This document shows positions 1 through 64,000 of a stretch of 64,000 nucleotides of DNA, one piece after another. The first letter of the stretch is position 1. The number at the start of each line of letters is the position of its first letter. The notes beneath the pieces were generated by a model. The model was not told the DNA's origin. It searched no databases and worked only from the letters and a program-made list of their open reading frames with translations. The stretch is taken from assembly GCA_916048095.2 (NCBI GenBank), contig OU696596.1, positions 3,707,195-3,771,194 on the forward strand, written 5' to 3'. A program made the position numbers and the translations under genes. The DNA comes from Sacculina carcini (taxonomy: Eukaryota > Arthropoda > Thecostraca > Sacculinidae).

Positions 1-356
1 TACAGTCAACAACAAAGTTCAGCACACACGCACACCAGCACACACACACACACACACACTCCATGCATACACATACACACACGTGCACACCATCTGCCTG
101 TATAACCAGTGCTGCGCATACAGACACGCACACATTCACAAACAAACATCTACCGCTCGCGCAAGGACCACAGCCACACAAACACGCGCACACTTTCACT
201 CGCGCTAACATACACACTTACATACGGAAACATCATAGCCCAAACACACACACACACACACACACACACTAATGGCTGAGCAATATAACACACCCTTAAA
301 ACAAGTTTTTGTTATTTGGACGGTTTTCAAGTGTTTCATTTCCATCGGCAAATTGT
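1..356 (-). mobile_element. LINE 3'-end fragment with CA microsatellite
   Basis: This stretch is almost the same sequence as 7698-8048, which is the 3' end of the decayed LINE described there. It starts at the window edge, carries interrupted CA microsatellites, and ends with the last codons of the RT C-terminus read on the minus strand. Short CA-rich reading frames here are translations of microsatellite. The fragment stops at 356, where the sequence switches to a 14-base inverted piece of the same LINE. Confidence 0.6.
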
Positions 357-958
357 AATGGCCCTAGAGCGAGCAAGTGTGCATGCCCCGCGGCGGCGAG
401 CTAGCTAGTATCACACACACACGCACACAAATACCTATCACATTACATTGCGTAGATATTTGTTTTACTAATAAAGCACGCATTTAAACCGACATCTACA
501 TTACCGACTGTTACCAGAATGTATGAATTGCGCTATATTTTACTGATACGTAAGATTATTATTAAATCAGAAGTATTAATTTATACACTAAGAGAAAATA
601 ATTCATTGTACCAGGCAGGAACAACCGGAGTAAGAAATTGGCATATCATATATACAGTTCAGACAATCCGTGTGTATATGTATGCATATCTGCTATGTAG
701 GGAAAAGCTATGTATTTTTACCCCAAACTTGAAATTATGTGAGAAACAAGATAAAATTTGAACTAATGTGAAATTTACCAATGAAAAAATAATTTAACAA
801 TAATCACGTTTTGTAATAATGTATGACACAAGCTTGTGTCATAGCCGACTTTTGTATATATTGAACTAATCTATATATATTCGTAATCAATCGTTACTTT
901 AATCTATAGTCTTCCCTGATCGTTTTGTCCTTCAATTCAAAGCTGTTGTGTTAGTATT
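357..958 (+). repeat. Module A, full copy
   Basis: After a GC-rich joint (about 371-405, also found at 10379-10415) comes module A, an AT-rich dispersed repeat that begins with CACACGCACACAAATACC. Other copies lie at 5925, 9652, 10416, 14776, 18646 and 62889. It holds an 80-codon frame starting at 519 that recurs in several copies. Some other copies are interrupted, so I do not call it a gene. Confidence 0.7.
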
Positions 959-1514
959 TGTAGGCTACAGTGACAACACCATGTTATTATTTGTTATTGC
1001 TGCTGTTGTTGTGGATCTGTAAGATGATTAGCATGGTCTCACCAGCTTGCATAGCTGTTCAGATAGCACACAATTACACGTCACACACATTGTGACATGT
1101 GGCATGTGGTCCTCGATTCTCAGTATTATTTAGTGAGAAATATTTGCCTGAGACGTCGAGACTTAATTTAAATAGAGTGGATCATACGATTAGCAATCAT
1201 CTACAGCTGGATTATAAGCAACGGTGGTGAGATTACAAGCAACGGATTATAAGCAACTGTCCAACGCATAACTGCCTAACATTAACCTTCGTATTGATTG
1301 CAATTTATTCTTCACATTTCCAATGTATCATTGTGGTAATATGAATGAATAGCGTATACCGAATGACTCCAACTTGTTATTTTAATTCATTCAGCTGAAG
1401 ACAAATAAATAGTGTGCTATTGAAAGTATGAATAGTTGAAGACTTGCTATTATTTTGAGTTGATTTAATAGCATTGCAATTATTATCCCTACCGGTCATA
1501 TACTATCATTATTA
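959..1514 (+). repeat. Module E
   Basis: About 555 bases of AT-rich sequence, repeated at 58013-58615 with small indels. No coding potential is seen. Its right edge is where the 177-bp satellite element was inserted. The copy near 58.6 kb shows the uninterrupted junction. Confidence 0.65.
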
Positions 1515-2397
1515 CCAGTAAGGCGCCGTGTTCGGTGATGAACGAGCGAGCGCGAAGTTGTCATATGTAATCAAACTTTGTCGTAAATGTATTTGTCTGC
1601 GTGCATGGGCAAAGTTTTCTGCTAAATTATAAGAGGGCATATGGCACGTGCCACGTGCCAGGCTGGGCATGGAAATAATTCGGCATAGTCTCATTCGCGG
1701 CAGGAAGGATTGGGCTACCCAACAAACAAAAACGCATGTTAATCGGACCTATGGTTCCAGAGATATAAGCCTCTGAAAAACGGGTAAAAAGTGTTTTTCG
1801 AAAAAGTAGGAGGGCATTCGGGACGTGCCACGTGCCACAGTGAGCACTGACATAATTCGGCATAGTCTCATTCGCGGCAAGAAGGATGAGGCTACCCAAC
1901 AACAAAAACGCATGTTAATCAAACTTATGGTTCCAGAGATATAAGCCTCTGAAAAACGGGTAAAAAGTGTTTTTCGAAAAAGTAGGAGGGAATTTGGGAC
2001 CTGCCACGTGCCACATGGGGCACTGACATAATTCGGCCTGGTTTCATCCGCGGCAAAAAGGATTAGGCTACCTAACAACAAAAAAAGCATGTTAATCAGA
2101 CTTATGGTTCCAGAGATATAAGCCTCTGAAAAATGGGTAAAAAGTGTTTTTCGAAAAAGTAGGAGGGCATTTGGGACGTGCCACGTGCCACAGTGGGCAC
2201 TGACATAATTCGGCTTAGTCTCATCCGCGGCAGGAAAGATGAGGCTACCCAACAAAAAAACATGCATGTTAATCGGACTTATGGTTCCAGAGATATAAGC
2301 CTCTGAAAAGCGTGACCACGGCCGGCCGGCGGGCCGCTCATACTCATTTTTCTAGTAACACCAAGTATGAACTCGCTCGCTATCGCTCGCTCGTAAT
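1515..2397. mobile_element. Satellite-cored insertion without target duplication (Helentron/HINE-like)
   Basis: Compared with the paralogous empty site near 58610-58622, about 883 bases are inserted here and no bases are duplicated at the edges. The insert begins with CCAGTAAGGCGCC and ends with CGCTCGCTCG followed by TAA. Clustered GAGCG/CGCTC motifs near both ends are in inverted relation. The core is a four-unit 177-bp tandem array. Insertion in an AT run without target-site duplication plus a tandem-repeat core is typical of Helitron/Helentron-derived nonautonomous elements such as DINE-1. No helicase gene is present, and canonical TC/CTRR ends are not convincing, so the class is an inference. 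Confidence 0.5.
1620..2310. repeat. 177-bp tandem satellite, about four units
   Basis: The motif GTTCCAGAGATATAAGCC recurs at 1754, 1930, 2107 and 2284, giving periods of 176, 177 and 177 bases. Each unit carries a CACGTGCCAC-rich palindromic patch. Because 177 is divisible by three, the array yields minus-strand open frames of up to 172 codons. These repeat a 59-residue unit and reflect periodicity, not a protein gene. Confidence 0.85.
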
Positions 2398-2562
2398 TAT
2401 CAAAGCCGACGCGAGGTCTTAAATAGCGCCATTATCAAATAGCGGCCTGACTTTGGTAAATGAATTCACGAGCAGCCCCTCGGTATCCTGGGGAATCGAG
2501 GTACTTTTATGCGCTAATTTATGATAAATTTCAATATTATGCGCGAGTCAACGTGATCTACT
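2398..2562 (+). repeat. Module G
   Basis: Short dispersed block beginning near ATCAAAGCCGACGCG. Similar copies are at 58619-58760, and partial copies follow the RT fragments at 37262-37391 and 46735-46858. No gene is seen. Confidence 0.6.
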
Positions 2563-3004
2563 ACCGTTTTAGCCAACGAACCATTTTGGCCAAACGCTCA
2601 ACGGACGAAATACGATGCGATGAATATCGACATTGGCTAAAATCGTATGTGAGTGCATCTGACAGTGGCGTATCTAGTGACTGAAAGTTTAGCGAAAACT
2701 AGCCTAACCTAACCTAACCCAACCTAACCTAACCCAACCTAACCAGACCTAACCTAACCAAACCTAACCTAACCTAACCAAAGCTAATCTAACGATTTCC
2801 TTGTTTTCAAAAATTTGAAAGCCTCTGAACTGCATATAACTGAGTAAATATTGGCCAAAATGGTCACTCGCCTAACTTTCAGTCACTAGATACGCCACTG
2901 TCAGACGCATTCACAACATGTACCATTCTAGCCAATGTCGATATTCATCGCATCGTATTTCTATCGCCGAGCGTTGGCCAAAATGGTTCGTTAGCTAAAA
3001 CGGT
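2563..3004. mobile_element. Fold-back element with AACCT core
   Basis: The two ends are long imperfect inverted repeats of about 140 bases or more. The left arm starts ACCGTTTTAGCCAACGAACC. The right arm, read on the minus strand, starts ACCGTTTTAGCTAACGAACC. Both arms share the GATGCGATGAATATCGACAT patch and the AGTGGCGTATCTAGTGACTG patch. The centre (2700-2790) is a run of AACCT repeats and variants. Related copies are at 26571-26895, 33865-34188, 43350-43673 and 56947-57261. Isolated left arms are at 36538 and 46007. No coding capacity; a MITE or Foldback-like element is the likely class. Confidence 0.7.
2700..2790. repeat. Interstitial (AACCT)n array
   Basis: About 17 consecutive AACCT-like pentamers with variants AACCC and AACCA. 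AACCT/TTAGG is the canonical telomere repeat of many arthropods. Here it forms the core of the fold-back element. Much shorter arrays sit at the same place in the other copies and at 35485-35515 and 44970-45000. Confidence 0.85.
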
Positions 3005-3549
3005 CGTAACCCCACTGTGTGTATGCGCTGTTAATGTTGATCGTGTGTGTTGGACCTGCGTGACCTGAACAGGTTTCGTGAATGTTACGTGAGTAACGTG
3101 GTCACGACGATTAGGATGTTGTTTTCATTGCTGTTCCATTGCTATTTACATCTGGCTAACTCTTATTGCGACTTGGATCTTACAAGTGCCTCAAATAGAC
3201 ATCACGTTTTTGAACGTTCAAACATGACATTGTGCCACCCAGATAGACAGGTTCAAGAATTCGCAACAAAATTGCAAATTTCCAAGTGAAATGTAAAACA
3301 TGCTGGATCACAATTGCAACTACAATAGATGTATGGTGATACAATGGTGAAGATTGAGAATGAATCTATTTGAATGTCAAACAGCAAGTTTTGTATCGAA
3401 TTCGTGAAAGAGCAGGAGGCCAGCCAAGCTGCCGAAGGTGGTATGATGTAGGAGTTTTAGGAGGAATTCGCAAATTTGTGGATATTATATTTGTCTCATA
3501 TTATATTTAGACATATCTATTTCCCTATGTCTAATCACAATTATCATAT
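3005..3549 (+). repeat. Module C
   Basis: Dispersed repeat present at 26896, 34189, 37400, 43674, 46859 and 57262. It contains an 80-codon frame (3047-3289) that begins with GTG, not ATG. Its copies differ by many amino-acid changes with no sign of synonymous bias, so I treat it as noncoding. The right edge (3500-3549) matches 57765-57806 and 13560-13600. Confidence 0.65.
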
Positions 3550-3554
3550 ATCAT

Positions 3555-3820
3555 TGTAGTGTCTTGTATCATGTGCGGTTTACTGTATTGCGATTGTAAA
3601 GATGGCGCGACGTGTATCGCGATATTGTGACGTGTATCGTACGATTGTGAAATGGACCAATCAGAGGAAGGCACGTATGACAGCAAGGTACAATCGGGGT
3701 CAGGCTATAGAGTCAAATCAGTCTAGGTGTAGGTCTCGTTCAGTTAACTTGTGTGTGTTTTCAATATACTTGTGAGTCAAGCCACATCTCAGATTCGCTC
3801 GCCATCGCTCCGACACTACA
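3555..3820 (+). repeat. 5' LTR
   Basis: 266 bases with TG...CA ends. The first and last nine bases are a perfect inverted repeat (TGTAGTGTC / GACACTACA). By eye it is identical to the 3' LTR over its length, which implies a recent insertion. Confidence 0.92.
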
Positions 3821-3823
3821 ATT

Positions 3824-3834
3824 TGGCGACGAGG
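3824..3834 (+). other. Primer-binding site, tRNA-Ser(GCT) type
   Basis: TGGCGACGAGG starts three bases after the 5' LTR. From general knowledge of tRNA sequences it is complementary to the 3' end of serine tRNA with GCT anticodon, including the CCA tail. It would prime minus-strand DNA synthesis. Confidence 0.75.
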
Positions 3835-3876
3835 TCAGTTTCAGTATTGATAATTTGTCTAATTACAAATATCAGT

Positions 3877-5646
3877 ATGGATGGTGTCGCAGCACCTCCC
3901 ACTTTTCTTTCGCGCCCGGGAAAGCCTCTCATCCCCTGGACTGAGTGGAAGTTTACGTTCGAAAACTATCTAACGGCCATCAACGGCGACAGTTTTTCCG
4001 TGTCCCGGCGCAAGGCGATTTTGCTTCACTGTGTTGGAGCTGAGGCGCAGCGAGTTTTTCTCTCCCTTCCAGAGTCTCCTGAGAGGGAAGGCGAAGACGA
4101 TTACAACAAAGTGCTACGTCAAATGGGCGAATTTTATTCACCTAAGCTGAACGTTATTTCAGAACGGTTCAACTTCAGACAAAGAACGCAGACCCAGAAT
4201 GAAACTACTGCAGAGTACGTTTCTTCATTACGCAGCTTGTCGGCGAATTGTCAGTTCGGTCAACTGCAGGATGAAATTATAAGAGACCAGGTTGTAGAAC
4301 ATACGGTGCACCCTAGACTCCGCGAACGATTTTTACAGGACGCAAAACTCACACTGGACTCCCTGCTGGATCTGGCAGAAGCGTACGAGACTTCGCGCAG
4401 GCATTCGGCTTTAATGAGCTCCAGTAAAGAACCCGACGCGGCCACTGTGAATGTCACAAGAATGTCCTGTAAAGGCAAACAGCGTGACGGTGGTGTGACA
4501 GATAGCCAGTGCACATACTGCGGCCGTTCGCACGGCTCACCCAGAGCAGATTTTTGTCCGGCTCGTAATGCAAAATGTAATGCGTGCGGTCGACGTGGGC
4601 ACTGGGCCGTTGTGTGCAGATCAAAGGAAAGGACGAGTGTGGCAACCAGATTCAAACCGGTCAAAGAGGTCACCATTCTATCCTGCGCAGATGCACAAGA
4701 CAAAAGATTGACATGCAACGCAAGAGTCACAGTCGAGTCAGGCCAGTCAGCAGACATCGAACTTCAGGTAGATACTGGTGCTAGTGTCTCTGTCATGAGT
4801 TTGCCGCTAGCAAGGAAGCTTTTCAAAGGCTCAGCGGTAACAGCGTCTGACACTCAGCTTTTCGGCATTGGCCGACACCCGCTGAAAGTCGTCGGAACGC
4901 TACCTGTATCAGTCACTGTGGGTGAAAGCACGACTATGGCTGATTTTTTCATAATCGATACCAGATATTCAGAAGGTATATTGGGCTTCTCCACGCTGGC
5001 GAAACTTGGAGTTACGATTCAACCCGGAAAAGGACAGGTGTTGAAAATAGTAACCGAACCAAAAGAAGTCGCAGCTTTACTATCAAACGAAAGGTATTGC
5101 CACAAAACCAGATTGAAGCAAAACGACGCACCGACAGCGCATCCTCTGCGTAAACTGTCATTCTCCGCAAACGCACGACAGCGTACAACAGTCGCTGTTT
5201 TGGCTGAGAAGGGGGAGCAGAGAGAAGTCACGACAGCTACAGTGACGGCAAGACAGCGACACGACAGCGACTGTGACGAGGACACAGCAGTGTCAGGCTG
5301 TGATCCGGTCAGATCCACTGTGCGCAACATCGGCATTTCTGCAGGTCTGCAGCGGCCAAGTCGGCGAGGCGCGGTCTGCAAGCCGGTGGGCTCCGGCTTC
5401 CGACGTTCCGGAGATATTCCGATAATTTGCCGTTCGCGAACCAGGCGATGTAGCTGCCGTAGACATCGACCTCGACGATTCCTCCCCACCACGTGCGACG
5501 GCACCGACGGTCGACATCAGACAGCTCAGTGCTACTGCGGCTGTGATCCCGGCATCGGTGAAGACTGGCGGCGTCGCTGCCAAAGAACATGTTACTATCG
5601 ACGAAACCCCGCTTATCTTTCTGATGGTGTGTATTATTTTAAGTGA
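3877..5646 (+). CDS. Gag-protease polyprotein of the LTR element (pol deleted)
   Basis: 589 residues from the first ATG after the primer site; the open frame extends back into the LTR only through a GTG. Residues about 1-190 are a retrotransposon Gag core. About 211-226 is a first Cys/His knuckle, followed by a CX2CX4HX4C knuckle with C234, C237, H242 and C247. A retropepsin-type aspartic protease follows, with its DTGA active site at 299-302 and an ILGF flap-side motif further on. Gag would package RNA and the protease would mature it. After about residue 390 the sequence becomes low-complexity and Arg/Cys rich, and another frame looks more protein-like near 5430-5640. This suggests that a deletion fused the gag-protease region to the far end of pol, possibly with a frame change. 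No RT or integrase motif is present. The frame stops in the purine tract just before the 3' LTR. Confidence 0.85.
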   Translation: MDGVAAPPTFLSRPGKPLIPWTEWKFTFENYLTAINGDSFSVSRRKAILLHCVGAEAQRVFLSLPESPEREGEDDYNKVLRQMGEFYSPKLNVISERFNFRQRTQTQNETTAEYVSSLRSLSANCQFGQLQDEIIRDQVVEHTVHPRLRERFLQDAKLTLDSLLDLAEAYETSRRHSALMSSSKEPDAATVNVTRMSCKGKQRDGGVTDSQCTYCGRSHGSPRADFCPARNAKCNACGRRGHWAVVCRSKERTSVATRFKPVKEVTILSCADAQDKRLTCNARVTVESGQSADIELQVDTGASVSVMSLPLARKLFKGSAVTASDTQLFGIGRHPLKVVGTLPVSVTVGESTTMADFFIIDTRYSEGILGFSTLAKLGVTIQPGKGQVLKIVTEPKEVAALLSNERYCHKTRLKQNDAPTAHPLRKLSFSANARQRTTVAVLAEKGEQREVTTATVTARQRHDSDCDEDTAVSGCDPVRSTVRNIGISAGLQRPSRRGAVCKPVGSGFRRSGDIPIICRSRTRRCSCRRHRPRRFLPTTCDGTDGRHQTAQCYCGCDPGIGEDWRRRCQRTCYYRRNPAYLSDGVYYFK

Positions 5647-5651
5647 GGGGG
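5641..5651 (+). other. Polypurine tract
   Basis: A purine-rich run (AAGTGAGGGGG, one T) lies two bases before the 3' LTR. This is the expected position for the plus-strand primer of an LTR retrotransposon. It overlaps the stop codon of the gag-protease frame. Confidence 0.75.
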
Positions 5652-5653
5652 TA

Positions 5654-5919
5654 TGTAGTGTCTTGTATCATGTGCGGTTTACTGTATTGCGATTGTAAAG
5701 ATGGCGCGACGTGTATCGCGATATTGTGACGTGTATCGTACGATTGTGAAATGGACCAATCAGAGGAAGGCACGTATGACAGCAAGGTACAATCGGGGTC
5801 AGGCTATAGAGTCAAATCAGTCTAGGTGTAGGTCTCGTTCAGTTAACTTGTGTGTGTTTTCAATATACTTGTGAGTCAAGCCACATCTCAGATTCGCTCG
5901 CCATCGCTCCGACACTACA
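5654..5919 (+). repeat. 3' LTR
   Basis: 266 bases, the same ends and, by eye, the same sequence as the 5' LTR. It is followed directly by the ATCAT target duplication and then by the continuation of the host module (TCAAATATCACATTACATTACG). Confidence 0.92.
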
Positions 5920-5924
5920 ATCAT

Positions 5925-6057
5925 CAAATATCACATTACATTACGTAAACATTTGTTTTACTAATAAAGCACGCATTTAAACCAGCATCTACACTACCGA
6001 CTGTTACCAGGATGTATGAATTGCGCTATATTTCACTGATACGTAAGATTATTATTA
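5925..6057 (+). repeat. Module A, truncated by an insertion
   Basis: The first 130 bases or so of module A. It breaks off inside the ATTATTATT run, where the GGCTGTCAAAAG element begins. In intact copies the sequence continues AAATCAGAAGTATT. Confidence 0.65.
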
Positions 6058-6590
6058 GGGCTGTCAAAAGTTAATAAGGTTACTTTTTCACCTAAAGGTC
6101 ACTTTTTCATAAGCTACCTAAAACTGCATGAAACAGTGGTGTACGATAATTATTAAAAAAGTTATTAGATTACCAAAAGTTACTTTTTCATCGTTAGGTT
6201 ACTTTTTTTGCTTTTAGGTTACTTTTTTGCTTTTAGGTTACTTTTTTGCTTTTAGGTTACATTTTTAGCGTCAGGTTACCTTTTGTTATTTGTCTTGATA
6301 TTAAGTAAGTTTACCACGAAGTTCGGTGACTTTTTGCAGATAAGAGGTACAAAAACGGTATATATGAGTATAAAATAGGAAAAGAGATGGAATATTAGGT
6401 CTCAAGATCATGAAATTTCAAAATTTCTGCTGTTAGGATTTAGCCATTGATATCCACCTTCATATCTGTGCTACTCAATATTTACACGTTTTTGGGTACG
6501 CAGGATAGCGTCATTCCGTTTTAGGAAATGCCCACCAGCCGGAGGGTGTCGTGAGATGTTTGGAGCGTGGTATAGTACGATGTGTGAGCT
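6058..6590 (+). mobile_element. GGCTGTCAAAAG element, left copy of an inverted pair
   Basis: The sequence starting AGGGCTGTCAAAAGTTAAT is repeated in reverse orientation at 12380-12852 with clear but imperfect identity over about 480-540 bases. It carries a short tandem array of GGTTACTTTTTTGCTTTTA (about 6190-6260) that is longer here than in the other copy. No coding region. It may be a nonautonomous DNA element, or one of two long inverted ends of a larger one. Confidence 0.5.
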
Positions 6591-7243
6591 CTCCTTAACA
6601 TATACTGCACTGTAGCACTTGACAGTACGCATTTACTTGAACAGGAATTAGCACGTGATTTTCAGGGCGTGAGATAGCGCCATTTTCCCACGTTTTACAT
6701 TGATAAGACTGTGAGCACAGGGTGCTACATATGGGAGGACGGGAGGCATTCACACATGCAGTGTTTACGCCAACACTATTATACAAGCTGTAGTACGTGC
6801 TATTTTATCAAAAGTTCCGTTGAAACAATATATAAAACATTATTGCGACCATTACTGAAATATTTACATTTGCAATTAGTGTATTTCACTCTTGTATTAT
6901 CTTTCCACTTATAAATTACATTTTGATGGTTATGCTCCTTTTTGCGATGTTAGCCAAACAATATTTAGTCACTTTTGGTGGTTTGTTGTAAAAATGGTAC
7001 CAGATCGGAGAGAGGGTGGAAAAATAGTACCAACTCGGAAAGAGCACGCCCGTGCTCTTCAGTGCTCCGCCGCAACCTGCCGTCTTCTCTATCACCGGCC
7101 GCCGCGACAGGGCACAACACTCCTCGGCCCCAGCAACAACCGTGCTCTCGCCGTGCTCCTCAGCAAACACCCGTGCTCCTCAGTACCCTGTCGCAGCCGG
7201 CCGAGATCCACCGTCCACACAAGCCGCGACGTCCCGTCCTCCG
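6591..7243. other. Unassigned sequence
   Basis: No gene or repeat relation recognised. The left two thirds are AT-rich. From about 7030 it becomes GC-rich and pyrimidine-biased. Several overlapping proline/serine-rich frames exist there but show no family signature. Confidence 0.3.
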
Positions 7244-7432
7244 TTCAGGTCCTCCGGCTTCGGTAGCCCCAATTCATCAACCCTCCAGCAGCTTCCTCTG
7301 ACGGGACAGCGACGCATCCAGAAAAGGCGGGCCGACGAGCAACCTCGGCCACAGCTTCCCCCTCACTGTCTCCAGCCGGCACCTTGCTCCACATTCGCCC
7401 CTGCAACACTGTCTTGACACGTCGCTGAACAC
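7244..7432 (+). repeat. 189-bp segment, partner of 11549-11738
   Basis: A GC-rich segment whose reverse complement occurs at 11549-11738. It is nested inside the larger inverted pair 6058-6590 / 12380-12852. Function unknown. Confidence 0.6.
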
Positions 7433-7697
7433 CGCTCTATGCCTGTCCGCCTCTGATGACCGCCACAACTGCTGCCGAAACCGGGTCAAAGCTCCCACCA
7501 CACCAAAACTCTCCAATAAAACCATCCAAAAACAAAAAGATGCCGAAATAGCTTGTAAGCAATACAAAACAACTTCGGCCGAACAAACTTAATGTGTATT
7601 AAGACAGGCGCGCGTGGGACATCGTTGTCCCACGCGCGCCTACAAGACCACACCACTCGTAGACACGCCTCAGGAACGACTCACCATTTCCCCTAGT
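7433..7697. other. Unassigned sequence with two hairpins
   Basis: No gene seen. It contains a small palindrome CTTAAT-GTGT-ATTAAG at 7588-7603, directly followed by the 36-base GC hairpin listed separately, then LINE-tail sequence. Confidence 0.3.
7606..7641. other. GC-rich perfect hairpin
   Basis: A 16-bp perfect stem, AGGCGCGCGTGGGACA with its exact complement, and a four-base loop TCGT. A variant of the same hairpin occurs in module D copies at 15670-15704, 24469-24503 and (degraded) 18069-18102 and 63862-63896. Its flanks here are unrelated to module D. Confidence 0.7.
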
Positions 7698-9650
7698 TAC
7701 AGTCAACAACAAAGTTCAGCACACACGCACACCAGCACACACACACACACACACACTCCATGCATACACATACACACACGTGCACACCATCTGCCTGTAT
7801 AACCAGTGCTGCGCATACAGACACGCACACATTCACAAACAAACATCTACCGCTCGCGCAAGGACCACAGCCACACAAACACGCGCACACTTTCACTCGC
7901 GCTAACATACACACTTACATACGGAAACATCATAGCCCAAACACCCACACACACACACACACTAATGGCTGAGCAATATACCACACCCTTAAAACAAGTT
8001 TTTGTTATTTGGACGGTTTTCAAGTGTTTCATTTCCATCGGCAAATTGTTCCATGCTCTAGGGCCATTACATAATATGCAGTGTTTAAATAACGTTGTTC
8101 GGAATTTTGGGCATTGCACATCATGCTGACTTCTCATGGACTTATCCTCGTTTCTTGTATGAATAAAAATGCGACTTGTCTGGTTGAGTTTCACATGTTT
8201 GAATATGAGCATGATAATGAAGAATTTGCAAATTGTTTCAAATTTCATTATTTTCATGGAAGAAGAAATATGTTCAACTGAGTCATATTTCCTCAAGTTC
8301 ATTATGCACCTGATGATTTTATTTTGTGCAATCGATTACTTTAATAAGAACGATGGCCACGTACATGACCAGATCGACACACAGTACTTCAGTTGAGGAT
8401 AAATCAACGTGAAGTAAATGTTGCGCATGACTTCATTGGTTAATTGAGGTCTAATTTTGTATAGAATTCCACAAGATTTTGAAATTTTGTTGCAAACATA
8501 ATCTATGTGTTCACCCCAATTTAAATTTTCATCTAAATTGAGCCCCAGAAATTTGGTATTCTGAACTCTCCGAATCAATTGACCATCGATAGAAATTGGA
8601 AGAAAGGTTAGATTTCTGGACCTATTTTGGAAAAATATGCAATTCGTTTTGTTGAAGTTCAGTTTCAATTGATTACACTCAATCCAGTTAACAACACGTT
8701 GGAGCTCGTTCTGGACATTGAGATGCAGATTTTCAAGATTACTGTCACTGAACAATAAACTGGTGTCGTCTGCATATATGGTGAACTTGGCTATGCTGCT
8801 AGATTGGACTATGTCATTTATAAAAATAAGGAAAAGTATAGGACCAAGCACCGATCCTTGTGGTAACCCTCTTGTAATTTGCTCATACGATGAGTAATGA
8901 TTATCATAGTACACCGACTGAGTTCTTCCAGTCAAATAGGTTTTGAACAAATTCAGGGGGACTCCTCTTATGCCCATCTTCTGAAGTTTTGCAAAAAATA
9001 TTTCATGATTGAGAGAATCGAATGCCTTTGATAGGTCCAGAAATATTCCTGCCACATGCATACCATGATCCAAGCTCGTGTATATTTCTCCAGCAAAGTC
9101 AAGGATAGCGTCTTCAGTAGATTGTTGTGTGCGAAACCTGAACTGAGAGGAAGTCAGCAATTTGTTAGACTCCAAATAGTCAGTTAATCGGCTGGATATA
9201 CATTTTTGGAATATTTTCCCAAAAGCAGGTAACAATGAAATAGGACGAAAGTTATTAATATCATTTATATCACCACTCTTGTGAATTGGAATAACTTTGG
9301 CTTTTTTCAGTGCATCGGGGAAGATTCCAGTAGTGAAGGTCAGGTTTATAATATGTGTCAAAGCAACAACGATATGCGAACTCACATACTTGAGTAGTTT
9401 GGGAGATATATCATCGTACCCCGGAGAATTATTTTTGATATCACACAGATATGACAACACTTCACATTGCTTTACTGGTCGCAGAAACATTGATGCTGAG
9501 ACATTTTCTTTGAGGAATTCACGATAGTCTGCACTTGTATTGGAACTGCTTATTGTACAACCAATTTTTGAGAAATGCTCATTGAATGTACGAGACAAGT
9601 CTACATTTTTGCGCTTAAGCTCTGGTAAATATGTTTTTTCAAATAAATAA
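7698..9650 (-). mobile_element. 5'-truncated LINE (CR1/Jockey-type), 3' end in CA repeats
   Basis: A non-LTR retrotransposon fragment on the minus strand holding the RT and C-terminal region but no endonuclease. Its 5' truncation abuts module A at about 9650. The 3' part runs into CA microsatellites shared with positions 1-356. The fragment sits between the two arms of the nested inverted repeats. Confidence 0.75.
7847..9640 (-). pseudogene. LINE reverse transcriptase, one in-frame stop
   Basis: The minus-strand frame shows the core motifs of a non-LTR RT. These are FRPISLLP, the motif A stretch FLDLSKAFDSLNHE, GLPQGSVLGPILF, the catalytic YADD, and a GLNLDENLNW thumb-side motif. A TAA at 8336-8338 interrupts it. 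The same frame continues beyond the stop (8335 to about 7973) with a typical LINE C-terminus containing GPRAWNNLP. The end then dissolves into microsatellite translation. The endonuclease half is missing through 5' truncation. RNA-templated DNA synthesis is the ancestral role; this copy is dead. The first 20 or so residues of the longest frame come from flanking module A. Confidence 0.8.
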
Positions 9651-9651
9651 A

Positions 9652-10228
9652 TATGCACACAAATACCTATCACATTACATTACGTATATATTTGTTTTAC
9701 TAATAAAGCACGCATTTAAACCAACATCTACACTACCGACTGTTACCAGAATGTATGAATTGCGCTATATTTCACTGATACGTAACATTATTATTAAATC
9801 AGAAGTATTAATTCAAACACTAAGAGAAAATATTTCATTGTACCAGGCAGGAACAACCGGAGTGAGAAATTGGCATATCATATATACAGTTCAGACAATA
9901 CGTGTGTATATGTGTGCATATCTGCTATGCAGGGAAACGCTATGTATTTTTACACCAATCTTGAAATTATGTGAGAAACAAGATATAATTTGAACTAATG
10001 TGAAATTTACTAATGAAAAAATTATTTAACAATAATCAAGTTTAGTAATAATGTATGAATCAAGCTTGTGTCATAGCCGAATTGTGTATATATTGAACTA
10101 ATCTATATATATATTCGTAATCAATCGTTACTTTAATCTATACTCTTCCCTGATCGTTTTGTCCTTCAATTCAAAGCTGATGTGCTAGTATTTGTAGGCT
10201 ACAGTGAAAACACCATGTTATTATTTGT
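9652..10228 (+). repeat. Module A, full copy
   Basis: Same repeat as at 411, including the 80-codon frame (ATG at 9751) and the tail that ends in a TGTAGGCTACAGTGA-like stretch shared with module E. The left edge is the LINE insertion boundary. Confidence 0.65.
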
Positions 10229-10415
10229 TAGTGTGTGTGTGTGAGATTGTGTTTGAGTGTGTCAACGTCTTATTGTGTCTGTGTGATCGTGTATGGTTTA
10301 ATTGTGTATGGCGTGCGAGAGTGTGTGAGCGAGTGTGTGTAGATGTTTCGGCGTGTGTGTGTGTATGCGTATAGTGAAGTGTGCATGCCCCGCGGCGGCG
10401 AGCTAGCTAGTATCG
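10229..10415. repeat. Degenerate GT-rich stretch
   Basis: Interrupted GT repeats followed by the GC-rich joint CCCCGCGGCGGCGAGCTAGC, also found before module A at 380-400. No gene. Confidence 0.5.
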
Positions 10416-10620
10416 CACGCACACACGCACACAAATACCGATCACATTACATTACGTAGATATTTGTTTTACTAATAAAGCACGCATTTAAACCAACATC
10501 TACATTACCGATTGTTACCAGAATGTATGAATTGCGCTATATTTCACTGATACGTAAGATTATTATTAAACCATGAGTATTAATTTATACACTAAGAGAA
10601 AAAAATCCATTGTAAATTAA
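10416..10620 (+). repeat. Module A, 3'-truncated copy
   Basis: Matches module A up to the AGAGAAAA region and then diverges at about 10615 into unrelated sequence. Confidence 0.6.
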
Positions 10621-11548
10621 GTAGACGTGTAGCTTTGTCTGGCCACAAACCAGATCCAAAGCTGCATACCCCCAATTCGGCCTTGATATCCTAAACCAAC
10701 TACACATTATGGACAGATTACATAAGAGGGAAAAGAAGAAGCAAAATGATGAAATAATTTTGGACCAGAAGATACACATAGCAATAAGTTATAATGCTTT
10801 TATTGTCTAGTACCTCACACACAAACTCAACCCGACACAAACTCAACCCGACACAAACTCAACCCCTAGCTAGTGATCATTTCTTGACGTAACCTCACCT
10901 AAATGTCTGGCATATAAACCCGCCCGTTGTGGATCGTGTCGATCCGTTCTGGATCTTGAAGACAAATCCGTTAGTTTTTTATAAGAAGGCATTCTACACG
11001 GTGAAATTGAACGTTTTATTGTCTATAGTTGCTGTCTGCGGGACATATTTATTTCATAAAAATGATCCATCGCTTCTTTTACGTTTAAAACCACTGGTCT
11101 ATATCATTGAGCCCGCGCAGTTATTTTAACCTCATATTCAAGCATACATACACACACAGACAGATAGAGAATTTCAATGTAAAGGACATATTTAAAAACG
11201 TTTTTCAAGGAGGCTAAGCCACCCTGTAAAATTCCTGGATCCGCCATTGTCCACATTGATCGCTGTGTTAAATCTATAAGTCGTCGGTGGAAATGAAATG
11301 GTCTTGAATAAACGGTTGTATCTTTTGGAATGTTAACACTACATATTTGAAAAATATATCATCTTGTAGAAGACAAAATTTCCAATCTGTGGAAAATAAA
11401 TGTCAATTCTGTTGAGCAGTTTTCCTCAAACCCGTGGCATAAAATCCCCAAAATGTAAAAAAAGGACACGCGATTTCGATGATCGTGATTTCGGTCAATT
11501 TTGACGTTTTTGGGATGTCAGTGACATACGTGATGAGGTGTTCATTGC
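10621..11548. other. Unassigned sequence with a short tandem repeat
   Basis: No gene recognised. Around 10807-10865 there are three copies of a 16-base unit ACACAAACTCAACCCG. The remainder is AT-rich without homology to other parts of the window. Confidence 0.35.
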
Positions 11549-11738
11549 GGTGTTCAGCGACGTGTCAAGACAGTGTTGCAGGGGCGACTGTGGAGCAAGG
11601 TGCCGGCTGGAGACAGTGAGGGGGAAGCTGTGGCCGAGGTTGCTCGTCGGCCCGCCTTTTCTGGATGCGTCGCTGTCCCGTCAGAGGAAGCTGCTGGAGG
11701 GTTGATGAATTGGGGCTACCGAAGCCGGAGGACCTGAC
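11549..11738 (-). repeat. 189-bp segment, inverted partner of 7244-7432
   Basis: Nearly exact reverse complement of 7244-7432. Flanks differ on both sides, so the pair looks like two insertions or an inverted duplication of one short sequence. Confidence 0.6.
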
Positions 11739-12379
11739 TTAATCTGGTTTTTATATATAGAACTTCTGAAGTAGAACTTAATCTGTATTTTTATTCGATT
11801 TTGTCTCATTAATCCTTTCGTGCGATATCACTTGAAATTAATCATATTTTGTAGTTATTTACTATACTAACACATAGTGTACACACGAAGACAGCACAGT
11901 ACACACAGAAATAACATACACATGGTCGCGATGTGGTCGCGAAGCAGCGTTGGCGTTTATACGCGTGCGTTCGTCCTTGAAACGGGCGCTTATGAGTGAT
12001 AGCAGAGTGAGCGGTGTAAAGAGCGTTGTGTGTTGCAACGGGTGTCATGCGTCATGCGGTACGTTGCCATGGTGACGATGGTGCCGTACGCACGAGCGTA
12101 TTGCGTATGTATGTGTGTCTGTAGTTTGGCGAGCGACTGGATGAGGCAGTATGTGTTGGGGGAGCGAGGCGTCGCGTGTGGTGCTGTTTTGCGATAATTG
12201 TTGTGTCGCGAGTAGTGTTGTATTGTGAATATTGTGCGTGCGAGTAGTGTGCCTTGCGTGTAGTGCTTTGTTGTGTTGTTATTCGTGTCATATAATTTCT
12301 CGCGTATCGTCCCGAATATATACATCTATTACAATTTCATTGAGTTTTCATGCCAATATATTATAATATATGCCAATAT
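11739..12379. other. Unassigned sequence
   Basis: No gene recognised. The middle part (11900-12300) is richer in GC and in GTGCG/CGTGTG-like words. The end is a TA-rich stretch. Confidence 0.3.
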
Positions 12380-12852
12380 ATATAATATATTATGATATAT
12401 TGACACAATTATTGTTCAAAGAGCCGTTGCAACCGCCCCCGAGGGGCTGCCCACCATGCTCACACATCGTACTACACCACGCTCCCAACATCTCACGACA
12501 TCCTCCGGTTCGTGGACATTTCCTAAAATGGAATGACACTATCCTGCATACCCAAAAACGTATAAATATCAAGTAGCACAGATATTAAGGTGAATATCAA
12601 TTGCTAAATCCTAACAGCAGACATTTGGACATTTCTTGATCTTCAGACCTAATATTCCATCTCTTTTCCCATTTTATCCTCATATATATCGTTTTAGTGA
12701 CTCTTATCTGCAAAAAAGTCACCAAACTTCGTCGTAAAGTCACATAATAACTAGAAAAATAACAAAAGGTAACCTGACGAAAAAAATAACCTAAAAGCAA
12801 AAAAAGTAACCCTTAGGTGAAAAAGTAACATTATTAACTTTTGACAGCCCTA
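12380..12852 (-). mobile_element. GGCTGTCAAAAG element, right inverted copy
   Basis: Reverse-orientation relative of 6058-6590. It ends in GACAGCCCT at 12843-12851. The tandem GGTTAC repeats are fewer than in the left copy. No coding region and no clear target duplication at the right edge. Confidence 0.5.
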
Positions 12853-12915
12853 GTAATTGCTAATTCTAAATCACAAATAAATTAATAAAAATAAATCATA
12901 AAGAACTCGACAAAG

Positions 12916-12920
<5 letters not shown>

Positions 12921-12968
<48 letters not shown>
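12921..12968. repeat. (TA)n microsatellite
   Basis: 24 uninterrupted TA dinucleotides. Confidence 0.95.
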
Positions 12969-12971
<3 letters not shown>

Positions 12972-13560
12972 AATGAAGATATATAGAGAATATGAGAAGT
13001 GAAGTGAAATCTAGAAATGCTTACGGTCCAGAAAATCTTTTAGAGAACAAAAACATTGAAGTATGCATTAATATGCAACTTCACAATTTTGCCTGAGGGA
13101 AGCATTAATGCGTTTAACATTAATGCGTTTAACATTAATGCGTTCACTATATTGTTTTGCCCTAATGCTCATTGATGCTATACAAATTCAATTACTGACA
13201 TATACATGGGCTTAAATCCTGGGGGGTTTGGGGGATATATATACCCCCCGACAAATTGGCTGGGGGGTATGAATATGCAATTATACCCCCCGAGATTTAT
13301 GCTGATTCAGTTCATTGGGTATATTATCATCAAAATCAGCATAGAAGGCAAATGACAATAGGCAAAAAATGTAAGAAATTATAAATATGTGAAGAATTAT
13401 ATTACGCAATACACTTTTCATTGGGGTATTTGTGTTGTAATTGAATAGGCTGAAAATAGTTGAGTGTCTCATGTAATTGACCAACTGAGTCATCTTTTGA
13501 ACACTAATGCATGATGGCTGTCATCCCCCCCCCCCCCGAGCCTCGACACAAATCTACGCC
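12969..13560. other. Intermodule region with G/C-run hairpins
   Basis: Contains three copies of a 15-base unit ATTAATGCGTTTAAC (about 13103-13146), a 9-bp stem GGGGGGTAT / ATACCCCCC at 13262-13291, and a 14-base C run near 13526. The clustered G/C runs could mark the ends of a small degenerate DNA element (about 13210-13560). No gene. Confidence 0.4.
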
Positions 13561-14121
13561 GATGGACATATCTATTTTCCTATGTCAAATCACAATTATC
13601 ATTCTTATATATTAATTATAATGACAACTGCAATGCATATTTGCTGTTATCAGTATTAGTGAATAGAAATTATATAAAAACCGCAGGTCACCTAATGATA
13701 TTTCGACGAGTAAATAAATGCTGTGGTATAAGCTGTGATGTATGTTATAACAGTGGCTCAGTATAATGCTTCCGTTTGTGGAGAAGCCTTTGTTAAAATA
13801 TATGAACAATAAATTACTATTCAAAATATGTTACTAGTTGTCAGTTGAGAGCAGCGCATTTCTAGGCGAGTCTTGTCAATTTTTCCTGCTCACAACCAAT
13901 TATCTCTCTTTAAGCTAAACGCAATCAAGCATACAAACCCGCCCAGACATACACCTGAGAGGCCTACCGGTGATGCGTCAATGCAGAATAGCCAATACTA
14001 TATTTTTTACAGATTACAACCCTGCCTCAGTCATGTGAACTAGAAATCAAGCCTAGCTATGTCACTTCTGATCACATTTTGTCTGTATAACCATGCACGT
14101 TTAAAGCCTGCGATATTAATA
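13561..14121. other. AT-rich sequence, partly module C edge
   Basis: The first 40 bases match the right edge of module C (3500-3549). The rest shows scattered short matches to module D (the TTTTTCCTGCT and CTCTCTTTAAGCTAA words) and no gene. Confidence 0.35.
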
Positions 14122-14459
14122 TATATAATGATTTTTTTAGTAAGCTTGGCTTAGCATATCTTGTTCAGTTGGATCTTAAAATTTTAAGAATGAACATGTT
14201 GTGAGTTCATCACAAATACAATAGAAATATGAAAGTTGGCCAAGACAGTGCACTAGGACTAATCTTGCGCTTGTTTGTAATAATAAAATTGTGCATTATA
14301 AGTTTATCCAACAATTATTGCTTGAATGAGATAAAATATTCAATAACTGCAATGATGTACGTATGTGGGCAGGAAAATTAAGACACTGATCAGCGAGTCA
14401 AAATGCACAAGTATTCCGGCTACAAGTTTTAAATGTCCGTCACTGCTTATCAGTGATAT
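14122..14459 (+). repeat. Module F
   Basis: Repeated at 62232-62574, starting near TTTTTTTAGTAAG and running into module B. No coding potential. Confidence 0.6.
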
Positions 14460-14775
14460 CTATTTGTTTTACTAATAAACCACGCATTTAAACCAACATC
14501 TACACTACCGACTGTTACCACCACTACAAGTTATAATTGACGGTCACTGATAGTGATATTGAGTAGATGAGTAGACAAGTAGATGAGTGTTGTGCAAAAA
14601 TTTGTGATACAAGTTATAATAGTGATCCAGTATAATTACCATAAGTCGGTTCTGTGAAATTATATTAACGAAATTGTATATTCAAAGCCAGTAATATGTC
14701 TCGCTACTGATTAAATCTTGCAAAATAACAACGTCAATGTATCGTGTGAAATATGTAAGTAGGATAATTCACCTC
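14460..14775 (+). repeat. Module B
   Basis: Repeated at 18331-18645 and 62575-62888, always immediately before module A. It opens with a diverged piece of module A (CGCATTTAAACCAACATC), so B and A may descend from one unit. Confidence 0.65.
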
Positions 14776-15195
14776 ACACACACACGCACACAAATACCTA
14801 CCACATTACATTACGTAGATATTTGTTTTACTAATAAAGCACGCATTTAAACCAACATCTACATTACCGACTGTTACCAGAATGTATGAATTGCGCTATA
14901 TTTCACGGATACGTAAGATTATTATTAAATCAGAAGTATTAATTAATACAGTATTAATTAATGTAATATATTTATTTAAGAGAAAATAATTCATTGTACC
15001 AGGCAGGAACAACCGGAGTAAGAAATTGGCATGTCATATATACAGTTCAGACAATACGTGTGTATATGTATGCATATCTGCTATGTAGGGAAAAGTTAGG
15101 TATTTCTACCCCAACCTTGAAATTATGTGAGAAACAAGATATAATTTGAACAAATGTGAAATTTACTAATGAAAAAATAATTTAACAATATAATA
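14776..15195 (+). repeat. Module A
   Basis: Module A with a 21-base internal duplication near 14940-14965 that breaks the 80-codon frame. This supports the view that the frame is not under selection. Confidence 0.65.
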
Positions 15196-15571
15196 ATTTA
15201 ACAATATAATAACAAATATCACACATCTAAATATATTATACCATCCTACTGGCAATTTTATTTTCTACAACACCGTATAAATTTTAATATCAATTTTCCA
15301 GACTGCATTCAAAAAAGTTACGGCGGTATGAAGTCAAAATGACAAAGTCAAAAACACAAAAATTTCACTGAAAACGGATATAAACCAATATTATACCAAT
15401 TGAACGGATATATTATACCACTTGAACGGATATATTATACCAATATTATACCAATTGAACGGATATATACCAATATTCTTCTTGTGTTATCGTGTATGGT
15501 TGAATTGTGTATTGAATGCGAGCCGGTCACTCGCTCGCCGCTGATTGGTTGTGGCGGTGGCGTGAGGCCTA

Positions 15572-15603
<32 letters not shown>

Positions 15604-15669
15604 CTCCCGTGAGTCACGGTGTGAGTCTAGGAGTCTTGTTCGAAGGGTGGTAATGTTGCGACCTCTGGC

Positions 15670-15704
15670 AGGCGCGCGTGGGGCAGTGATGCCCACGCGC
15701 GCCT
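15670..15704. other. GC-rich hairpin of module D
   Basis: AGGCGCGCGTGGGGCA pairs with TGCCCACGCGCGCCT around a short loop, with one extra G in the left arm. Compared with the hairpin at 7606, an A-T pair is replaced by a G-C pair, so pairing is kept although sequence changes. Confidence 0.6.
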
Positions 15705-16744
15705 ACTTGTAATACAGTTTTAGTTTTTGAGTTTTGTTACATAAAGGTTTACTTATATATGTTTGCTACAATTCCTCAAATAATGTTTGTTAAACATTTC
15801 CTCAATTTGTACAATTCCCCAAAAAATAATGTATGTTTGTTACAATTCCTCAATTCCTCAATTTTTCCTGCTGACAACCAATTTCCTCTCTGTACAAACG
15901 CCATGTGGTCTCATATACGCCTTGATTATTATTATTATTGATAATTACAGGCAAGTTCAGTAGAAAGAGATGAGCGCAAGCACTATTATCACCATGCGGT
16001 GGCCTCATGTACCGTAAACTGACCAAAAGATACAGATGGTTTGAGAAAAACGAGTTTAGTTAATGAGTGAACCCATGCACAACCCAAGCGAAACGCTTAA
16101 ATCAGAGCAGATGCATTGTCGACAAATTGGCAAATTCGGCGACTAAATTGGCTTGCCCACTGTTTTCACTCGCTTGGCTACACACCCCACAAGATTTAAA
16201 GTAACATCTGTTCGACGGCTAACTTCTTGTTAGCCAACGAGCATTTAGTAACACTTGCACCAACTCCAACACTTGCTCGCACTTTACTGCTCGTGTTCTG
16301 TATATTTTCTCTATATCGTCTGTATCGTTCAATTTAGACAATTTGAATAATTACGATTATAATTATTACTGGGAACAAAATGAGATTCTTTATCCAAATT
16401 GTGTGTTGCAATTTTTCGGATAATCAGTAGCAAAGCATAGTAATGAAAACTGAATGATATCTCTCTTTAAGCTAAACGTAACGATAATTATCAGCACCCG
16501 CACATAATACTATGGCTATTACTACTATCTCGTTCAGTGCAATTTCGCAACCCAGTGATATTTAGCCGAGTAAAATAATGTTGTGACATATTCTTTAATG
16601 CAATTTATAACAGTGGTAATTCTGCATAATTACTCCGAGGCGGAATTGTGAAAATTCGTGAGCAAAAAATAATTACACCGCATCACTAATAAATATTGCT
16701 ATTGATGTCATTATGCACAGGATCAACATCAATGTACTAGTACT

Positions 16745-16980
16745 TGTATAAGTACTGGTATATTGATGTACTTATGTTGTATATTGTATAGCACTAGTAT
16801 ATTTATGTACTAGTATATTGATGTACTAGTATATTTATATACTAGTATATTGATGTACTAGTATATTTATATACTAGTATATTGATGTACTAGTATATTT
16901 ATATACTAGTATATTGATGTACTAGTATATTCATATACTAGTATATTGATGTACTAGTATATTTATATGATATAAGTCCT
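16745..16980. repeat. TACTAGTATAT minisatellite
   Basis: A 32-base unit combining TGTACTAGTATATT and ATACTAGTATATTG, repeated about five times. The core ACTAGT is palindromic. Shorter arrays exist at 25600-25700, 30040-30180, 39530-39660, 59190-59310 and 61380-61490. Confidence 0.8.
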
Positions 16981-17690
16981 TGATCTAGAGTAGCAAAAAC
17001 CACTAATTCGCCAACTAACTAGCCTAATAAATAATTAATATCAATTATTAATCAGTAAATAACTTGCCTAATAACTAGAAAATAATAAATATCTATCATT
17101 TTCCATATTGCTAAAATTATCTGCTTATAACTGCTTTCACGCACCTACAGTAAGAGTAACTTTCCGGATTTTAACAACTTCTCTATTCTTCTATGTCCAT
17201 ACTAGATCTTGTTGAAGTGGAAACATGATGTAATGATATTCAGTGTCCACAACCAGCCAAATGAAACAATTAATCATGCATCAAATCGTTAGTATTTAGT
17301 ATACAAAAATAATGCATATATAACAGTAAGATAGCTTAACCATACCTTCTTGACCTGAAAATTCGGTAACGAAGAATGAACACGTTGTTAGTACATACCT
17401 AATACAATATGATAATGAAAGTTGGCCAATACAGTGGTGCAATAGGACAACAAGGTAGTGAAATAATCATCAGTGGTTGGTATTTGTACTATATAGTGAC
17501 AATATGATGGCGCTATTTTATTTTACTTTCTATTTATTTTACTTTTTTCTCTATTTCTCAACAACTAAATATCACATATCTAAATATATCATACCATCCT
17601 ACTGGAAATTTTGTTTTCTACAACACCGTATAAATTTTATTTTCCAGACTGCATTCCAAAAAAGTTACGGCGGTATGAAGTCAAAATAAC

Positions 17691-18330
<640 letters not shown>

Positions 18331-18645
18331 TTGTTTTACTAATAAACCACGCATTTAAACCAACATCTACACTACCGACTGTTACCACCACTACAAGTTA
18401 TAATTGACGGTCACTGATAGTGATATTGATTAGATGAGTAGACAAGTAGATGAGTGTTGTGCAAAAATTTGTGATACAAGTTATAATAGTGATCCAGTAT
18501 AATTACCATAAGTCGGTTGTGTGAAATTATATTAACAAAATTGTATATTCAAAGCCAGTAATATGTCTCGCTACTGATTAAATCTTGCAAAATAACAACG
18601 TCAATGTATCGTCTGAAATAAGTAAGTAGGATAATTTACCTCACA
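18331..18645 (+). repeat. Module B
   Basis: Second copy of module B, close to 14460-14775. Confidence 0.65.
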
Positions 18646-19150
18646 CACACACGCACACAAATACCTACCACGTTACATTACGTAGATATTTGTTTTACTA
18701 ATAAAGCACGCATTTAAACCAACATCTACATTACTGACTGTTACCAGAATGTATGAATTGCGCTATATTTCACTGATACGTAAGATTATTATTAAATCAG
18801 AAGTATTAATTTATACACTAAGAGAAAATAATTCATTGTACCAGGCAGGAACAACCGGAGTAAGAAATTGGCATATCATATATACAGTTCAGACAATACG
18901 TGTGTATATGTATGCATATCTGCTATGTAGGGAAAAGCTAGGTATTTCTACCCCAACCTTGAAATTATGTGAGAAACAAGATATAATTTGAACAAATGTG
19001 AAATTTACTAATGAAAAAATAATTTAACAATATAATAATTTGAACAAATGTGAAATTTACTAATGAAAAAATAATTTAACAATATAATAATTTGAACAAA
19101 TGTGAAATTTACTAATGAAAAAATAATTTAACAATATAATAATTTAACAA
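18646..19150 (+). repeat. Module A with tandem tail
   Basis: Full module A including the 80-codon frame at 18749. The tail contains about three tandem repeats of a 50-base unit (TTTGAACAAATGTGAAATTT...). Confidence 0.65.
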
Positions 19151-19561
19151 TATAATAACAAATATCACACATCTAAATAAATTATACCATCCTACTGGAA
19201 ATTTTATTTTCTACAACACCGTATAAATTTTAATTTTCCAGACTGCATTCAAAAAAGTTACGGCGGTATGAAGTCAAAATGACAAAGTCAAAAACACAAA
19301 AATTGCACTGAAAAACGGATATATACCAATATTATACCAATTGAACAGATATATTATACCAATTGAACGGATATATTATACCAATTGAACGGATATATTA
19401 TACCAATATTATACCAATTGAACGAATATATACCAATATTCTTCTTGTGTGATCGTGTATAGTTGAATTGTGTATTGAATGCGAGCCGGTCACTCTCTCG
19501 CCGCTGATTGGTTGTGGCGGTGGCGTGAGGCCTATGCGTGTGCGTGTGTATGTGTGTGTAT

Positions 19562-19593
<32 letters not shown>
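19151..19593 (+). repeat. Module D, 5' part
   Basis: Lead-in, several AATTGAACGGATAT repeats, GC block and an interrupted GT tract (19540-19593). The tract then passes into the duplicated segment. Confidence 0.6.
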
Positions 19594-20305
19594 GCTCCCG
19601 TGTGTCACGGGAGTTTTGTTTAAAAATAGATTTTTATAGGCAAAATTTTTCAATTCAGGCACGCTCCAACAAATTTTACACTCGCGAAAGGAGCATATCG
19701 AATTTAACTAATCAAACCATTTAAGTCTCAGACATTTGACGGATGTTGCTAAGCTAACTCGGACCGGCCAGACAGCCCCAAAAGGAGGGCATATCCGGAG
19801 AAAGTACGTATGGTCATCCTATAACAGGGGTTGGTAAACTTTTTTGCTGAGGACCGGATAACTTACTAAGCCCCGAGTGTGGGCCGAATAAACATTATTT
19901 GCAACAATTGCAAGCCAGAACGAATGCTCCGGGAAATAAGACCAAACAACTTAACTTGGTATTTCATGTTAGTATCGGGTGATTTTCGTTTAACGTAAAA
20001 ACAAAAATAAAAAAATGTTTATTTACTTGAAGGTAATCAAAGAAGCTTCGTTCATATATTAAATCAAGCAAACTCAAGCATCGTCGGCGGGCCGCAGTTT
20101 GCCGACCCCTGACCTATATTAAGCCGACTTTGCTATCGATCATTGCAACCAGGCTCTCTCACTAGTTGAATAATATCCAACAAGTACTCAATTGAACGGA
20201 TATTTACCAATATTCTTCTTGTGTGATCGTGTATGGCTGAATTGTGTATTGAATGCGAGCCGGTCACTCGCTCGCCGCTGATTGGTTGTGGCGGTGGCGT
20301 GAGGC
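19594..20305 (+). repeat. Duplicated segment, left copy
   Basis: Starts CTCCCGTGTGTCACGGGAG, carries a 287-bp hAT element, and ends in the GC block preceding a GT tract. The same segment lies at 23661-24375 with only scattered differences. Both copies start and end in GT microsatellite. Confidence 0.8.
19825..20111. mobile_element. 287-bp nonautonomous hAT element, copy 1
   Basis: Terminal inverted repeats CAGGGGTTGGTAAACT and, at the right, AGTTTGCCGACCCCTG. The flanks TCCTATAA (19817-19824) and ACCTATAT (20112-20119) are an imperfect 8-base target duplication, 6 of 8 matching. No coding region. Confidence 0.8.
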
Positions 20306-20420
20306 CTATGCGTGTGCGTGTGTGTGTGTGTATGTGTGTGTGTTTTTTTGTTGTTTTTTTTGTTTTTTTTGAGACACAAACAAATATATTTACAAACGTG
20401 TACACATATTTACAATACTA

Positions 20421-23279
20421 CTATAAAACAATGGAGGCGGCGTTGCCACGAATGACGGCCAGGCTTATTCGTTGTCTAAGCCAGGCCGTCTCTCGCGGCT
20501 CCCCTGAACGCTCACTTATTCTGCCGCCCAGGAGCTTCACGAAGTCGTCCAGGGATGCCCCCATCACGCCGGTGGTCTCGATGGCCAGCGGCACGAAATC
20601 GTACCGCTGGCACAGTTCTGAGTAGCGCCGCCGCTTTCGGACTTCCGCCGCCTGCGCTGCTACCCCGGGAGTGACCGCGCCGTCCAGCAGATGTGTGTCA
20701 CAGAACGTGTTGACGCAGGTCACATCCCAGAGCAGCGACTTGCCGTGTCGCACCGGGAACACGGTGATTCCGTCCGGTCGGCGGCCGTCGCCGCGGTCCA
20801 GGCCTCGTGGCTCCATCACCGCGGCGATTCCTGCCGACGCCAAACTGCGGCGAATGATGTTGTTCAGCGCCGTGTGGCGTGGCAGGCGGCCGGCATTGCG
20901 ACTGCAGGAGAGGCTATGGTGGCCCCACCTGTCAGTTGTGGCACCGCAGCGACACCTGTGCGGCTCTTGCACTGCGGCACCAAGTCGCAACGCCACGCCG
21001 ACTCGGACGGCTTCGTCTGGCAGCAGCAAGCCGAGGCTGGCGACAGGCAGCGCTGACAGCCAAGCGCCACTGTGAGGAGCGGACGCGGCCAGGAGACGGG
21101 CTCGGCACAGCTGGTTCGCGCTTCCGAGGAGATGTTGTTGGCGGACGGAGGAAGATCGGTCGTCTAGGTGGCGCTGGTGCAGTGGCTCGCTCGCGCTGAA
21201 GTCCGGGCACATGGTGTCCACGAACTCCTCGATGGCTGCCACCAGAGAGCCGGGTCTGTCACCGCTTGTGCGGTGGTTAATGAGACAGACCAAGTCTCGG
21301 GTAGCTTCCAGCGAGGCGATGTGGGCAGGTAGTGCCACGTCGCTCAGCCGTCTGGCTCCGATGCCTCCGTGGCGGACCGGAAGAGAAGCCTGCAGCCACT
21401 GTGCGTCTGACATGGCGACATTGCAGCAATCGCTGATGGCCGATCTCAGCTGCTCGTCGATGTCACCCATTTGTTCGCGGGCCTGGTACACCGGCGCTGC
21501 TCTCAGTAGGTATATTGCCCGCGGAACCGATGCGTACCTGCTGAGAAAAAACAGCGCCGGGTGCGAGCCGATGTTGACTGAGCGCTGGATCAGCAGGGAC
21601 GTTTGGTGCTCGATTTTGTTGAGCGCCTCTGCAATGCCGCCAGTCTGCACTGGTGCGCCGAGCAGATGGAGGTCAGAGAGCGGCGTGACTGTGGCCGAGG
21701 CAAGCAGTGATGTGGCGGCCGCGTTAGAGTCTTCGGTATCTGCTGGTCGTGTGTCAGTGGCTGGACCCAGACTGAAAACTTCGCATTTGCCGGCGTTTAG
21801 CTCGAGGCCCATGCTGCCGAGGGCCGGGATCAGGTGGCTGACGTCTGCAAGCACCACTTCCCTGGGGCCTGCCAGTGTGGCGTCGTCCAGGTACCACAGG
21901 TTCAATGGCGACTGGAGAGACTGGGCCACTGGGTCGACGGCGAGGGCGAACAAGATGGGCCCGAGCGGGTCTCCCTGCTGTACACCGCGACAGGACCAGA
22001 TTCGCGTGGTGCCGTGGTACAGTGGGGTTGGCTGGCCGTACGCCTGCTGGACGAGCGGCAATGCTGCGGGGAAACGACGGGCGACTTCGTCGAGCAGCGC
22101 GCGCCGACTGAGGGTGTTGAAGGCGTTGGTCACATCCAGCTTCAGCAGAATGTGACCATGCCGACCGTTAGCCTCATTGACGAAAGCGCGCGTGGCGTGC
22201 ACGGCCGCTTCGCAGCCCAGCTTGCACCCCACTCCGAGCTGAACGGGGCGCAACTGCTGTGCGACTGCGCTCGTCATTTTGCCAGCGATCAGTTTGCTGG
22301 CGAGGCGCCGCAAAACACTGCCGACAGCTACTGGGCGCAGCCCGCCGGACTTCTTGCGCAATGCGATTAGTCGCGCGCTGTAGAATGCACCGAGCACGAA
22401 GTCCGGGATGCGACCCTGTACACAACAGTTGCACAGCTGCGTCAGTGCCTTCAGCAGCTGGGCACCAGCTTCAGCCGTCTGTGGCGCGATGAGCTGGCGG
22501 AGATGTAGCGGCCGTATTCCGTCCAGTCCTCCCGATGAGCCTTTGGGCATCGAGTGCACGACGGAGCGGATCTCGTGCTCCTCAAAAATCGGCAGTGTTC
22601 CGGCGTCATGCATCTGCAGCTGCTCGTCCGGCAATGCAGGCGGGTGCTTGCGCTCGAGCTCGGCGGTCACTGCCTCGTCGTCCCCGGCCAAGCAGTCGCT
22701 GGATGTCAGCAGGCGGAGAGCTGCGCCAATGTCTCCATCGGCGCACTTGGCTCTGACGCCGCGGGATCTGGCCTCGTCTTCGTCGTGCTGTGATCGCACT
22801 CGGTTTTGTGTGCCCCGCTTCTTCCTTGCTGCTGCGTCGGAGCTGATCGGACCCGTCAAGGCGTATGACAGCAGCTTCCACCAGGCCGAGAGGGAGCGCT
22901 GTTCCAGAGCCGCCGTGATGTGCTGTGCGAGGTTGGCTGCCACCCGATGACGCAGCGCACGTGGGACGTGCTGACGCACTCGGCGTTTCAGTCTGAGCTC
23001 GGCAAGCGCCGCAGCCAGGTCTGTCGGAGTAGTGGTGTTAACGTCGGCTGGCGGGTCAACGTCGCCATCCGCACCGCGGCTCTGCATGCACGCACCGCAA
23101 TGCCACACCGGCAAGACGTCGGCTTGTGCCCGGGTGATTCCCACGCAAGTGAGGTGGAATAACCGCTCACATTGCGCGCAGGAAATCACCCACCTTCTGC
23201 TGTTGGCAGTGCCGCAGTGATGACACGGCTGCGCGGGGTCGGATCCCGTGTCTGCGCTGGGGGCCCGCTCGGCCTGAAT
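20421..23279 (-). CDS. PHD finger - reverse transcriptase - restriction-like endonuclease polyprotein
   Basis: About 952 residues downstream of an in-frame TGA. Numbered from the ATG at 23507, a canonical C4HC3 PHD finger uses C95, C98, C110, C113, H118, C121, C137 and C140. The RT shows motif A LKLDVTNAFN, motif B GVQQGDPLGPILFALAVDP and catalytic YLDD at about 539-542. The C-terminus has a Cys/His cluster starting C852/C854, then RPD at 910-912 and WDV with D928, the PD...D signature of the restriction-like endonuclease of R2/R4/NeSL-type LINEs. The protein would nick a target and reverse-transcribe its own RNA there. After the stop the first ATG is codon 141, past the PHD finger. The PHD finger would therefore be lost unless the stop is read through or is a recent mutation. 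Minus-strand reading is certain; the clade within REL LINEs is not. Confidence 0.85.
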   Translation of the reverse strand: MQAERAPSADTGSDPAQPCHHCGTANSRRWVISCAQCERLFHLTCVGITRAQADVLPVWHCGACMQSRGADGDVDPPADVNTTTPTDLAAALAELRLKRRVRQHVPRALRHRVAANLAQHITAALEQRSLSAWWKLLSYALTGPISSDAAARKKRGTQNRVRSQHDEDEARSRGVRAKCADGDIGAALRLLTSSDCLAGDDEAVTAELERKHPPALPDEQLQMHDAGTLPIFEEHEIRSVVHSMPKGSSGGLDGIRPLHLRQLIAPQTAEAGAQLLKALTQLCNCCVQGRIPDFVLGAFYSARLIALRKKSGGLRPVAVGSVLRRLASKLIAGKMTSAVAQQLRPVQLGVGCKLGCEAAVHATRAFVNEANGRHGHILLKLDVTNAFNTLSRRALLDEVARRFPAALPLVQQAYGQPTPLYHGTTRIWSCRGVQQGDPLGPILFALAVDPVAQSLQSPLNLWYLDDATLAGPREVVLADVSHLIPALGSMGLELNAGKCEVFSLGPATDTRPADTEDSNAAATSLLASATVTPLSDLHLLGAPVQTGGIAEALNKIEHQTSLLIQRSVNIGSHPALFFLSRYASVPRAIYLLRAAPVYQAREQMGDIDEQLRSAISDCCNVAMSDAQWLQASLPVRHGGIGARRLSDVALPAHIASLEATRDLVCLINHRTSGDRPGSLVAAIEEFVDTMCPDFSASEPLHQRHLDDRSSSVRQQHLLGSANQLCRARLLAASAPHSGAWLSALPVASLGLLLPDEAVRVGVALRLGAAVQEPHRCRCGATTDRWGHHSLSCSRNAGRLPRHTALNNIIRRSLASAGIAAVMEPRGLDRGDGRRPDGITVFPVRHGKSLLWDVTCVNTFCDTHLLDGAVTPGVAAQAAEVRKRRRYSELCQRYDFVPLAIETTGVMGASLDDFVKLLGGRISERSGEPRETAWLRQRISLAVIRGNAASIVL

Positions 23280-23507
23280 TCAGACTGCTTGGCAACGGGC
23301 TAGACGGCATGGCGCGCACGATCTGTCGTGCGGAGTGAGACGGCAGCTGCCTCCACGGTGGCACTGTCTCTCCCGCACGCCGCTGTCCTGGTGTCGCCGC
23401 CAGAATATGTCGCATGCTCTGCAGAGAGCCACATCATTGTGCGTCTGTCGCACTCCGTTTTTAGAGTCACAAACAGCGCACGACAAATGATGTAGCTCTT
23501 GCGTCAT
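23280..23507 (-). CDS. Nuclear-receptor-like C4 double zinc finger (N-terminal domain of the LINE)
   Basis: 75 residues from the first ATG, then TGA. The cysteine pattern matches a nuclear receptor DNA-binding domain. Finger one is C10, C13, C29, C32 followed by DIFWRR (receptors: GFFRR). Finger two is C49, x5, C55, x8, C64, x2, C67 followed by CRLARCQAV (receptors: CRLxKC..VGM). Spacings differ slightly (x15 instead of x13; x8 instead of x9). The stop sits exactly where receptors have Gly of VGM. The downstream PHD-RT frame is the same frame, so the whole was probably one protein. A role in target DNA recognition is an inference. Family resemblance is by motif only; I cannot run a profile search. 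Confidence 0.75.
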   Translation of the reverse strand: MTQELHHLSCAVCDSKNGVRQTHNDVALCRACDIFWRRHQDSGVRERQCHRGGSCRLTPHDRSCAPCRLARCQAV

Positions 23508-23523
23508 TGCAGGCTGCAATTAC

Positions 23524-24375
<852 letters not shown>

Positions 24376-26395
24376 GCGTGTGCGTGTGTGTGTGTGTGTG
24401 TGCTCCCGTGAGTCACGGTGTGAGTCTAGGAGTCTTGTTCGAAGGGTGGTAATGCTGCGACCTCTGGTAGGCACGCGTGGGGCAGTGATGCCCACGCGCG
24501 CCTACCTGTCATACAGTTTTAGTGTTTGAGTTTTGTAACATAAAGGTTTAGTTATATATGTTTGCTACAATTCCTCAAATAATGTTTGTTAAACATTTCC
24601 TCAATTTGTACAATTCCCCAAAAAATAATGTATGTTTGATACAATTCCTCAATTCCTCAATTTTTCCTGCTGACAACCAATTTCCTCTCTGTACAAACGC
24701 CATGTGGTCTCATATACGCTTTGATTATTATTATTATTTATAATTACAGGCAAGTTCAGTAGAAAGAGATGAGCGCAAGCACTATTATCACCATGCGGTG
24801 GCCTCATGTACCGTAAACTGACCAAAAGATACAGATGGTTTGAGAAAAACGAGTTTAGTTAATGAGTGAACCCATGCACAACCCAAGCGAAACGCTTAAA
24901 TCAGAGCAGATGCATTGTCGACAAATTGGCAAATTCGGCGACTAAATTGGCTTGCCCACTGTTTTCACTCGCTTGGCTACACACCCCACAAGATTTAAAG
25001 TAACATTTGTTCGACGGCTAACTTCTTGTTCTCCAACGAGCATTTAGTAACACTTGCACCAACTCCAACACTTGCTCGCACTTTACTCCTCGTGTTCTGT
25101 ATATTTTCTCTATATCGTCTGTATCGTTCAATTTAGACAATTGGAATAATTACGATTAGAATTATTACTGGGAACAAAATAAGATTCTTTATCCAAATTG
25201 TGTCTTGCAATTATTCTGATATACAGTAGCAAACCATAGTCATGAAAACTGAATGATATCTCTCTTTAAGCTAAGCGTAATGATAATTATCAGCACCCGC
25301 ACATAATACTATGGCTATTACTACTATCTCGTTCAGTACAATTTCTCGACCCAGTGATATTCAGCCGAGTAAAATAATGCTGTGACATATTCTTTAATGC
25401 AAGTTATAACAGTGGTAATTCTGCATAATTACTCCGAGGCGAAACTGTGAAAATTCGTGAGCAAAAAATAATTACACTACATCACTAATAATTTTGCTAT
25501 TGATGTCATTATGCACAGGATCAACATCAATGGACTAGTACTTGTATAAGTAGTGGTATATTGATGTACTGACGTTTTATATTGTATAGCACTAGCACTA
25601 GTATATTGTATTGTACTAGTATATTTATGTACCAGTATATTGATGTACTAGTATATTTATATACTAGTATATTGATGTACTAGTATATTTATATGATATA
25701 AGTACTTGATATAGAGTAACAAAAACCACTAATTCGCCAACTAACTAGCCTAATAAATAATAAATATCAATTATTAATCAGTAAATAACTTGCCTAATAA
25801 CTAGAAAATAATAAATATCTATCATTTTCCATCTTGCTAAAATTATCTTCTTATACCTGCTTCACGCACCTACAGTAAGAGTAACTTTCCGGTTTTTCAC
25901 AACTTCTCCATTCTTCTATATCCATACTAGATCTTGTTGAAGTGGAAACATGATGCAATGATATTCAGTGTCCACAACCAGCCAAATGAAACAATTAATC
26001 ATGCATCAAATTGTTAGTATTTAGTATAAAAAAATGATGCATATATTAGAGTAAGCATAGCTTAACCATACCTTGTGGAGCTGAAAATTCGGTAACGAAG
26101 AATGAACACGTTGTTAGTTCATACCTAATACAATATGATAATGAAAGTTGGCCAATACAGTGGTGCACTAGGACAACAAGGTAGTGAAATAATCATCAGT
26201 GGTTGGTATTTGTACGATATTGTGACAATATGATGGCGCTATTTTATTTTACTTTCTGTTTTATTTTACTTTTTTTTCTATTTCTCATCAACTAAATATC
26301 ACACATCTAAATATATTATACCATCATACTGGAAATTTTGTTTTCTACAACACCGTATAAATTTTAATTTACACATTAATAGAACGTTCAATAGA
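24376..26395 (+). repeat. Module D, long copy
   Basis: Continues from the duplicated segment with a short GT tract, the GC hairpin at 24469-24503, and the full AT-rich part, closely following 15577-17650 but with a shorter TACTAGTATAT array. No gene. Confidence 0.7.
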
Positions 26396-26570
26396 ACATT
26401 TTATAATCATGGTAAGAATCATGGATAAAATATTTACATAATTATAATGTACTCACCGTCATCACCACGATTCACTTCAATACGTCAACGATACATGATG
26501 AGCACATACAAATATAATATCAGAAATGAGATTGACCAACATTTTCCTGTGTAAAATTTTCGGATCTACT
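26396..26570 (+). repeat. Joint between module D and fold-back element
   Basis: AT-rich joint (ATTAATAGAACATTCAATAG-like) repeated before each fold-back copy at 33665, 43150 and 56750. Confidence 0.5.
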
Positions 26571-26895
26571 ACCCTTTTAGCCAACGAACCATTTTGGCCA
26601 AACGCTCAGCGGACGAAATACGATGCGATGAATAACGACATTGTCTAACCAAACCTAACCAAACCTAACCAAGGCTAATCTAACGATTTGTTTGTGTTCA
26701 AAAATTTCAAAGCCACTGAACTACATACAGCTGAGTAAAGATTGGCCAAGATGATCACTCGCTTAACTTTCAGTCACTAGATACGCCAGTGTCAGATGCA
26801 CTCGTAATATGTGAAATTTTAGCCAATGTCGATATTCATCGCATCGTATTTCTATCGCCGAGCGATGGCCAAAATGGTTCGTTAGCTAAAACGGT
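26571..26895. mobile_element. Fold-back element, copy 2
   Basis: Shorter relative of 2563-3004. The left arm is shortened and the central AACCT array is reduced to a few AACCA units. Confidence 0.65.
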
Positions 26896-27342
26896 CGTAA
26901 CCCCACTGTGTGTATGCGCTGTTAATGTTGATCGTGTGTGTTGGACCTGCGTCACCTGAACAGGTTTCGTGAGTGTTACGTGAGTTACGTGGTAACGACG
27001 ATTAGGACGTTGATTTCATTGCTGTTCCATTGCTATTTACATCTGGCTAACTCTTATTGCGACTTGGATCTTACAAGTGCCTCAAATAGACATCACGTTT
27101 TTGAACTATTAAACATGCCATTGTGCCACCCAGATAGACAGGTGCAAGAATTCGCAACAAAATTGCAAATTTCCAAGTGAAATGTAAACATGCTGGATCA
27201 CAATTGCCACTACAATAGATGTATAGGTTCGTAGAAATATTTTCTAGTAGACGCAGGAATTGAATGACGGCCTGTTTTGCGCAAAATTATACGTAGACAA
27301 TTCATTTGTTAGCAAGTAATATTGACATATTATCTACTAGAT
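26896..27342 (+). repeat. Module C
   Basis: Copy of module C (frame at 26938-27180 from GTG). Here it continues into about 120 extra bases that carry the hAT target site. Confidence 0.6.
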
Positions 27343-27603
27343 GAGTGGTTCTTAACCTGTGTGGGCAATTTCCTACTGGTGGGAAATGGAAGATTTGCCA
27401 AGTGGGAAGCTAAAGGTCGGACAAAAGGAGAAATGTGTGCTTTTATCAATTCAAATTCGTTTATTTTTGTGTCTAATGACCTCTTGACATTTGCTTTGAT
27501 GTAATTACTGACTTTACTGAAATTATTAGCGCTGCTGTGTGGACAATGAAGAGATGACTCATTAAAGAATGGGCAATCAGAGAAAAAAGGTTAAGAACCA
27601 CTG
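27343..27603. mobile_element. 261-bp hAT MITE, copy 1
   Basis: Inverted ends AGTGGTTCTTAACCT and AGGTTAAGAACCACT. The target duplications are TACTAGAT (27335-27342) and TGCTAGAT (27604-27611), 7 of 8 matching and close to the hAT preference nTCTAGAn. Further copies with the same flanks at 34636, 37816, 44121 and 47233 arose by duplication of the surrounding DNA. Confidence 0.8.
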
Positions 27604-28086
27604 TGCTAGATGATATTATCACTTCGTGTGTTTCGTCCACTGGTCTCAATGCTGTATTTTCCGCGAAAACATAATCCTGTATACTGGATAACCCCAAAAC
27701 CATTTATGCTGTGTGATTGTGTTTTGTTTACGAGAGTGTGTGAGTGAATTAGAGCGCATAAGGTCGTGCAGTGCGATTCGTTTTAATGTGTGTATGCGTG
27801 CGTGTGTGTGTTTTTCGTGTGTGTTTCATGGCTGTCCTGCGCAGTGCGTTTACTTGTGTGTTCGCTGTATCTTCTGTTACCTTATGGAAATTGGTGCTTG
27901 TAAGCGTGTGTGCTGGCGAGGCCACTGTGTGGCATTGATCGGATGTTGTGTGGATATGTGACGGTGTGTGTGTGGGGAGTAGGATTGAAATGTATATGTA
28001 CTTGTCTGTTTTGTGTGTGTGTATGCGTGTGTGTATGTAGGTGAGTGTGTGTGTTCGTGGTTGTGTATGTTATGACTCTTGTGCTT

Positions 28087-28119
<33 letters not shown>

Positions 28120-28138
28120 CTTACTAGTTGTCTTCGCA
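27604..28138 (+). repeat. GT-rich segment
   Basis: Interrupted GT-rich sequence with the TTTACGAGAGTGTGTGAGTG word, repeated at 38077 and 47493. It contains the unoccupied target GTGCTGGCG at 27910-27918 of the Mutator-like element and, near 28017-28040, the unoccupied target of the CR1 element. Confidence 0.6.
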
Positions 28139-28146
28139 GGAATGAG

Positions 28147-28413
28147 TCAGAGGCTCGTGACTACCGCCTTCCAGTTGTCATATGTCTTCTTAAACAGTTG
28201 TGTCGTTGGCTGTTGTACTATGTCGCTTGGCAACCTATTCCATCTATCTACTGCTCTATTTGGGAAACTATATTTTTGGATGTCCTTTTTAATCCTGCGT
28301 TTTTGTAGGCCAAAACTGTGATTCCTATTAGATTTTGAGAATTGAAACAACTTCTGATTTTCCATTTTATCCTTCCCTGTAAGACATCTATAAACTGAGA
28401 TTAAATCCCCTCT
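28147..28413 (-). pseudogene. LINE RT C-terminal fragment, copy 1
   Basis: About 88 residues reading RRGDLISVYRCLTGKD ... RAVDRWNRLPSDIV to a stop: the conserved C-terminal tail of CR1/L2-like ORF2 proteins. A microsatellite replaces everything upstream, and another follows the stop. Repeats at 29100-29366 and 38597-38863. Confidence 0.75.
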
Positions 28414-28437
28414 GTGTGTGTGTGTGTGTGTGTGTGT

Positions 28438-28512
28438 GAGCGCTTTTGAGACCCTCGGGTGAAATGCGCGGTATAAATGTCTTAATGTAATGTAATGTAA
28501 TGTGTGTGTGTG
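28438..28512 (+). mobile_element. LINE 3' tail with TAATG repeats
   Basis: GAGCGCTTTTGAGACC ... GCGCGGTATAAATGTC followed by TAATG units. This has the stem-loop form of CR1/L2-type LINE 3' ends. Similar pieces are at 29441, 38930 and 55586. It separates two GT tracts. Confidence 0.5.
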
Positions 28513-28875
28513 TATGTGTGTGTTTGTATGTGTGTGTGTGTGTGTGTGTACATTACACATCAAACAACGAGCATTTAGTAACACTTGCAACAGCTCCAAC
28601 ACTTGCTCGCACTTTACTGCTCGTGTTCTGTATATTTTCTCTATATCGTCTGTATCGTTCAATTTAGACAATTGGAATCATTACGATTATAATTTTTACT
28701 GGGAACAAAATGAGATTCTTTATCCAAATTGTGTCTTGCAATTATTCTTGTTGTGTGGATATGTGACGGTGTGTGTGTGGGGAGTAGGATTGAAATGTAT
28801 ATGTACTTGTCTGTTTTGTGTGTGTGTATGTAGGTGAGTGTGTGTGTTCGTGGTTGTGTATGTTATGACTCTTGT
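28513..28875 (+). repeat. Module D fragment and GT-rich repeat
   Basis: A GT tract, then the CGAGCATTTAGTAACAC to CAATTATTCT part of module D. The GT-rich segment found at 27960-28080 is then repeated. Noncoding. Confidence 0.5.
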
Positions 28876-29037
28876 GCTTGTGAGTGTGTGTGCGGCAGTG
28901 ATCGGGTGTTGTGTGGATATGTGACGGTGTGTGTGTGGGGAGTAGGATTGAAATGTATATGTACTTGTCTGTTTTGTGTGTGTGTATGTAGGTGAGTGTG
29001 TGTGTTCGTGGTTGTGTATGTTATGACTCTTGTGCTT

Positions 29038-29072
<35 letters not shown>

Positions 29073-29099
29073 CTTACTAGTTGTCTTCGCAGGAATGAG

Positions 29100-29362
29100 T
29101 CAGAGGCTCGTGACTACCGCCTTCCAGTTGTCATATGTCTTCTTAAACAGTTGTGTCGTTGGCTGTTGTACTATGTCGCTTGGCAACCTATTCCATCTAT
29201 CTACTGCTCTATCTGGGAAACTATATTTTTGGATGTCCTTTTTAATCCTGCGTTTTTGTAGGCCAAAACTGTGATTCCTATTAGATTTTGAGAATTGAAA
29301 CAACTTCTGATTTTCCATTTTATCCTTCCCTGTAAGACATCTATAAACTGAGTTTAAAACCC

Positions 29363-29366
<4 letters not shown>
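29100..29366 (-). pseudogene. LINE RT C-terminal fragment, copy 2
   Basis: Same fragment as 28147-28413 with one residue changed (Asp for Asn in FPDRAVDRW). It is flanked by GT tracts on both sides, the right one about 80 bases long. Confidence 0.75.
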
Positions 29367-29438
<72 letters not shown>

Positions 29439-30420
29439 GTGAGCGCTTTTGAGACCCTCGGGTGAAATGCGCGGTATAAATGTCTTAATGTAATGTAATG
29501 TGTGTGTGTGTGTGTGTGTTTGTATGTGTGTGTGTGTGTGTGTGTGTACATTACACATCAAACAACGAGCATTTAGTAACACTTGCAACAGCTCCAACAC
29601 TTGCTCGCACTTCACTGCTCGTGTTCTGTATATTTTCTCTATATCGTCTGTATCGTTCAATTTAGACAATTGGAATCATTACGATTATAATTTTTACTGG
29701 GAACAAAATGAGATTCTTTATCCAAATTGTGTCTTGCAATTATTCTGATATACAGTAGCAAACCATAGTCATGAAAACTGAATGAAATCTCTCTTTAAGC
29801 TAAACGTAATGATAATTATCAGCACCCGCACATAATACTATGGCTATTACTACTATCTCGTTCAGTACAATTTCGCGACCCAGTGATATTCAGCGGAGTA
29901 AAATAATGTTGTGACATATTCTTTAATGCAAGTTATAATGTCATATGCAGTTATATGTCATATCTTGCTATATGCAAGCTATTGATGTCATTATGCACAG
30001 TATTAACATCAATTTACTAGTACTTGTATAAGTACTGGTATATTGATGTACTTATATTGTATATTGTATAGCACTAGTATATTTGTGTACCAGTATATTG
30101 ATGTAATAGTATATTGATGTACTAGTATATTGATGTACTAGTATATTTATGTACTAGTAGTACTAGTATTTATGTATGTATTTATATGATATAAGTACTT
30201 GATATAGAGTAGCAAAAGCCACTAATTTGCCAACTAACTTGCCTCATAAATAATAAGTATCAATTATTAATCAGTAAATAACTTGCCTAATATCTAGAAA
30301 ATGATAAATATCTATCATTTTCCATCTTGCTAAAATTATCTGCTTATACCTGCTTCATGCACCTACAGTAAGAGTAACTTTCCGGTTTTTAACAACTTCT
30401 CTATTCTTCTATATCCATAC
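29367..30420 (+). repeat. GT tracts and module D, left of the transposon
   Basis: GT tract, LINE 3' tail (about 29441-29502), second GT tract, then module D from CGAGCATTTAGTAACAC to ATATCCATAC. Module D is cut there by the Tc1/mariner element and resumes at 33223. Confidence 0.65.
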
Positions 30421-30422
30421 TA

Positions 30423-30534
30423 TACCATTTCAACTTCAAAATGAGAATAATCAACTTCAAAATGGGAACAGTCAACTTCAAAATGAGAATAATCAACTTC
30501 AAAATGAGAATAGTCAACTTCAAAATGAGACCAA
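30423..30534. repeat. Left terminal iteron block
   Basis: Five tandem copies of TCAACTTCAAAATGAGAATA, with GGGAACAG-type variants, at 24-base spacing. Likely transposase binding sites by analogy with other iterated transposon ends. Confidence 0.8.
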
Positions 30535-30985
30535 GATGTTTATCGCAATATATCCAGTGAATTATTACTGAAAGTATTTTCATGACATTAGCTAAGCAAA
30601 CCACAGTATAATACGAACACAAAAATATAAATAAATAAATAGATCGAAACAAAAATAAAGCATGTAAGTGTGGTACAAATACAACAATGAAATCTTATAT
30701 ATAATTGAGTTCCAGTAAACAATTGTGCGTATTTAAATATTGACTGCATATGTTTGAGATAAAGCACATTTTTGTGAATGAATTTTTGTTGAAATAGTAT
30801 GAAAAAATTCACAAATGTATGACAATCATTCTCCTCAGTTTCAGAGATACGTATATACGAACATGATAATAACTTTAAAACTGCATTTAAATACTCATAA
30901 CACTGTTTTACAGTATAAAATATTAATATCAAGCTTAATTATTATCTGAATCATAAATCTTATTATGAAATTTCAAGATATGATT

Positions 30986-31092
30986 AGTCAACTTCAAAAT
31001 GAGAATAGTCAACTTCAAAATGAGAACAATCAACTTCAAAATGGGATAATCAACTTCAAAATGGGACTAATCAACTTCAAAATGAGACTGAA
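30986..31092. repeat. Internal iteron block upstream of the transposase gene
   Basis: Five more TCAACTTCAAAATGRGA units in the same orientation as the left end, about 280 bases before the transposase ATG. The position suggests autoregulation of the transposase promoter or use as an alternative end (inference). Confidence 0.75.
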
Positions 31093-31373
31093 ACATTGCG
31101 TTGAACTGAAAATAATAAGCTGAAGACATTTTCGAATAATTTATTATGATTTTAATGTTTTTTCACGAAATAAAATCACCGAATAAATCACCCAACACTT
31201 GATTATTTTTAATAAATTTGTCTAATAAGTGATATATTTGTGAAAAGTTATCGAGTTTCTGCTTCAGGCCGGTTATAGCTGGAATATTGAAGGCTGACGC
31301 TGTGTTTTCGTTTCCCGCATCACATATTTGCATTGCGTGTTTTGATATCACAGTTGTTTTTGAGCCAATTATA

Positions 31374-32435
31374 ATGAGCGGGCGTACCGTGAATTATATT
31401 AAAAAATCTGACTCCAAAGACAAACAAATTCAAATAGTGGCTGCACATTCGTCGGGCGGTGACTGGAGGCAGCTGGCTAGAACGTTGGGAGTCGCCAAAT
31501 CAACTGCTTATCGCTGGATATCTAATGAAGACCATGAAGACTCTCGTGGAGGCTCAAGGCAAAGGAAAATACATGAGGACCACATAAAGTGTATGGAAGA
31601 TTGTGTGGAGGAAAACCCGCGTATTACGCTAAAAGAAATAACGGAGAAAATTCGCCAGCAATTCAACGTACAAGGTTCTAAGGAGTGTATTCGCCGTCAG
31701 CTTGAAAAGATGCTCTTCACAATCAAGCAAATGCGATTTGAACCTGAAAGGGCAAACTCAATACAAAACAAGCAGAAACGAGCAGAATATGCAAGGAGAT
31801 TGTTGGAACTGCAATCCAACATGCTCCCCGTCATATATATGGACGAAACCAACTTCAATATGTTTATTTCGCGCAATTACGGTCGATCAAGAGCCGGGTC
31901 ACGATGCACGACCGTCGCAGCTGGTAGTCGTGGAGCAAATGTACATGTTATTGGCTGCATAACCAATCAAGGGCTTCTTCATCATCAAATCCGCCGAGGA
32001 TCGCACAAAATCAATGATGCGAACGAGCTTGTGCGCCAATGTCTCCAGGCGGCAAAAATAACGTTTGGCGGACCCGTGGTGCTTGTGGTTGATAATGCAC
32101 CATGCCACAATCAAATTGAGCTAGTGTTCGCCGAGGACGAGTACAAATCTCATCATTTTCTACGTCTGGCTCCATACAGCCCGATGATGAATGCCATCGA
32201 GATGGTGTGGTCCCAATTGAAGAGCGAGGTGAAAAGAAAACTAACCGACCAGCTGCCAACAATTTTGACTAGCAGAAATTATGCCATTTCGCAAGCAGAA
32301 CAAAGATTATCGGCATTGGAGGCGATAATTTCGGAGAGTTTAGGAAATGTGAGCGCACAAAATTGCGCCCGCTGTATTGCACACGTTCAACAACATCTCT
32401 CGTCTGCACTGGAGATGCGAAATGTGTTGTTTTAA
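31374..32435 (+). CDS. DDE transposase, Tc1/mariner-IS630 superfamily (copy 1)
   Basis: 353 residues from the first ATG (a longer frame begins at a TTG and is less likely). The N-terminus has a helix-turn-helix of the homeodomain-like type around residues 30-60 (LARTLGVAKSTAYRWISN), for binding the iterated ends. The catalytic triad is D157 in YMDETNF, D240 in VVDNAPCH and E276 in MNAIEMVW. Between D240 and E276 there are 35 residues, so by my count the signature is DD35E, not the usual Tc1 DD34E. The APYSPMMNAIE box corresponds to the SPDLNPIE box of relatives. The frame is intact and identical in both copies, so the enzyme may be active. Subfamily within Tc1/mariner is not resolved. Confidence 0.9.
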   Translation: MSGRTVNYIKKSDSKDKQIQIVAAHSSGGDWRQLARTLGVAKSTAYRWISNEDHEDSRGGSRQRKIHEDHIKCMEDCVEENPRITLKEITEKIRQQFNVQGSKECIRRQLEKMLFTIKQMRFEPERANSIQNKQKRAEYARRLLELQSNMLPVIYMDETNFNMFISRNYGRSRAGSRCTTVAAGSRGANVHVIGCITNQGLLHHQIRRGSHKINDANELVRQCLQAAKITFGGPVVLVVDNAPCHNQIELVFAEDEYKSHHFLRLAPYSPMMNAIEMVWSQLKSEVKRKLTDQLPTILTSRNYAISQAEQRLSALEAIISESLGNVSAQNCARCIAHVQQHLSSALEMRNVLF

Positions 32436-33109
32436 TGCACCATGTACATAGATAAACTTGTTGTGTTTGTTTGAATAAATGAAAAAATGTATCTTAATTT
32501 GTCTCTCGTAATGATTTACAGAAAACAATCGCAGTATTAGTCAGAGCTGCAACTGCAAAGTCTTAAAGTCTTGAATGCAGTGACTATTAATTTCAACTTA
32601 TAATTTCAACTTGCATATTCTTACTTTGTTCCCTTTCATATATCATTCAACATGGAGTTAGCTCGCAAAAGAGAGGAAATTTCAACTTAGCATGCTCATA
32701 GTTAAGTATATAGTTAAAGTTATAATTGTTTTGTCAACAAATATCCGTATACTTGTAGTGTTATGGGTGATTTATTCCTATACATTTGTTTACTCTTATA
32801 TTATGATTTATTCTTATGCAGTTATTGCTATTTGAATGAATTTTTGAAGCATATAAAATATTCCTCTACCACACAAAACAATTATTTGCTAATAAGTGCG
32901 CTAAATTGTAATCCAGATACTTAATACTGAACGCTTAAGGTTATTCTACTGGAGCTCAATTAGCTAATTCAAATTACTTTAACTTCATTGCTAAATGTAA
33001 AAAATAATGCACAGATTTGTCATGATTATTGTATTTATTAGTTTTTATGTTTTAATACATTTTTTGTTCTTAATTAATTAAAATTATGCAAGTAAAGTCA
33101 TAAAGAACA

Positions 33110-33220
33110 CGGTCTCATTTTGAAGTTGACTATTCTCATTTTGAAGTTGACTATTCTCATTTTGAAGTTGATTGTTCCCATTTTGAAGTTGATTAGTCCC
33201 ATTTTGAAGTTGAAATGGTA
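33110..33220. repeat. Right terminal iteron block
   Basis: Five 24-bp iterons in inverted orientation relative to the left block, ending GTTGAAATGGTA. Two degenerate TTTCAACTT words also occur inside at 32590-32690. Confidence 0.8.
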
Positions 33221-33222
33221 TA

Positions 33223-33864
33223 GATCTTGTTGAAGTGGAAACATGATGCAATGATATTCAGTGTCCACAACCAGCCAAATGAAACAATTAATCATGCATC
33301 AAATTGCTAGTATTTAGTATACAAAAAATAATGCATACATTAGAGTAAGCATTGCTTAACCATACCTTGTGGAGCTGAAAATTCGGTAACGAAGAATGAA
33401 CACGTTGTTAGTTCATACCTAATACAATATGATAATGAAAGTTGGCCAATACAGTGGTTCACTAGGACAACAAGGTAGTGAAATAATCATCAGTGGTTGG
33501 TATTTTTACGATATTGTGACAATATGATGGCGCTATTTAATTTTACTTTCTATTTTATTTTAATTTTTTTTCTATTTCTCAACAACTAAATATCACACAT
33601 CTAAATAAATTATACCATCATACTGGAAATTTTGTTTTCTACAACACCGTATAAATTTTAATTTACACATTAATAGAACATTCAATAGAACATTTTATAA
33701 TCATGGTAAGAATCATGGATAAAATATTTACATAATTATAATGTACTCACCGTAACCATAACCATTCCCTTCAATACGTCAACGATACATGATGAGCACA
33801 TACAAATATAATATCAGAAATGAGATTGACCAACATTTGCCTGTGTAAAATTTTCGGATCTACT
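33223..33864 (+). repeat. Module D, right of the transposon, and joint
   Basis: Resumes at GATCTTGTTGAAGTGG and runs through the ACACCGTATAAATTTTA tail and the AT-rich joint to the fold-back element. No gene. Confidence 0.65.
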
Positions 33865-34188
33865 ACCCTTTTAGCCAACGAACCATTTTGGCCAAACACT
33901 CAGCGGACGAAATACGATGCGATCAATATCGACATTGTCTAACCAAACCTAACCAAACCTAACCAAGGCTATTCTAACGATTTGTTTGTGTTCAAAAATT
34001 TCAAAGCCACTGAACTACGTACAGCTGAGTAAAGATTGGCCAAGATGATCACTCGCTTAACTTTCAGTCACTAGATACACCAGTGTCAGATGCACTCGTA
34101 ATATGTAAAATTTTAGCCAATGTCGATATTCATCGCATCGTATTTCTATCGCCGAGCGATGGCCAAAATGTTCGTTGGCTAAAACGGT
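33865..34188. mobile_element. Fold-back element, copy 3
   Basis: Inverted arms as in 2563-3004 with the short AACCA core. Identical by eye to 43350-43673. Confidence 0.65.
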
Positions 34189-34635
34189 CGTAACCCCACT
34201 GTGTGTATGCGCTGTTAATGTTGATCGTGTGTGTTGGACCTGCGTCACCTGAACAGGTTTCGTGAGTGTTACGTGAGTTACGTGGTCACGACGGTTAGGA
34301 CGTTGTTTTCATTGCTGTTCCATTGCTATTTACATCTGGCTAACTCTTATTGCGAATTGGATATTACAAGTGCCTCAAATAGACATCACGTTTTTGAACT
34401 ATTAAACATGCCATTGTGCCACCCAGATAGACAGGTGCAAGAATTCGCAACAAAATTGCAAATTTCCAAGTGAAATGTAAAACATGCTGGATCACAATTG
34501 CAACTACAATAGATGTATAGGTTCGTAGAAATATTTTCTAGTAGACGCAGAAATTGAATGACGGCCTGTTTGCGTAAAATTATACGTAGACAATTCATTT
34601 GTTAGCAAGTCATATTGACATATTATCTACTAGAT
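34189..34635 (+). repeat. Module C
   Basis: Module C with its GTG-started 80-codon frame at 34231, followed by the stretch that contains the hAT target. Confidence 0.6.
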
Positions 34636-34896
34636 GAGTGGTTCTTAACCTGTGTGGGCAATTTCCTACTGGTGGGAAATGGAAGATTTGCCAAGTGGGA
34701 AGCTAAAGGTCGGACAAAAGGAGAAATGTGTGTTTTTAACAATTCAAATTCGTATATTTTTGTGTCTAATGACCTCTTGACATTTCCTTTGATGTAACTA
34801 CTGACTTTACTGAATTTATTAGCGCTGTTGTGTGGACAATGAAGAGATGACTAATTAAGGAATGGGGAATCAGAGAAACTAGGTTAAGAACCACTG
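34636..34896. mobile_element. 261-bp hAT MITE, copy 2
   Basis: Same ends and target duplication as 27343-27603. Confidence 0.75.
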
Positions 34897-36474
34897 TGCT
34901 AGATGATATTATCACTTCGTGTGTTTCGTCCACTGGTCTCAATGCTGCATCTTCCGCGAAAACATAATCCAACATAAAAATATATCTGATGTGCTACACC
35001 GCTCTTTCTTATGTGCGCGCTCTGAACGAGCTATCGCGTAACAAAACTATCTGTTTATATCTGCTTTCACACTCGTAATAGTAACTTTCAGGTTTTTCAA
35101 AACTTATCTATTCTTCTATATCATCTATATTTGTCATTCTGAGTTATGTAGGATATTGATCAGTGAGTTATTTAAATATTTAAAAACTCAATATAAATAT
35201 TTGAAATCCAACGACTTCTAAGACTGTTTTTTAAGTCAATTAATCTTTCTTTTGTTTCAGTTTATATATTTGAATTTTCATATTTTGCTTCTGAATGTGA
35301 TTGAAAATCAGGGTTCGCAGCCATAGTTGCTTTGAAATCTTCCTGCTGAGTTCTCTCATCACATTCTTTTTCTTCAATTTTCAGTTCAGTTTGTATATGA
35401 TTTAATTTAATTTAACTTTAACTTTGTCTATAAATATAAGTGCTGTCCATGGATATATGTACTATTTTCTGCTTCATAACCTAAGCATAACCTAACCTAA
35501 CCTAACCTAACCTAGTGAAATAATCATAGGTGGTTGGTATTTGTACGATATAGTGACAATATGATGGCGCTATTTTGTTGTTGCTGTTGCTATGAATTAG
35601 TTAGACCAGATTCTCACCTTGGCGTGATGCCGTTGCTGTCCACAAAACAATCAATCAATCATCAATCACAAACACACACGCACACATACACACTAAACTA
35701 GGACAACATATATATATATATATATAAATATAAGTGCTGTCCATGGATATATGTACTATTTTCTGCTTCATATCTGTTTTGTTGATATGGCGGGCTGAAC
35801 ATTTTAGCCCCGCCCCCATGGCTATCGGCCGGTTTTCCCGTTTTCCGTCAGCGCCCACCCCTTTCCACGCACTGAGGTGCCAACTAATTCTGTGTTGCTC
35901 TCATACTCTGTCTTTGTTGTCGCCCATTGGACATTTTGCTTTGCGATATGTGTTTAACAATGAGCTCTCAATAAATTGTTCTCACATGTGTTTTATAGTG
36001 TATATTGTGTTTATAGTGTGTTTTATAGTGTTTTATAGTGTTTTATGGACAACAAGGAAGTGAAATAATCATAGGTGGTTGGTATTTGTACGATATAGTG
36101 ACAATATGATGGCGCTATTTTGTTGTTGCTGTTGCTATGAATTAGTTAGACCAGATTCTCACCTTGGTATCCCGATGCTGTCCACAAAACAATCAATCAA
36201 TCATCAATCACAAACACACACGCACACATACACACTAAACTAGGACTACAAGGCAGTGAAATATTCAAGTCTTAGTTTAATGATTTTTTATTTTGACAAA
36301 ATATTTTCCCTCAGCCCGCCTCATATTTAAGTGTACACGGGGCCCGTTTTTTTGGGTCACCCTGTATTCACAATACTACATTCCAATGGAGGTGTGTGTA
36401 TGTGCTAGTGTATGTGTGTGTGTGTGTGTATGTGCTAGTGTATGTGTGTGTGTATGTGTGTGTGTGTGTGTGTT

Positions 36475-36521
<47 letters not shown>

Positions 36522-36537
36522 CTGTGTTGGATCTACT
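34897..36537. other. Noncoding stretch with short AACCT array, local duplication and GT tracts
   Basis: No gene seen. It contains a small AACCT array (35485-35515) and a direct duplication of about 180 bases (35517-35697 and 36057-36242). The 360 bases between them include a TA tract, CAAT repeats and a possible solo LTR (about 35784-35982, TG...CA, with AATAAA near its end). An interrupted GT tract (36392-36520) follows. The solo-LTR idea rests only on end form. Confidence 0.35.
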
Positions 36538-36590
36538 ACCGTTTTAGCCAACGAACCATTTTGGCCAAACGCTCAGCGGACGAAATACGC
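36538..36590 (+). mobile_element. Fold-back element, isolated left arm
   Basis: ACCGTTTTAGCC to GACGAAATACG only; the element is broken here by the LINE fragment. The same break is in unit 2 (46017-46069). Confidence 0.55.
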
Positions 36591-36657
36591 TTGATGAATT
36601 CTTGATATCTGGTCCTGTCATTCTTTATCTGGTTTGAAACACTATTATTCTATGGTC

Positions 36658-37276
36658 GACATTTGTCATTTTAACATCTACCAATGACGCCCACAAATGG
36701 TGGTCAACGTTGAAATCGTCAGTGTTTGGACATGACCTGTCCGTCCCTCCTTTATTTTCAGCGAACGGTGAGCTCAAAAGCAGCCCAACAGAGAAGGCAG
36801 AGTTGATTATGGATTTCTTCAATACCAAGCAATGTCAAGGGTCCATTCCGTCTGACGATTCATCTGTCTTCGCCCCGAAAATCAAAGACATTGCCTTCCG
36901 ATCAAAAGAAGTGGCCAATCTCATGAAAGATCTTGATGTCCACGGAGGAACAGACCCTCTGAATATGTTTCCGCTGTTTTTCAATAACACGGCAGATACT
37001 CTAGTTCCGAAGCTCAGTGCTGTTTTCAGGCGCTTGATAAAGACTGGTTCGTTTCCATCCTGTTGGTGGGTTGCGAATATCACGCCCATACCAAAAGGAA
37101 CCAATTCAGCTGATGTTGCAAACTACCGGCCGATATCAATTACGCCGATTCTGTCCAAAATATTCGAGCACTTGATATCTTCCAGACTGTCCAAGTACCT
37201 GGAGAGCAACAATCTGCTGTCGGGAAACCAATTTGCATACCGCAAAACGCAATTTGCATACCGAGGTCATACATAG
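36658..37276 (+). pseudogene. Non-LTR RT fragment, copy 1
   Basis: About 205 residues covering the linker and the first RT motifs of a LINE ORF2: WWSTLKSSVFG, a VANITPIPKG block, the NYRPISITPILSKIFE block and NQFAYRK. It ends at motif A, so palm and catalytic residues are missing. The end contains a small tandem repeat (QFAYRKTQFAYRG). The fragment lies inside the tandem unit and has a near-identical twin at 46127-46745. Confidence 0.75.
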
Positions 37277-37815
37277 CGCCATTATTAAATAGAGATCTGA
37301 CATTGGTAAAATGAATTCACGAGCAGCCCCTCGGTATCCTGGGGAATCGTGGTACTTTTATACGCTAATTTATGATAAATTTCAATATCATGCGCGAGTC
37401 GCTGTTAATGTTGATCGTGTGTGTTGGACCTGCGTCACCTGAACTGGTTTCGAGAGTGTTACGTGAGTTACGTGGTCACGACGGTTAGGACGTTGTTTTC
37501 ATTGTTATTTACATCTGGCTAACTCTTATTGCGGCTTGGATCTTACAAGTGCCTCAAATAGACATCACGTTTTTTGAACTTTCAAACATGCCATTGTGCC
37601 ACCCAGATAGACAGGTGCAAGAATTCGCAGCAAAGTTGCAAATTTCCAAGTGAAATGTAAAGCATGCTGGATCACAATTGCGATTACAATAGATGTATAG
37701 GTTCTTAGAAATATTTCCTAGTAGACACAGGCATTGAATGACGGCCTGTTTATGTAAAATTATACGTAGACAATTCATTTGTTTGCCAGTAATATTGACA
37801 TATTATCTACTAGAT
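37277..37815 (+). repeat. Module G piece and module C
   Basis: Module G (to 37400), then a module C copy with a 12-base loss, then the hAT target stretch. Confidence 0.55.
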
Positions 37816-38076
37816 GAGTGGTTCTTAACCTGTGTGGGCAATTTCCTACTGGTGGGAAATGGAAGATTTGCCAAGTGGGAAGCTAAAGGTCGGACAAAAG
37901 GAGAAATGTGTGTTTTTATCTATTCAAATTCGTTTATTTTTGTGTCTAATGACCTCTTGACATTTGCTTTGATGTAACTACTGACTTTACTGAATTTATA
38001 AGTGCTGGTGTGTGGACAATGAAGATATGACTCATTAAGGAATGGGGAATCAGAGAAAAAAGGTTAAGAACCACAG
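37816..38076. mobile_element. 261-bp hAT MITE, copy 3
   Basis: Same ends; the right end reads CCACAG. Confidence 0.7.
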
Positions 38077-38532
38077 TGCTAGATGATATTATCACTTCGT
38101 GTGTTTCGTCCACTGGTCTCAACGCTGCATCTTCCGCGAAAACACAATCCTGTATACTGGATAACCCCCAAACCATTTATGTTGTGTGATTGTGTTTTGT
38201 TTACGAGAGTGTGTGAGTGAGTTGGAGCGCATAAGGTCGTGCAGTGCGATTCGTTTTAATGTGTGTATGCGTGCGTGTGTGTGTGTTTTTCGTGTGTGTT
38301 TCATGGCTGTCCTGCGCAGTGCGTTTACTTGTGTGTTCGCTGTATCTTCTGTTACCTTATGGATGTTGGTGCTTGTGAGTGTGTGTGCGGCAGTGATCGG
38401 GTGTTGTGTGGATATGTGACGGTGTGTGTGTGGGGAGTAGGATTGAAATGTATATGTACTTGTCTGTTTTGTGTGTGTGTATGTAGGTGAGTGTGTGTGT
38501 TCGTGGTTGTGTATGTTATGACTCTTGTGCTT

Positions 38533-38569
<37 letters not shown>

Positions 38570-38590
38570 CTTACTAGTTGTCTTCGCAGG
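38077..38590 (+). repeat. GT-rich segment at the unit junction
   Basis: Equivalent to 27604-28138, but 24 or so bases around the Mutator-like target are deleted (GTGTGTGCGGCAGTG). Unit 2 starts inside it at 38371. Confidence 0.6.
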
Positions 38591-38596
38591 AATGAG

Positions 38597-38859
38597 TCAG
38601 AGGCTCGTGACTACCGCCTTCCAGTTGTCATATGTCTTCTTAAACAGTTGTGTCGTTGGCTGTTGTACTATGTCGCTTGGCAACCTATTCCATCTATCTA
38701 CTGCTCTATCTGGGAAACTATATTTTTGGATGTCCTTTTTAATCCTGCGTTTTTGTAGGCCAAAACTGTGATTCCTATTAGATTTTGAGAATTGAAACAA
38801 CTTCTGATTTTCCATTTTATCCTTCCCTGTAAGACATCTATAAACTGAGTTTAAAACCC

Positions 38860-38863
<4 letters not shown>
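38597..38863 (-). pseudogene. LINE RT C-terminal fragment, copy 3
   Basis: Same sequence as 29100-29366. The following GT tract is shorter than in unit 1. Confidence 0.75.
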
Positions 38864-38923
<60 letters not shown>

Positions 38924-39905
38924 GTGAGCGCTTTTGAGACCCTCGGGTGAAATGCGCGGTATAAATGTCTTAATGTAATGTAATGTGTGTGTGTATGTGT
39001 GTGTTTGTATGTGTGTGTGTGTGTGTGTGTGTACATTACACATCAAACAACGAGCATTTAGTAACACTTGCAACAGCTCCAACACTTGCTCGCACTTCAC
39101 TGCTCGTGTTCTGTATATTTTCTCTATATCGTCTGTATCGTTCAATTTAGACAATTGGAATCATTACGATTATAATTTTTACTGGGAACAAAATGAGATT
39201 CTTTATCCAAATTGTGTCTTGCAATTATTCTGATATACAGTAGCAAACCATAGTCATGAAAACTGAATGAAATCTCTCTTTAAGCTAAACGTAATGATAA
39301 TTATCAGCACCCGCACATAATACTATGGCTATTACTACTATCTCGTTCAGTACAATTTCTCGACCCAGTGATATTCAGCGGAGTAAAATAATGTTGTGAC
39401 ATATTCCTTAATGCAAGTTATAATGTCATATGCAGTTATATGTCATATCTTGCTATATGCAAGCTATTGATGTCATTATGCACAGTATTAACATCAATTT
39501 ACTAGTACTTGTATAAGTACTGGTATATTGATGTACTTATATTGTATATTGTATAGCACTAGTATATTTGTGTACCAGTATATTGATGTAATAGTATATT
39601 GATGTACTAGTATATTGATGTACTAGTATATTTATGTACTAGTAGTACTAGTATTTATGTATGTATTTATATGATATAAGTACTTGATATAGAGTAGCAA
39701 AAGCCACTAATTTGCCAACTAACTTGCCTCATAAATAATAAGTATCAATTATTAATCAGTAAATAACTTGCCTAATATCTAGAAAATGATAAATATCTAT
39801 CATTTTCCATCTTGCTAAAATTATCTGCTTATACCTGCTTCATGCACCTACAGTAAGAGTAACTTTCCGGTTTTTAACAACTTCTCTATTCTTCTATATC
39901 CATAC
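38864..39905 (+). repeat. GT tracts and module D in unit 2
   Basis: Counterpart of 29367-30420. Confidence 0.65.
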
Positions 39906-39907
39906 TA

Positions 39908-42705
39908 TACCATTTCAACTTCAAAATGAGAATAATCAACTTCAAAATGGGAACAGTCAACTTCAAAATGAGAATAATCAACTTCAAAATGAGAATAGTC
40001 AACTTCAAAATGAGACCAAGATGTTTATCGCAATATATCCAGTGAATTATTACTGAAAGTATTTTCATGACATTAGCTAAGCAAACCACAGTATAATACG
40101 AACACAAAAATATAAATAAATAAATAGATCGAAACAAAAATAAAGCATGTAAGTGTGGTACAAATACAACAATGAAATCTTATATATAATTGAGTTCCAG
40201 TAAACAATTGTGCGTATTTAAATATTGACTGCATATGTTTGAGATAAAGCACATTTTTGTGAATGAATTTTTGTTGAAATAGTATGAAAAAATTCACAAA
40301 TGTATGACAATCATTCTCCTCAGTTTCAGAGATACGTATATACGAACATGATAATAACTTTAAAACTGCATTTAAATACTCATAACACTGTTTTACAGTA
40401 TAAAATATTAATATCAAGCTTAATTATTATCTGAATCATAAATCTTATTATGAAATTTCAAGATATGATTAGTCAACTTCAAAATGAGAATAGTCAACTT
40501 CAAAATGAGAACAATCAACTTCAAAATGGGATAATCAACTTCAAAATGGGACTAATCAACTTCAAAATGAGACTGAAACATTGCGTTGAACTGAAAATAA
40601 TAAGCTGAAGACATTTTCGAATAATTTATTATGATTTTAATGTTTTTTCACGAAATAAAATCACCGAATAAATCACCCAACACTTGATTATTTTTAATAA
40701 ATTTGTCTAATAAGTGATATATTTGTGAAAAGTTATCGAGTTTCTGCTTCAGGCCGGTTATAGCTGGAATATTGAAGGCTGACGCTGTGTTTTCGTTTCC
40801 CGCATCACATATTTGCATTGCGTGTTTTGATATCACAGTTGTTTTTGAGCCAATTATAATGAGCGGGCGTACCGTGAATTATATTAAAAAATCTGACTCC
40901 AAAGACAAACAAATTCAAATAGTGGCTGCACATTCGTCGGGCGGTGACTGGAGGCAGCTGGCTAGAACGTTGGGAGTCGCCAAATCAACTGCTTATCGCT
41001 GGATATCTAATGAAGACCATGAAGACTCTCGTGGAGGCTCAAGGCAAAGGAAAATACATGAGGACCACATAAAGTGTATGGAAGATTGTGTGGAGGAAAA
41101 CCCGCGTATTACGCTAAAAGAAATAACGGAGAAAATTCGCCAGCAATTCAACGTACAAGGTTCTAAGGAGTGTATTCGCCGTCAGCTTGAAAAGATGCTC
41201 TTCACAATCAAGCAAATGCGATTTGAACCTGAAAGGGCAAACTCAATACAAAACAAGCAGAAACGAGCAGAATATGCAAGGAGATTGTTGGAACTGCAAT
41301 CCAACATGCTCCCCGTCATATATATGGACGAAACCAACTTCAATATGTTTATTTCGCGCAATTACGGTCGATCAAGAGCCGGGTCACGATGCACGACCGT
41401 CGCAGCTGGTAGTCGTGGAGCAAATGTACATGTTATTGGCTGCATAACCAATCAAGGGCTTCTTCATCATCAAATCCGCCGAGGATCGCACAAAATCAAT
41501 GATGCGAACGAGCTTGTGCGCCAATGTCTCCAGGCGGCAAAAATAACGTTTGGCGGACCCGTGGTGCTTGTGGTTGATAATGCACCATGCCACAATCAAA
41601 TTGAGCTAGTGTTCGCCGAGGACGAGTACAAATCTCATCATTTTCTACGTCTGGCTCCATACAGCCCGATGATGAATGCCATCGAGATGGTGTGGTCCCA
41701 ATTGAAGAGCGAGGTGAAAAGAAAACTAACCGACCAGCTGCCAACAATTTTGACTAGCAGAAATTATGCCATTTCGCAAGCAGAACAAAGATTATCGGCA
41801 TTGGAGGCGATAATTTCGGAGAGTTTAGGAAATGTGAGCGCACAAAATTGCGCCCGCTGTATTGCACACGTTCAACAACATCTCTCGTCTGCACTGGAGA
41901 TGCGAAATGTGTTGTTTTAATGCACCATGTACATAGATAAACTTGTTGTGTTTGTTTGAATAAATGAAAAAATGTATCTTAATTTGTCTCTCGTAATGAT
42001 TTACAGAAAACAATCGCAGTATTAGTCAGAGCTGCAACTGCAAAGTCTTAAAGTCTTGAATGCAGTGACTATTAATTTCAACTTATAATTTCAACTTGCA
42101 TATTCTTACTTTGTTCCCTTTCATATATCATTCAACATGGAGTTAGCTCGCAAAAGAGAGGAAATTTCAACTTAGCATGCTCATAGTTAAGTATATAGTT
42201 AAAGTTATAATTGTTTTGTCAACAAATATCCGTATACTTGTAGTGTTATGGGTGATTTATTCCTATACATTTGTTTACTCTTATATTATGATTTATTCTT
42301 ATGCAGTTATTGCTATTTGAATGAATTTTTGAAGCATATAAAATATTCCTCTACCACACAAAACAATTATTTGCTAATAAGTGCGCTAAATTGTAATCCA
42401 GATACTTAATACTGAACGCTTAAGGTTATTCTACTGGAGCTCAATTAGCTAATTCAAATTACTTTAACTTCATTGCTAAATGTAAAAAATAATGCACAGA
42501 TTTGTCATGATTATTGTATTTATTAGTTTTTATGTTTTAATACATTTTTTGTTCTTAATTAATTAAAATTATGCAAGTAAAGTCATAAAGAACACGGTCT
42601 CATTTTGAAGTTGACTATTCTCATTTTGAAGTTGACTATTCTCATTTTGAAGTTGATTGTTCCCATTTTGAAGTTGATTAGTCCCATTTTGAAGTTGAAA
42701 TGGTA
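39908..42705 (+). mobile_element. Tc1/mariner-IS630-type transposon, copy 2
   Basis: 2798 bases with TA at 39906-39907 and 42706-42707. Same iteron-built ends and internal block (40471-40577) as copy 1. It is flanked by the same host sequence, so it is a duplicate, not a second insertion. Confidence 0.92.
40859..41920 (+). CDS. DDE transposase, Tc1/mariner-IS630 superfamily (copy 2)
   Basis: 353 residues, identical in sequence to the protein at 31374-32435, with the same D157, D240, E276 triad and helix-turn-helix. Two intact identical copies in one array indicate that the duplication is recent and that this transposase could still be functional. Confidence 0.9.
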   Translation: MSGRTVNYIKKSDSKDKQIQIVAAHSSGGDWRQLARTLGVAKSTAYRWISNEDHEDSRGGSRQRKIHEDHIKCMEDCVEENPRITLKEITEKIRQQFNVQGSKECIRRQLEKMLFTIKQMRFEPERANSIQNKQKRAEYARRLLELQSNMLPVIYMDETNFNMFISRNYGRSRAGSRCTTVAAGSRGANVHVIGCITNQGLLHHQIRRGSHKINDANELVRQCLQAAKITFGGPVVLVVDNAPCHNQIELVFAEDEYKSHHFLRLAPYSPMMNAIEMVWSQLKSEVKRKLTDQLPTILTSRNYAISQAEQRLSALEAIISESLGNVSAQNCARCIAHVQQHLSSALEMRNVLF

Positions 42706-42707
42706 TA

Positions 42708-43349
42708 GATCTTGTTGAAGTGGAAACATGATGCAATGATATTCAGTGTCCACAACCAGCCAAATGAAACAATTAATCATGCATCAAATTGCTAGTATTT
42801 AGTATACAAAAAATAATGCATACATTAGAGTAAGCATTGCTTAACCATACCTTGTGGAGCTGAAAATTCGGTAACGAAGAATGAACACGTTGTTAGTTCA
42901 TACCTAATACAATATGATAATGAAAGTTGGCCAATACAGTGGTTCACTAGGACAACAAGGTAGTGAAATAATCATCAGTGGTTGGTATTTTTACGATATT
43001 GTGACAATATGATGGCGCTATTTAATTTTACTTTCTATTTTATTTTAATTTTTTTTCTATTTCTCAACAACTAAATATCACACATCTAAATAAATTATAC
43101 CATCATACTGGAAATTTTGTTTTCTACAACACCGTATAAATTTTAATTTACACATTAATAGAACATTCAATAGAACATTTTATAATCATGGTAAGAATCA
43201 TGGATAAAATATTTACATAATTATAATGTACTCACCGTAACCATAACCATTCCCTTCAATACGTCAACGATACATGATGAGCACATACAAATATAATATC
43301 AGAAATGAGATTGACCAACATTTGCCTGTGTAAAATTTTCGGATCTACT
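42708..43349 (+). repeat. Module D tail and joint in unit 2
   Basis: Counterpart of 33223-33864. Confidence 0.65.
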
Positions 43350-43673
43350 ACCCTTTTAGCCAACGAACCATTTTGGCCAAACACTCAGCGGACGAAATAC
43401 GATGCGATCAATATCGACATTGTCTAACCAAACCTAACCAAACCTAACCAAGGCTATTCTAACGATTTGTTTGTGTTCAAAAATTTCAAAGCCACTGAAC
43501 TACGTACAGCTGAGTAAAGATTGGCCAAGATGATCACTCGCTTAACTTTCAGTCACTAGATACACCAGTGTCAGATGCACTCGTAATATGTAAAATTTTA
43601 GCCAATGTCGATATTCATCGCATCGTATTTCTATCGCCGAGCGATGGCCAAAATGTTCGTTGGCTAAAACGGT
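43350..43673. mobile_element. Fold-back element, copy 4
   Basis: Counterpart of 33865-34188. Confidence 0.65.
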
Positions 43674-44120
43674 CGTAACCCCACTGTGTGTATGCGCTGT
43701 TAATGTTGATCGTGTGTGTTGGACCTGCGTCACCTGAACAGGTTTCGTGAGTGTTACGTGAGTTACGTGGTCACGACGGTTAGGACGTTGTTTTCATTGC
43801 TGTTCCATTGCTATTTACATCTGGCTAACTCTTATTGCGAATTGGATATTACAAGTGCCTCAAATAGACATCACGTTTTTGAACTATTAAACATGCCATT
43901 GTGCCACCCAGATAGACAGGTGCAAGAATTCGCAACAAAATTGCAAATTTCCAAGTGAAATGTAAAACATGCTGGATCACAATTGCAACTACAATAGATG
44001 TATAGGTTCGTAGAAATATTTTCTAGTAGACGCAGAAATTGAATGACGGCCTGTTTGCGTAAAATTATACGTAGACAATTCATTTGTTAGCAAGTCATAT
44101 TGACATATTATCTACTAGAT
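43674..44120 (+). repeat. Module C in unit 2
   Basis: Counterpart of 34189-34635. Confidence 0.6.
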
Positions 44121-44381
44121 GAGTGGTTCTTAACCTGTGTGGGCAATTTCCTACTGGTGGGAAATGGAAGATTTGCCAAGTGGGAAGCTAAAGGTCGGAC
44201 AAAAGGAGAAATGTGTGTTTTTAACAATTCAAATTCGTATATTTTTGTGTCTAATGACCTCTTGACATTTCCTTTGATGTAACTACTGACTTCACTGAAT
44301 TTATTAGCGCTGTTGTGTGGACAATGAAGAGATGACTAATTAAGGAATGGGGAATCAGAGAAACTAGGTTAAGAACCACAG
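44121..44381. mobile_element. 261-bp hAT MITE, copy 4
   Basis: Counterpart of 34636-34896 with two or three base changes, including C44293. Confidence 0.75.
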
Positions 44382-45929
44382 TGCTAGATGATATTATCAC
44401 TTCGTGTTTTTCGTCCACTGGTCTCAATGCTGTATCTTCCGCGAAAACATAATCCAACATAAAAATATATCTGATGTGCTACACCGCTCTTTCTTATGTG
44501 CGCGCTCTGAACGAGCTATCGCGTAACAAAACTATCTGTTTATATCTGCTTTCACACTCGTAATAGTAACTTTCAGGTTTTTCAAAACTTATCTATTCTT
44601 CTATATCATCTATATTTGTCATTCTGAGTTATGTAGGATATTGATCAGTGAGTTATTTAAATATTTAAAAACTCAATATAAATATTTGAAATCCAACGAC
44701 TTCTAAGACTGTTTTTTAAGTCAATTAATCTTTCTTTTGTTTCAGTTTATATATTTGAATTTTCATATTTTGCTTCTGAATGTGATTGAAAATCAGGGTT
44801 CGCAGCCATAGTTGCTTTGAAATCTTCCTGCTGAGTTCTCTCATCACATTCTTTTTCTTCAATTTTCAGTTCAGTTTGTATATGATTTAATTTAATTTAA
44901 CTTTAACTTTGTCTATAAATATAAGTGCTGTCCATGGATATATGTACTATTTTCTGCTTCATAACCTAAGCATAACCTAACCTAACCTAACCTAACCTAG
45001 TGAAATAATCATAGGTGGTTGGTATTTGTACGATATAGTGACAATATGATGGCGCTATTTTGTTGTTGCTGTTGCTATGAATTAGTTAGACCAGATTCTC
45101 ACCTTGGCGTGATGCCGTTGCTGTCCACAAAACAATCAATCAATCATCAATCACAAACACACACGCACACATACACACTAAACTAGGACAACATATATAT
45201 ATATATATATATAAATATAAGTGCTGTCCATGGATATATGTACTATTTTCTGCTTCATATCTGTTTTGTAGATATGGCGGGCTGAACATTTTAGCCCCGC
45301 CCCCATGGCTATCGGCCGGTTTTCCCGTTTTCCGTCAGCGCCCACCCCTTTCCACGCACTGAGGTGCCAACTAATTCTGTGTTGCTCTCATACTCTGTCT
45401 TTGTTGTCGCCCATTGGACATTTTGCTTTGCGATATGTGTTTAACAATGAGCTCTCAATAAATTGTTCTCACATGTGTTTTATAGTGTATATTGTGTTTA
45501 TAGTGTGTTTTATAGTGTTTTATAGTGTTTTATGGACAACAAGGAAGTGAAATAATCATAGGTGGTTGGTATTTGTACGATATAGTGACAATATGATGGC
45601 GCTATTTTGTTGTTGCTGTTGCTATGAATTAGTTAGACCAGATTCTCACCTTGGTATCCCGATGCTGTCCACAAAACAATCAATCAATCATCAATCACAA
45701 ACACACACGCACACATACACACTAAACTAGGACTACAAGGCAGTGAAATATTCAAGTCTTAGTTTAATGATTTTTTATTTTGACAAAATATTTTCCCTCA
45801 GCCCGCCTCATATTTAAGTGTACACGGGGCCCGTTTTTTTGGGTCACCCTGTATTCACAATACTACATTCCAATGGAGGTGTGTGTATGTGCTAGTGTAT
45901 GTGTGTGTGTGTGTGTATGTGCTAGTGTA

Positions 45930-45989
<60 letters not shown>

Positions 45990-46126
45990 ACTGTGTTGGA
46001 TCTACTACCGTTTTAGCCAACGAACCATTTTGGCCAAACGCTCAGCGGACGAAATACGCTTGATGAATTCTTGATATCTGGTCCTGTCATTCTTTATCTG
46101 GTTTGAAACACTATTATTCTATGGTC
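44382..46126. other. Noncoding stretch of unit 2
   Basis: Counterpart of 34897-36657, including the short AACCT array, the 180-base direct duplication, GT tracts (shorter here) and an isolated fold-back arm. Confidence 0.4.
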
Positions 46127-46745
46127 GACATTTGTCATTTTAACATCTACCAATGACGCCCACAAATGGTGGTCAACGTTGAAATCGTCAGTGTTTGGAC
46201 ATGACCTGTCCGTCCCTCCTTTATTTTCAGCGAACGGTGAGCTCAAAAGCAGCCCAACAGAGAAGGCAGAGTTGATTATGGATTTCTTCAATACCAAGCA
46301 ATGTCAAGGGTCCATTCCGTCTGACGATTCATCTGTCTTCGCCCCGAAAATCAAAGACATTGCCTTCCGATCAAAAGAAGTGGCCAATCTCATGAAAGAT
46401 CTTGATGTCCACGGAGGAACAGACCCTCTGAATATGTTTCCGCTATTTTTCAATAACACGGTAGATACTCTAGTTCCGAAGCTCAGTGCTGTTTTCAGGC
46501 GCTTGATGAAGACAGGTTCGTTTCCATCCTGTTGGCGGGCTGCGAATATCACGCCCATACCAAAAGGAACCAATTCAGCTCATGTTGCAAACTACCGGCC
46601 GATATCAATTACGCCGATTCTGTCCAAAATATTCGAGCACTTGATATCTTCCAGACTGTCCAAGTACCTGGAGAGCAACAATCTGCTGTCGGAAAACCAA
46701 TTTGCATACCGCAAAACGCAATTTGCATACCGAGGTCATAAATAG
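46127..46745 (+). pseudogene. Non-LTR RT fragment, copy 2
   Basis: Same fragment as 36658-37276 with a handful of amino-acid differences (for example Val for Ala at NNTVDT and Glu for Gly at LLSENQ). This makes it the most diverged coding piece between the two units. Confidence 0.75.
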
Positions 46746-47232
46746 CGCCATTATTAAATAGAGGTCTGACATTGGTAAAATGAATTCACGAGTAGCCCCT
46801 CGGTATCCTGGGGAATCGTGGTACTTTTATACGCTAATTTATGATAAATTTCAATATCGTGAGTTACGTGAGTAACGTGGTCACGACAATTAGGACGTTG
46901 TTTTCATTGTTGTTTTCATTGTTATTTACATCTGGCTAACTCTTATTGCGGCTTGGACCTTACAAGTGCCTCAAATAGACATCACGTTTTTTGAACGTTC
47001 AAACATGCCATTGTGCCACCCAGATAGACAGGTTCAAGAATTCGCAGCAAAGTTGCAAATTTCCAAGTGAAATGTAAAGCATGCTGGATCACAATTGCGA
47101 TTACAATAGATGTATAGGTTCTTAGAAATATTTTCTAGTAGACGCAGGAATTGAATGACGGCCTGTTTGTGTAAAATTATACGTAGACAATACATTTGTT
47201 TGCCAGTAATATTGACATATTATCTACTAGAT
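46746..47232 (+). repeat. Module G and 5'-deleted module C
   Basis: Module G to 46858, then module C with its first 60 or so bases missing. Confidence 0.55.
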
Positions 47233-47492
47233 GAGTGGTTCTAACCTGTGTGGTCAATTTCCTACTGGTGGGAAATGGAATATTTGCCAAGTGGGAAGCT
47301 AAAGGTCGGACAAAAGGAGAAATGTGTGTTTTTATCAATTCAAAATCGTTTATTTTTGTGTCTAATGACCTCTTGACATTTGCTTTGATGTAACTACTGA
47401 CTTTACTGAATTTATTAGTGCTGGTGTGTGGACAATGAAGATATGACTCAATAAGGAATGGGGAATCAGAGAAAAAAGGTTACGAACCACTG
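47233..47492. mobile_element. 261-bp hAT MITE, copy 5
   Basis: Left end has lost one T (GGTTCTAACC); the right end reads GGTTACGAACCACTG. Confidence 0.65.
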
Positions 47493-47807
47493 TGCTAGAT
47501 GATATTATCACTTCGTGTTTTTCGTCCACTGGTCTCAATGCTGCATCTTCCGCGAAAACACAATCCTGTATACTGGATAACCCCAAAACCATTTATGCTG
47601 TGTGATTGTGTACTGTATTCGAGAGTGTGTGAGTGAATTAGAGCGCATAAGGTCGTGCAGTGCGATTCGTTTTAATGTGTGTATGCGTGCGTGTGTGTGT
47701 TTTTCGTGTGTGTTTCCTGGCTGTCCTGCGCAGTGCGTTTACTTGTGTGTTCGCTGTATCTTCTGTTACCTTATGGATGTTGGTGCTTGTAAGCGTGTGT
47801 GCTGGCG
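47493..47807 (+). repeat. GT-rich segment, left part
   Basis: Equivalent to 27604-27918. Ends with the left copy of the 9-base target duplication GTGCTGGCG (47799-47807). Confidence 0.65.
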
Positions 47808-48010
47808 GGATATGGGCCTGTTAGCTGTCGTGTCATTTTGAGGCCTAATTCTCATACTCTCTCTTTGCCGTCCTAATCCGGCAGGCAGCATAGGCGCACA
47901 AAAGTTTAACTAGTGCTGGAGCTAAAATTTGAAATTCGAGAGAAAATCCTACAGAGGGCGCTGAAACTTGGTGTTTGAGACAAAACGCCCGAGGGCATAG
48001 AATGCGTCTG
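47808..48010 (+). repeat. Left terminal inverted repeat of the MULE-like element
   Basis: Pairs with 50590-50788. The best conserved block is AGAGGGCGCTGAAAC, with TTTGAGAC shortly after it. Confidence 0.7.
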
Positions 48011-48069
48011 GGAAAGAGCGAGTAAGGGAAGCGAGCGCAACTCACACAGAGCGTCCCTCATCGTCCCCT

Positions 48070-48157
48070 AGGTGTCAAAACGTGTTTTGTGGTTTGCGTT
48101 GTTGTCTTTGTATTTCGTTGTTGGCCCTTTCTGCGTCGCTATATTTGTTGAGTCTCG
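48070..48157 (+). other. Possible 5'-UTR exon of the FLYWCH gene
   Basis: Ends at a strong splice donor (CTCG|GTAAGT). The matching acceptor CTGTATTTTCAG lies at 48606-48617, three bases before the coding ATG. The transcription start is not defined. Confidence 0.45.
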
Positions 48158-48454
48158 GTAAGTACAGTTATGTCATCTCATTTCAATTACTTGGATTTTA
48201 TAAATTACGAAATATTAAAGTGGTTTATTGGTTTCGTATTCATTATTTGGCACATGCTGGCTTGGTCATATCATCCTTCACGTATATGTAAATTTTCATT
48301 TCATTGTGATAATTTAATTCTTCTAGTAATATAGTTTTCTGCCGACTATAGGGTTAATTCTGCCAAAATGTTTTTAAATGTGATTTATTTTAAATTTAAT
48401 TCGATTAAACAGTAATTTAATTTAAACGATTGGTACATCTTTGCAAGCGGATAA

Positions 48455-48540
48455 AACTGGACGAACCAAGACCAGGATTCGAACCGCGAACCTTTGACAC
48501 ACGTTAGTGCAGGCGGAAGGCTAACCGGGCGCTGCTTTCT
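48455..48540 (-). repeat. tRNA-derived SINE or tRNA relic
   Basis: On the minus strand a B-box GGTTCGAATCC and an A-box-like CCGGTTAGCC stand at tRNA-like spacing, but no good acceptor stem closes. It lies inside the proposed first intron. A functional tRNA is unlikely. Confidence 0.45.
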
Positions 48541-48619
48541 TTATTAGCTCTTATCTTTCCTATTAAACTTTCATTTCTCTAACTATATCTTAGTTTTAAT
48601 GTTTCCTGTATTTTCAGCC

Positions 48620-49665
48620 ATGGAAGTCATCAGCATCAAATATCACCGCAGAACGCGCACGTATTACGTGCACAACGGGTTCATTTATCACAAAAGGTCT
48701 TCGTCAACTGAAACCCGGCTTTACTTGAGGTTATGATTTCATATATTTCTAGTGTGTTGATATTATTTTAATTTGCGTTATGCTGTTTTTATACACTTAA
48801 TACCTTGTAATTTTAACGTTCTTGTTTTCATCATGTTTTATCGTTTAATAGTATATTTTCTGCTTCAGCAGCTTCAGCCAACGCTGCCGCCCATTGTTCC
48901 GACACAACAGCTGCCGCCGCCAATTGTTCCGACACAGCAGCTGCCGCCGGCGTTTGTGCCGACACAGCAGCTGCCGCCGGCGTTTGTTCCGACACAGCAG
49001 CTGCCGGCGGCACCGGGCTATCGCGGCGGCAGACAAAAAAGTTTATGCGGTCACTTAACCGTTGGTATCGAGTTTAAGTCTCGCTCTGTAAGTATATATT
49101 TCTGTGTTGTTGTGTTATTTTTGGATTGCTACTGTTTTGTTATTGGATTGATACTTTGCCAACGGTACCTTACGTACTGTCTGGATAAAATGTGCATGTT
49201 AATGTGTCGTGCTATTGTGTGCATGTTAATTTGGGTATGCCGACGGTACAATACGTACCGTCTGGATAAAATGTACATCTTAATGTTGGTATGCCGACGG
49301 TACCATACGTACTGTCTGGATAAAATGTACATCTTAATGTGGGTATGCCGACGGTACAATACGTACCGTCTGGATAAAATGTACATCTTAATGTTGGTAT
49401 GCCGACGGTACCATACGTACTGTCTGGATAAAATGTACATCTTAATGTTGGTATGCCGACGGTACCATACGTACTGTCTGGATAAAATGTACATGTTTAT
49501 TTGTTGTACAATATTACTGTTTTTTGGCTAGCTGTTATTGTATTAAATTTCATATTTCACTGAATTGACTTAGTTGACTTCTGACTAATGTTTGTTTTCA
49601 TGTTTATCCTCTTTCAGAGTCGACGGCGCGCATCTCTTCACCATCATTCGTGTAAATATATGTGA
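48620..49665 (+). CDS. Predicted 70-residue FLYWCH zinc-finger protein, three coding exons
   Basis: Proposed exons are 48620-48729, 49033-49087 and 49618-49665. The junctions are TTGAG|GTTATG, GGCAG|ACAAAA, CGCTCT|GTAAGT and CTCTTTCAG|AGTCG. Phases agree and the frame ends at TGA. The product has the order of a FLYWCH finger: VHNGFIYHKR, a RLYLR block, an LCGHLTVGIEF block, and a C-terminal histidine cluster (LHHH). The first zinc cysteine usually found after the YWR/YLR position is not evident, so the finger may be degenerate or one acceptor may be misplaced. FLYWCH domains bind DNA and are common in Mutator-type transposases. Here one stands alone, which suggests a leftover or a repressor-like derivative. 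A plus-strand 252-codon frame over exon 2 (48773-49531) is mostly intron and minisatellite. Inference only; no transcript evidence. Confidence 0.5.
48866..49012 (+). repeat. 30-bp CAGCTGCCGCC minisatellite
   Basis: About four and a half units of GTTCCGACACAGCAGCTGCC plus ten bases. It is read as VPTQQLPPAF repeats in one frame but is placed in the intron just before the exon 2 acceptor. Confidence 0.8.
49165..49490 (+). repeat. 54-bp minisatellite in the second intron
   Basis: Six or so units containing GTATGCCGACGGTACCATAC and TGTCTGGATAAAATGTACAT. The unit is divisible by three, so it keeps both strands open by chance. Confidence 0.85.
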
Positions 49666-50080
49666 TATTCGTATTCGTGTGAATATATGTGATAAATGAT
49701 ATTGTTTTCATTTGTTTTCTGATTTTTGCCGGAAAATATCAAGAACACCATTGTTGAGTATTCATTCAATGACAACCACCAAAACAATTGTGTAGGCTTA
49801 ATTGGTCAAGTTATATATATATGGTTCTATATATATATATATGTGTGTGTAATGATAGTGCAATTTGCAATATATGGCTTTCTAATTGGTTAGGGAATGA
49901 GTAAATTAATCAACTGATGGCGGCTGTATAATGTCAAACCGTGATATAAACGGTATATCGGTGTTTTTTCTCGAATTCGCTTTGCACAGAACTGAAAATA
50001 GTCAAATCTATCCAGACAATATTACACGCAATTGCATCAATTTTATCATAGATATTCCATCCATGTATCAAATTCTTCAT
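49666..50080. other. MULE-like element, noncoding 3' part
   Basis: AT-rich sequence downstream of the FLYWCH stop with TA tracts near 49813-49848. No gene recognised. Confidence 0.4.
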
Positions 50081-50588
50081 TTCATTATTTATTGGTTTCT
50101 TGGCAAGTGGAAGTCGATGCGTGAGTGTAAGGAAATTCCAAAGTGTAAGGAATTGTAAGAAGGATGCTAATGCTATAATTGTATAAAAACAAATAAGTAA
50201 ATAAATATAGTATAAAATATTTATATATAAATATGTAAATATATTCAAATAAGTGAAATTTGGCGGCGTATATTTAGACTCCGCTGAGTCAAGTGTACAA
50301 CGTTAACCGCGAGGAACGGCTTATTATTATTCATTTCATTATTTATTGGTTTCTTGGCAAGTGGAAGTCGATGCGTGAGTGTAAGGAAATTCCAAAGTGT
50401 AAGGAATTGTAAGAAGGATGCTAATGCTATAATTGTATAAAAACAAATAAGTAAATAAATATAGTATAAAATAATTATATATAAATATGTAAATATATTC
50501 AAATAAGTGAAATTTGGCGGCGTATATTTAGACTCCGCTGCGTCAAGTGTACAACGTTAACCGCGAGGAGCGGCTTATTATCACAGAC
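50081..50588 (+). repeat. 254-bp tandem duplication
   Basis: 50081-50334 is repeated at 50335-50588 with very few changes, immediately inside the right inverted end. Confidence 0.85.
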
Positions 50589-50589
50589 T

Positions 50590-50788
50590 CTGCCTAGCGA
50601 ATTTCCCGCACTCTCGCTTTGTGTCTCAAACGGCCAGTTTCAGCGCCCTCTAGCGGATTGTCTCAAACGGACATTATTAGCTCCGGTATGGTCTTGTCGC
50701 GCCCATGGCACGGGTCCGATTATGTAGAGGTTGAGAGCGCCCGTGAAGTCTGTCTCAAAGTGTCACGGCAGCAAAGTGGGTAGTCTCC
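50590..50788 (-). repeat. Right terminal inverted repeat of the MULE-like element
   Basis: Reverse-complement relative of 47808-48010. Confidence 0.7.
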
Positions 50789-50797
50789 GTGCTGGCG

Positions 50798-50911
50798 AGG
50801 CCACTGTGCGGCAGTGATCGGATGTTGTGTGGATATGTGACGGTGTGTGTGTGGGGAGTAGGATTGAAATGTATATGTACTTCTCTGTTTTGTGTGTGTG
50901 TATGCGTGTGT
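50798..50911 (+). repeat. GT-rich segment between two insertions
   Basis: Continuation of unit 3 after the MULE-like element (equivalent to 27919-28030), cut by the CR1 element. Confidence 0.6.
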
Positions 50912-51062
50912 GTACACATGTGTGTATGCGTGATTTGTGTGTGTATGCGTGTGTTCATTCTTCTTTGAGGCCTTGTCGAGTGTGGTTTTACCCTCTCTTG
51001 TTTGTGACTACTGGCGTTCAACGCTCGTCTTATCGTATCCCCGATCTACCTATCTGTTTACT

Positions 51063-51887
51063 ATGAACCAGCGCCGCTGCTGTCAAATGCCTGGCGGTGA
51101 AGTGTCATGCGGTCTGTGTGGAACTCTGTTTCACAGAAAGTGTGCTTCCTTTACGATCACGCTTGAAAAAATGCTGCTAAAAAGCGGCATATTTTGGCAT
51201 TGTCGCTTCTGCCAGGATTCTCTCCTGAAAGGAAAATTGGACGTGACTCATGGAAGTGACGAAGATTCTCAGCATATCTCGGATATCGACGAGAAAATCG
51301 ACAAACGACTGAGAATTGCACTGGATGATTTCAAGCAGGAGGTGCTTCAATCAGTCCATTCAAATCCGGCGACGTATGCTGCTGTGACCTCATCGTCTTG
51401 TGAGAACCAGTCCATAGTGAACACAAGTGACTCAGACTGTGACAGTGAGGCTGCCACTGCCTCGTCTGCCCCTCAAAAATGGACAACTGTCGAACGAAAA
51501 AGGAGTAGAAGAACAAAGAAGCGGACCACTCCAACGCGTGAGACCACTGCCAAAAAGTCTTCCAAGAAACCTATGTCGACTGGCTCTGCTAGCATCACGG
51601 AGCTGCCGACGGTGTCTCGAACGTCTGTTGTGCATGTTTTCGCAACGCGCTTCCACGTGGACGCGAAGGCTGAGCACTTGGCAAACCATCTGGCGTCTGC
51701 GCTGAATATCGATGCTGTCAGCATATCGGTCGAGAAGCTGAAGACAAGACATGACTCTTATAACAGCTTCCAAGTGTCGTGTCGTGGTGCTGACCGTGCA
51801 ACAGTTATGGAGACGGAGATCTGGCCGACTGGCTGTCTATACAGGCGGTGGCATCAACCTGCACGATCATCTGAAAAATCGCAATGA
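51063..51887 (+). CDS. CR1-type ORF1 protein with PHD-like zinc finger
   Basis: 274 residues from the first ATG. Residues about 5-45 form a Cys/His cluster of PHD type (CGLCGTLFHRKC, then WHCRFC), whose first cysteine pair is CC rather than CxxC. This is followed by an acidic, possibly coiled-coil stretch, a Lys/Arg-rich basic patch (KRSRRTKKRTTPTRE) and a C-terminal region of probable RNA-binding fold. ORF1 proteins of CR1 LINEs coat the element RNA. The stop overlaps the ORF2 start as ATGA at 51884-51887, which suggests coupled translation. The last 15 or so residues may be frame-disturbed. Confidence 0.8.
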   Translation: MNQRRCCQMPGGEVSCGLCGTLFHRKCASFTITLEKMLLKSGIFWHCRFCQDSLLKGKLDVTHGSDEDSQHISDIDEKIDKRLRIALDDFKQEVLQSVHSNPATYAAVTSSSCENQSIVNTSDSDCDSEAATASSAPQKWTTVERKRSRRTKKRTTPTRETTAKKSSKKPMSTGSASITELPTVSRTSVVHVFATRFHVDAKAEHLANHLASALNIDAVSISVEKLKTRHDSYNSFQVSCRGADRATVMETEIWPTGCLYRRWHQPARSSEKSQ

Positions 51888-54772
51888 CTGCACTCGAACC
51901 GGTGTCCGGGAAAAGCACAAACAACCTGTGCTTTCTGGAATATGAGGTCAGCTCGAAAAAAATCCTCACTTGTAAATAGCATTATAAATGACGGTATCGA
52001 TATTTTTTGCATTGCTGAGTCTTGGCTAGCGGATGAAGAGAGTGCAGCATTTTCTGCCAATCTTCCCGATAATTTCTCTGCCATACATTATTGTCGTGAT
52101 ACAACAGGTGGGGGTATAGTTTTTGTGTATAACAAGCGCTTTGTCGTACATAAAATACCCTTTTCCTTGTCTATCACTACATTTGAATATGTTTGCGTTC
52201 GTATTAAGAACCCGGATCATAGCCGAACGTTTTGTATATTAACTGTATATAGACCTGGACATACTTCTGGCTCAGCGTTTATTGAGGAGTTTTTCGCCCT
52301 GGTTGAAATTCTCACTTCTATGTTTTATGAAAATGTATATATATATGTGGGGACTTCAATTTCTGGTTAGATCAACCTCATCTGAAAGCTCACTCTCAAG
52401 CATTTCTTGATAGTCTTCAGTTATATGGTATGACAAATCATGTGAGCCATCCTACACATGATCATGGCCACATTTTGGACCTTGTAATTAGCCCCGACTC
52501 TCAAAGTGCATCGGTCATTGATGTGCGGATAGACCCCATTGATAAGGACGTTTCCGATCTTAGTTTAATTATATTCAATCTTGATATTACTCCTCCTGTG
52601 AAATTGTGTACAAAAATATCTTTCTATGATTATAATCGTATTGATGCTGAATTATTAAAATTTGAACTCTGTAAAAAATTCTATATCTTAAACTATGATT
52701 CTCTACCAATTGATGAATTGTATCCATACTTTGAGAGAAGCATGTATGATATTCGTTGCATGTGTGTCCCGTATGTACATAAACTTATAAATGTTCACCA
52801 ATCCGCTCCTTGGTTTAATGGACAGCTGTGTGAGCTCAAAAAACGAAAAAGAAGGCTTGAACACCGTTGGCGCCGTAGTTTTTCTGCAGATGATTGGAAT
52901 GATTACTGTCTTGCTAGGTCAACTTATAACCGAGGTGTTACACAAGCAAAACAGGTATATTATAATACTAAAATTATGGACTCACGACCGGATGCACTGT
53001 GGAGAACTCTCAATGGACTGATGGGTAATAAGCGTAGCTCTAACGAAAATGTGTGGAGTGGAGACGAATGTCGAGATATGCCTAATACATTTCGCCTGTT
53101 TTTTCAAAATAAAATTGATAAAATTCACGCATCAATTCAGGTCCCAATGAGATATGTAAATACTTCATTGCATAATCCAATGTCATTTACATCCTTTCAA
53201 CCAATTGACTATTGTTCATGTACAGCATTGATCAATCGTAGTTCTATGCGATCCAATATTCTCGATCCGATTAAATTTAACTCTATCAAATCTCATTTAT
53301 CATTCATTGTACCCTTTGTCTTGTACCTTGTAAATACTAGTTTCATGCATGGTAGATTTCTTGCTTCCAAGAATTCTGTTATTACTCCTGTTTTAAAAAA
53401 GACTGGATTAAACGTGGAATCCTTTGGTAATTACCGGCCTGTATCACAAATACCGTGGGTGTCTAAACTTCTTGAGTATGCTATATACGATCAACTGTAT
53501 ATATTTCTGGAAAATAACTCTCTTCTCCTGCCACAACAGTCAGGATTTCGGAGGAATCATTCTTGTGCCACCTCATTGCTCTGTACATATGACTATTCTT
53601 TGAACGCGCATCTAAGCGGCCAAAACGTGCTTCTCATGCAGTTTGACTTTTCGGCGGCATTTGATACTGTGTGCCACGAAATGCTGCTGGAAGATTTATC
53701 AAACTGCGGTGTATCTGGGAGTGCACTCTCGCTCATTCGAGATTACCTAACAGATCGCATGCAAACAGTGATTCTGGACGGAGTTCAAAGCCAGTGGTTT
53801 CCCCTGAAAACTGGAGTTCCTCAAGGCTCCATTCTCGGGCCTTTGTTTTATAATGTATATATACTGTCCATAAAGCGGGTTCTTAACAACTATGCTGTAA
53901 ATTATCAAGTGTTTGCCGATGATATTCTAGTGTATTTTAAGTATTCTGATGATGTACAGGCAGTATCCACTATCAGGGAAATACTGCAAGCTATTAACAC
54001 CTGGGCAGCCTCCAAGCACCTAAAGCTGAATGAGGAAAAGACCAAATTTCTCGCCATAACGAAAGAGCAATTGAACGGTTCTCTCTGCAATGAGCTTGAT
54101 CTGGCTGAAACCACCAAACATCTCGGTGTAACGCTAGACAGGCTGTTAACATTCGAGCCTCATGTATCTGCGCTGGTGCGTAATTGTAATTATCACATAC
54201 GTAGAGTGTATTATATAAGGAATTTTTTTACTGTAAATGCTGCAAAAAAACTTGTGGATTGTCTCATTTTGAATAGGATTAAGTATTGCTCTGCCCTTCT
54301 ACTGAATATTAACCACCGAACTCTGCGGAAACTGCAGAGTGTGATGAACAGGTCGTGTCGTCTTGTGTTCAACCTGCCTAGACGCACTTCTCTGGTGAAA
54401 TATTTAATCAAACTAGCCTGGCTTCCGGTCAAGGCTGACATTGAGTACAACCTGCTTTGTATAGTTCACTCTGTCCTTGTAAATAAAACACCTGCCTATC
54501 TACAAGACCTGCTATCTTTCAAACAAATTTCACCAGATTATGATTTGCGCCAAAATACTCAAAATTTTCTTTACGAACCTGCATTTCCCTCTAGACACTC
54601 GCACTATAACCGCTGCTTTCAGTATATGGCCCCCAGGTTGTACAATAAGCTGCCACAGTTTATTAGGGGATCTCACTCTCTCTCACTTTTCAAAAGTAGA
54701 CTTAAGAAATATTTATTGGAAAAATCTTATGACCGCGAAAAACTCCTCATTAAACCTGAGTACACGGTGTAA
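51884..54772 (+). pseudogene. CR1-type ORF2: endonuclease and reverse transcriptase, frameshifted
   Basis: ORF2 starts at the ATGA overlap. The endonuclease half lies in another frame (about 51930-52350), and the original frame resumes at GDFN (52352). Two compensating indels therefore disrupt one protein. Visible endonuclease motifs are WNMRSAR, IFCIAESWL, TVYRPG, GDFN and HILDLVIS. The usual SDH catalytic motif reads SDL, so the nuclease is doubly compromised. From 52430 the RT half is one open frame of 780 codons. It contains WFNGQLCELKKRKRRLEHRW, NYRPVS, GFRRNHS, FDFSAAFD, GVPQGSILGPLF, catalytic FADD, and a C-terminal YLQDLL ... RLYNKLPQFIR region ending in a FKSRLKKYLL motif. RT residues look intact. 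Confidence 0.85.
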
Positions 54773-55497
54773 ATTTTGCATATTCACGATTGTTAATACA
54801 GTTGCTACATGTATAGAAAATGTATTGTGTTATCTGAGTGTTGCGTTTGGTTGGGGTTTCGTATCTATTTATATCTATGCCGGATCTTTGTATTTGTACG
54901 TGTGTGTGAGTGTATGCGTGTGTGTACGACTGTCCACGCTGTGTCGGTTTCCTTTGAATTGTGCATATGTAAGTACTCTTATACCCAACCTGTGCATGTG
55001 AGCGTGTATGTGTATGTGTGCATGTGTGTGTTTGTATGTGTGTGTGTGTGTATGTGTGAGGGTCCACGCTGTCCCCACTGCGTGGGTTCTTTGATTGACA
55101 GCGTGACTGCGTCCTCAATACTGTTTCGACTTGTCAATACTGTTTACGTCTACATGTCATCATTGTACATATATGTGGTGTGCGGTGTGTTTGTGATGTA
55201 TGATGTTTTCGTGCGCTCAGTACAGGTAGTACCTGGCTGAATTCCCTGTAAGATTAGTGTCATCGCTATCTTGATGAACCGTAAGGTATTTGCTGATGGG
55301 CGCATGTACGTGTGTGTGCGTGTGTCTGTGTTCTGCCTGTATTGTATTGTCCTGCTTTGTAAATACGAAACATATACTTGAATATGCATGTGATTGTACA
55401 TGAATGTATGTGGTGTGTAATGTTTATATTTGCGCAATTGAGACATGATGTGTGTATTGCGCTTTACAAATGACTCAATAAATGAAAAAAATGAAAA

Positions 55498-55554
55498 TGT
55501 ATGTAGGTGAGTGTGTGTGTTCGTGGTTGTGTATGTTATGACTCTTGTGCTTGA

Positions 55555-55585
<31 letters not shown>

Positions 55586-56946
55586 AGCGCTTTTGAGACC
55601 CTCGGGTGAAAAGCGCGGTATAAATGTCTTAATGTAATGTAATGTAATGTGTGTGTGTGTGTGTGTGTATGTGTGTGTTTGTATGTGTGTGTGTGTGTGT
55701 GTGTACATTACACATCAAACAACGAGCATTTAGTAACACTTGCACCAGCTCCAACACTTGCTCGCACTTTACTGCTCGTGTTCTATATATTTTCTCTATA
55801 TCGTCTGTATCGCTCAATTTAGACAATTGGAATCATTAACATTATAATTTTCACTGGGAACAAAATGAGATTCTTTATCCAAATTGTGTCTTGCGATTAT
55901 TCTATACAGTAGCAAACCATAGTCATGAAAACTGAATGATATCTCTCTCTAAGCTAAACGTAATGATAATTATCAGCACCCGCACATAATACTATGGCTA
56001 TTACTACTATCTCGTTCAGTGCAATTTCGCGACTGAATTCGCGAATTTTTACTTGTGTGTGTGTATATATGATATAAGTACTTGATATAGAGTAGAAAAA
56101 GCCACTAATTTGATAGCTAACTTGCCTAATAAATAATAAATATCAATTATTAATCAGTAAATAACTTGCCTAATAACTAGAAAATAATAAATATCTATCA
56201 TTTTCCATCTTGCTAAAATTATCTTCTTATACCTGCTTCATGAACCTACAGTAAGAGTAACTTTCCGGTTTTTCACAACTTCTCTATTCTTCTATATCCA
56301 TACTAGATCTTGTTGAAGTGGAAACATGATGCAATGATATTCAGTGTCCACAACCAGCCAAATGAAGCAATTAATCATGCATCAAATTGTTAGTATTTAG
56401 TATACACAAATAATGCATACATTAGAGTAAGCATAGCTTAACCATACCTAGTGGAGCTGAAAATTCGGTAAAGAAGAATGAACACGTTGTTAGTACATAC
56501 CTAATACAATATGATAATGAAAGTTGGCCAATACAGTGGTGCACTAGGACAACAAGGTAGTGAAATAATCATCAGTGGTTGGTATTTTTACGATATAGTG
56601 ACAATATGATGGCGCTATTTTATTTTACTTTCTATTTTATTTTACTTTTTTCTCTATTTCTCAACAACTAAATATCACACATCTAAATAAATTATACCAT
56701 CATACTGGAAATTTTGTTTTCTACAACACCGTATAAATTTTAATTTACACATTAATAGAACATTCAATAGAACATTTTATAATCATGGTAAGAATCATGG
56801 ATAAAATATTTACATGATTATAACGTACTCACCGCCAGCACCACGATTCCCTTCAATACGTCAACGATATATGATGAGCACATACAAATATAATATCAGA
56901 AATGAGATTGACCAACATTTTCCTGTGTAAAATTTTCGGATCTACT
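55498..56946 (+). repeat. Unit 3 continued: GT tracts, LINE tail, module D
   Basis: Begins GTATGTAGGTGAGTG as in 28030. It includes a LINE 3' tail (55586-55650) and a shortened module D with the unfilled Tc1/mariner site CATACTAGATCTTG (TA at 56304-56305). No gene. Confidence 0.6.
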
Positions 56947-57261
56947 ACCCTTTTAGCCAACGAATCATTTTGGCCAAACGCTCAGCGGACGAAATACGAT
57001 GCGATCAATATCGACATTGTCTAACCAAACCTAACCAAGGCTAATCTAACGATTTGTTTGTGTTCAAAAATTTCAAAGCCACTGAACTACATACAGCTGA
57101 GTAAAGATTGGCCAAGATGATCACTCGCTTAACTTTCAGTCACTAGATACGCCAGTGTCAGATGCACTCATAATATGTAAAATTTTAGCCAATGTCGATT
57201 TTCATCGCATCGTATTTCGACCGCCGAGCGTTGGCCAAAATGTTTCGTTGGCTAAAACGGT
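56947..57261. mobile_element. Fold-back element, copy 5
   Basis: Inverted arms with a very short AACCA core. Confidence 0.65.
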
Positions 57262-57815
57262 CGTAACCCCACTGTGTGTATGCGCTGTTAATGTTGATCG
57301 TGTGTGTTGGACCTGTGTCACCTGAACAGGTTTCGTGAGTATTACGTGAGTTACGTGGTAACGACGATAAGTACGTTGTTTTCATTGCTGCTCCATTGCT
57401 ATTTACATCTGGCTAACTCTTATTGCGACTTGGATCTTACAAGTGCCTCAAATAGACATCACGTTTTTGAACTATCAAACATGCCATTGTGCCACCCAGA
57501 TAGACAGGTTCAAGAATTCGCAACAAAATTGCAAATTTCCAAGTGAAATGTAAAACATGCTGGATCACAATTGCAACTACAATAGATGTATGGTGATACA
57601 ATGGTGAAGATTGAGAATGAATCTATTTGAATGTCAAACAGCAAGTTTTGTATCGAATTCGTGAAAGAGCAGGAGGCCAGCCAAGCTGCCGAAGGTGGTA
57701 TGATGTAGGAGTTTTAGGAGGAAGTCGCAAATTTGTGGATATTATATTTATCTCATATTATATTTAGACATATCTATTTCCCTATGCCAAATCTCAATTA
57801 TCATATATCATCAAA
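57262..57815 (+). repeat. Module C with undisturbed LTR-element target
   Basis: Matches 3005-3554 and then continues directly into the sequence found after the LTR element at 5920. ATCAT at 57807-57811 is the single-copy version of the target duplication. Confidence 0.75.
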
Positions 57816-57935
57816 TATCACATTACATTACGTAGATATTTGTTTTACTAATAAAGCACGCATTTAAACCAGCATCTACACTACCGACTGTTAGCAGAAT
57901 GTATGAATTGAGCTATATTTCACTGATAATCTATA
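57816..57935 (+). repeat. Module A fragment
   Basis: First 115 bases of module A, then a jump to the end of the A/E joint (TAATCTATAGTC). Confidence 0.6.
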
Positions 57936-58618
57936 GTCTAATCTATAATCTTTAATCTATAGTCTTCCCTGATCGTTTTGTCCTTCAATTCAAAGCTGAT
58001 GTGCTAGTATTTGTAGGCCACAGTGACAACACCATGTTATTATTTGTTATTGCTGCTGTTGTTGTGGATCTGTAAGATGATTAGCATGGTCTCATTTTCA
58101 TTCCAATCTGTTCAGATAGCACACAATTACACGTCACACACATTGTGACATGTGGCATGTGGTCCTCGATTCTCAGTATTATATAGTGAGAAATATTTGC
58201 ATGAGACGTCGATAATTAATTTAAATAGAGTGGATTATACGATTAGCAATCATATTCTGCTGTATTATAAGCAACGGTGGTGACAATTAGAACAAGGTGT
58301 AATAGACGGGATATGGGCGAGTCTATGAGATGTAGTGTCGCAACCATTGCTGCTCCACTGTCCAACGCATAACTGCCTAACATTAACCTTCGTATTGATT
58401 GCAATTTATTCTTCACATTTCCAATGTATCATTGCGGTAATATGAATGAATAGCGTATACCGAATGACTCCAACTTGTTATTTTAATTCATTCAGCTAAA
58501 GACAAATAAATAGTGTGCTATTGAAAGTATGAAAAGTTGAAGACTTGCTATTATTTTGAGTTGATTTAATAGCATTGCAATTATTATCCCTACCGGTCAT
58601 ATACTATCATTATTATTA
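57936..58618 (+). repeat. Module E with empty site of the satellite element
   Basis: Copy of 890-1514 with a 60-base difference around 58275-58355. It ends in CATTATTATTATCAAAG, the uninterrupted version of 1505-1514 joined to 2398. Confidence 0.65.
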
Positions 58619-58757
58619 TCAAAGCCGACGCGAGGTCTTAAATAGCGCCATTATTAAATAGAGGTCTGACTTTGGTAAAATGAATTCACGAGCAGCTCCT
58701 CGGTATCCTGGGGAATCGTGGTACTTTCATGTGCAAATTTATGATAAATTTTAATAT
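58619..58757 (+). repeat. Module G
   Basis: Copy of 2405-2545. Confidence 0.6.
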
Positions 58758-60060
58758 CATTCAATTGAACGGATATATTATACCAATATTATACCAATTG
58801 AACGAATATATTATACCAATATTATACCAATTGGACAGATATATACCAATATTCTTCTTGTGTGATCGTGTATCTTCTTGTGTGATCGTGTATGGTTGAA
58901 TTGTGTATTGAATGCGAGCCGGTCACGGTCTCTCTTTAAGCTAAACGTAATGATAATTATCAGCACCCGCACATAATACTATGGCTATTACTACTATCTC
59001 GTTCAGTACAATTTCGCGACCCAGTGATATTCAGCCGAGTAAAATAATGTTGTGACATATTCTTTAATGCAAGTTATAATGTCATATGCAGTTATATGTC
59101 ATATCTTGCTATATGCAAGGTATTGATGTCATTATGCACAGTATTAACATCAATTTACTAGTACTTGTATAAGTACTGGTATATTGATGTACTTATATTG
59201 TATATTGTATAGCACTAGTATATTTGTGTACCAGTATATTGATGTACTAGTATATTTATGTACTAGTATATTTATATACTAGTATATTGATGTACTAGTA
59301 TATTTATATGATATAAGTACTTGATATAGAGTAACAAAATCCACTAATGTGCCAACTAACTAGCCTAATAAATAATAAATATTAATTATTAATCAGTAAA
59401 TAACTTGACTAATAACTAGAAAATAATAAATATCTATCATTTTCCATCTTAATAAAATTATCTGCTTATACCTGCTTTCACGCACCTACAGTAAGAGTAA
59501 TTTTCCGGTTTTTCACAACTTCTCTATTCTTCTATATCCATACTAGATCTTGTTGAAGTGGAAACATGATGCAATGATATTCAGTGTCCACAACCAGCAA
59601 AATGAAGCAATTAATCATGCATCAAATTGTTAGTATTTAGTATACACAAATAATGCATACATTAGAGTAAGCATAGCTTAACCATACCTGGAGCTGAAAA
59701 TTCGGTAACGAAGAATGAACACGTTGTTAGTACATACCTAATACAATATGATAATGAAAGTTGGCCAATACAGTGGTGCACTAGGACAACAAGGTAGTGA
59801 AATAATCATCAGTGGTTGGTATTTTTACGATATAGTGACAATATGATGGCGCTATTTTATTTTACTTTCTATTTTATTTTACTTTTTTCTCTATTTCTCC
59901 CCAACTAAATTTCACACATCTAAATAAATTATACCATCATACTGGAAATTTTGTTTTCTACAACACCGTATAAATTTTAATTTTCCAGAGTGCATTAAAA
60001 AGTTACGGCGGTATGAAGTCAATATGACAAAGTCAAAAACACAAAAATTGCACTGAAAAG
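58758..60060 (+). repeat. Module D, internally deleted copy
   Basis: Starts with AATTGAACGGATAT repeats. It jumps from the GC block (GAGCCGGTCAC) straight to TCTCTCTTTAAGC, lacking the GT tract and hairpin, and then runs to the end of module D. Confidence 0.65.
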
Positions 60061-60257
60061 CAGATATATACCAATATTATACCAATTGAACGGATATATT
60101 ATTCCAATTGAACGGATATATTATACCTATATTATACCAATTGAACGGATATATACCAATATTATTCTTGTGTGATCTTGTATTGTTGAATTGTGTATTG
60201 AATGCGAGCCGGTCACTCGCTCGCCGCTGATTGGTCGTGGCGGTGGCGTGAGGCCTA

Positions 60258-60291
<34 letters not shown>

Positions 60292-62231
60292 CCCGTGTGT
60301 CACGGTGTGAGTCTAGGAGTCTTGTTCGAAGGGTGGTAATGTTGCGACCTCTGGCAGGCGGGCGTGGGGCAGTGATGATGTTTGTTAAACATTTCCTCAA
60401 TTTGTACAATTCCCCAAAAAATAATGTATGTTTGTTACAATTCCACAATTCCTCAATTTTTCCTGCTGACAACCAATTTCCTCTCTGTACAAACTCCATG
60501 TGGTCTCATATACGCTTTGATTATTATTATTATTAATAATTACAGGCAAGTTCAGTAGAAAGAGATGAGTGCAAGCACTATTATCACCATGCGGTGGCCT
60601 CATGTATCGTAAACTGACCAAAAGATACAGATAGTTTGAGAAAAACGAGTTTAGTTAATGAGTGAACCCATGCACAACCCAAGCGAAACGCTTAAATCAG
60701 AGCAGATGCATTGTCGACAAATTGGCAAATTAGGCGACTAAATTGGCTCGCCCACTGTTTTCACTCGCTTGGCTACACACCCCACAAGATTTAAAGTAAC
60801 ATTTGTTCGACGGCTAACTTCTTGTTAGCCAACGAGCATTTAGTAACACTTGCACCAACTCCAACACTTGCTCGCACTTTACTGCTCGTGTTCTGTATAT
60901 TTTCTCTATATCGTCTGTATCGTTCAATTTAGACAATTGGAATAATTACGATTATATTTTTTACTGGGAGCAAAATGAGATTCTTTATCCAAATTGTGTG
61001 TTGCAATTTTTCGGATAAAGAGTAGCAAATCATAGTAATGAAAACTGAATGATATCTCTCTTTAAGCTAAACGTAATGATAACTATCAGCACCCGCACAT
61101 AATACTATGGCTATTACTACTATCTCGTTCAGTACAATTTCGCGACCCAGTGATATTCAGCCGAGTAAAATAATGTTGTGACTTATTCTTTAATGCAGGT
61201 TATAACAGTGGTAATTCTGCATAATTACTCCGAGGCCGAACTGTGAAAATTTGTGAGCAAAAAATAATTACACAACATCACTAATAAATATTGCTATTGA
61301 TGTCATTATGCACAGGATCAACATCAATGTACTAGTACTTGTATAAGTAGTGGTATATTGATGTACTTACATTTTATATTGTATAGCACTAGCACTAGTA
61401 TATTGTATTGTACTAGTATATTTATGTACCAGTATATTGATGTACAAGTATATTTATATACTAGTATATTGATGTACTACTATATTTATATGATATAAGT
61501 ACTTGATATAGAGTAACAAAAACCACTAATTCGCCAACTAACTAGCCTAATAAATGATAAATATCAATCATTAATCAGTAAATAACTTGCCTAATAACTA
61601 GAAAATAATAAATATCTATCATTTTCCATCTTGCTAAAATTATCTGCTTATACCTGCTTTCACGCACCTACAGTAAGAGTAACTTTCCGATTTTTAACAA
61701 CTTCTCCATTCTTCTATATCCATACTAGATCTTGTTGAAGTGGAAACATGATGCAATGATATTCGGTGTCCACAACCAGCCAAATGAAACAATTAATCAT
61801 GCATCAAATTGTTAGTATTTAGTATACAAAAATAATTCATACATCAGAGTAAGCATAGCTTAACCATACCTGTTGGAGGTGAAGCTGAAAATTCGGTAAC
61901 GAAGAATGAACACGTCGTTAGTACATACCTAATACAATATGATAATGAAGGTTGGCCAATACAGTGGTTCACTAGGTCAACAAGGTAGTGAAATAATCAT
62001 CAGTGGTTGGTATTTGTACGATATAGTGACAATATGATGGCGCTATTTTATTTTATTTTTATTTTATTTTACTTCTCCATTTCTCACAAGCTAAATATCA
62101 CACATCTAAATAAATTATACAATCATAGGGGAAATATTGTTTCTTACAACACCGTATGAATTTTAATTTTCCAGAGCACCCGCACATAATACTATGGCTA
62201 TTACTACTATCTCGTTGATTACTATTACCTA
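60061..62231 (+). repeat. Module D, long copy
   Basis: Full series of AATTGAACGGATAT repeats, GC block, GT tract (60260-60290), a truncated hairpin (60355-60378), the AT-rich part with TACTAGTATAT repeats and the tail. No gene. Confidence 0.7.
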
Positions 62232-62574
62232 CTATCTCTATGATTTTTTTAGTAAGTTTGGCTTAGCATACCTTGTTCAGTTGGAGCTTAAAATTTTAAG
62301 AATGAACATGTTGTTAGTTCATCACAAATACAATATGATATATGAAAGTTGGCCAATACAGTGGTGCACTAGGACAAATATTACGCTAGTTTGTAATTAG
62401 AAAATTGTGCATTATTAGTTTATCCAACAGTTATTGCTTGAATGAGATAAAATATTTAATAACTGCAATGATGTACGCATGTGGGCAGGAAAATTAAGAC
62501 ACTGCTCAGCGAGTCAAAATGCACAAGTATTCCGGCTACAAGTTTTAAATGTCCGTCACTGCTTATCAGTGATA
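62232..62574 (+). repeat. Module F
   Basis: Copy of 14122-14459. Confidence 0.6.
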
Positions 62575-62888
62575 TCTACTTGTTTTACTAATAAACCACG
62601 CATTTAAACCAACATCTACACTACCGACTGTTACCACCACTACAAGTTATAATTGACGGTCACTGATAGTGATATTGAGTAGATGAGTAGACAAGTAGAT
62701 GAGTGTTGTGGAAAAATTTGTGATACAAGTTATAATAGTGATCCAGTATAATTCTCCAAGAGCCGGATCTGTGAAATTATATTAACAAAATTGTATATTC
62801 AAAGCCAGTAATATGTCTCGCTACTGATTAAATCCTGCAAAATAACAACGTCAATGTATCGTGTGAAATAAGTAAGTAGGATAATTTA
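62575..62888 (+). repeat. Module B
   Basis: Copy of 14460-14775. Confidence 0.65.
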
Positions 62889-63300
62889 CCTCACACACAC
62901 ACGCACACAAATACCTATCACATTACATTACGTAGATATTTGTTTTACTAATATAACACGCATTTAAACCAACATCTACATTACCGACTGTTACCAGAAT
63001 GTATGAATTGCGCTATATTTCACTGATACGTAAGATTATTATTAAATCAGAAGTATTAATTTATACACTAAGAGAAAATAATTCATTGTACCAGGCAGGA
63101 ACAACCGGAGTAAGAAATTGGCATATCATATATACAGTTCAAACAATACGTGTGTATATGTATGCATATCTGCTATGTAGGGAAAAGCTAGGTATATTTA
63201 CCCCAAACTTGAAATTATGTGAGAAACAAAATATAATTTGAACAATTGTGAAATTTACTAATGAAAAAATAATTTAACAATATAATAAATTAGCAATATA
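62889..63300 (+). repeat. Module A, full copy
   Basis: Includes the 80-codon frame at 62999. Confidence 0.65.
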
Positions 63301-63735
63301 ATAACAAATATCACACGTCTAAATAAATTATTCCATCCTACTGGAAATTTTATTTTCTACAACACCGTATAAATTTTAAATTTCCAGACTGCATTCAAAA
63401 AAGTTACGGCAGCATGAAGTCAAAATGACAAAGTCAAAAACACAAAAATTGCACTGAAAAGCGAATATATACCAATATTATACCAATTGAACGGATATAT
63501 TATACCAATTGAACGGATATATTATACCAATTGAACGGATATATTATACCAATTGAACGGATATATTATACCAATTGAACGGATATATTATACCAATATT
63601 ATACCAATTGAACGAATATATACCAATATTCTTCTTGTGTGATCGTGTATGGTTGAATTGTGTATTGAATGCGAGCCGGTCACTCGCTCGCCGCTGATTG
63701 GTTGTGGCGGTGGCGTGAGGCCTATGCGTGTGCGT

Positions 63736-63795
<60 letters not shown>

Positions 63796-64000
63796 TCCCG
63801 TGTGTCACGGTGTGAGTCTAGGAGTTTTGTTCGAAGGATGGTAATGTTGCGACCTCTGGCAGGCGCGCGTGGGGCAGTGATGCCAACGCGCGCCTACCTA
63901 TCATACAGTTTTAGTTTTTGAGTTTTGTTACATAAAGGTTTAGTTATATATGTTTGTTACAATTCCTCAAATAATGTTTGTTACAATTCTTCAAATAATG
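63301..64000 (+). repeat. Module D, 5' part, cut by window end
   Basis: Contains five or so 22-bp units of TACCAATTGAACGGATATAT (63478-63595), the GC block, a GT tract (63729-63790), the hairpin (63862-63896, one mismatch) and the beginning of the TTACAATTCCTCAAATAATG repeats. Confidence 0.7.

Follow-up and report, generated by a model that had tools for sequence, protein, structure and literature searches.

A LINE with a nuclear-receptor-type zinc finger, a PHD finger and a restriction-like endonuclease in (AC)n/(TG)n microsatellites of the Sacculina carcini genome

The DNA-binding domains of nuclear receptors, in which residues around the second cysteine pair read DNA bases, are to our knowledge known only from the receptors and their close relatives. 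The N-terminal modules of R2 LINEs also contact target DNA, and R2-type proteins are under development as gene-insertion tools. These R2 modules are of the CCHH and Myb types and the target is 28S rDNA (PMC7650587). In fish, the Togen families, placed near the NeSL and HERO clades, are (TG)n-specific and grouped with LINEs having a restriction-like endonuclease (RLE); that paper (PMC4640811) contains neither the word PHD nor the words nuclear receptor. A PHD finger in ORF1 of the CR1/L2 LINEs has been proposed to aid general targeting (PMC4120745, where the words nuclear receptor do not occur). Both (TG)n targeting and PHD fingers in LINEs are thus already known, so that the PHD half of the protein described here is not new. 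In the literature searched, we found neither a receptor-type finger in a LINE nor a PHD finger together with an RLE.

The window, i.e. the whole stretch of 64,000 nucleotides of Sacculina carcini DNA that was analyzed, contains a LINE copy with the following features.

20421..23507, minus strand: LINE open reading frame (ORF), a single frame interrupted by one stop, with its first Met at 23507 and its terminal stop at 20421-20423
23283..23483, minus strand: double zinc finger of the nuclear-receptor type (zf-C4; residues 9-75), by PF00105 and PDB nuclear receptors
23280..23282, minus strand: in-frame stop, codon 76, after residue 75, from translation of the window copy
23088..23225, minus strand: PHD finger (C4HC3), by PF00628 and the PDB Pygopus PHD
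21771..22358, minus strand: reverse transcriptase (RT) domain, its catalytic LDD lying at about 21882-21893, by PF00078 and PDB R2 proteins
20904..20954, minus strand: C-terminal CxC...H...C knuckle ahead of the endonuclease, by invariant alignment residues and positioned by residue count
20568..20816, minus strand: RLE (RPD, then D and K), by invariant residues and positioned by residue count
20343..20420, minus strand: short 3' UTR and A-rich tail passing into (CA)n, from the sequence
23508..23526, minus strand: 5' UTR remnant (the window copy is 5'-truncated), from the sequence against other copies
20312..20343, no strand: left part of the (TG)n target microsatellite, from the sequence
23527..23660, no strand: right part of the (TG)n target microsatellite, from the sequence
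19415..20336, no strand: empty site, the same host repeat in unoccupied form, containing a TG-rich array (19538-19594), by flank identity

Translation of the window copy gives the finger (1-75), the stop and then 952 aa with the PHD finger, the RT (WYLDDAT) and the RLE (RRPDG...WDVTC). The first-pass annotation, made from the letters alone, had described a single minus-strand frame with a receptor-like finger, PHD, RT and RLE; translation and Pfam confirm these domains, and the in-frame stop after residue 75 had been overlooked. Unbroken homologous frames of ~1,030 aa exist in other copies of the same genome, and 36 fetched copies have frames of at least 900 aa without the stop, for which reason a two-ORF design was rejected. 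Frames of at least 1,000 aa, some with lengths inflated by N, hold 48 of the 150 places at which the finger was scored, 2 of these 48 having a stop within the finger stretch. An unfetched place (C20:288579, frame of 79 aa) may carry a similar interruption.

The PHD finger and the RT score 26.0 bits (cutoff 24.0) and 63.4 bits (RVT_1, window ORF), respectively, in Pfam. Across the nine rows of our alignment, the LDD of the RT, the RLE residues R910 P911 D912, D928 and K958 (L012 numbering) and the knuckle residues C852, C854, H863 and C868, which form CxC rather than CxxC, are invariant. R2 proteins are the best PDB sequence matches of the window ORF, and R2 structures occupy all of ranks 1-7 in a Foldseek search with the homolog P0001. 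Together with a single ORF, an A-rich 3' tail and 5' truncation of some copies, these features place the element among the LINEs with an RLE (the R2 group in the wide sense).

The insertion target is (AC)n/(TG)n microsatellites. In 41 of the 49 scorable copies (26/31 and 15/18) the A-tail passes into (AC)n, for which the background among random 40-mers of the window is 0.75%. The empty site within the window matches both flanks, 20189-20343 being 94.9% identical to 19415-19571 and 23661-24402 being 98.8% identical to 19595-20336. Exceptional junctions include those of L035, which lies in (GT)n orientation, and of L018, L025, L041 and L044, which are under the (AC)n threshold; L044 is the sole junction seen for its group. 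At least one copy exceeds the threshold in five of the six groups of this genome. This target is the (TG)n microsatellite specificity of Togen/NeSL and not the 28S rDNA insertion of R2 proper.

Taken as a whole, the explanation that we consider reasonably probable is that the window element is a stop-broken non-LTR RLE retrotransposon with (AC)n/(TG)n as its insertion target, and that its ancestor captured a receptor domain at the N-terminus. We infer by analogy with R2, and from the junctions, that the element protein would bind its own RNA, that the endonuclease would nick (TG)n arrays on their TG strand and that the freed 3' end would then serve as primer for reverse transcription starting at the A-tail. 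Occupying the position of the N-terminal DNA-binding modules of R2, the receptor finger would most likely hold duplex DNA beside the nick, and the PHD finger may contact the nucleosome.

In the nine-row alignment, the eight zinc cysteines, with receptor spacing, are invariant, as are F35, R38 and C67 R68 L69 ... C72 ... G76, whereas the positions corresponding to the base-reading ones of receptors differ between groups that share the (AC)n target; this variation speaks against the finger as the sole target reader. The finger may plausibly contribute to the choice of target. The first-pass annotation had suggested that the finger and PHD select the target; the fusion of both to an RLE LINE is supported, and target choice by the pair is putative. 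We offer only tentatively the proposal that the finger and PHD form a two-part address reader (DNA and chromatin) for (AC)n, with the finger retuned in each family; if true, the lineage would present a set of receptor fingers, each re-engineered by nature, attached to a single kind of target-primed reverse transcriptase. It is also possible, if doubtful, that the captured finger no longer reads the target and serves RNA binding, dimerization or nuclear import, the choice of (AC)n residing in the endonuclease/RT core. The pattern of invariant structural and variable base-reading residues, the (AC)n junctions in five of six groups and, perhaps, the (TG)n specificity of the fish Togen LINEs (PMC4640811) favor such a finger. 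Signs of purifying selection, retention of the Arg after the second cysteine pair and the target contacts of the R2 N-terminal modules argue against it. Selection was gauged from point estimates of dN/dS for the finger, which lie between 0.10 and 0.51 in 8 of 9 computable pairs; the exception is L012-L027 (1.59, few changes), and two further pairs were saturated.

The window finger scores 29.2 bits (E 1.3e-6, cutoff 21.1) against Pfam zf-C4, the sole Pfam family listed for it at E up to 10, and a PDB sequence search places liver X receptor beta first (E 1.3e-4); judged by the molecule names, each of the 57 PDB rows with E up to 10 is a nuclear receptor or the DNA-binding domain of one. The absence of a significant zf-C4 score had been set beforehand as an outcome that would refute the receptor assignment, which the score observed leaves standing. 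A profile of 9 LINE fingers matches PDB nuclear receptors across the whole domain (best E 1.3e-13), including the F, the R and the CRL.KC..GM end, and, in reverse, a genuine receptor domain used as query finds the LINE fingers of this genome (E 1.2e-7 to 9.5e-4). All 8 ORFs of this genome that were scanned exceed the zf-C4 cutoff (27.4-38.0 bits), and the ligand-binding domain PF00104 is absent from the same 8 at E≤0.5. Among outside homologs, P0001 scores 34.3 bits and P0007 56.3 bits (E 4.4e-15); AR, COUP-TF, RAR and NR5A score alike as the closest receptor subfamily for P0007. A LINE-born C4-C4 finger that merely resembles the receptor domain would fit the modest scores of the own members (27-38 bits) and the low-confidence structure prediction (pLDDT of 44.9 for the window piece, from an alignment of 3 rows; the P0001 finger is low too), but the full-length match, the P0007 score and the lack of any other Pfam family make such convergence very improbable, and we strongly disfavor it.

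The architecture is common to six divergent groups of this genome and to the two outside proteins, P0001 and P0007, which are also the only finger-profile matches among the 120 listed homologs. In the tree, the placed carriers fall in one clade of 17 rows that has full support (100/100), as has a 12-row subset under a mixture model (100/100). The finger is visible in 11 of the 17 rows, the other six showing no complete one, and P0007, whose finger is the most receptor-like, is the first-branching row. With the trees rooted at the midpoint, the carrier clade lies among LINEs that have a PHD but showed no finger. Because of the single fully supported clade, the receptor-like P0007 finger and the restriction of finger-profile matches to P0001 and P0007, capture of a nuclear-receptor domain by a PHD-bearing LINE appears to be the best reading; of the two origins that had been left side by side, capture or convergence, the former is thus retained and the latter is not. 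The capture, in the presumed direction from receptor to LINE, probably occurred once. When the 75-aa finger served by itself as query, no homologs were found, and a search with P0001 residues 1-230 returned P0001 itself, the receptor P0121 (E 9.2e-3), which we take to be HR78-like, and a fungal PHD-domain protein. In a scan of viral contigs, 37 stretches fit a pattern, none of them a relative.

Within this genome, the finger was matched at E≤0.001 in all 150 scored places (180 candidates), and the C4-C4 spacing is intact in 37 of the 40 copies that were fetched (exceptions L026, L040 and L048), so the earlier claim that finger and LINE are joined survives the check for loss of the pattern in other copies. 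Among 46 scored RT places, one, a LINE at C3:836170, had no finger match (coordinates compared by eye). The fusion has persisted in at least six divergent groups of this genome and shows signs of selection. A LINE that happened to insert next to an exon of a host receptor, or a fault in the assembly, might be suspected from the stop between finger and PHD in the window copy, but we rejected both as extremely improbable in view of the in-frame copies on many contigs and the same architecture in P0001 and P0007.

Presence of the fusion in at least six groups suggests that a LINE can adopt a host transcription-factor reader and retain it. The lineage offers a natural test series for target choice, with related cores, a common microsatellite target, different fingers and sisters in which no finger was found, and the pairing of finger and PHD could reveal how such elements choose their landing sites. 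For R2-type gene insertion, such a naturally occurring exchange of the DNA-binding module has practical interest. For annotation, zf-C4 matches in animal genomes should be viewed with caution, as they can be LINE fragments.

In comparison with known systems, the element shares with the R2 LINEs of Bombyx and Taeniopygia (PDB 8gh6, 9nl3, 9dou) N-terminal DNA-binding modules, an RT, a C-terminal knuckle and an RLE, but differs in having a receptor finger and a PHD finger, and an (AC)n target. Its likeness to Togen is that of the described (TG)n target; none of the 120 listed homologs, most of them nameless, bears that name. The sister LINEs P0010, P0031 and P0040, the last from a barnacle, belong to the same RT-RLE lineage (41-50% identity to L012). 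P0010 and P0031 have a PHD finger before the RT block and no zf-C4, whereas P0040 begins within the RT part, its N-terminus lying outside the sequence; P0010 and P0040 also carry a C-terminal UCH domain (ubiquitin protease), which is absent from the 8 scanned ORFs of this genome. The CR1/L2 LINEs, mostly with two ORFs and an apurinic endonuclease, differ from the present single-ORF RLE element. Finally, the DNA-binding domain of nuclear receptors (COUP-TF, RAR, AR and the HR78-like P0121) is matched over its full length, but in the LINE ORFs, where no ligand-binding domain was found, the finger is fused to a retrotransposon polymerase.

The fusion of a nuclear-receptor-type zinc finger to a LINE is real and well supported. 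In the window copy, translation and Pfam bore out the four domains that the first-pass annotation had placed in one frame, but a single in-frame stop after residue 75, which it had not mentioned, interrupts the ORF.

23507-20421, minus strand: receptor-type finger, PHD finger, reverse transcriptase (RT) and restriction-like endonuclease (RLE), one frame (translation)

The N-terminus matched Pfam zf-C4 with 29.2 bits (cutoff 21.1; E 1.3e-6), confirming the predicted finger type, while PHD scored 26.0 bits (cutoff 24.0) and RVT_1 63.4 bits. By sequence search, the nearest PDB sequences to the ORF are R2 proteins, and those to its PHD finger are Pygopus.

The 75-residue window finger matched the 264-Mb host genome at all 150 scored places (180 candidates), 48 of which have open frames of at least 1,000 residues, two of these with a stop within the finger stretch; some frame lengths are inflated by N runs (seen in copies L028, L034, and L038). 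Among 40 copies examined in detail, the C4-C4 spacing is kept in 37 (lost in L026, L040, and L048), so the N-terminal cysteine pattern is not peculiar to the window copy, and the longest frame reaches at least 900 residues in 36. All eight scanned ORFs passed zf-C4 (27.4-38.0 bits), seven passed PHD (L043 reached 21.2 bits vs 24), and a ligand-binding domain was found in none of the eight. Given this spacing, these frames and the zf-C4 scores, an unbroken finger-PHD fusion is the usual state of the element. The 79-residue frame at C20:288579 may carry an interruption like that of the window copy. Nine copies taken as representatives fall into six groups (L012/L009; L032/L036/L029; L039; L041; L043; L044), with ORF identities to L012 of 53-98% and all eight zinc cysteines invariant in their alignment (A1).

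The proposed receptor likeness also held in PDB: a nine-finger profile (A4) matched 95 distinct sequences at E<=1 (best E 1.3e-13), and the best 60 of the 95 all bear nuclear receptor names and align along the full domain. P0007, a LINE homolog from outside the host, gave 56.3 bits with zf-C4 (E 4.4e-15) and 54.5 bits with the androgen receptor. Conversely, when the DNA-binding part of P0121, a real receptor, served as query (72 genomic matches, 114 of 114 candidates scored), it matched both host receptor exons (identity up to 78%) and LINE fingers, the latter with E from 1.2e-7 (C19:6728397, adjoining an RT match) to 9.5e-4 (L040). Five more fingers, 43-45% identical to the real receptor domain, sit in open frames of 287-766 residues (G000 C2:7902931, C20:7504603, C23:5034335, C7:5692390, and C36:1812111) and possibly represent additional LINE families.

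Searching with A1 (7,995 candidates sharing most words scored) gave 132 proteins at E<=0.001; among the 120 listed, the finger profile matched P0001 and P0007 only (next best E 0.099). For the RT-RLE tree we used the 107 of these 120 with at least 620 matched core residues (13 dropped) plus nine own rows, and every tree was rooted at its midpoint. The finger carriers and six rows showing no complete finger group in a single 17-row clade (SH-aLRT 100). A 51-row choice recovers it with 100/100 support, and a mixture model applied to a choice of 32 rows unites the 12 clade members among them, again at 100/100. Among the six, P0002 starts with the apparent last residues of a finger, P0003, P0004, P0006, and P0008 start downstream, and P0005 has unrelated residues at that position. 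Neighbours of the clade are LINEs with PHD in which no finger was found (P0010 and P0031 have PHD and lack zf-C4); P0040 starts inside the RT part and is hence uninformative on the N-terminus. Further out, P0066 and P0081 have neither domain. In 32 aligned proteins (E<=0.01), zf-C4 occurs in 2, PHD in 18, and RVT_1 in 32. The economical reading of these distributions would be that an ancestor with PHD gained the finger a single time. At 45 of 46 host RT places scored with the finger-less P0031 (1,762 candidates), a finger match, partial at one of the 45, lies just upstream, as compared by eye; the remaining place (C3:836170) has no match from the finger search but may still carry one. The sister LINEs P0010, P0040, and P0047 bear a C-terminal UCH (ubiquitin-specific protease) domain; P0040 and P0047, barnacle (Amphibalanus) entries named ubiquitin hydrolases 38 and 2, bear an RT domain.

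Finger dN/dS (pairwise NG86, point estimates) was computable in 9 of 11 hand-picked pairs, two being saturated. Eight pairs gave 0.10-0.51 and the ninth, closely related and with few changes, 1.59; the RT of one close pair gave 2.20. Single values are noisy because distances are short.

Of 36 copies with frames of at least 900 residues, 31 have a recognisable A-tail (all except L014, L017, L029, L034, and L038). The 40 sense-strand bases past it are (AC)n-rich in 26, (GT)n-rich in one (L035), and below threshold in four (L018, L025, L041, and L044); random window 40-mers reach threshold in 0.75% (AC) and 3.6% (GT). At least one copy exceeds the (AC)n threshold in five of six groups, the one junction seen in the L044 group being below. 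In 20 further junctions, all from the window's own group, (AC)n follows in 15 of 18 scorable; no end was found in two, and the misses are L050, L057 (contig ends after 10 bases), and L065. L056 and L060 have one flank in common and could stem from a single event. (AC)n is also frequent upstream of the 5' end. On its sense strand, L035 (G000 C18:3134600-3139800) has (GT)n instead of (AC)n at either end, so the choice of strand is not strict. The array that holds L041 (G000 C9:56500-61700) is (CACAAA)n, not pure (AC)n. In the window, an unoccupied neighbour repeat aligns to the flanks of the copy at 94.9% and 98.8%, and nothing but TG repeat separates the two aligned parts. Neighbouring units of this host repeat occupy window 19329-20336 and 23661-24402; internal tandem repeats of 22 and 33 bases lie beside its TG array.

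The predicted structure of P0001 (pLDDT 85.3, low in the finger part) has R2 proteins as its nearest structures (ranks 1-7), several captured at target-primed reverse transcription. From this likeness and the junctions, we infer that the TG strand of the target would be nicked and that reverse transcription would be primed on the A-tail. R2 has its own DNA-binding modules where the finger stands here; by analogy, the finger would grip DNA next to the nick, and holding it there is its most likely role. Residues in and after the second CxxC vary by group (CRACDIFWRR, CPACKIFFSR, CRACQAFFGR, CPACRQFFSR, others) among groups using (AC)n, which speaks against a simple code. W is usual in methyl-lysine readers where this PHD has FHLTC, so this PHD could possibly read unmethylated H3.

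Elsewhere in the window, a stretch of ~9.5 kb seemingly occurs twice in tandem (about 29100-37276 and 38597-46745), with 400-residue transposase frames (31233-32435, DDE_3, and 40718-41920) that look identical by eye. Positions 50934-54772 resemble a two-ORF LINE of the CR1/L2 type with PHD in ORF1: the first frame matches PHD weakly (17.9 bits, cutoff 24), and an RT frame (122 bits) comes after it.

Among the papers listed in searches of the open-licence PMC literature, we found no report of a receptor finger in a LINE; a Repbase consensus with such a finger may exist. The point of interest is a LINE with a captured reader, whose target reading is putative. PHD in a LINE is already known, since passages of one source place PHD fingers in ORF1 of CR1/L2 LINEs (PMC4120745), and BLAG elements are described, in part of another, with CCHH fingers (PMC7650587). 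The target resembles that of the fish Togen LINEs, which are (TG)n-specific according to passages of PMC4640811.
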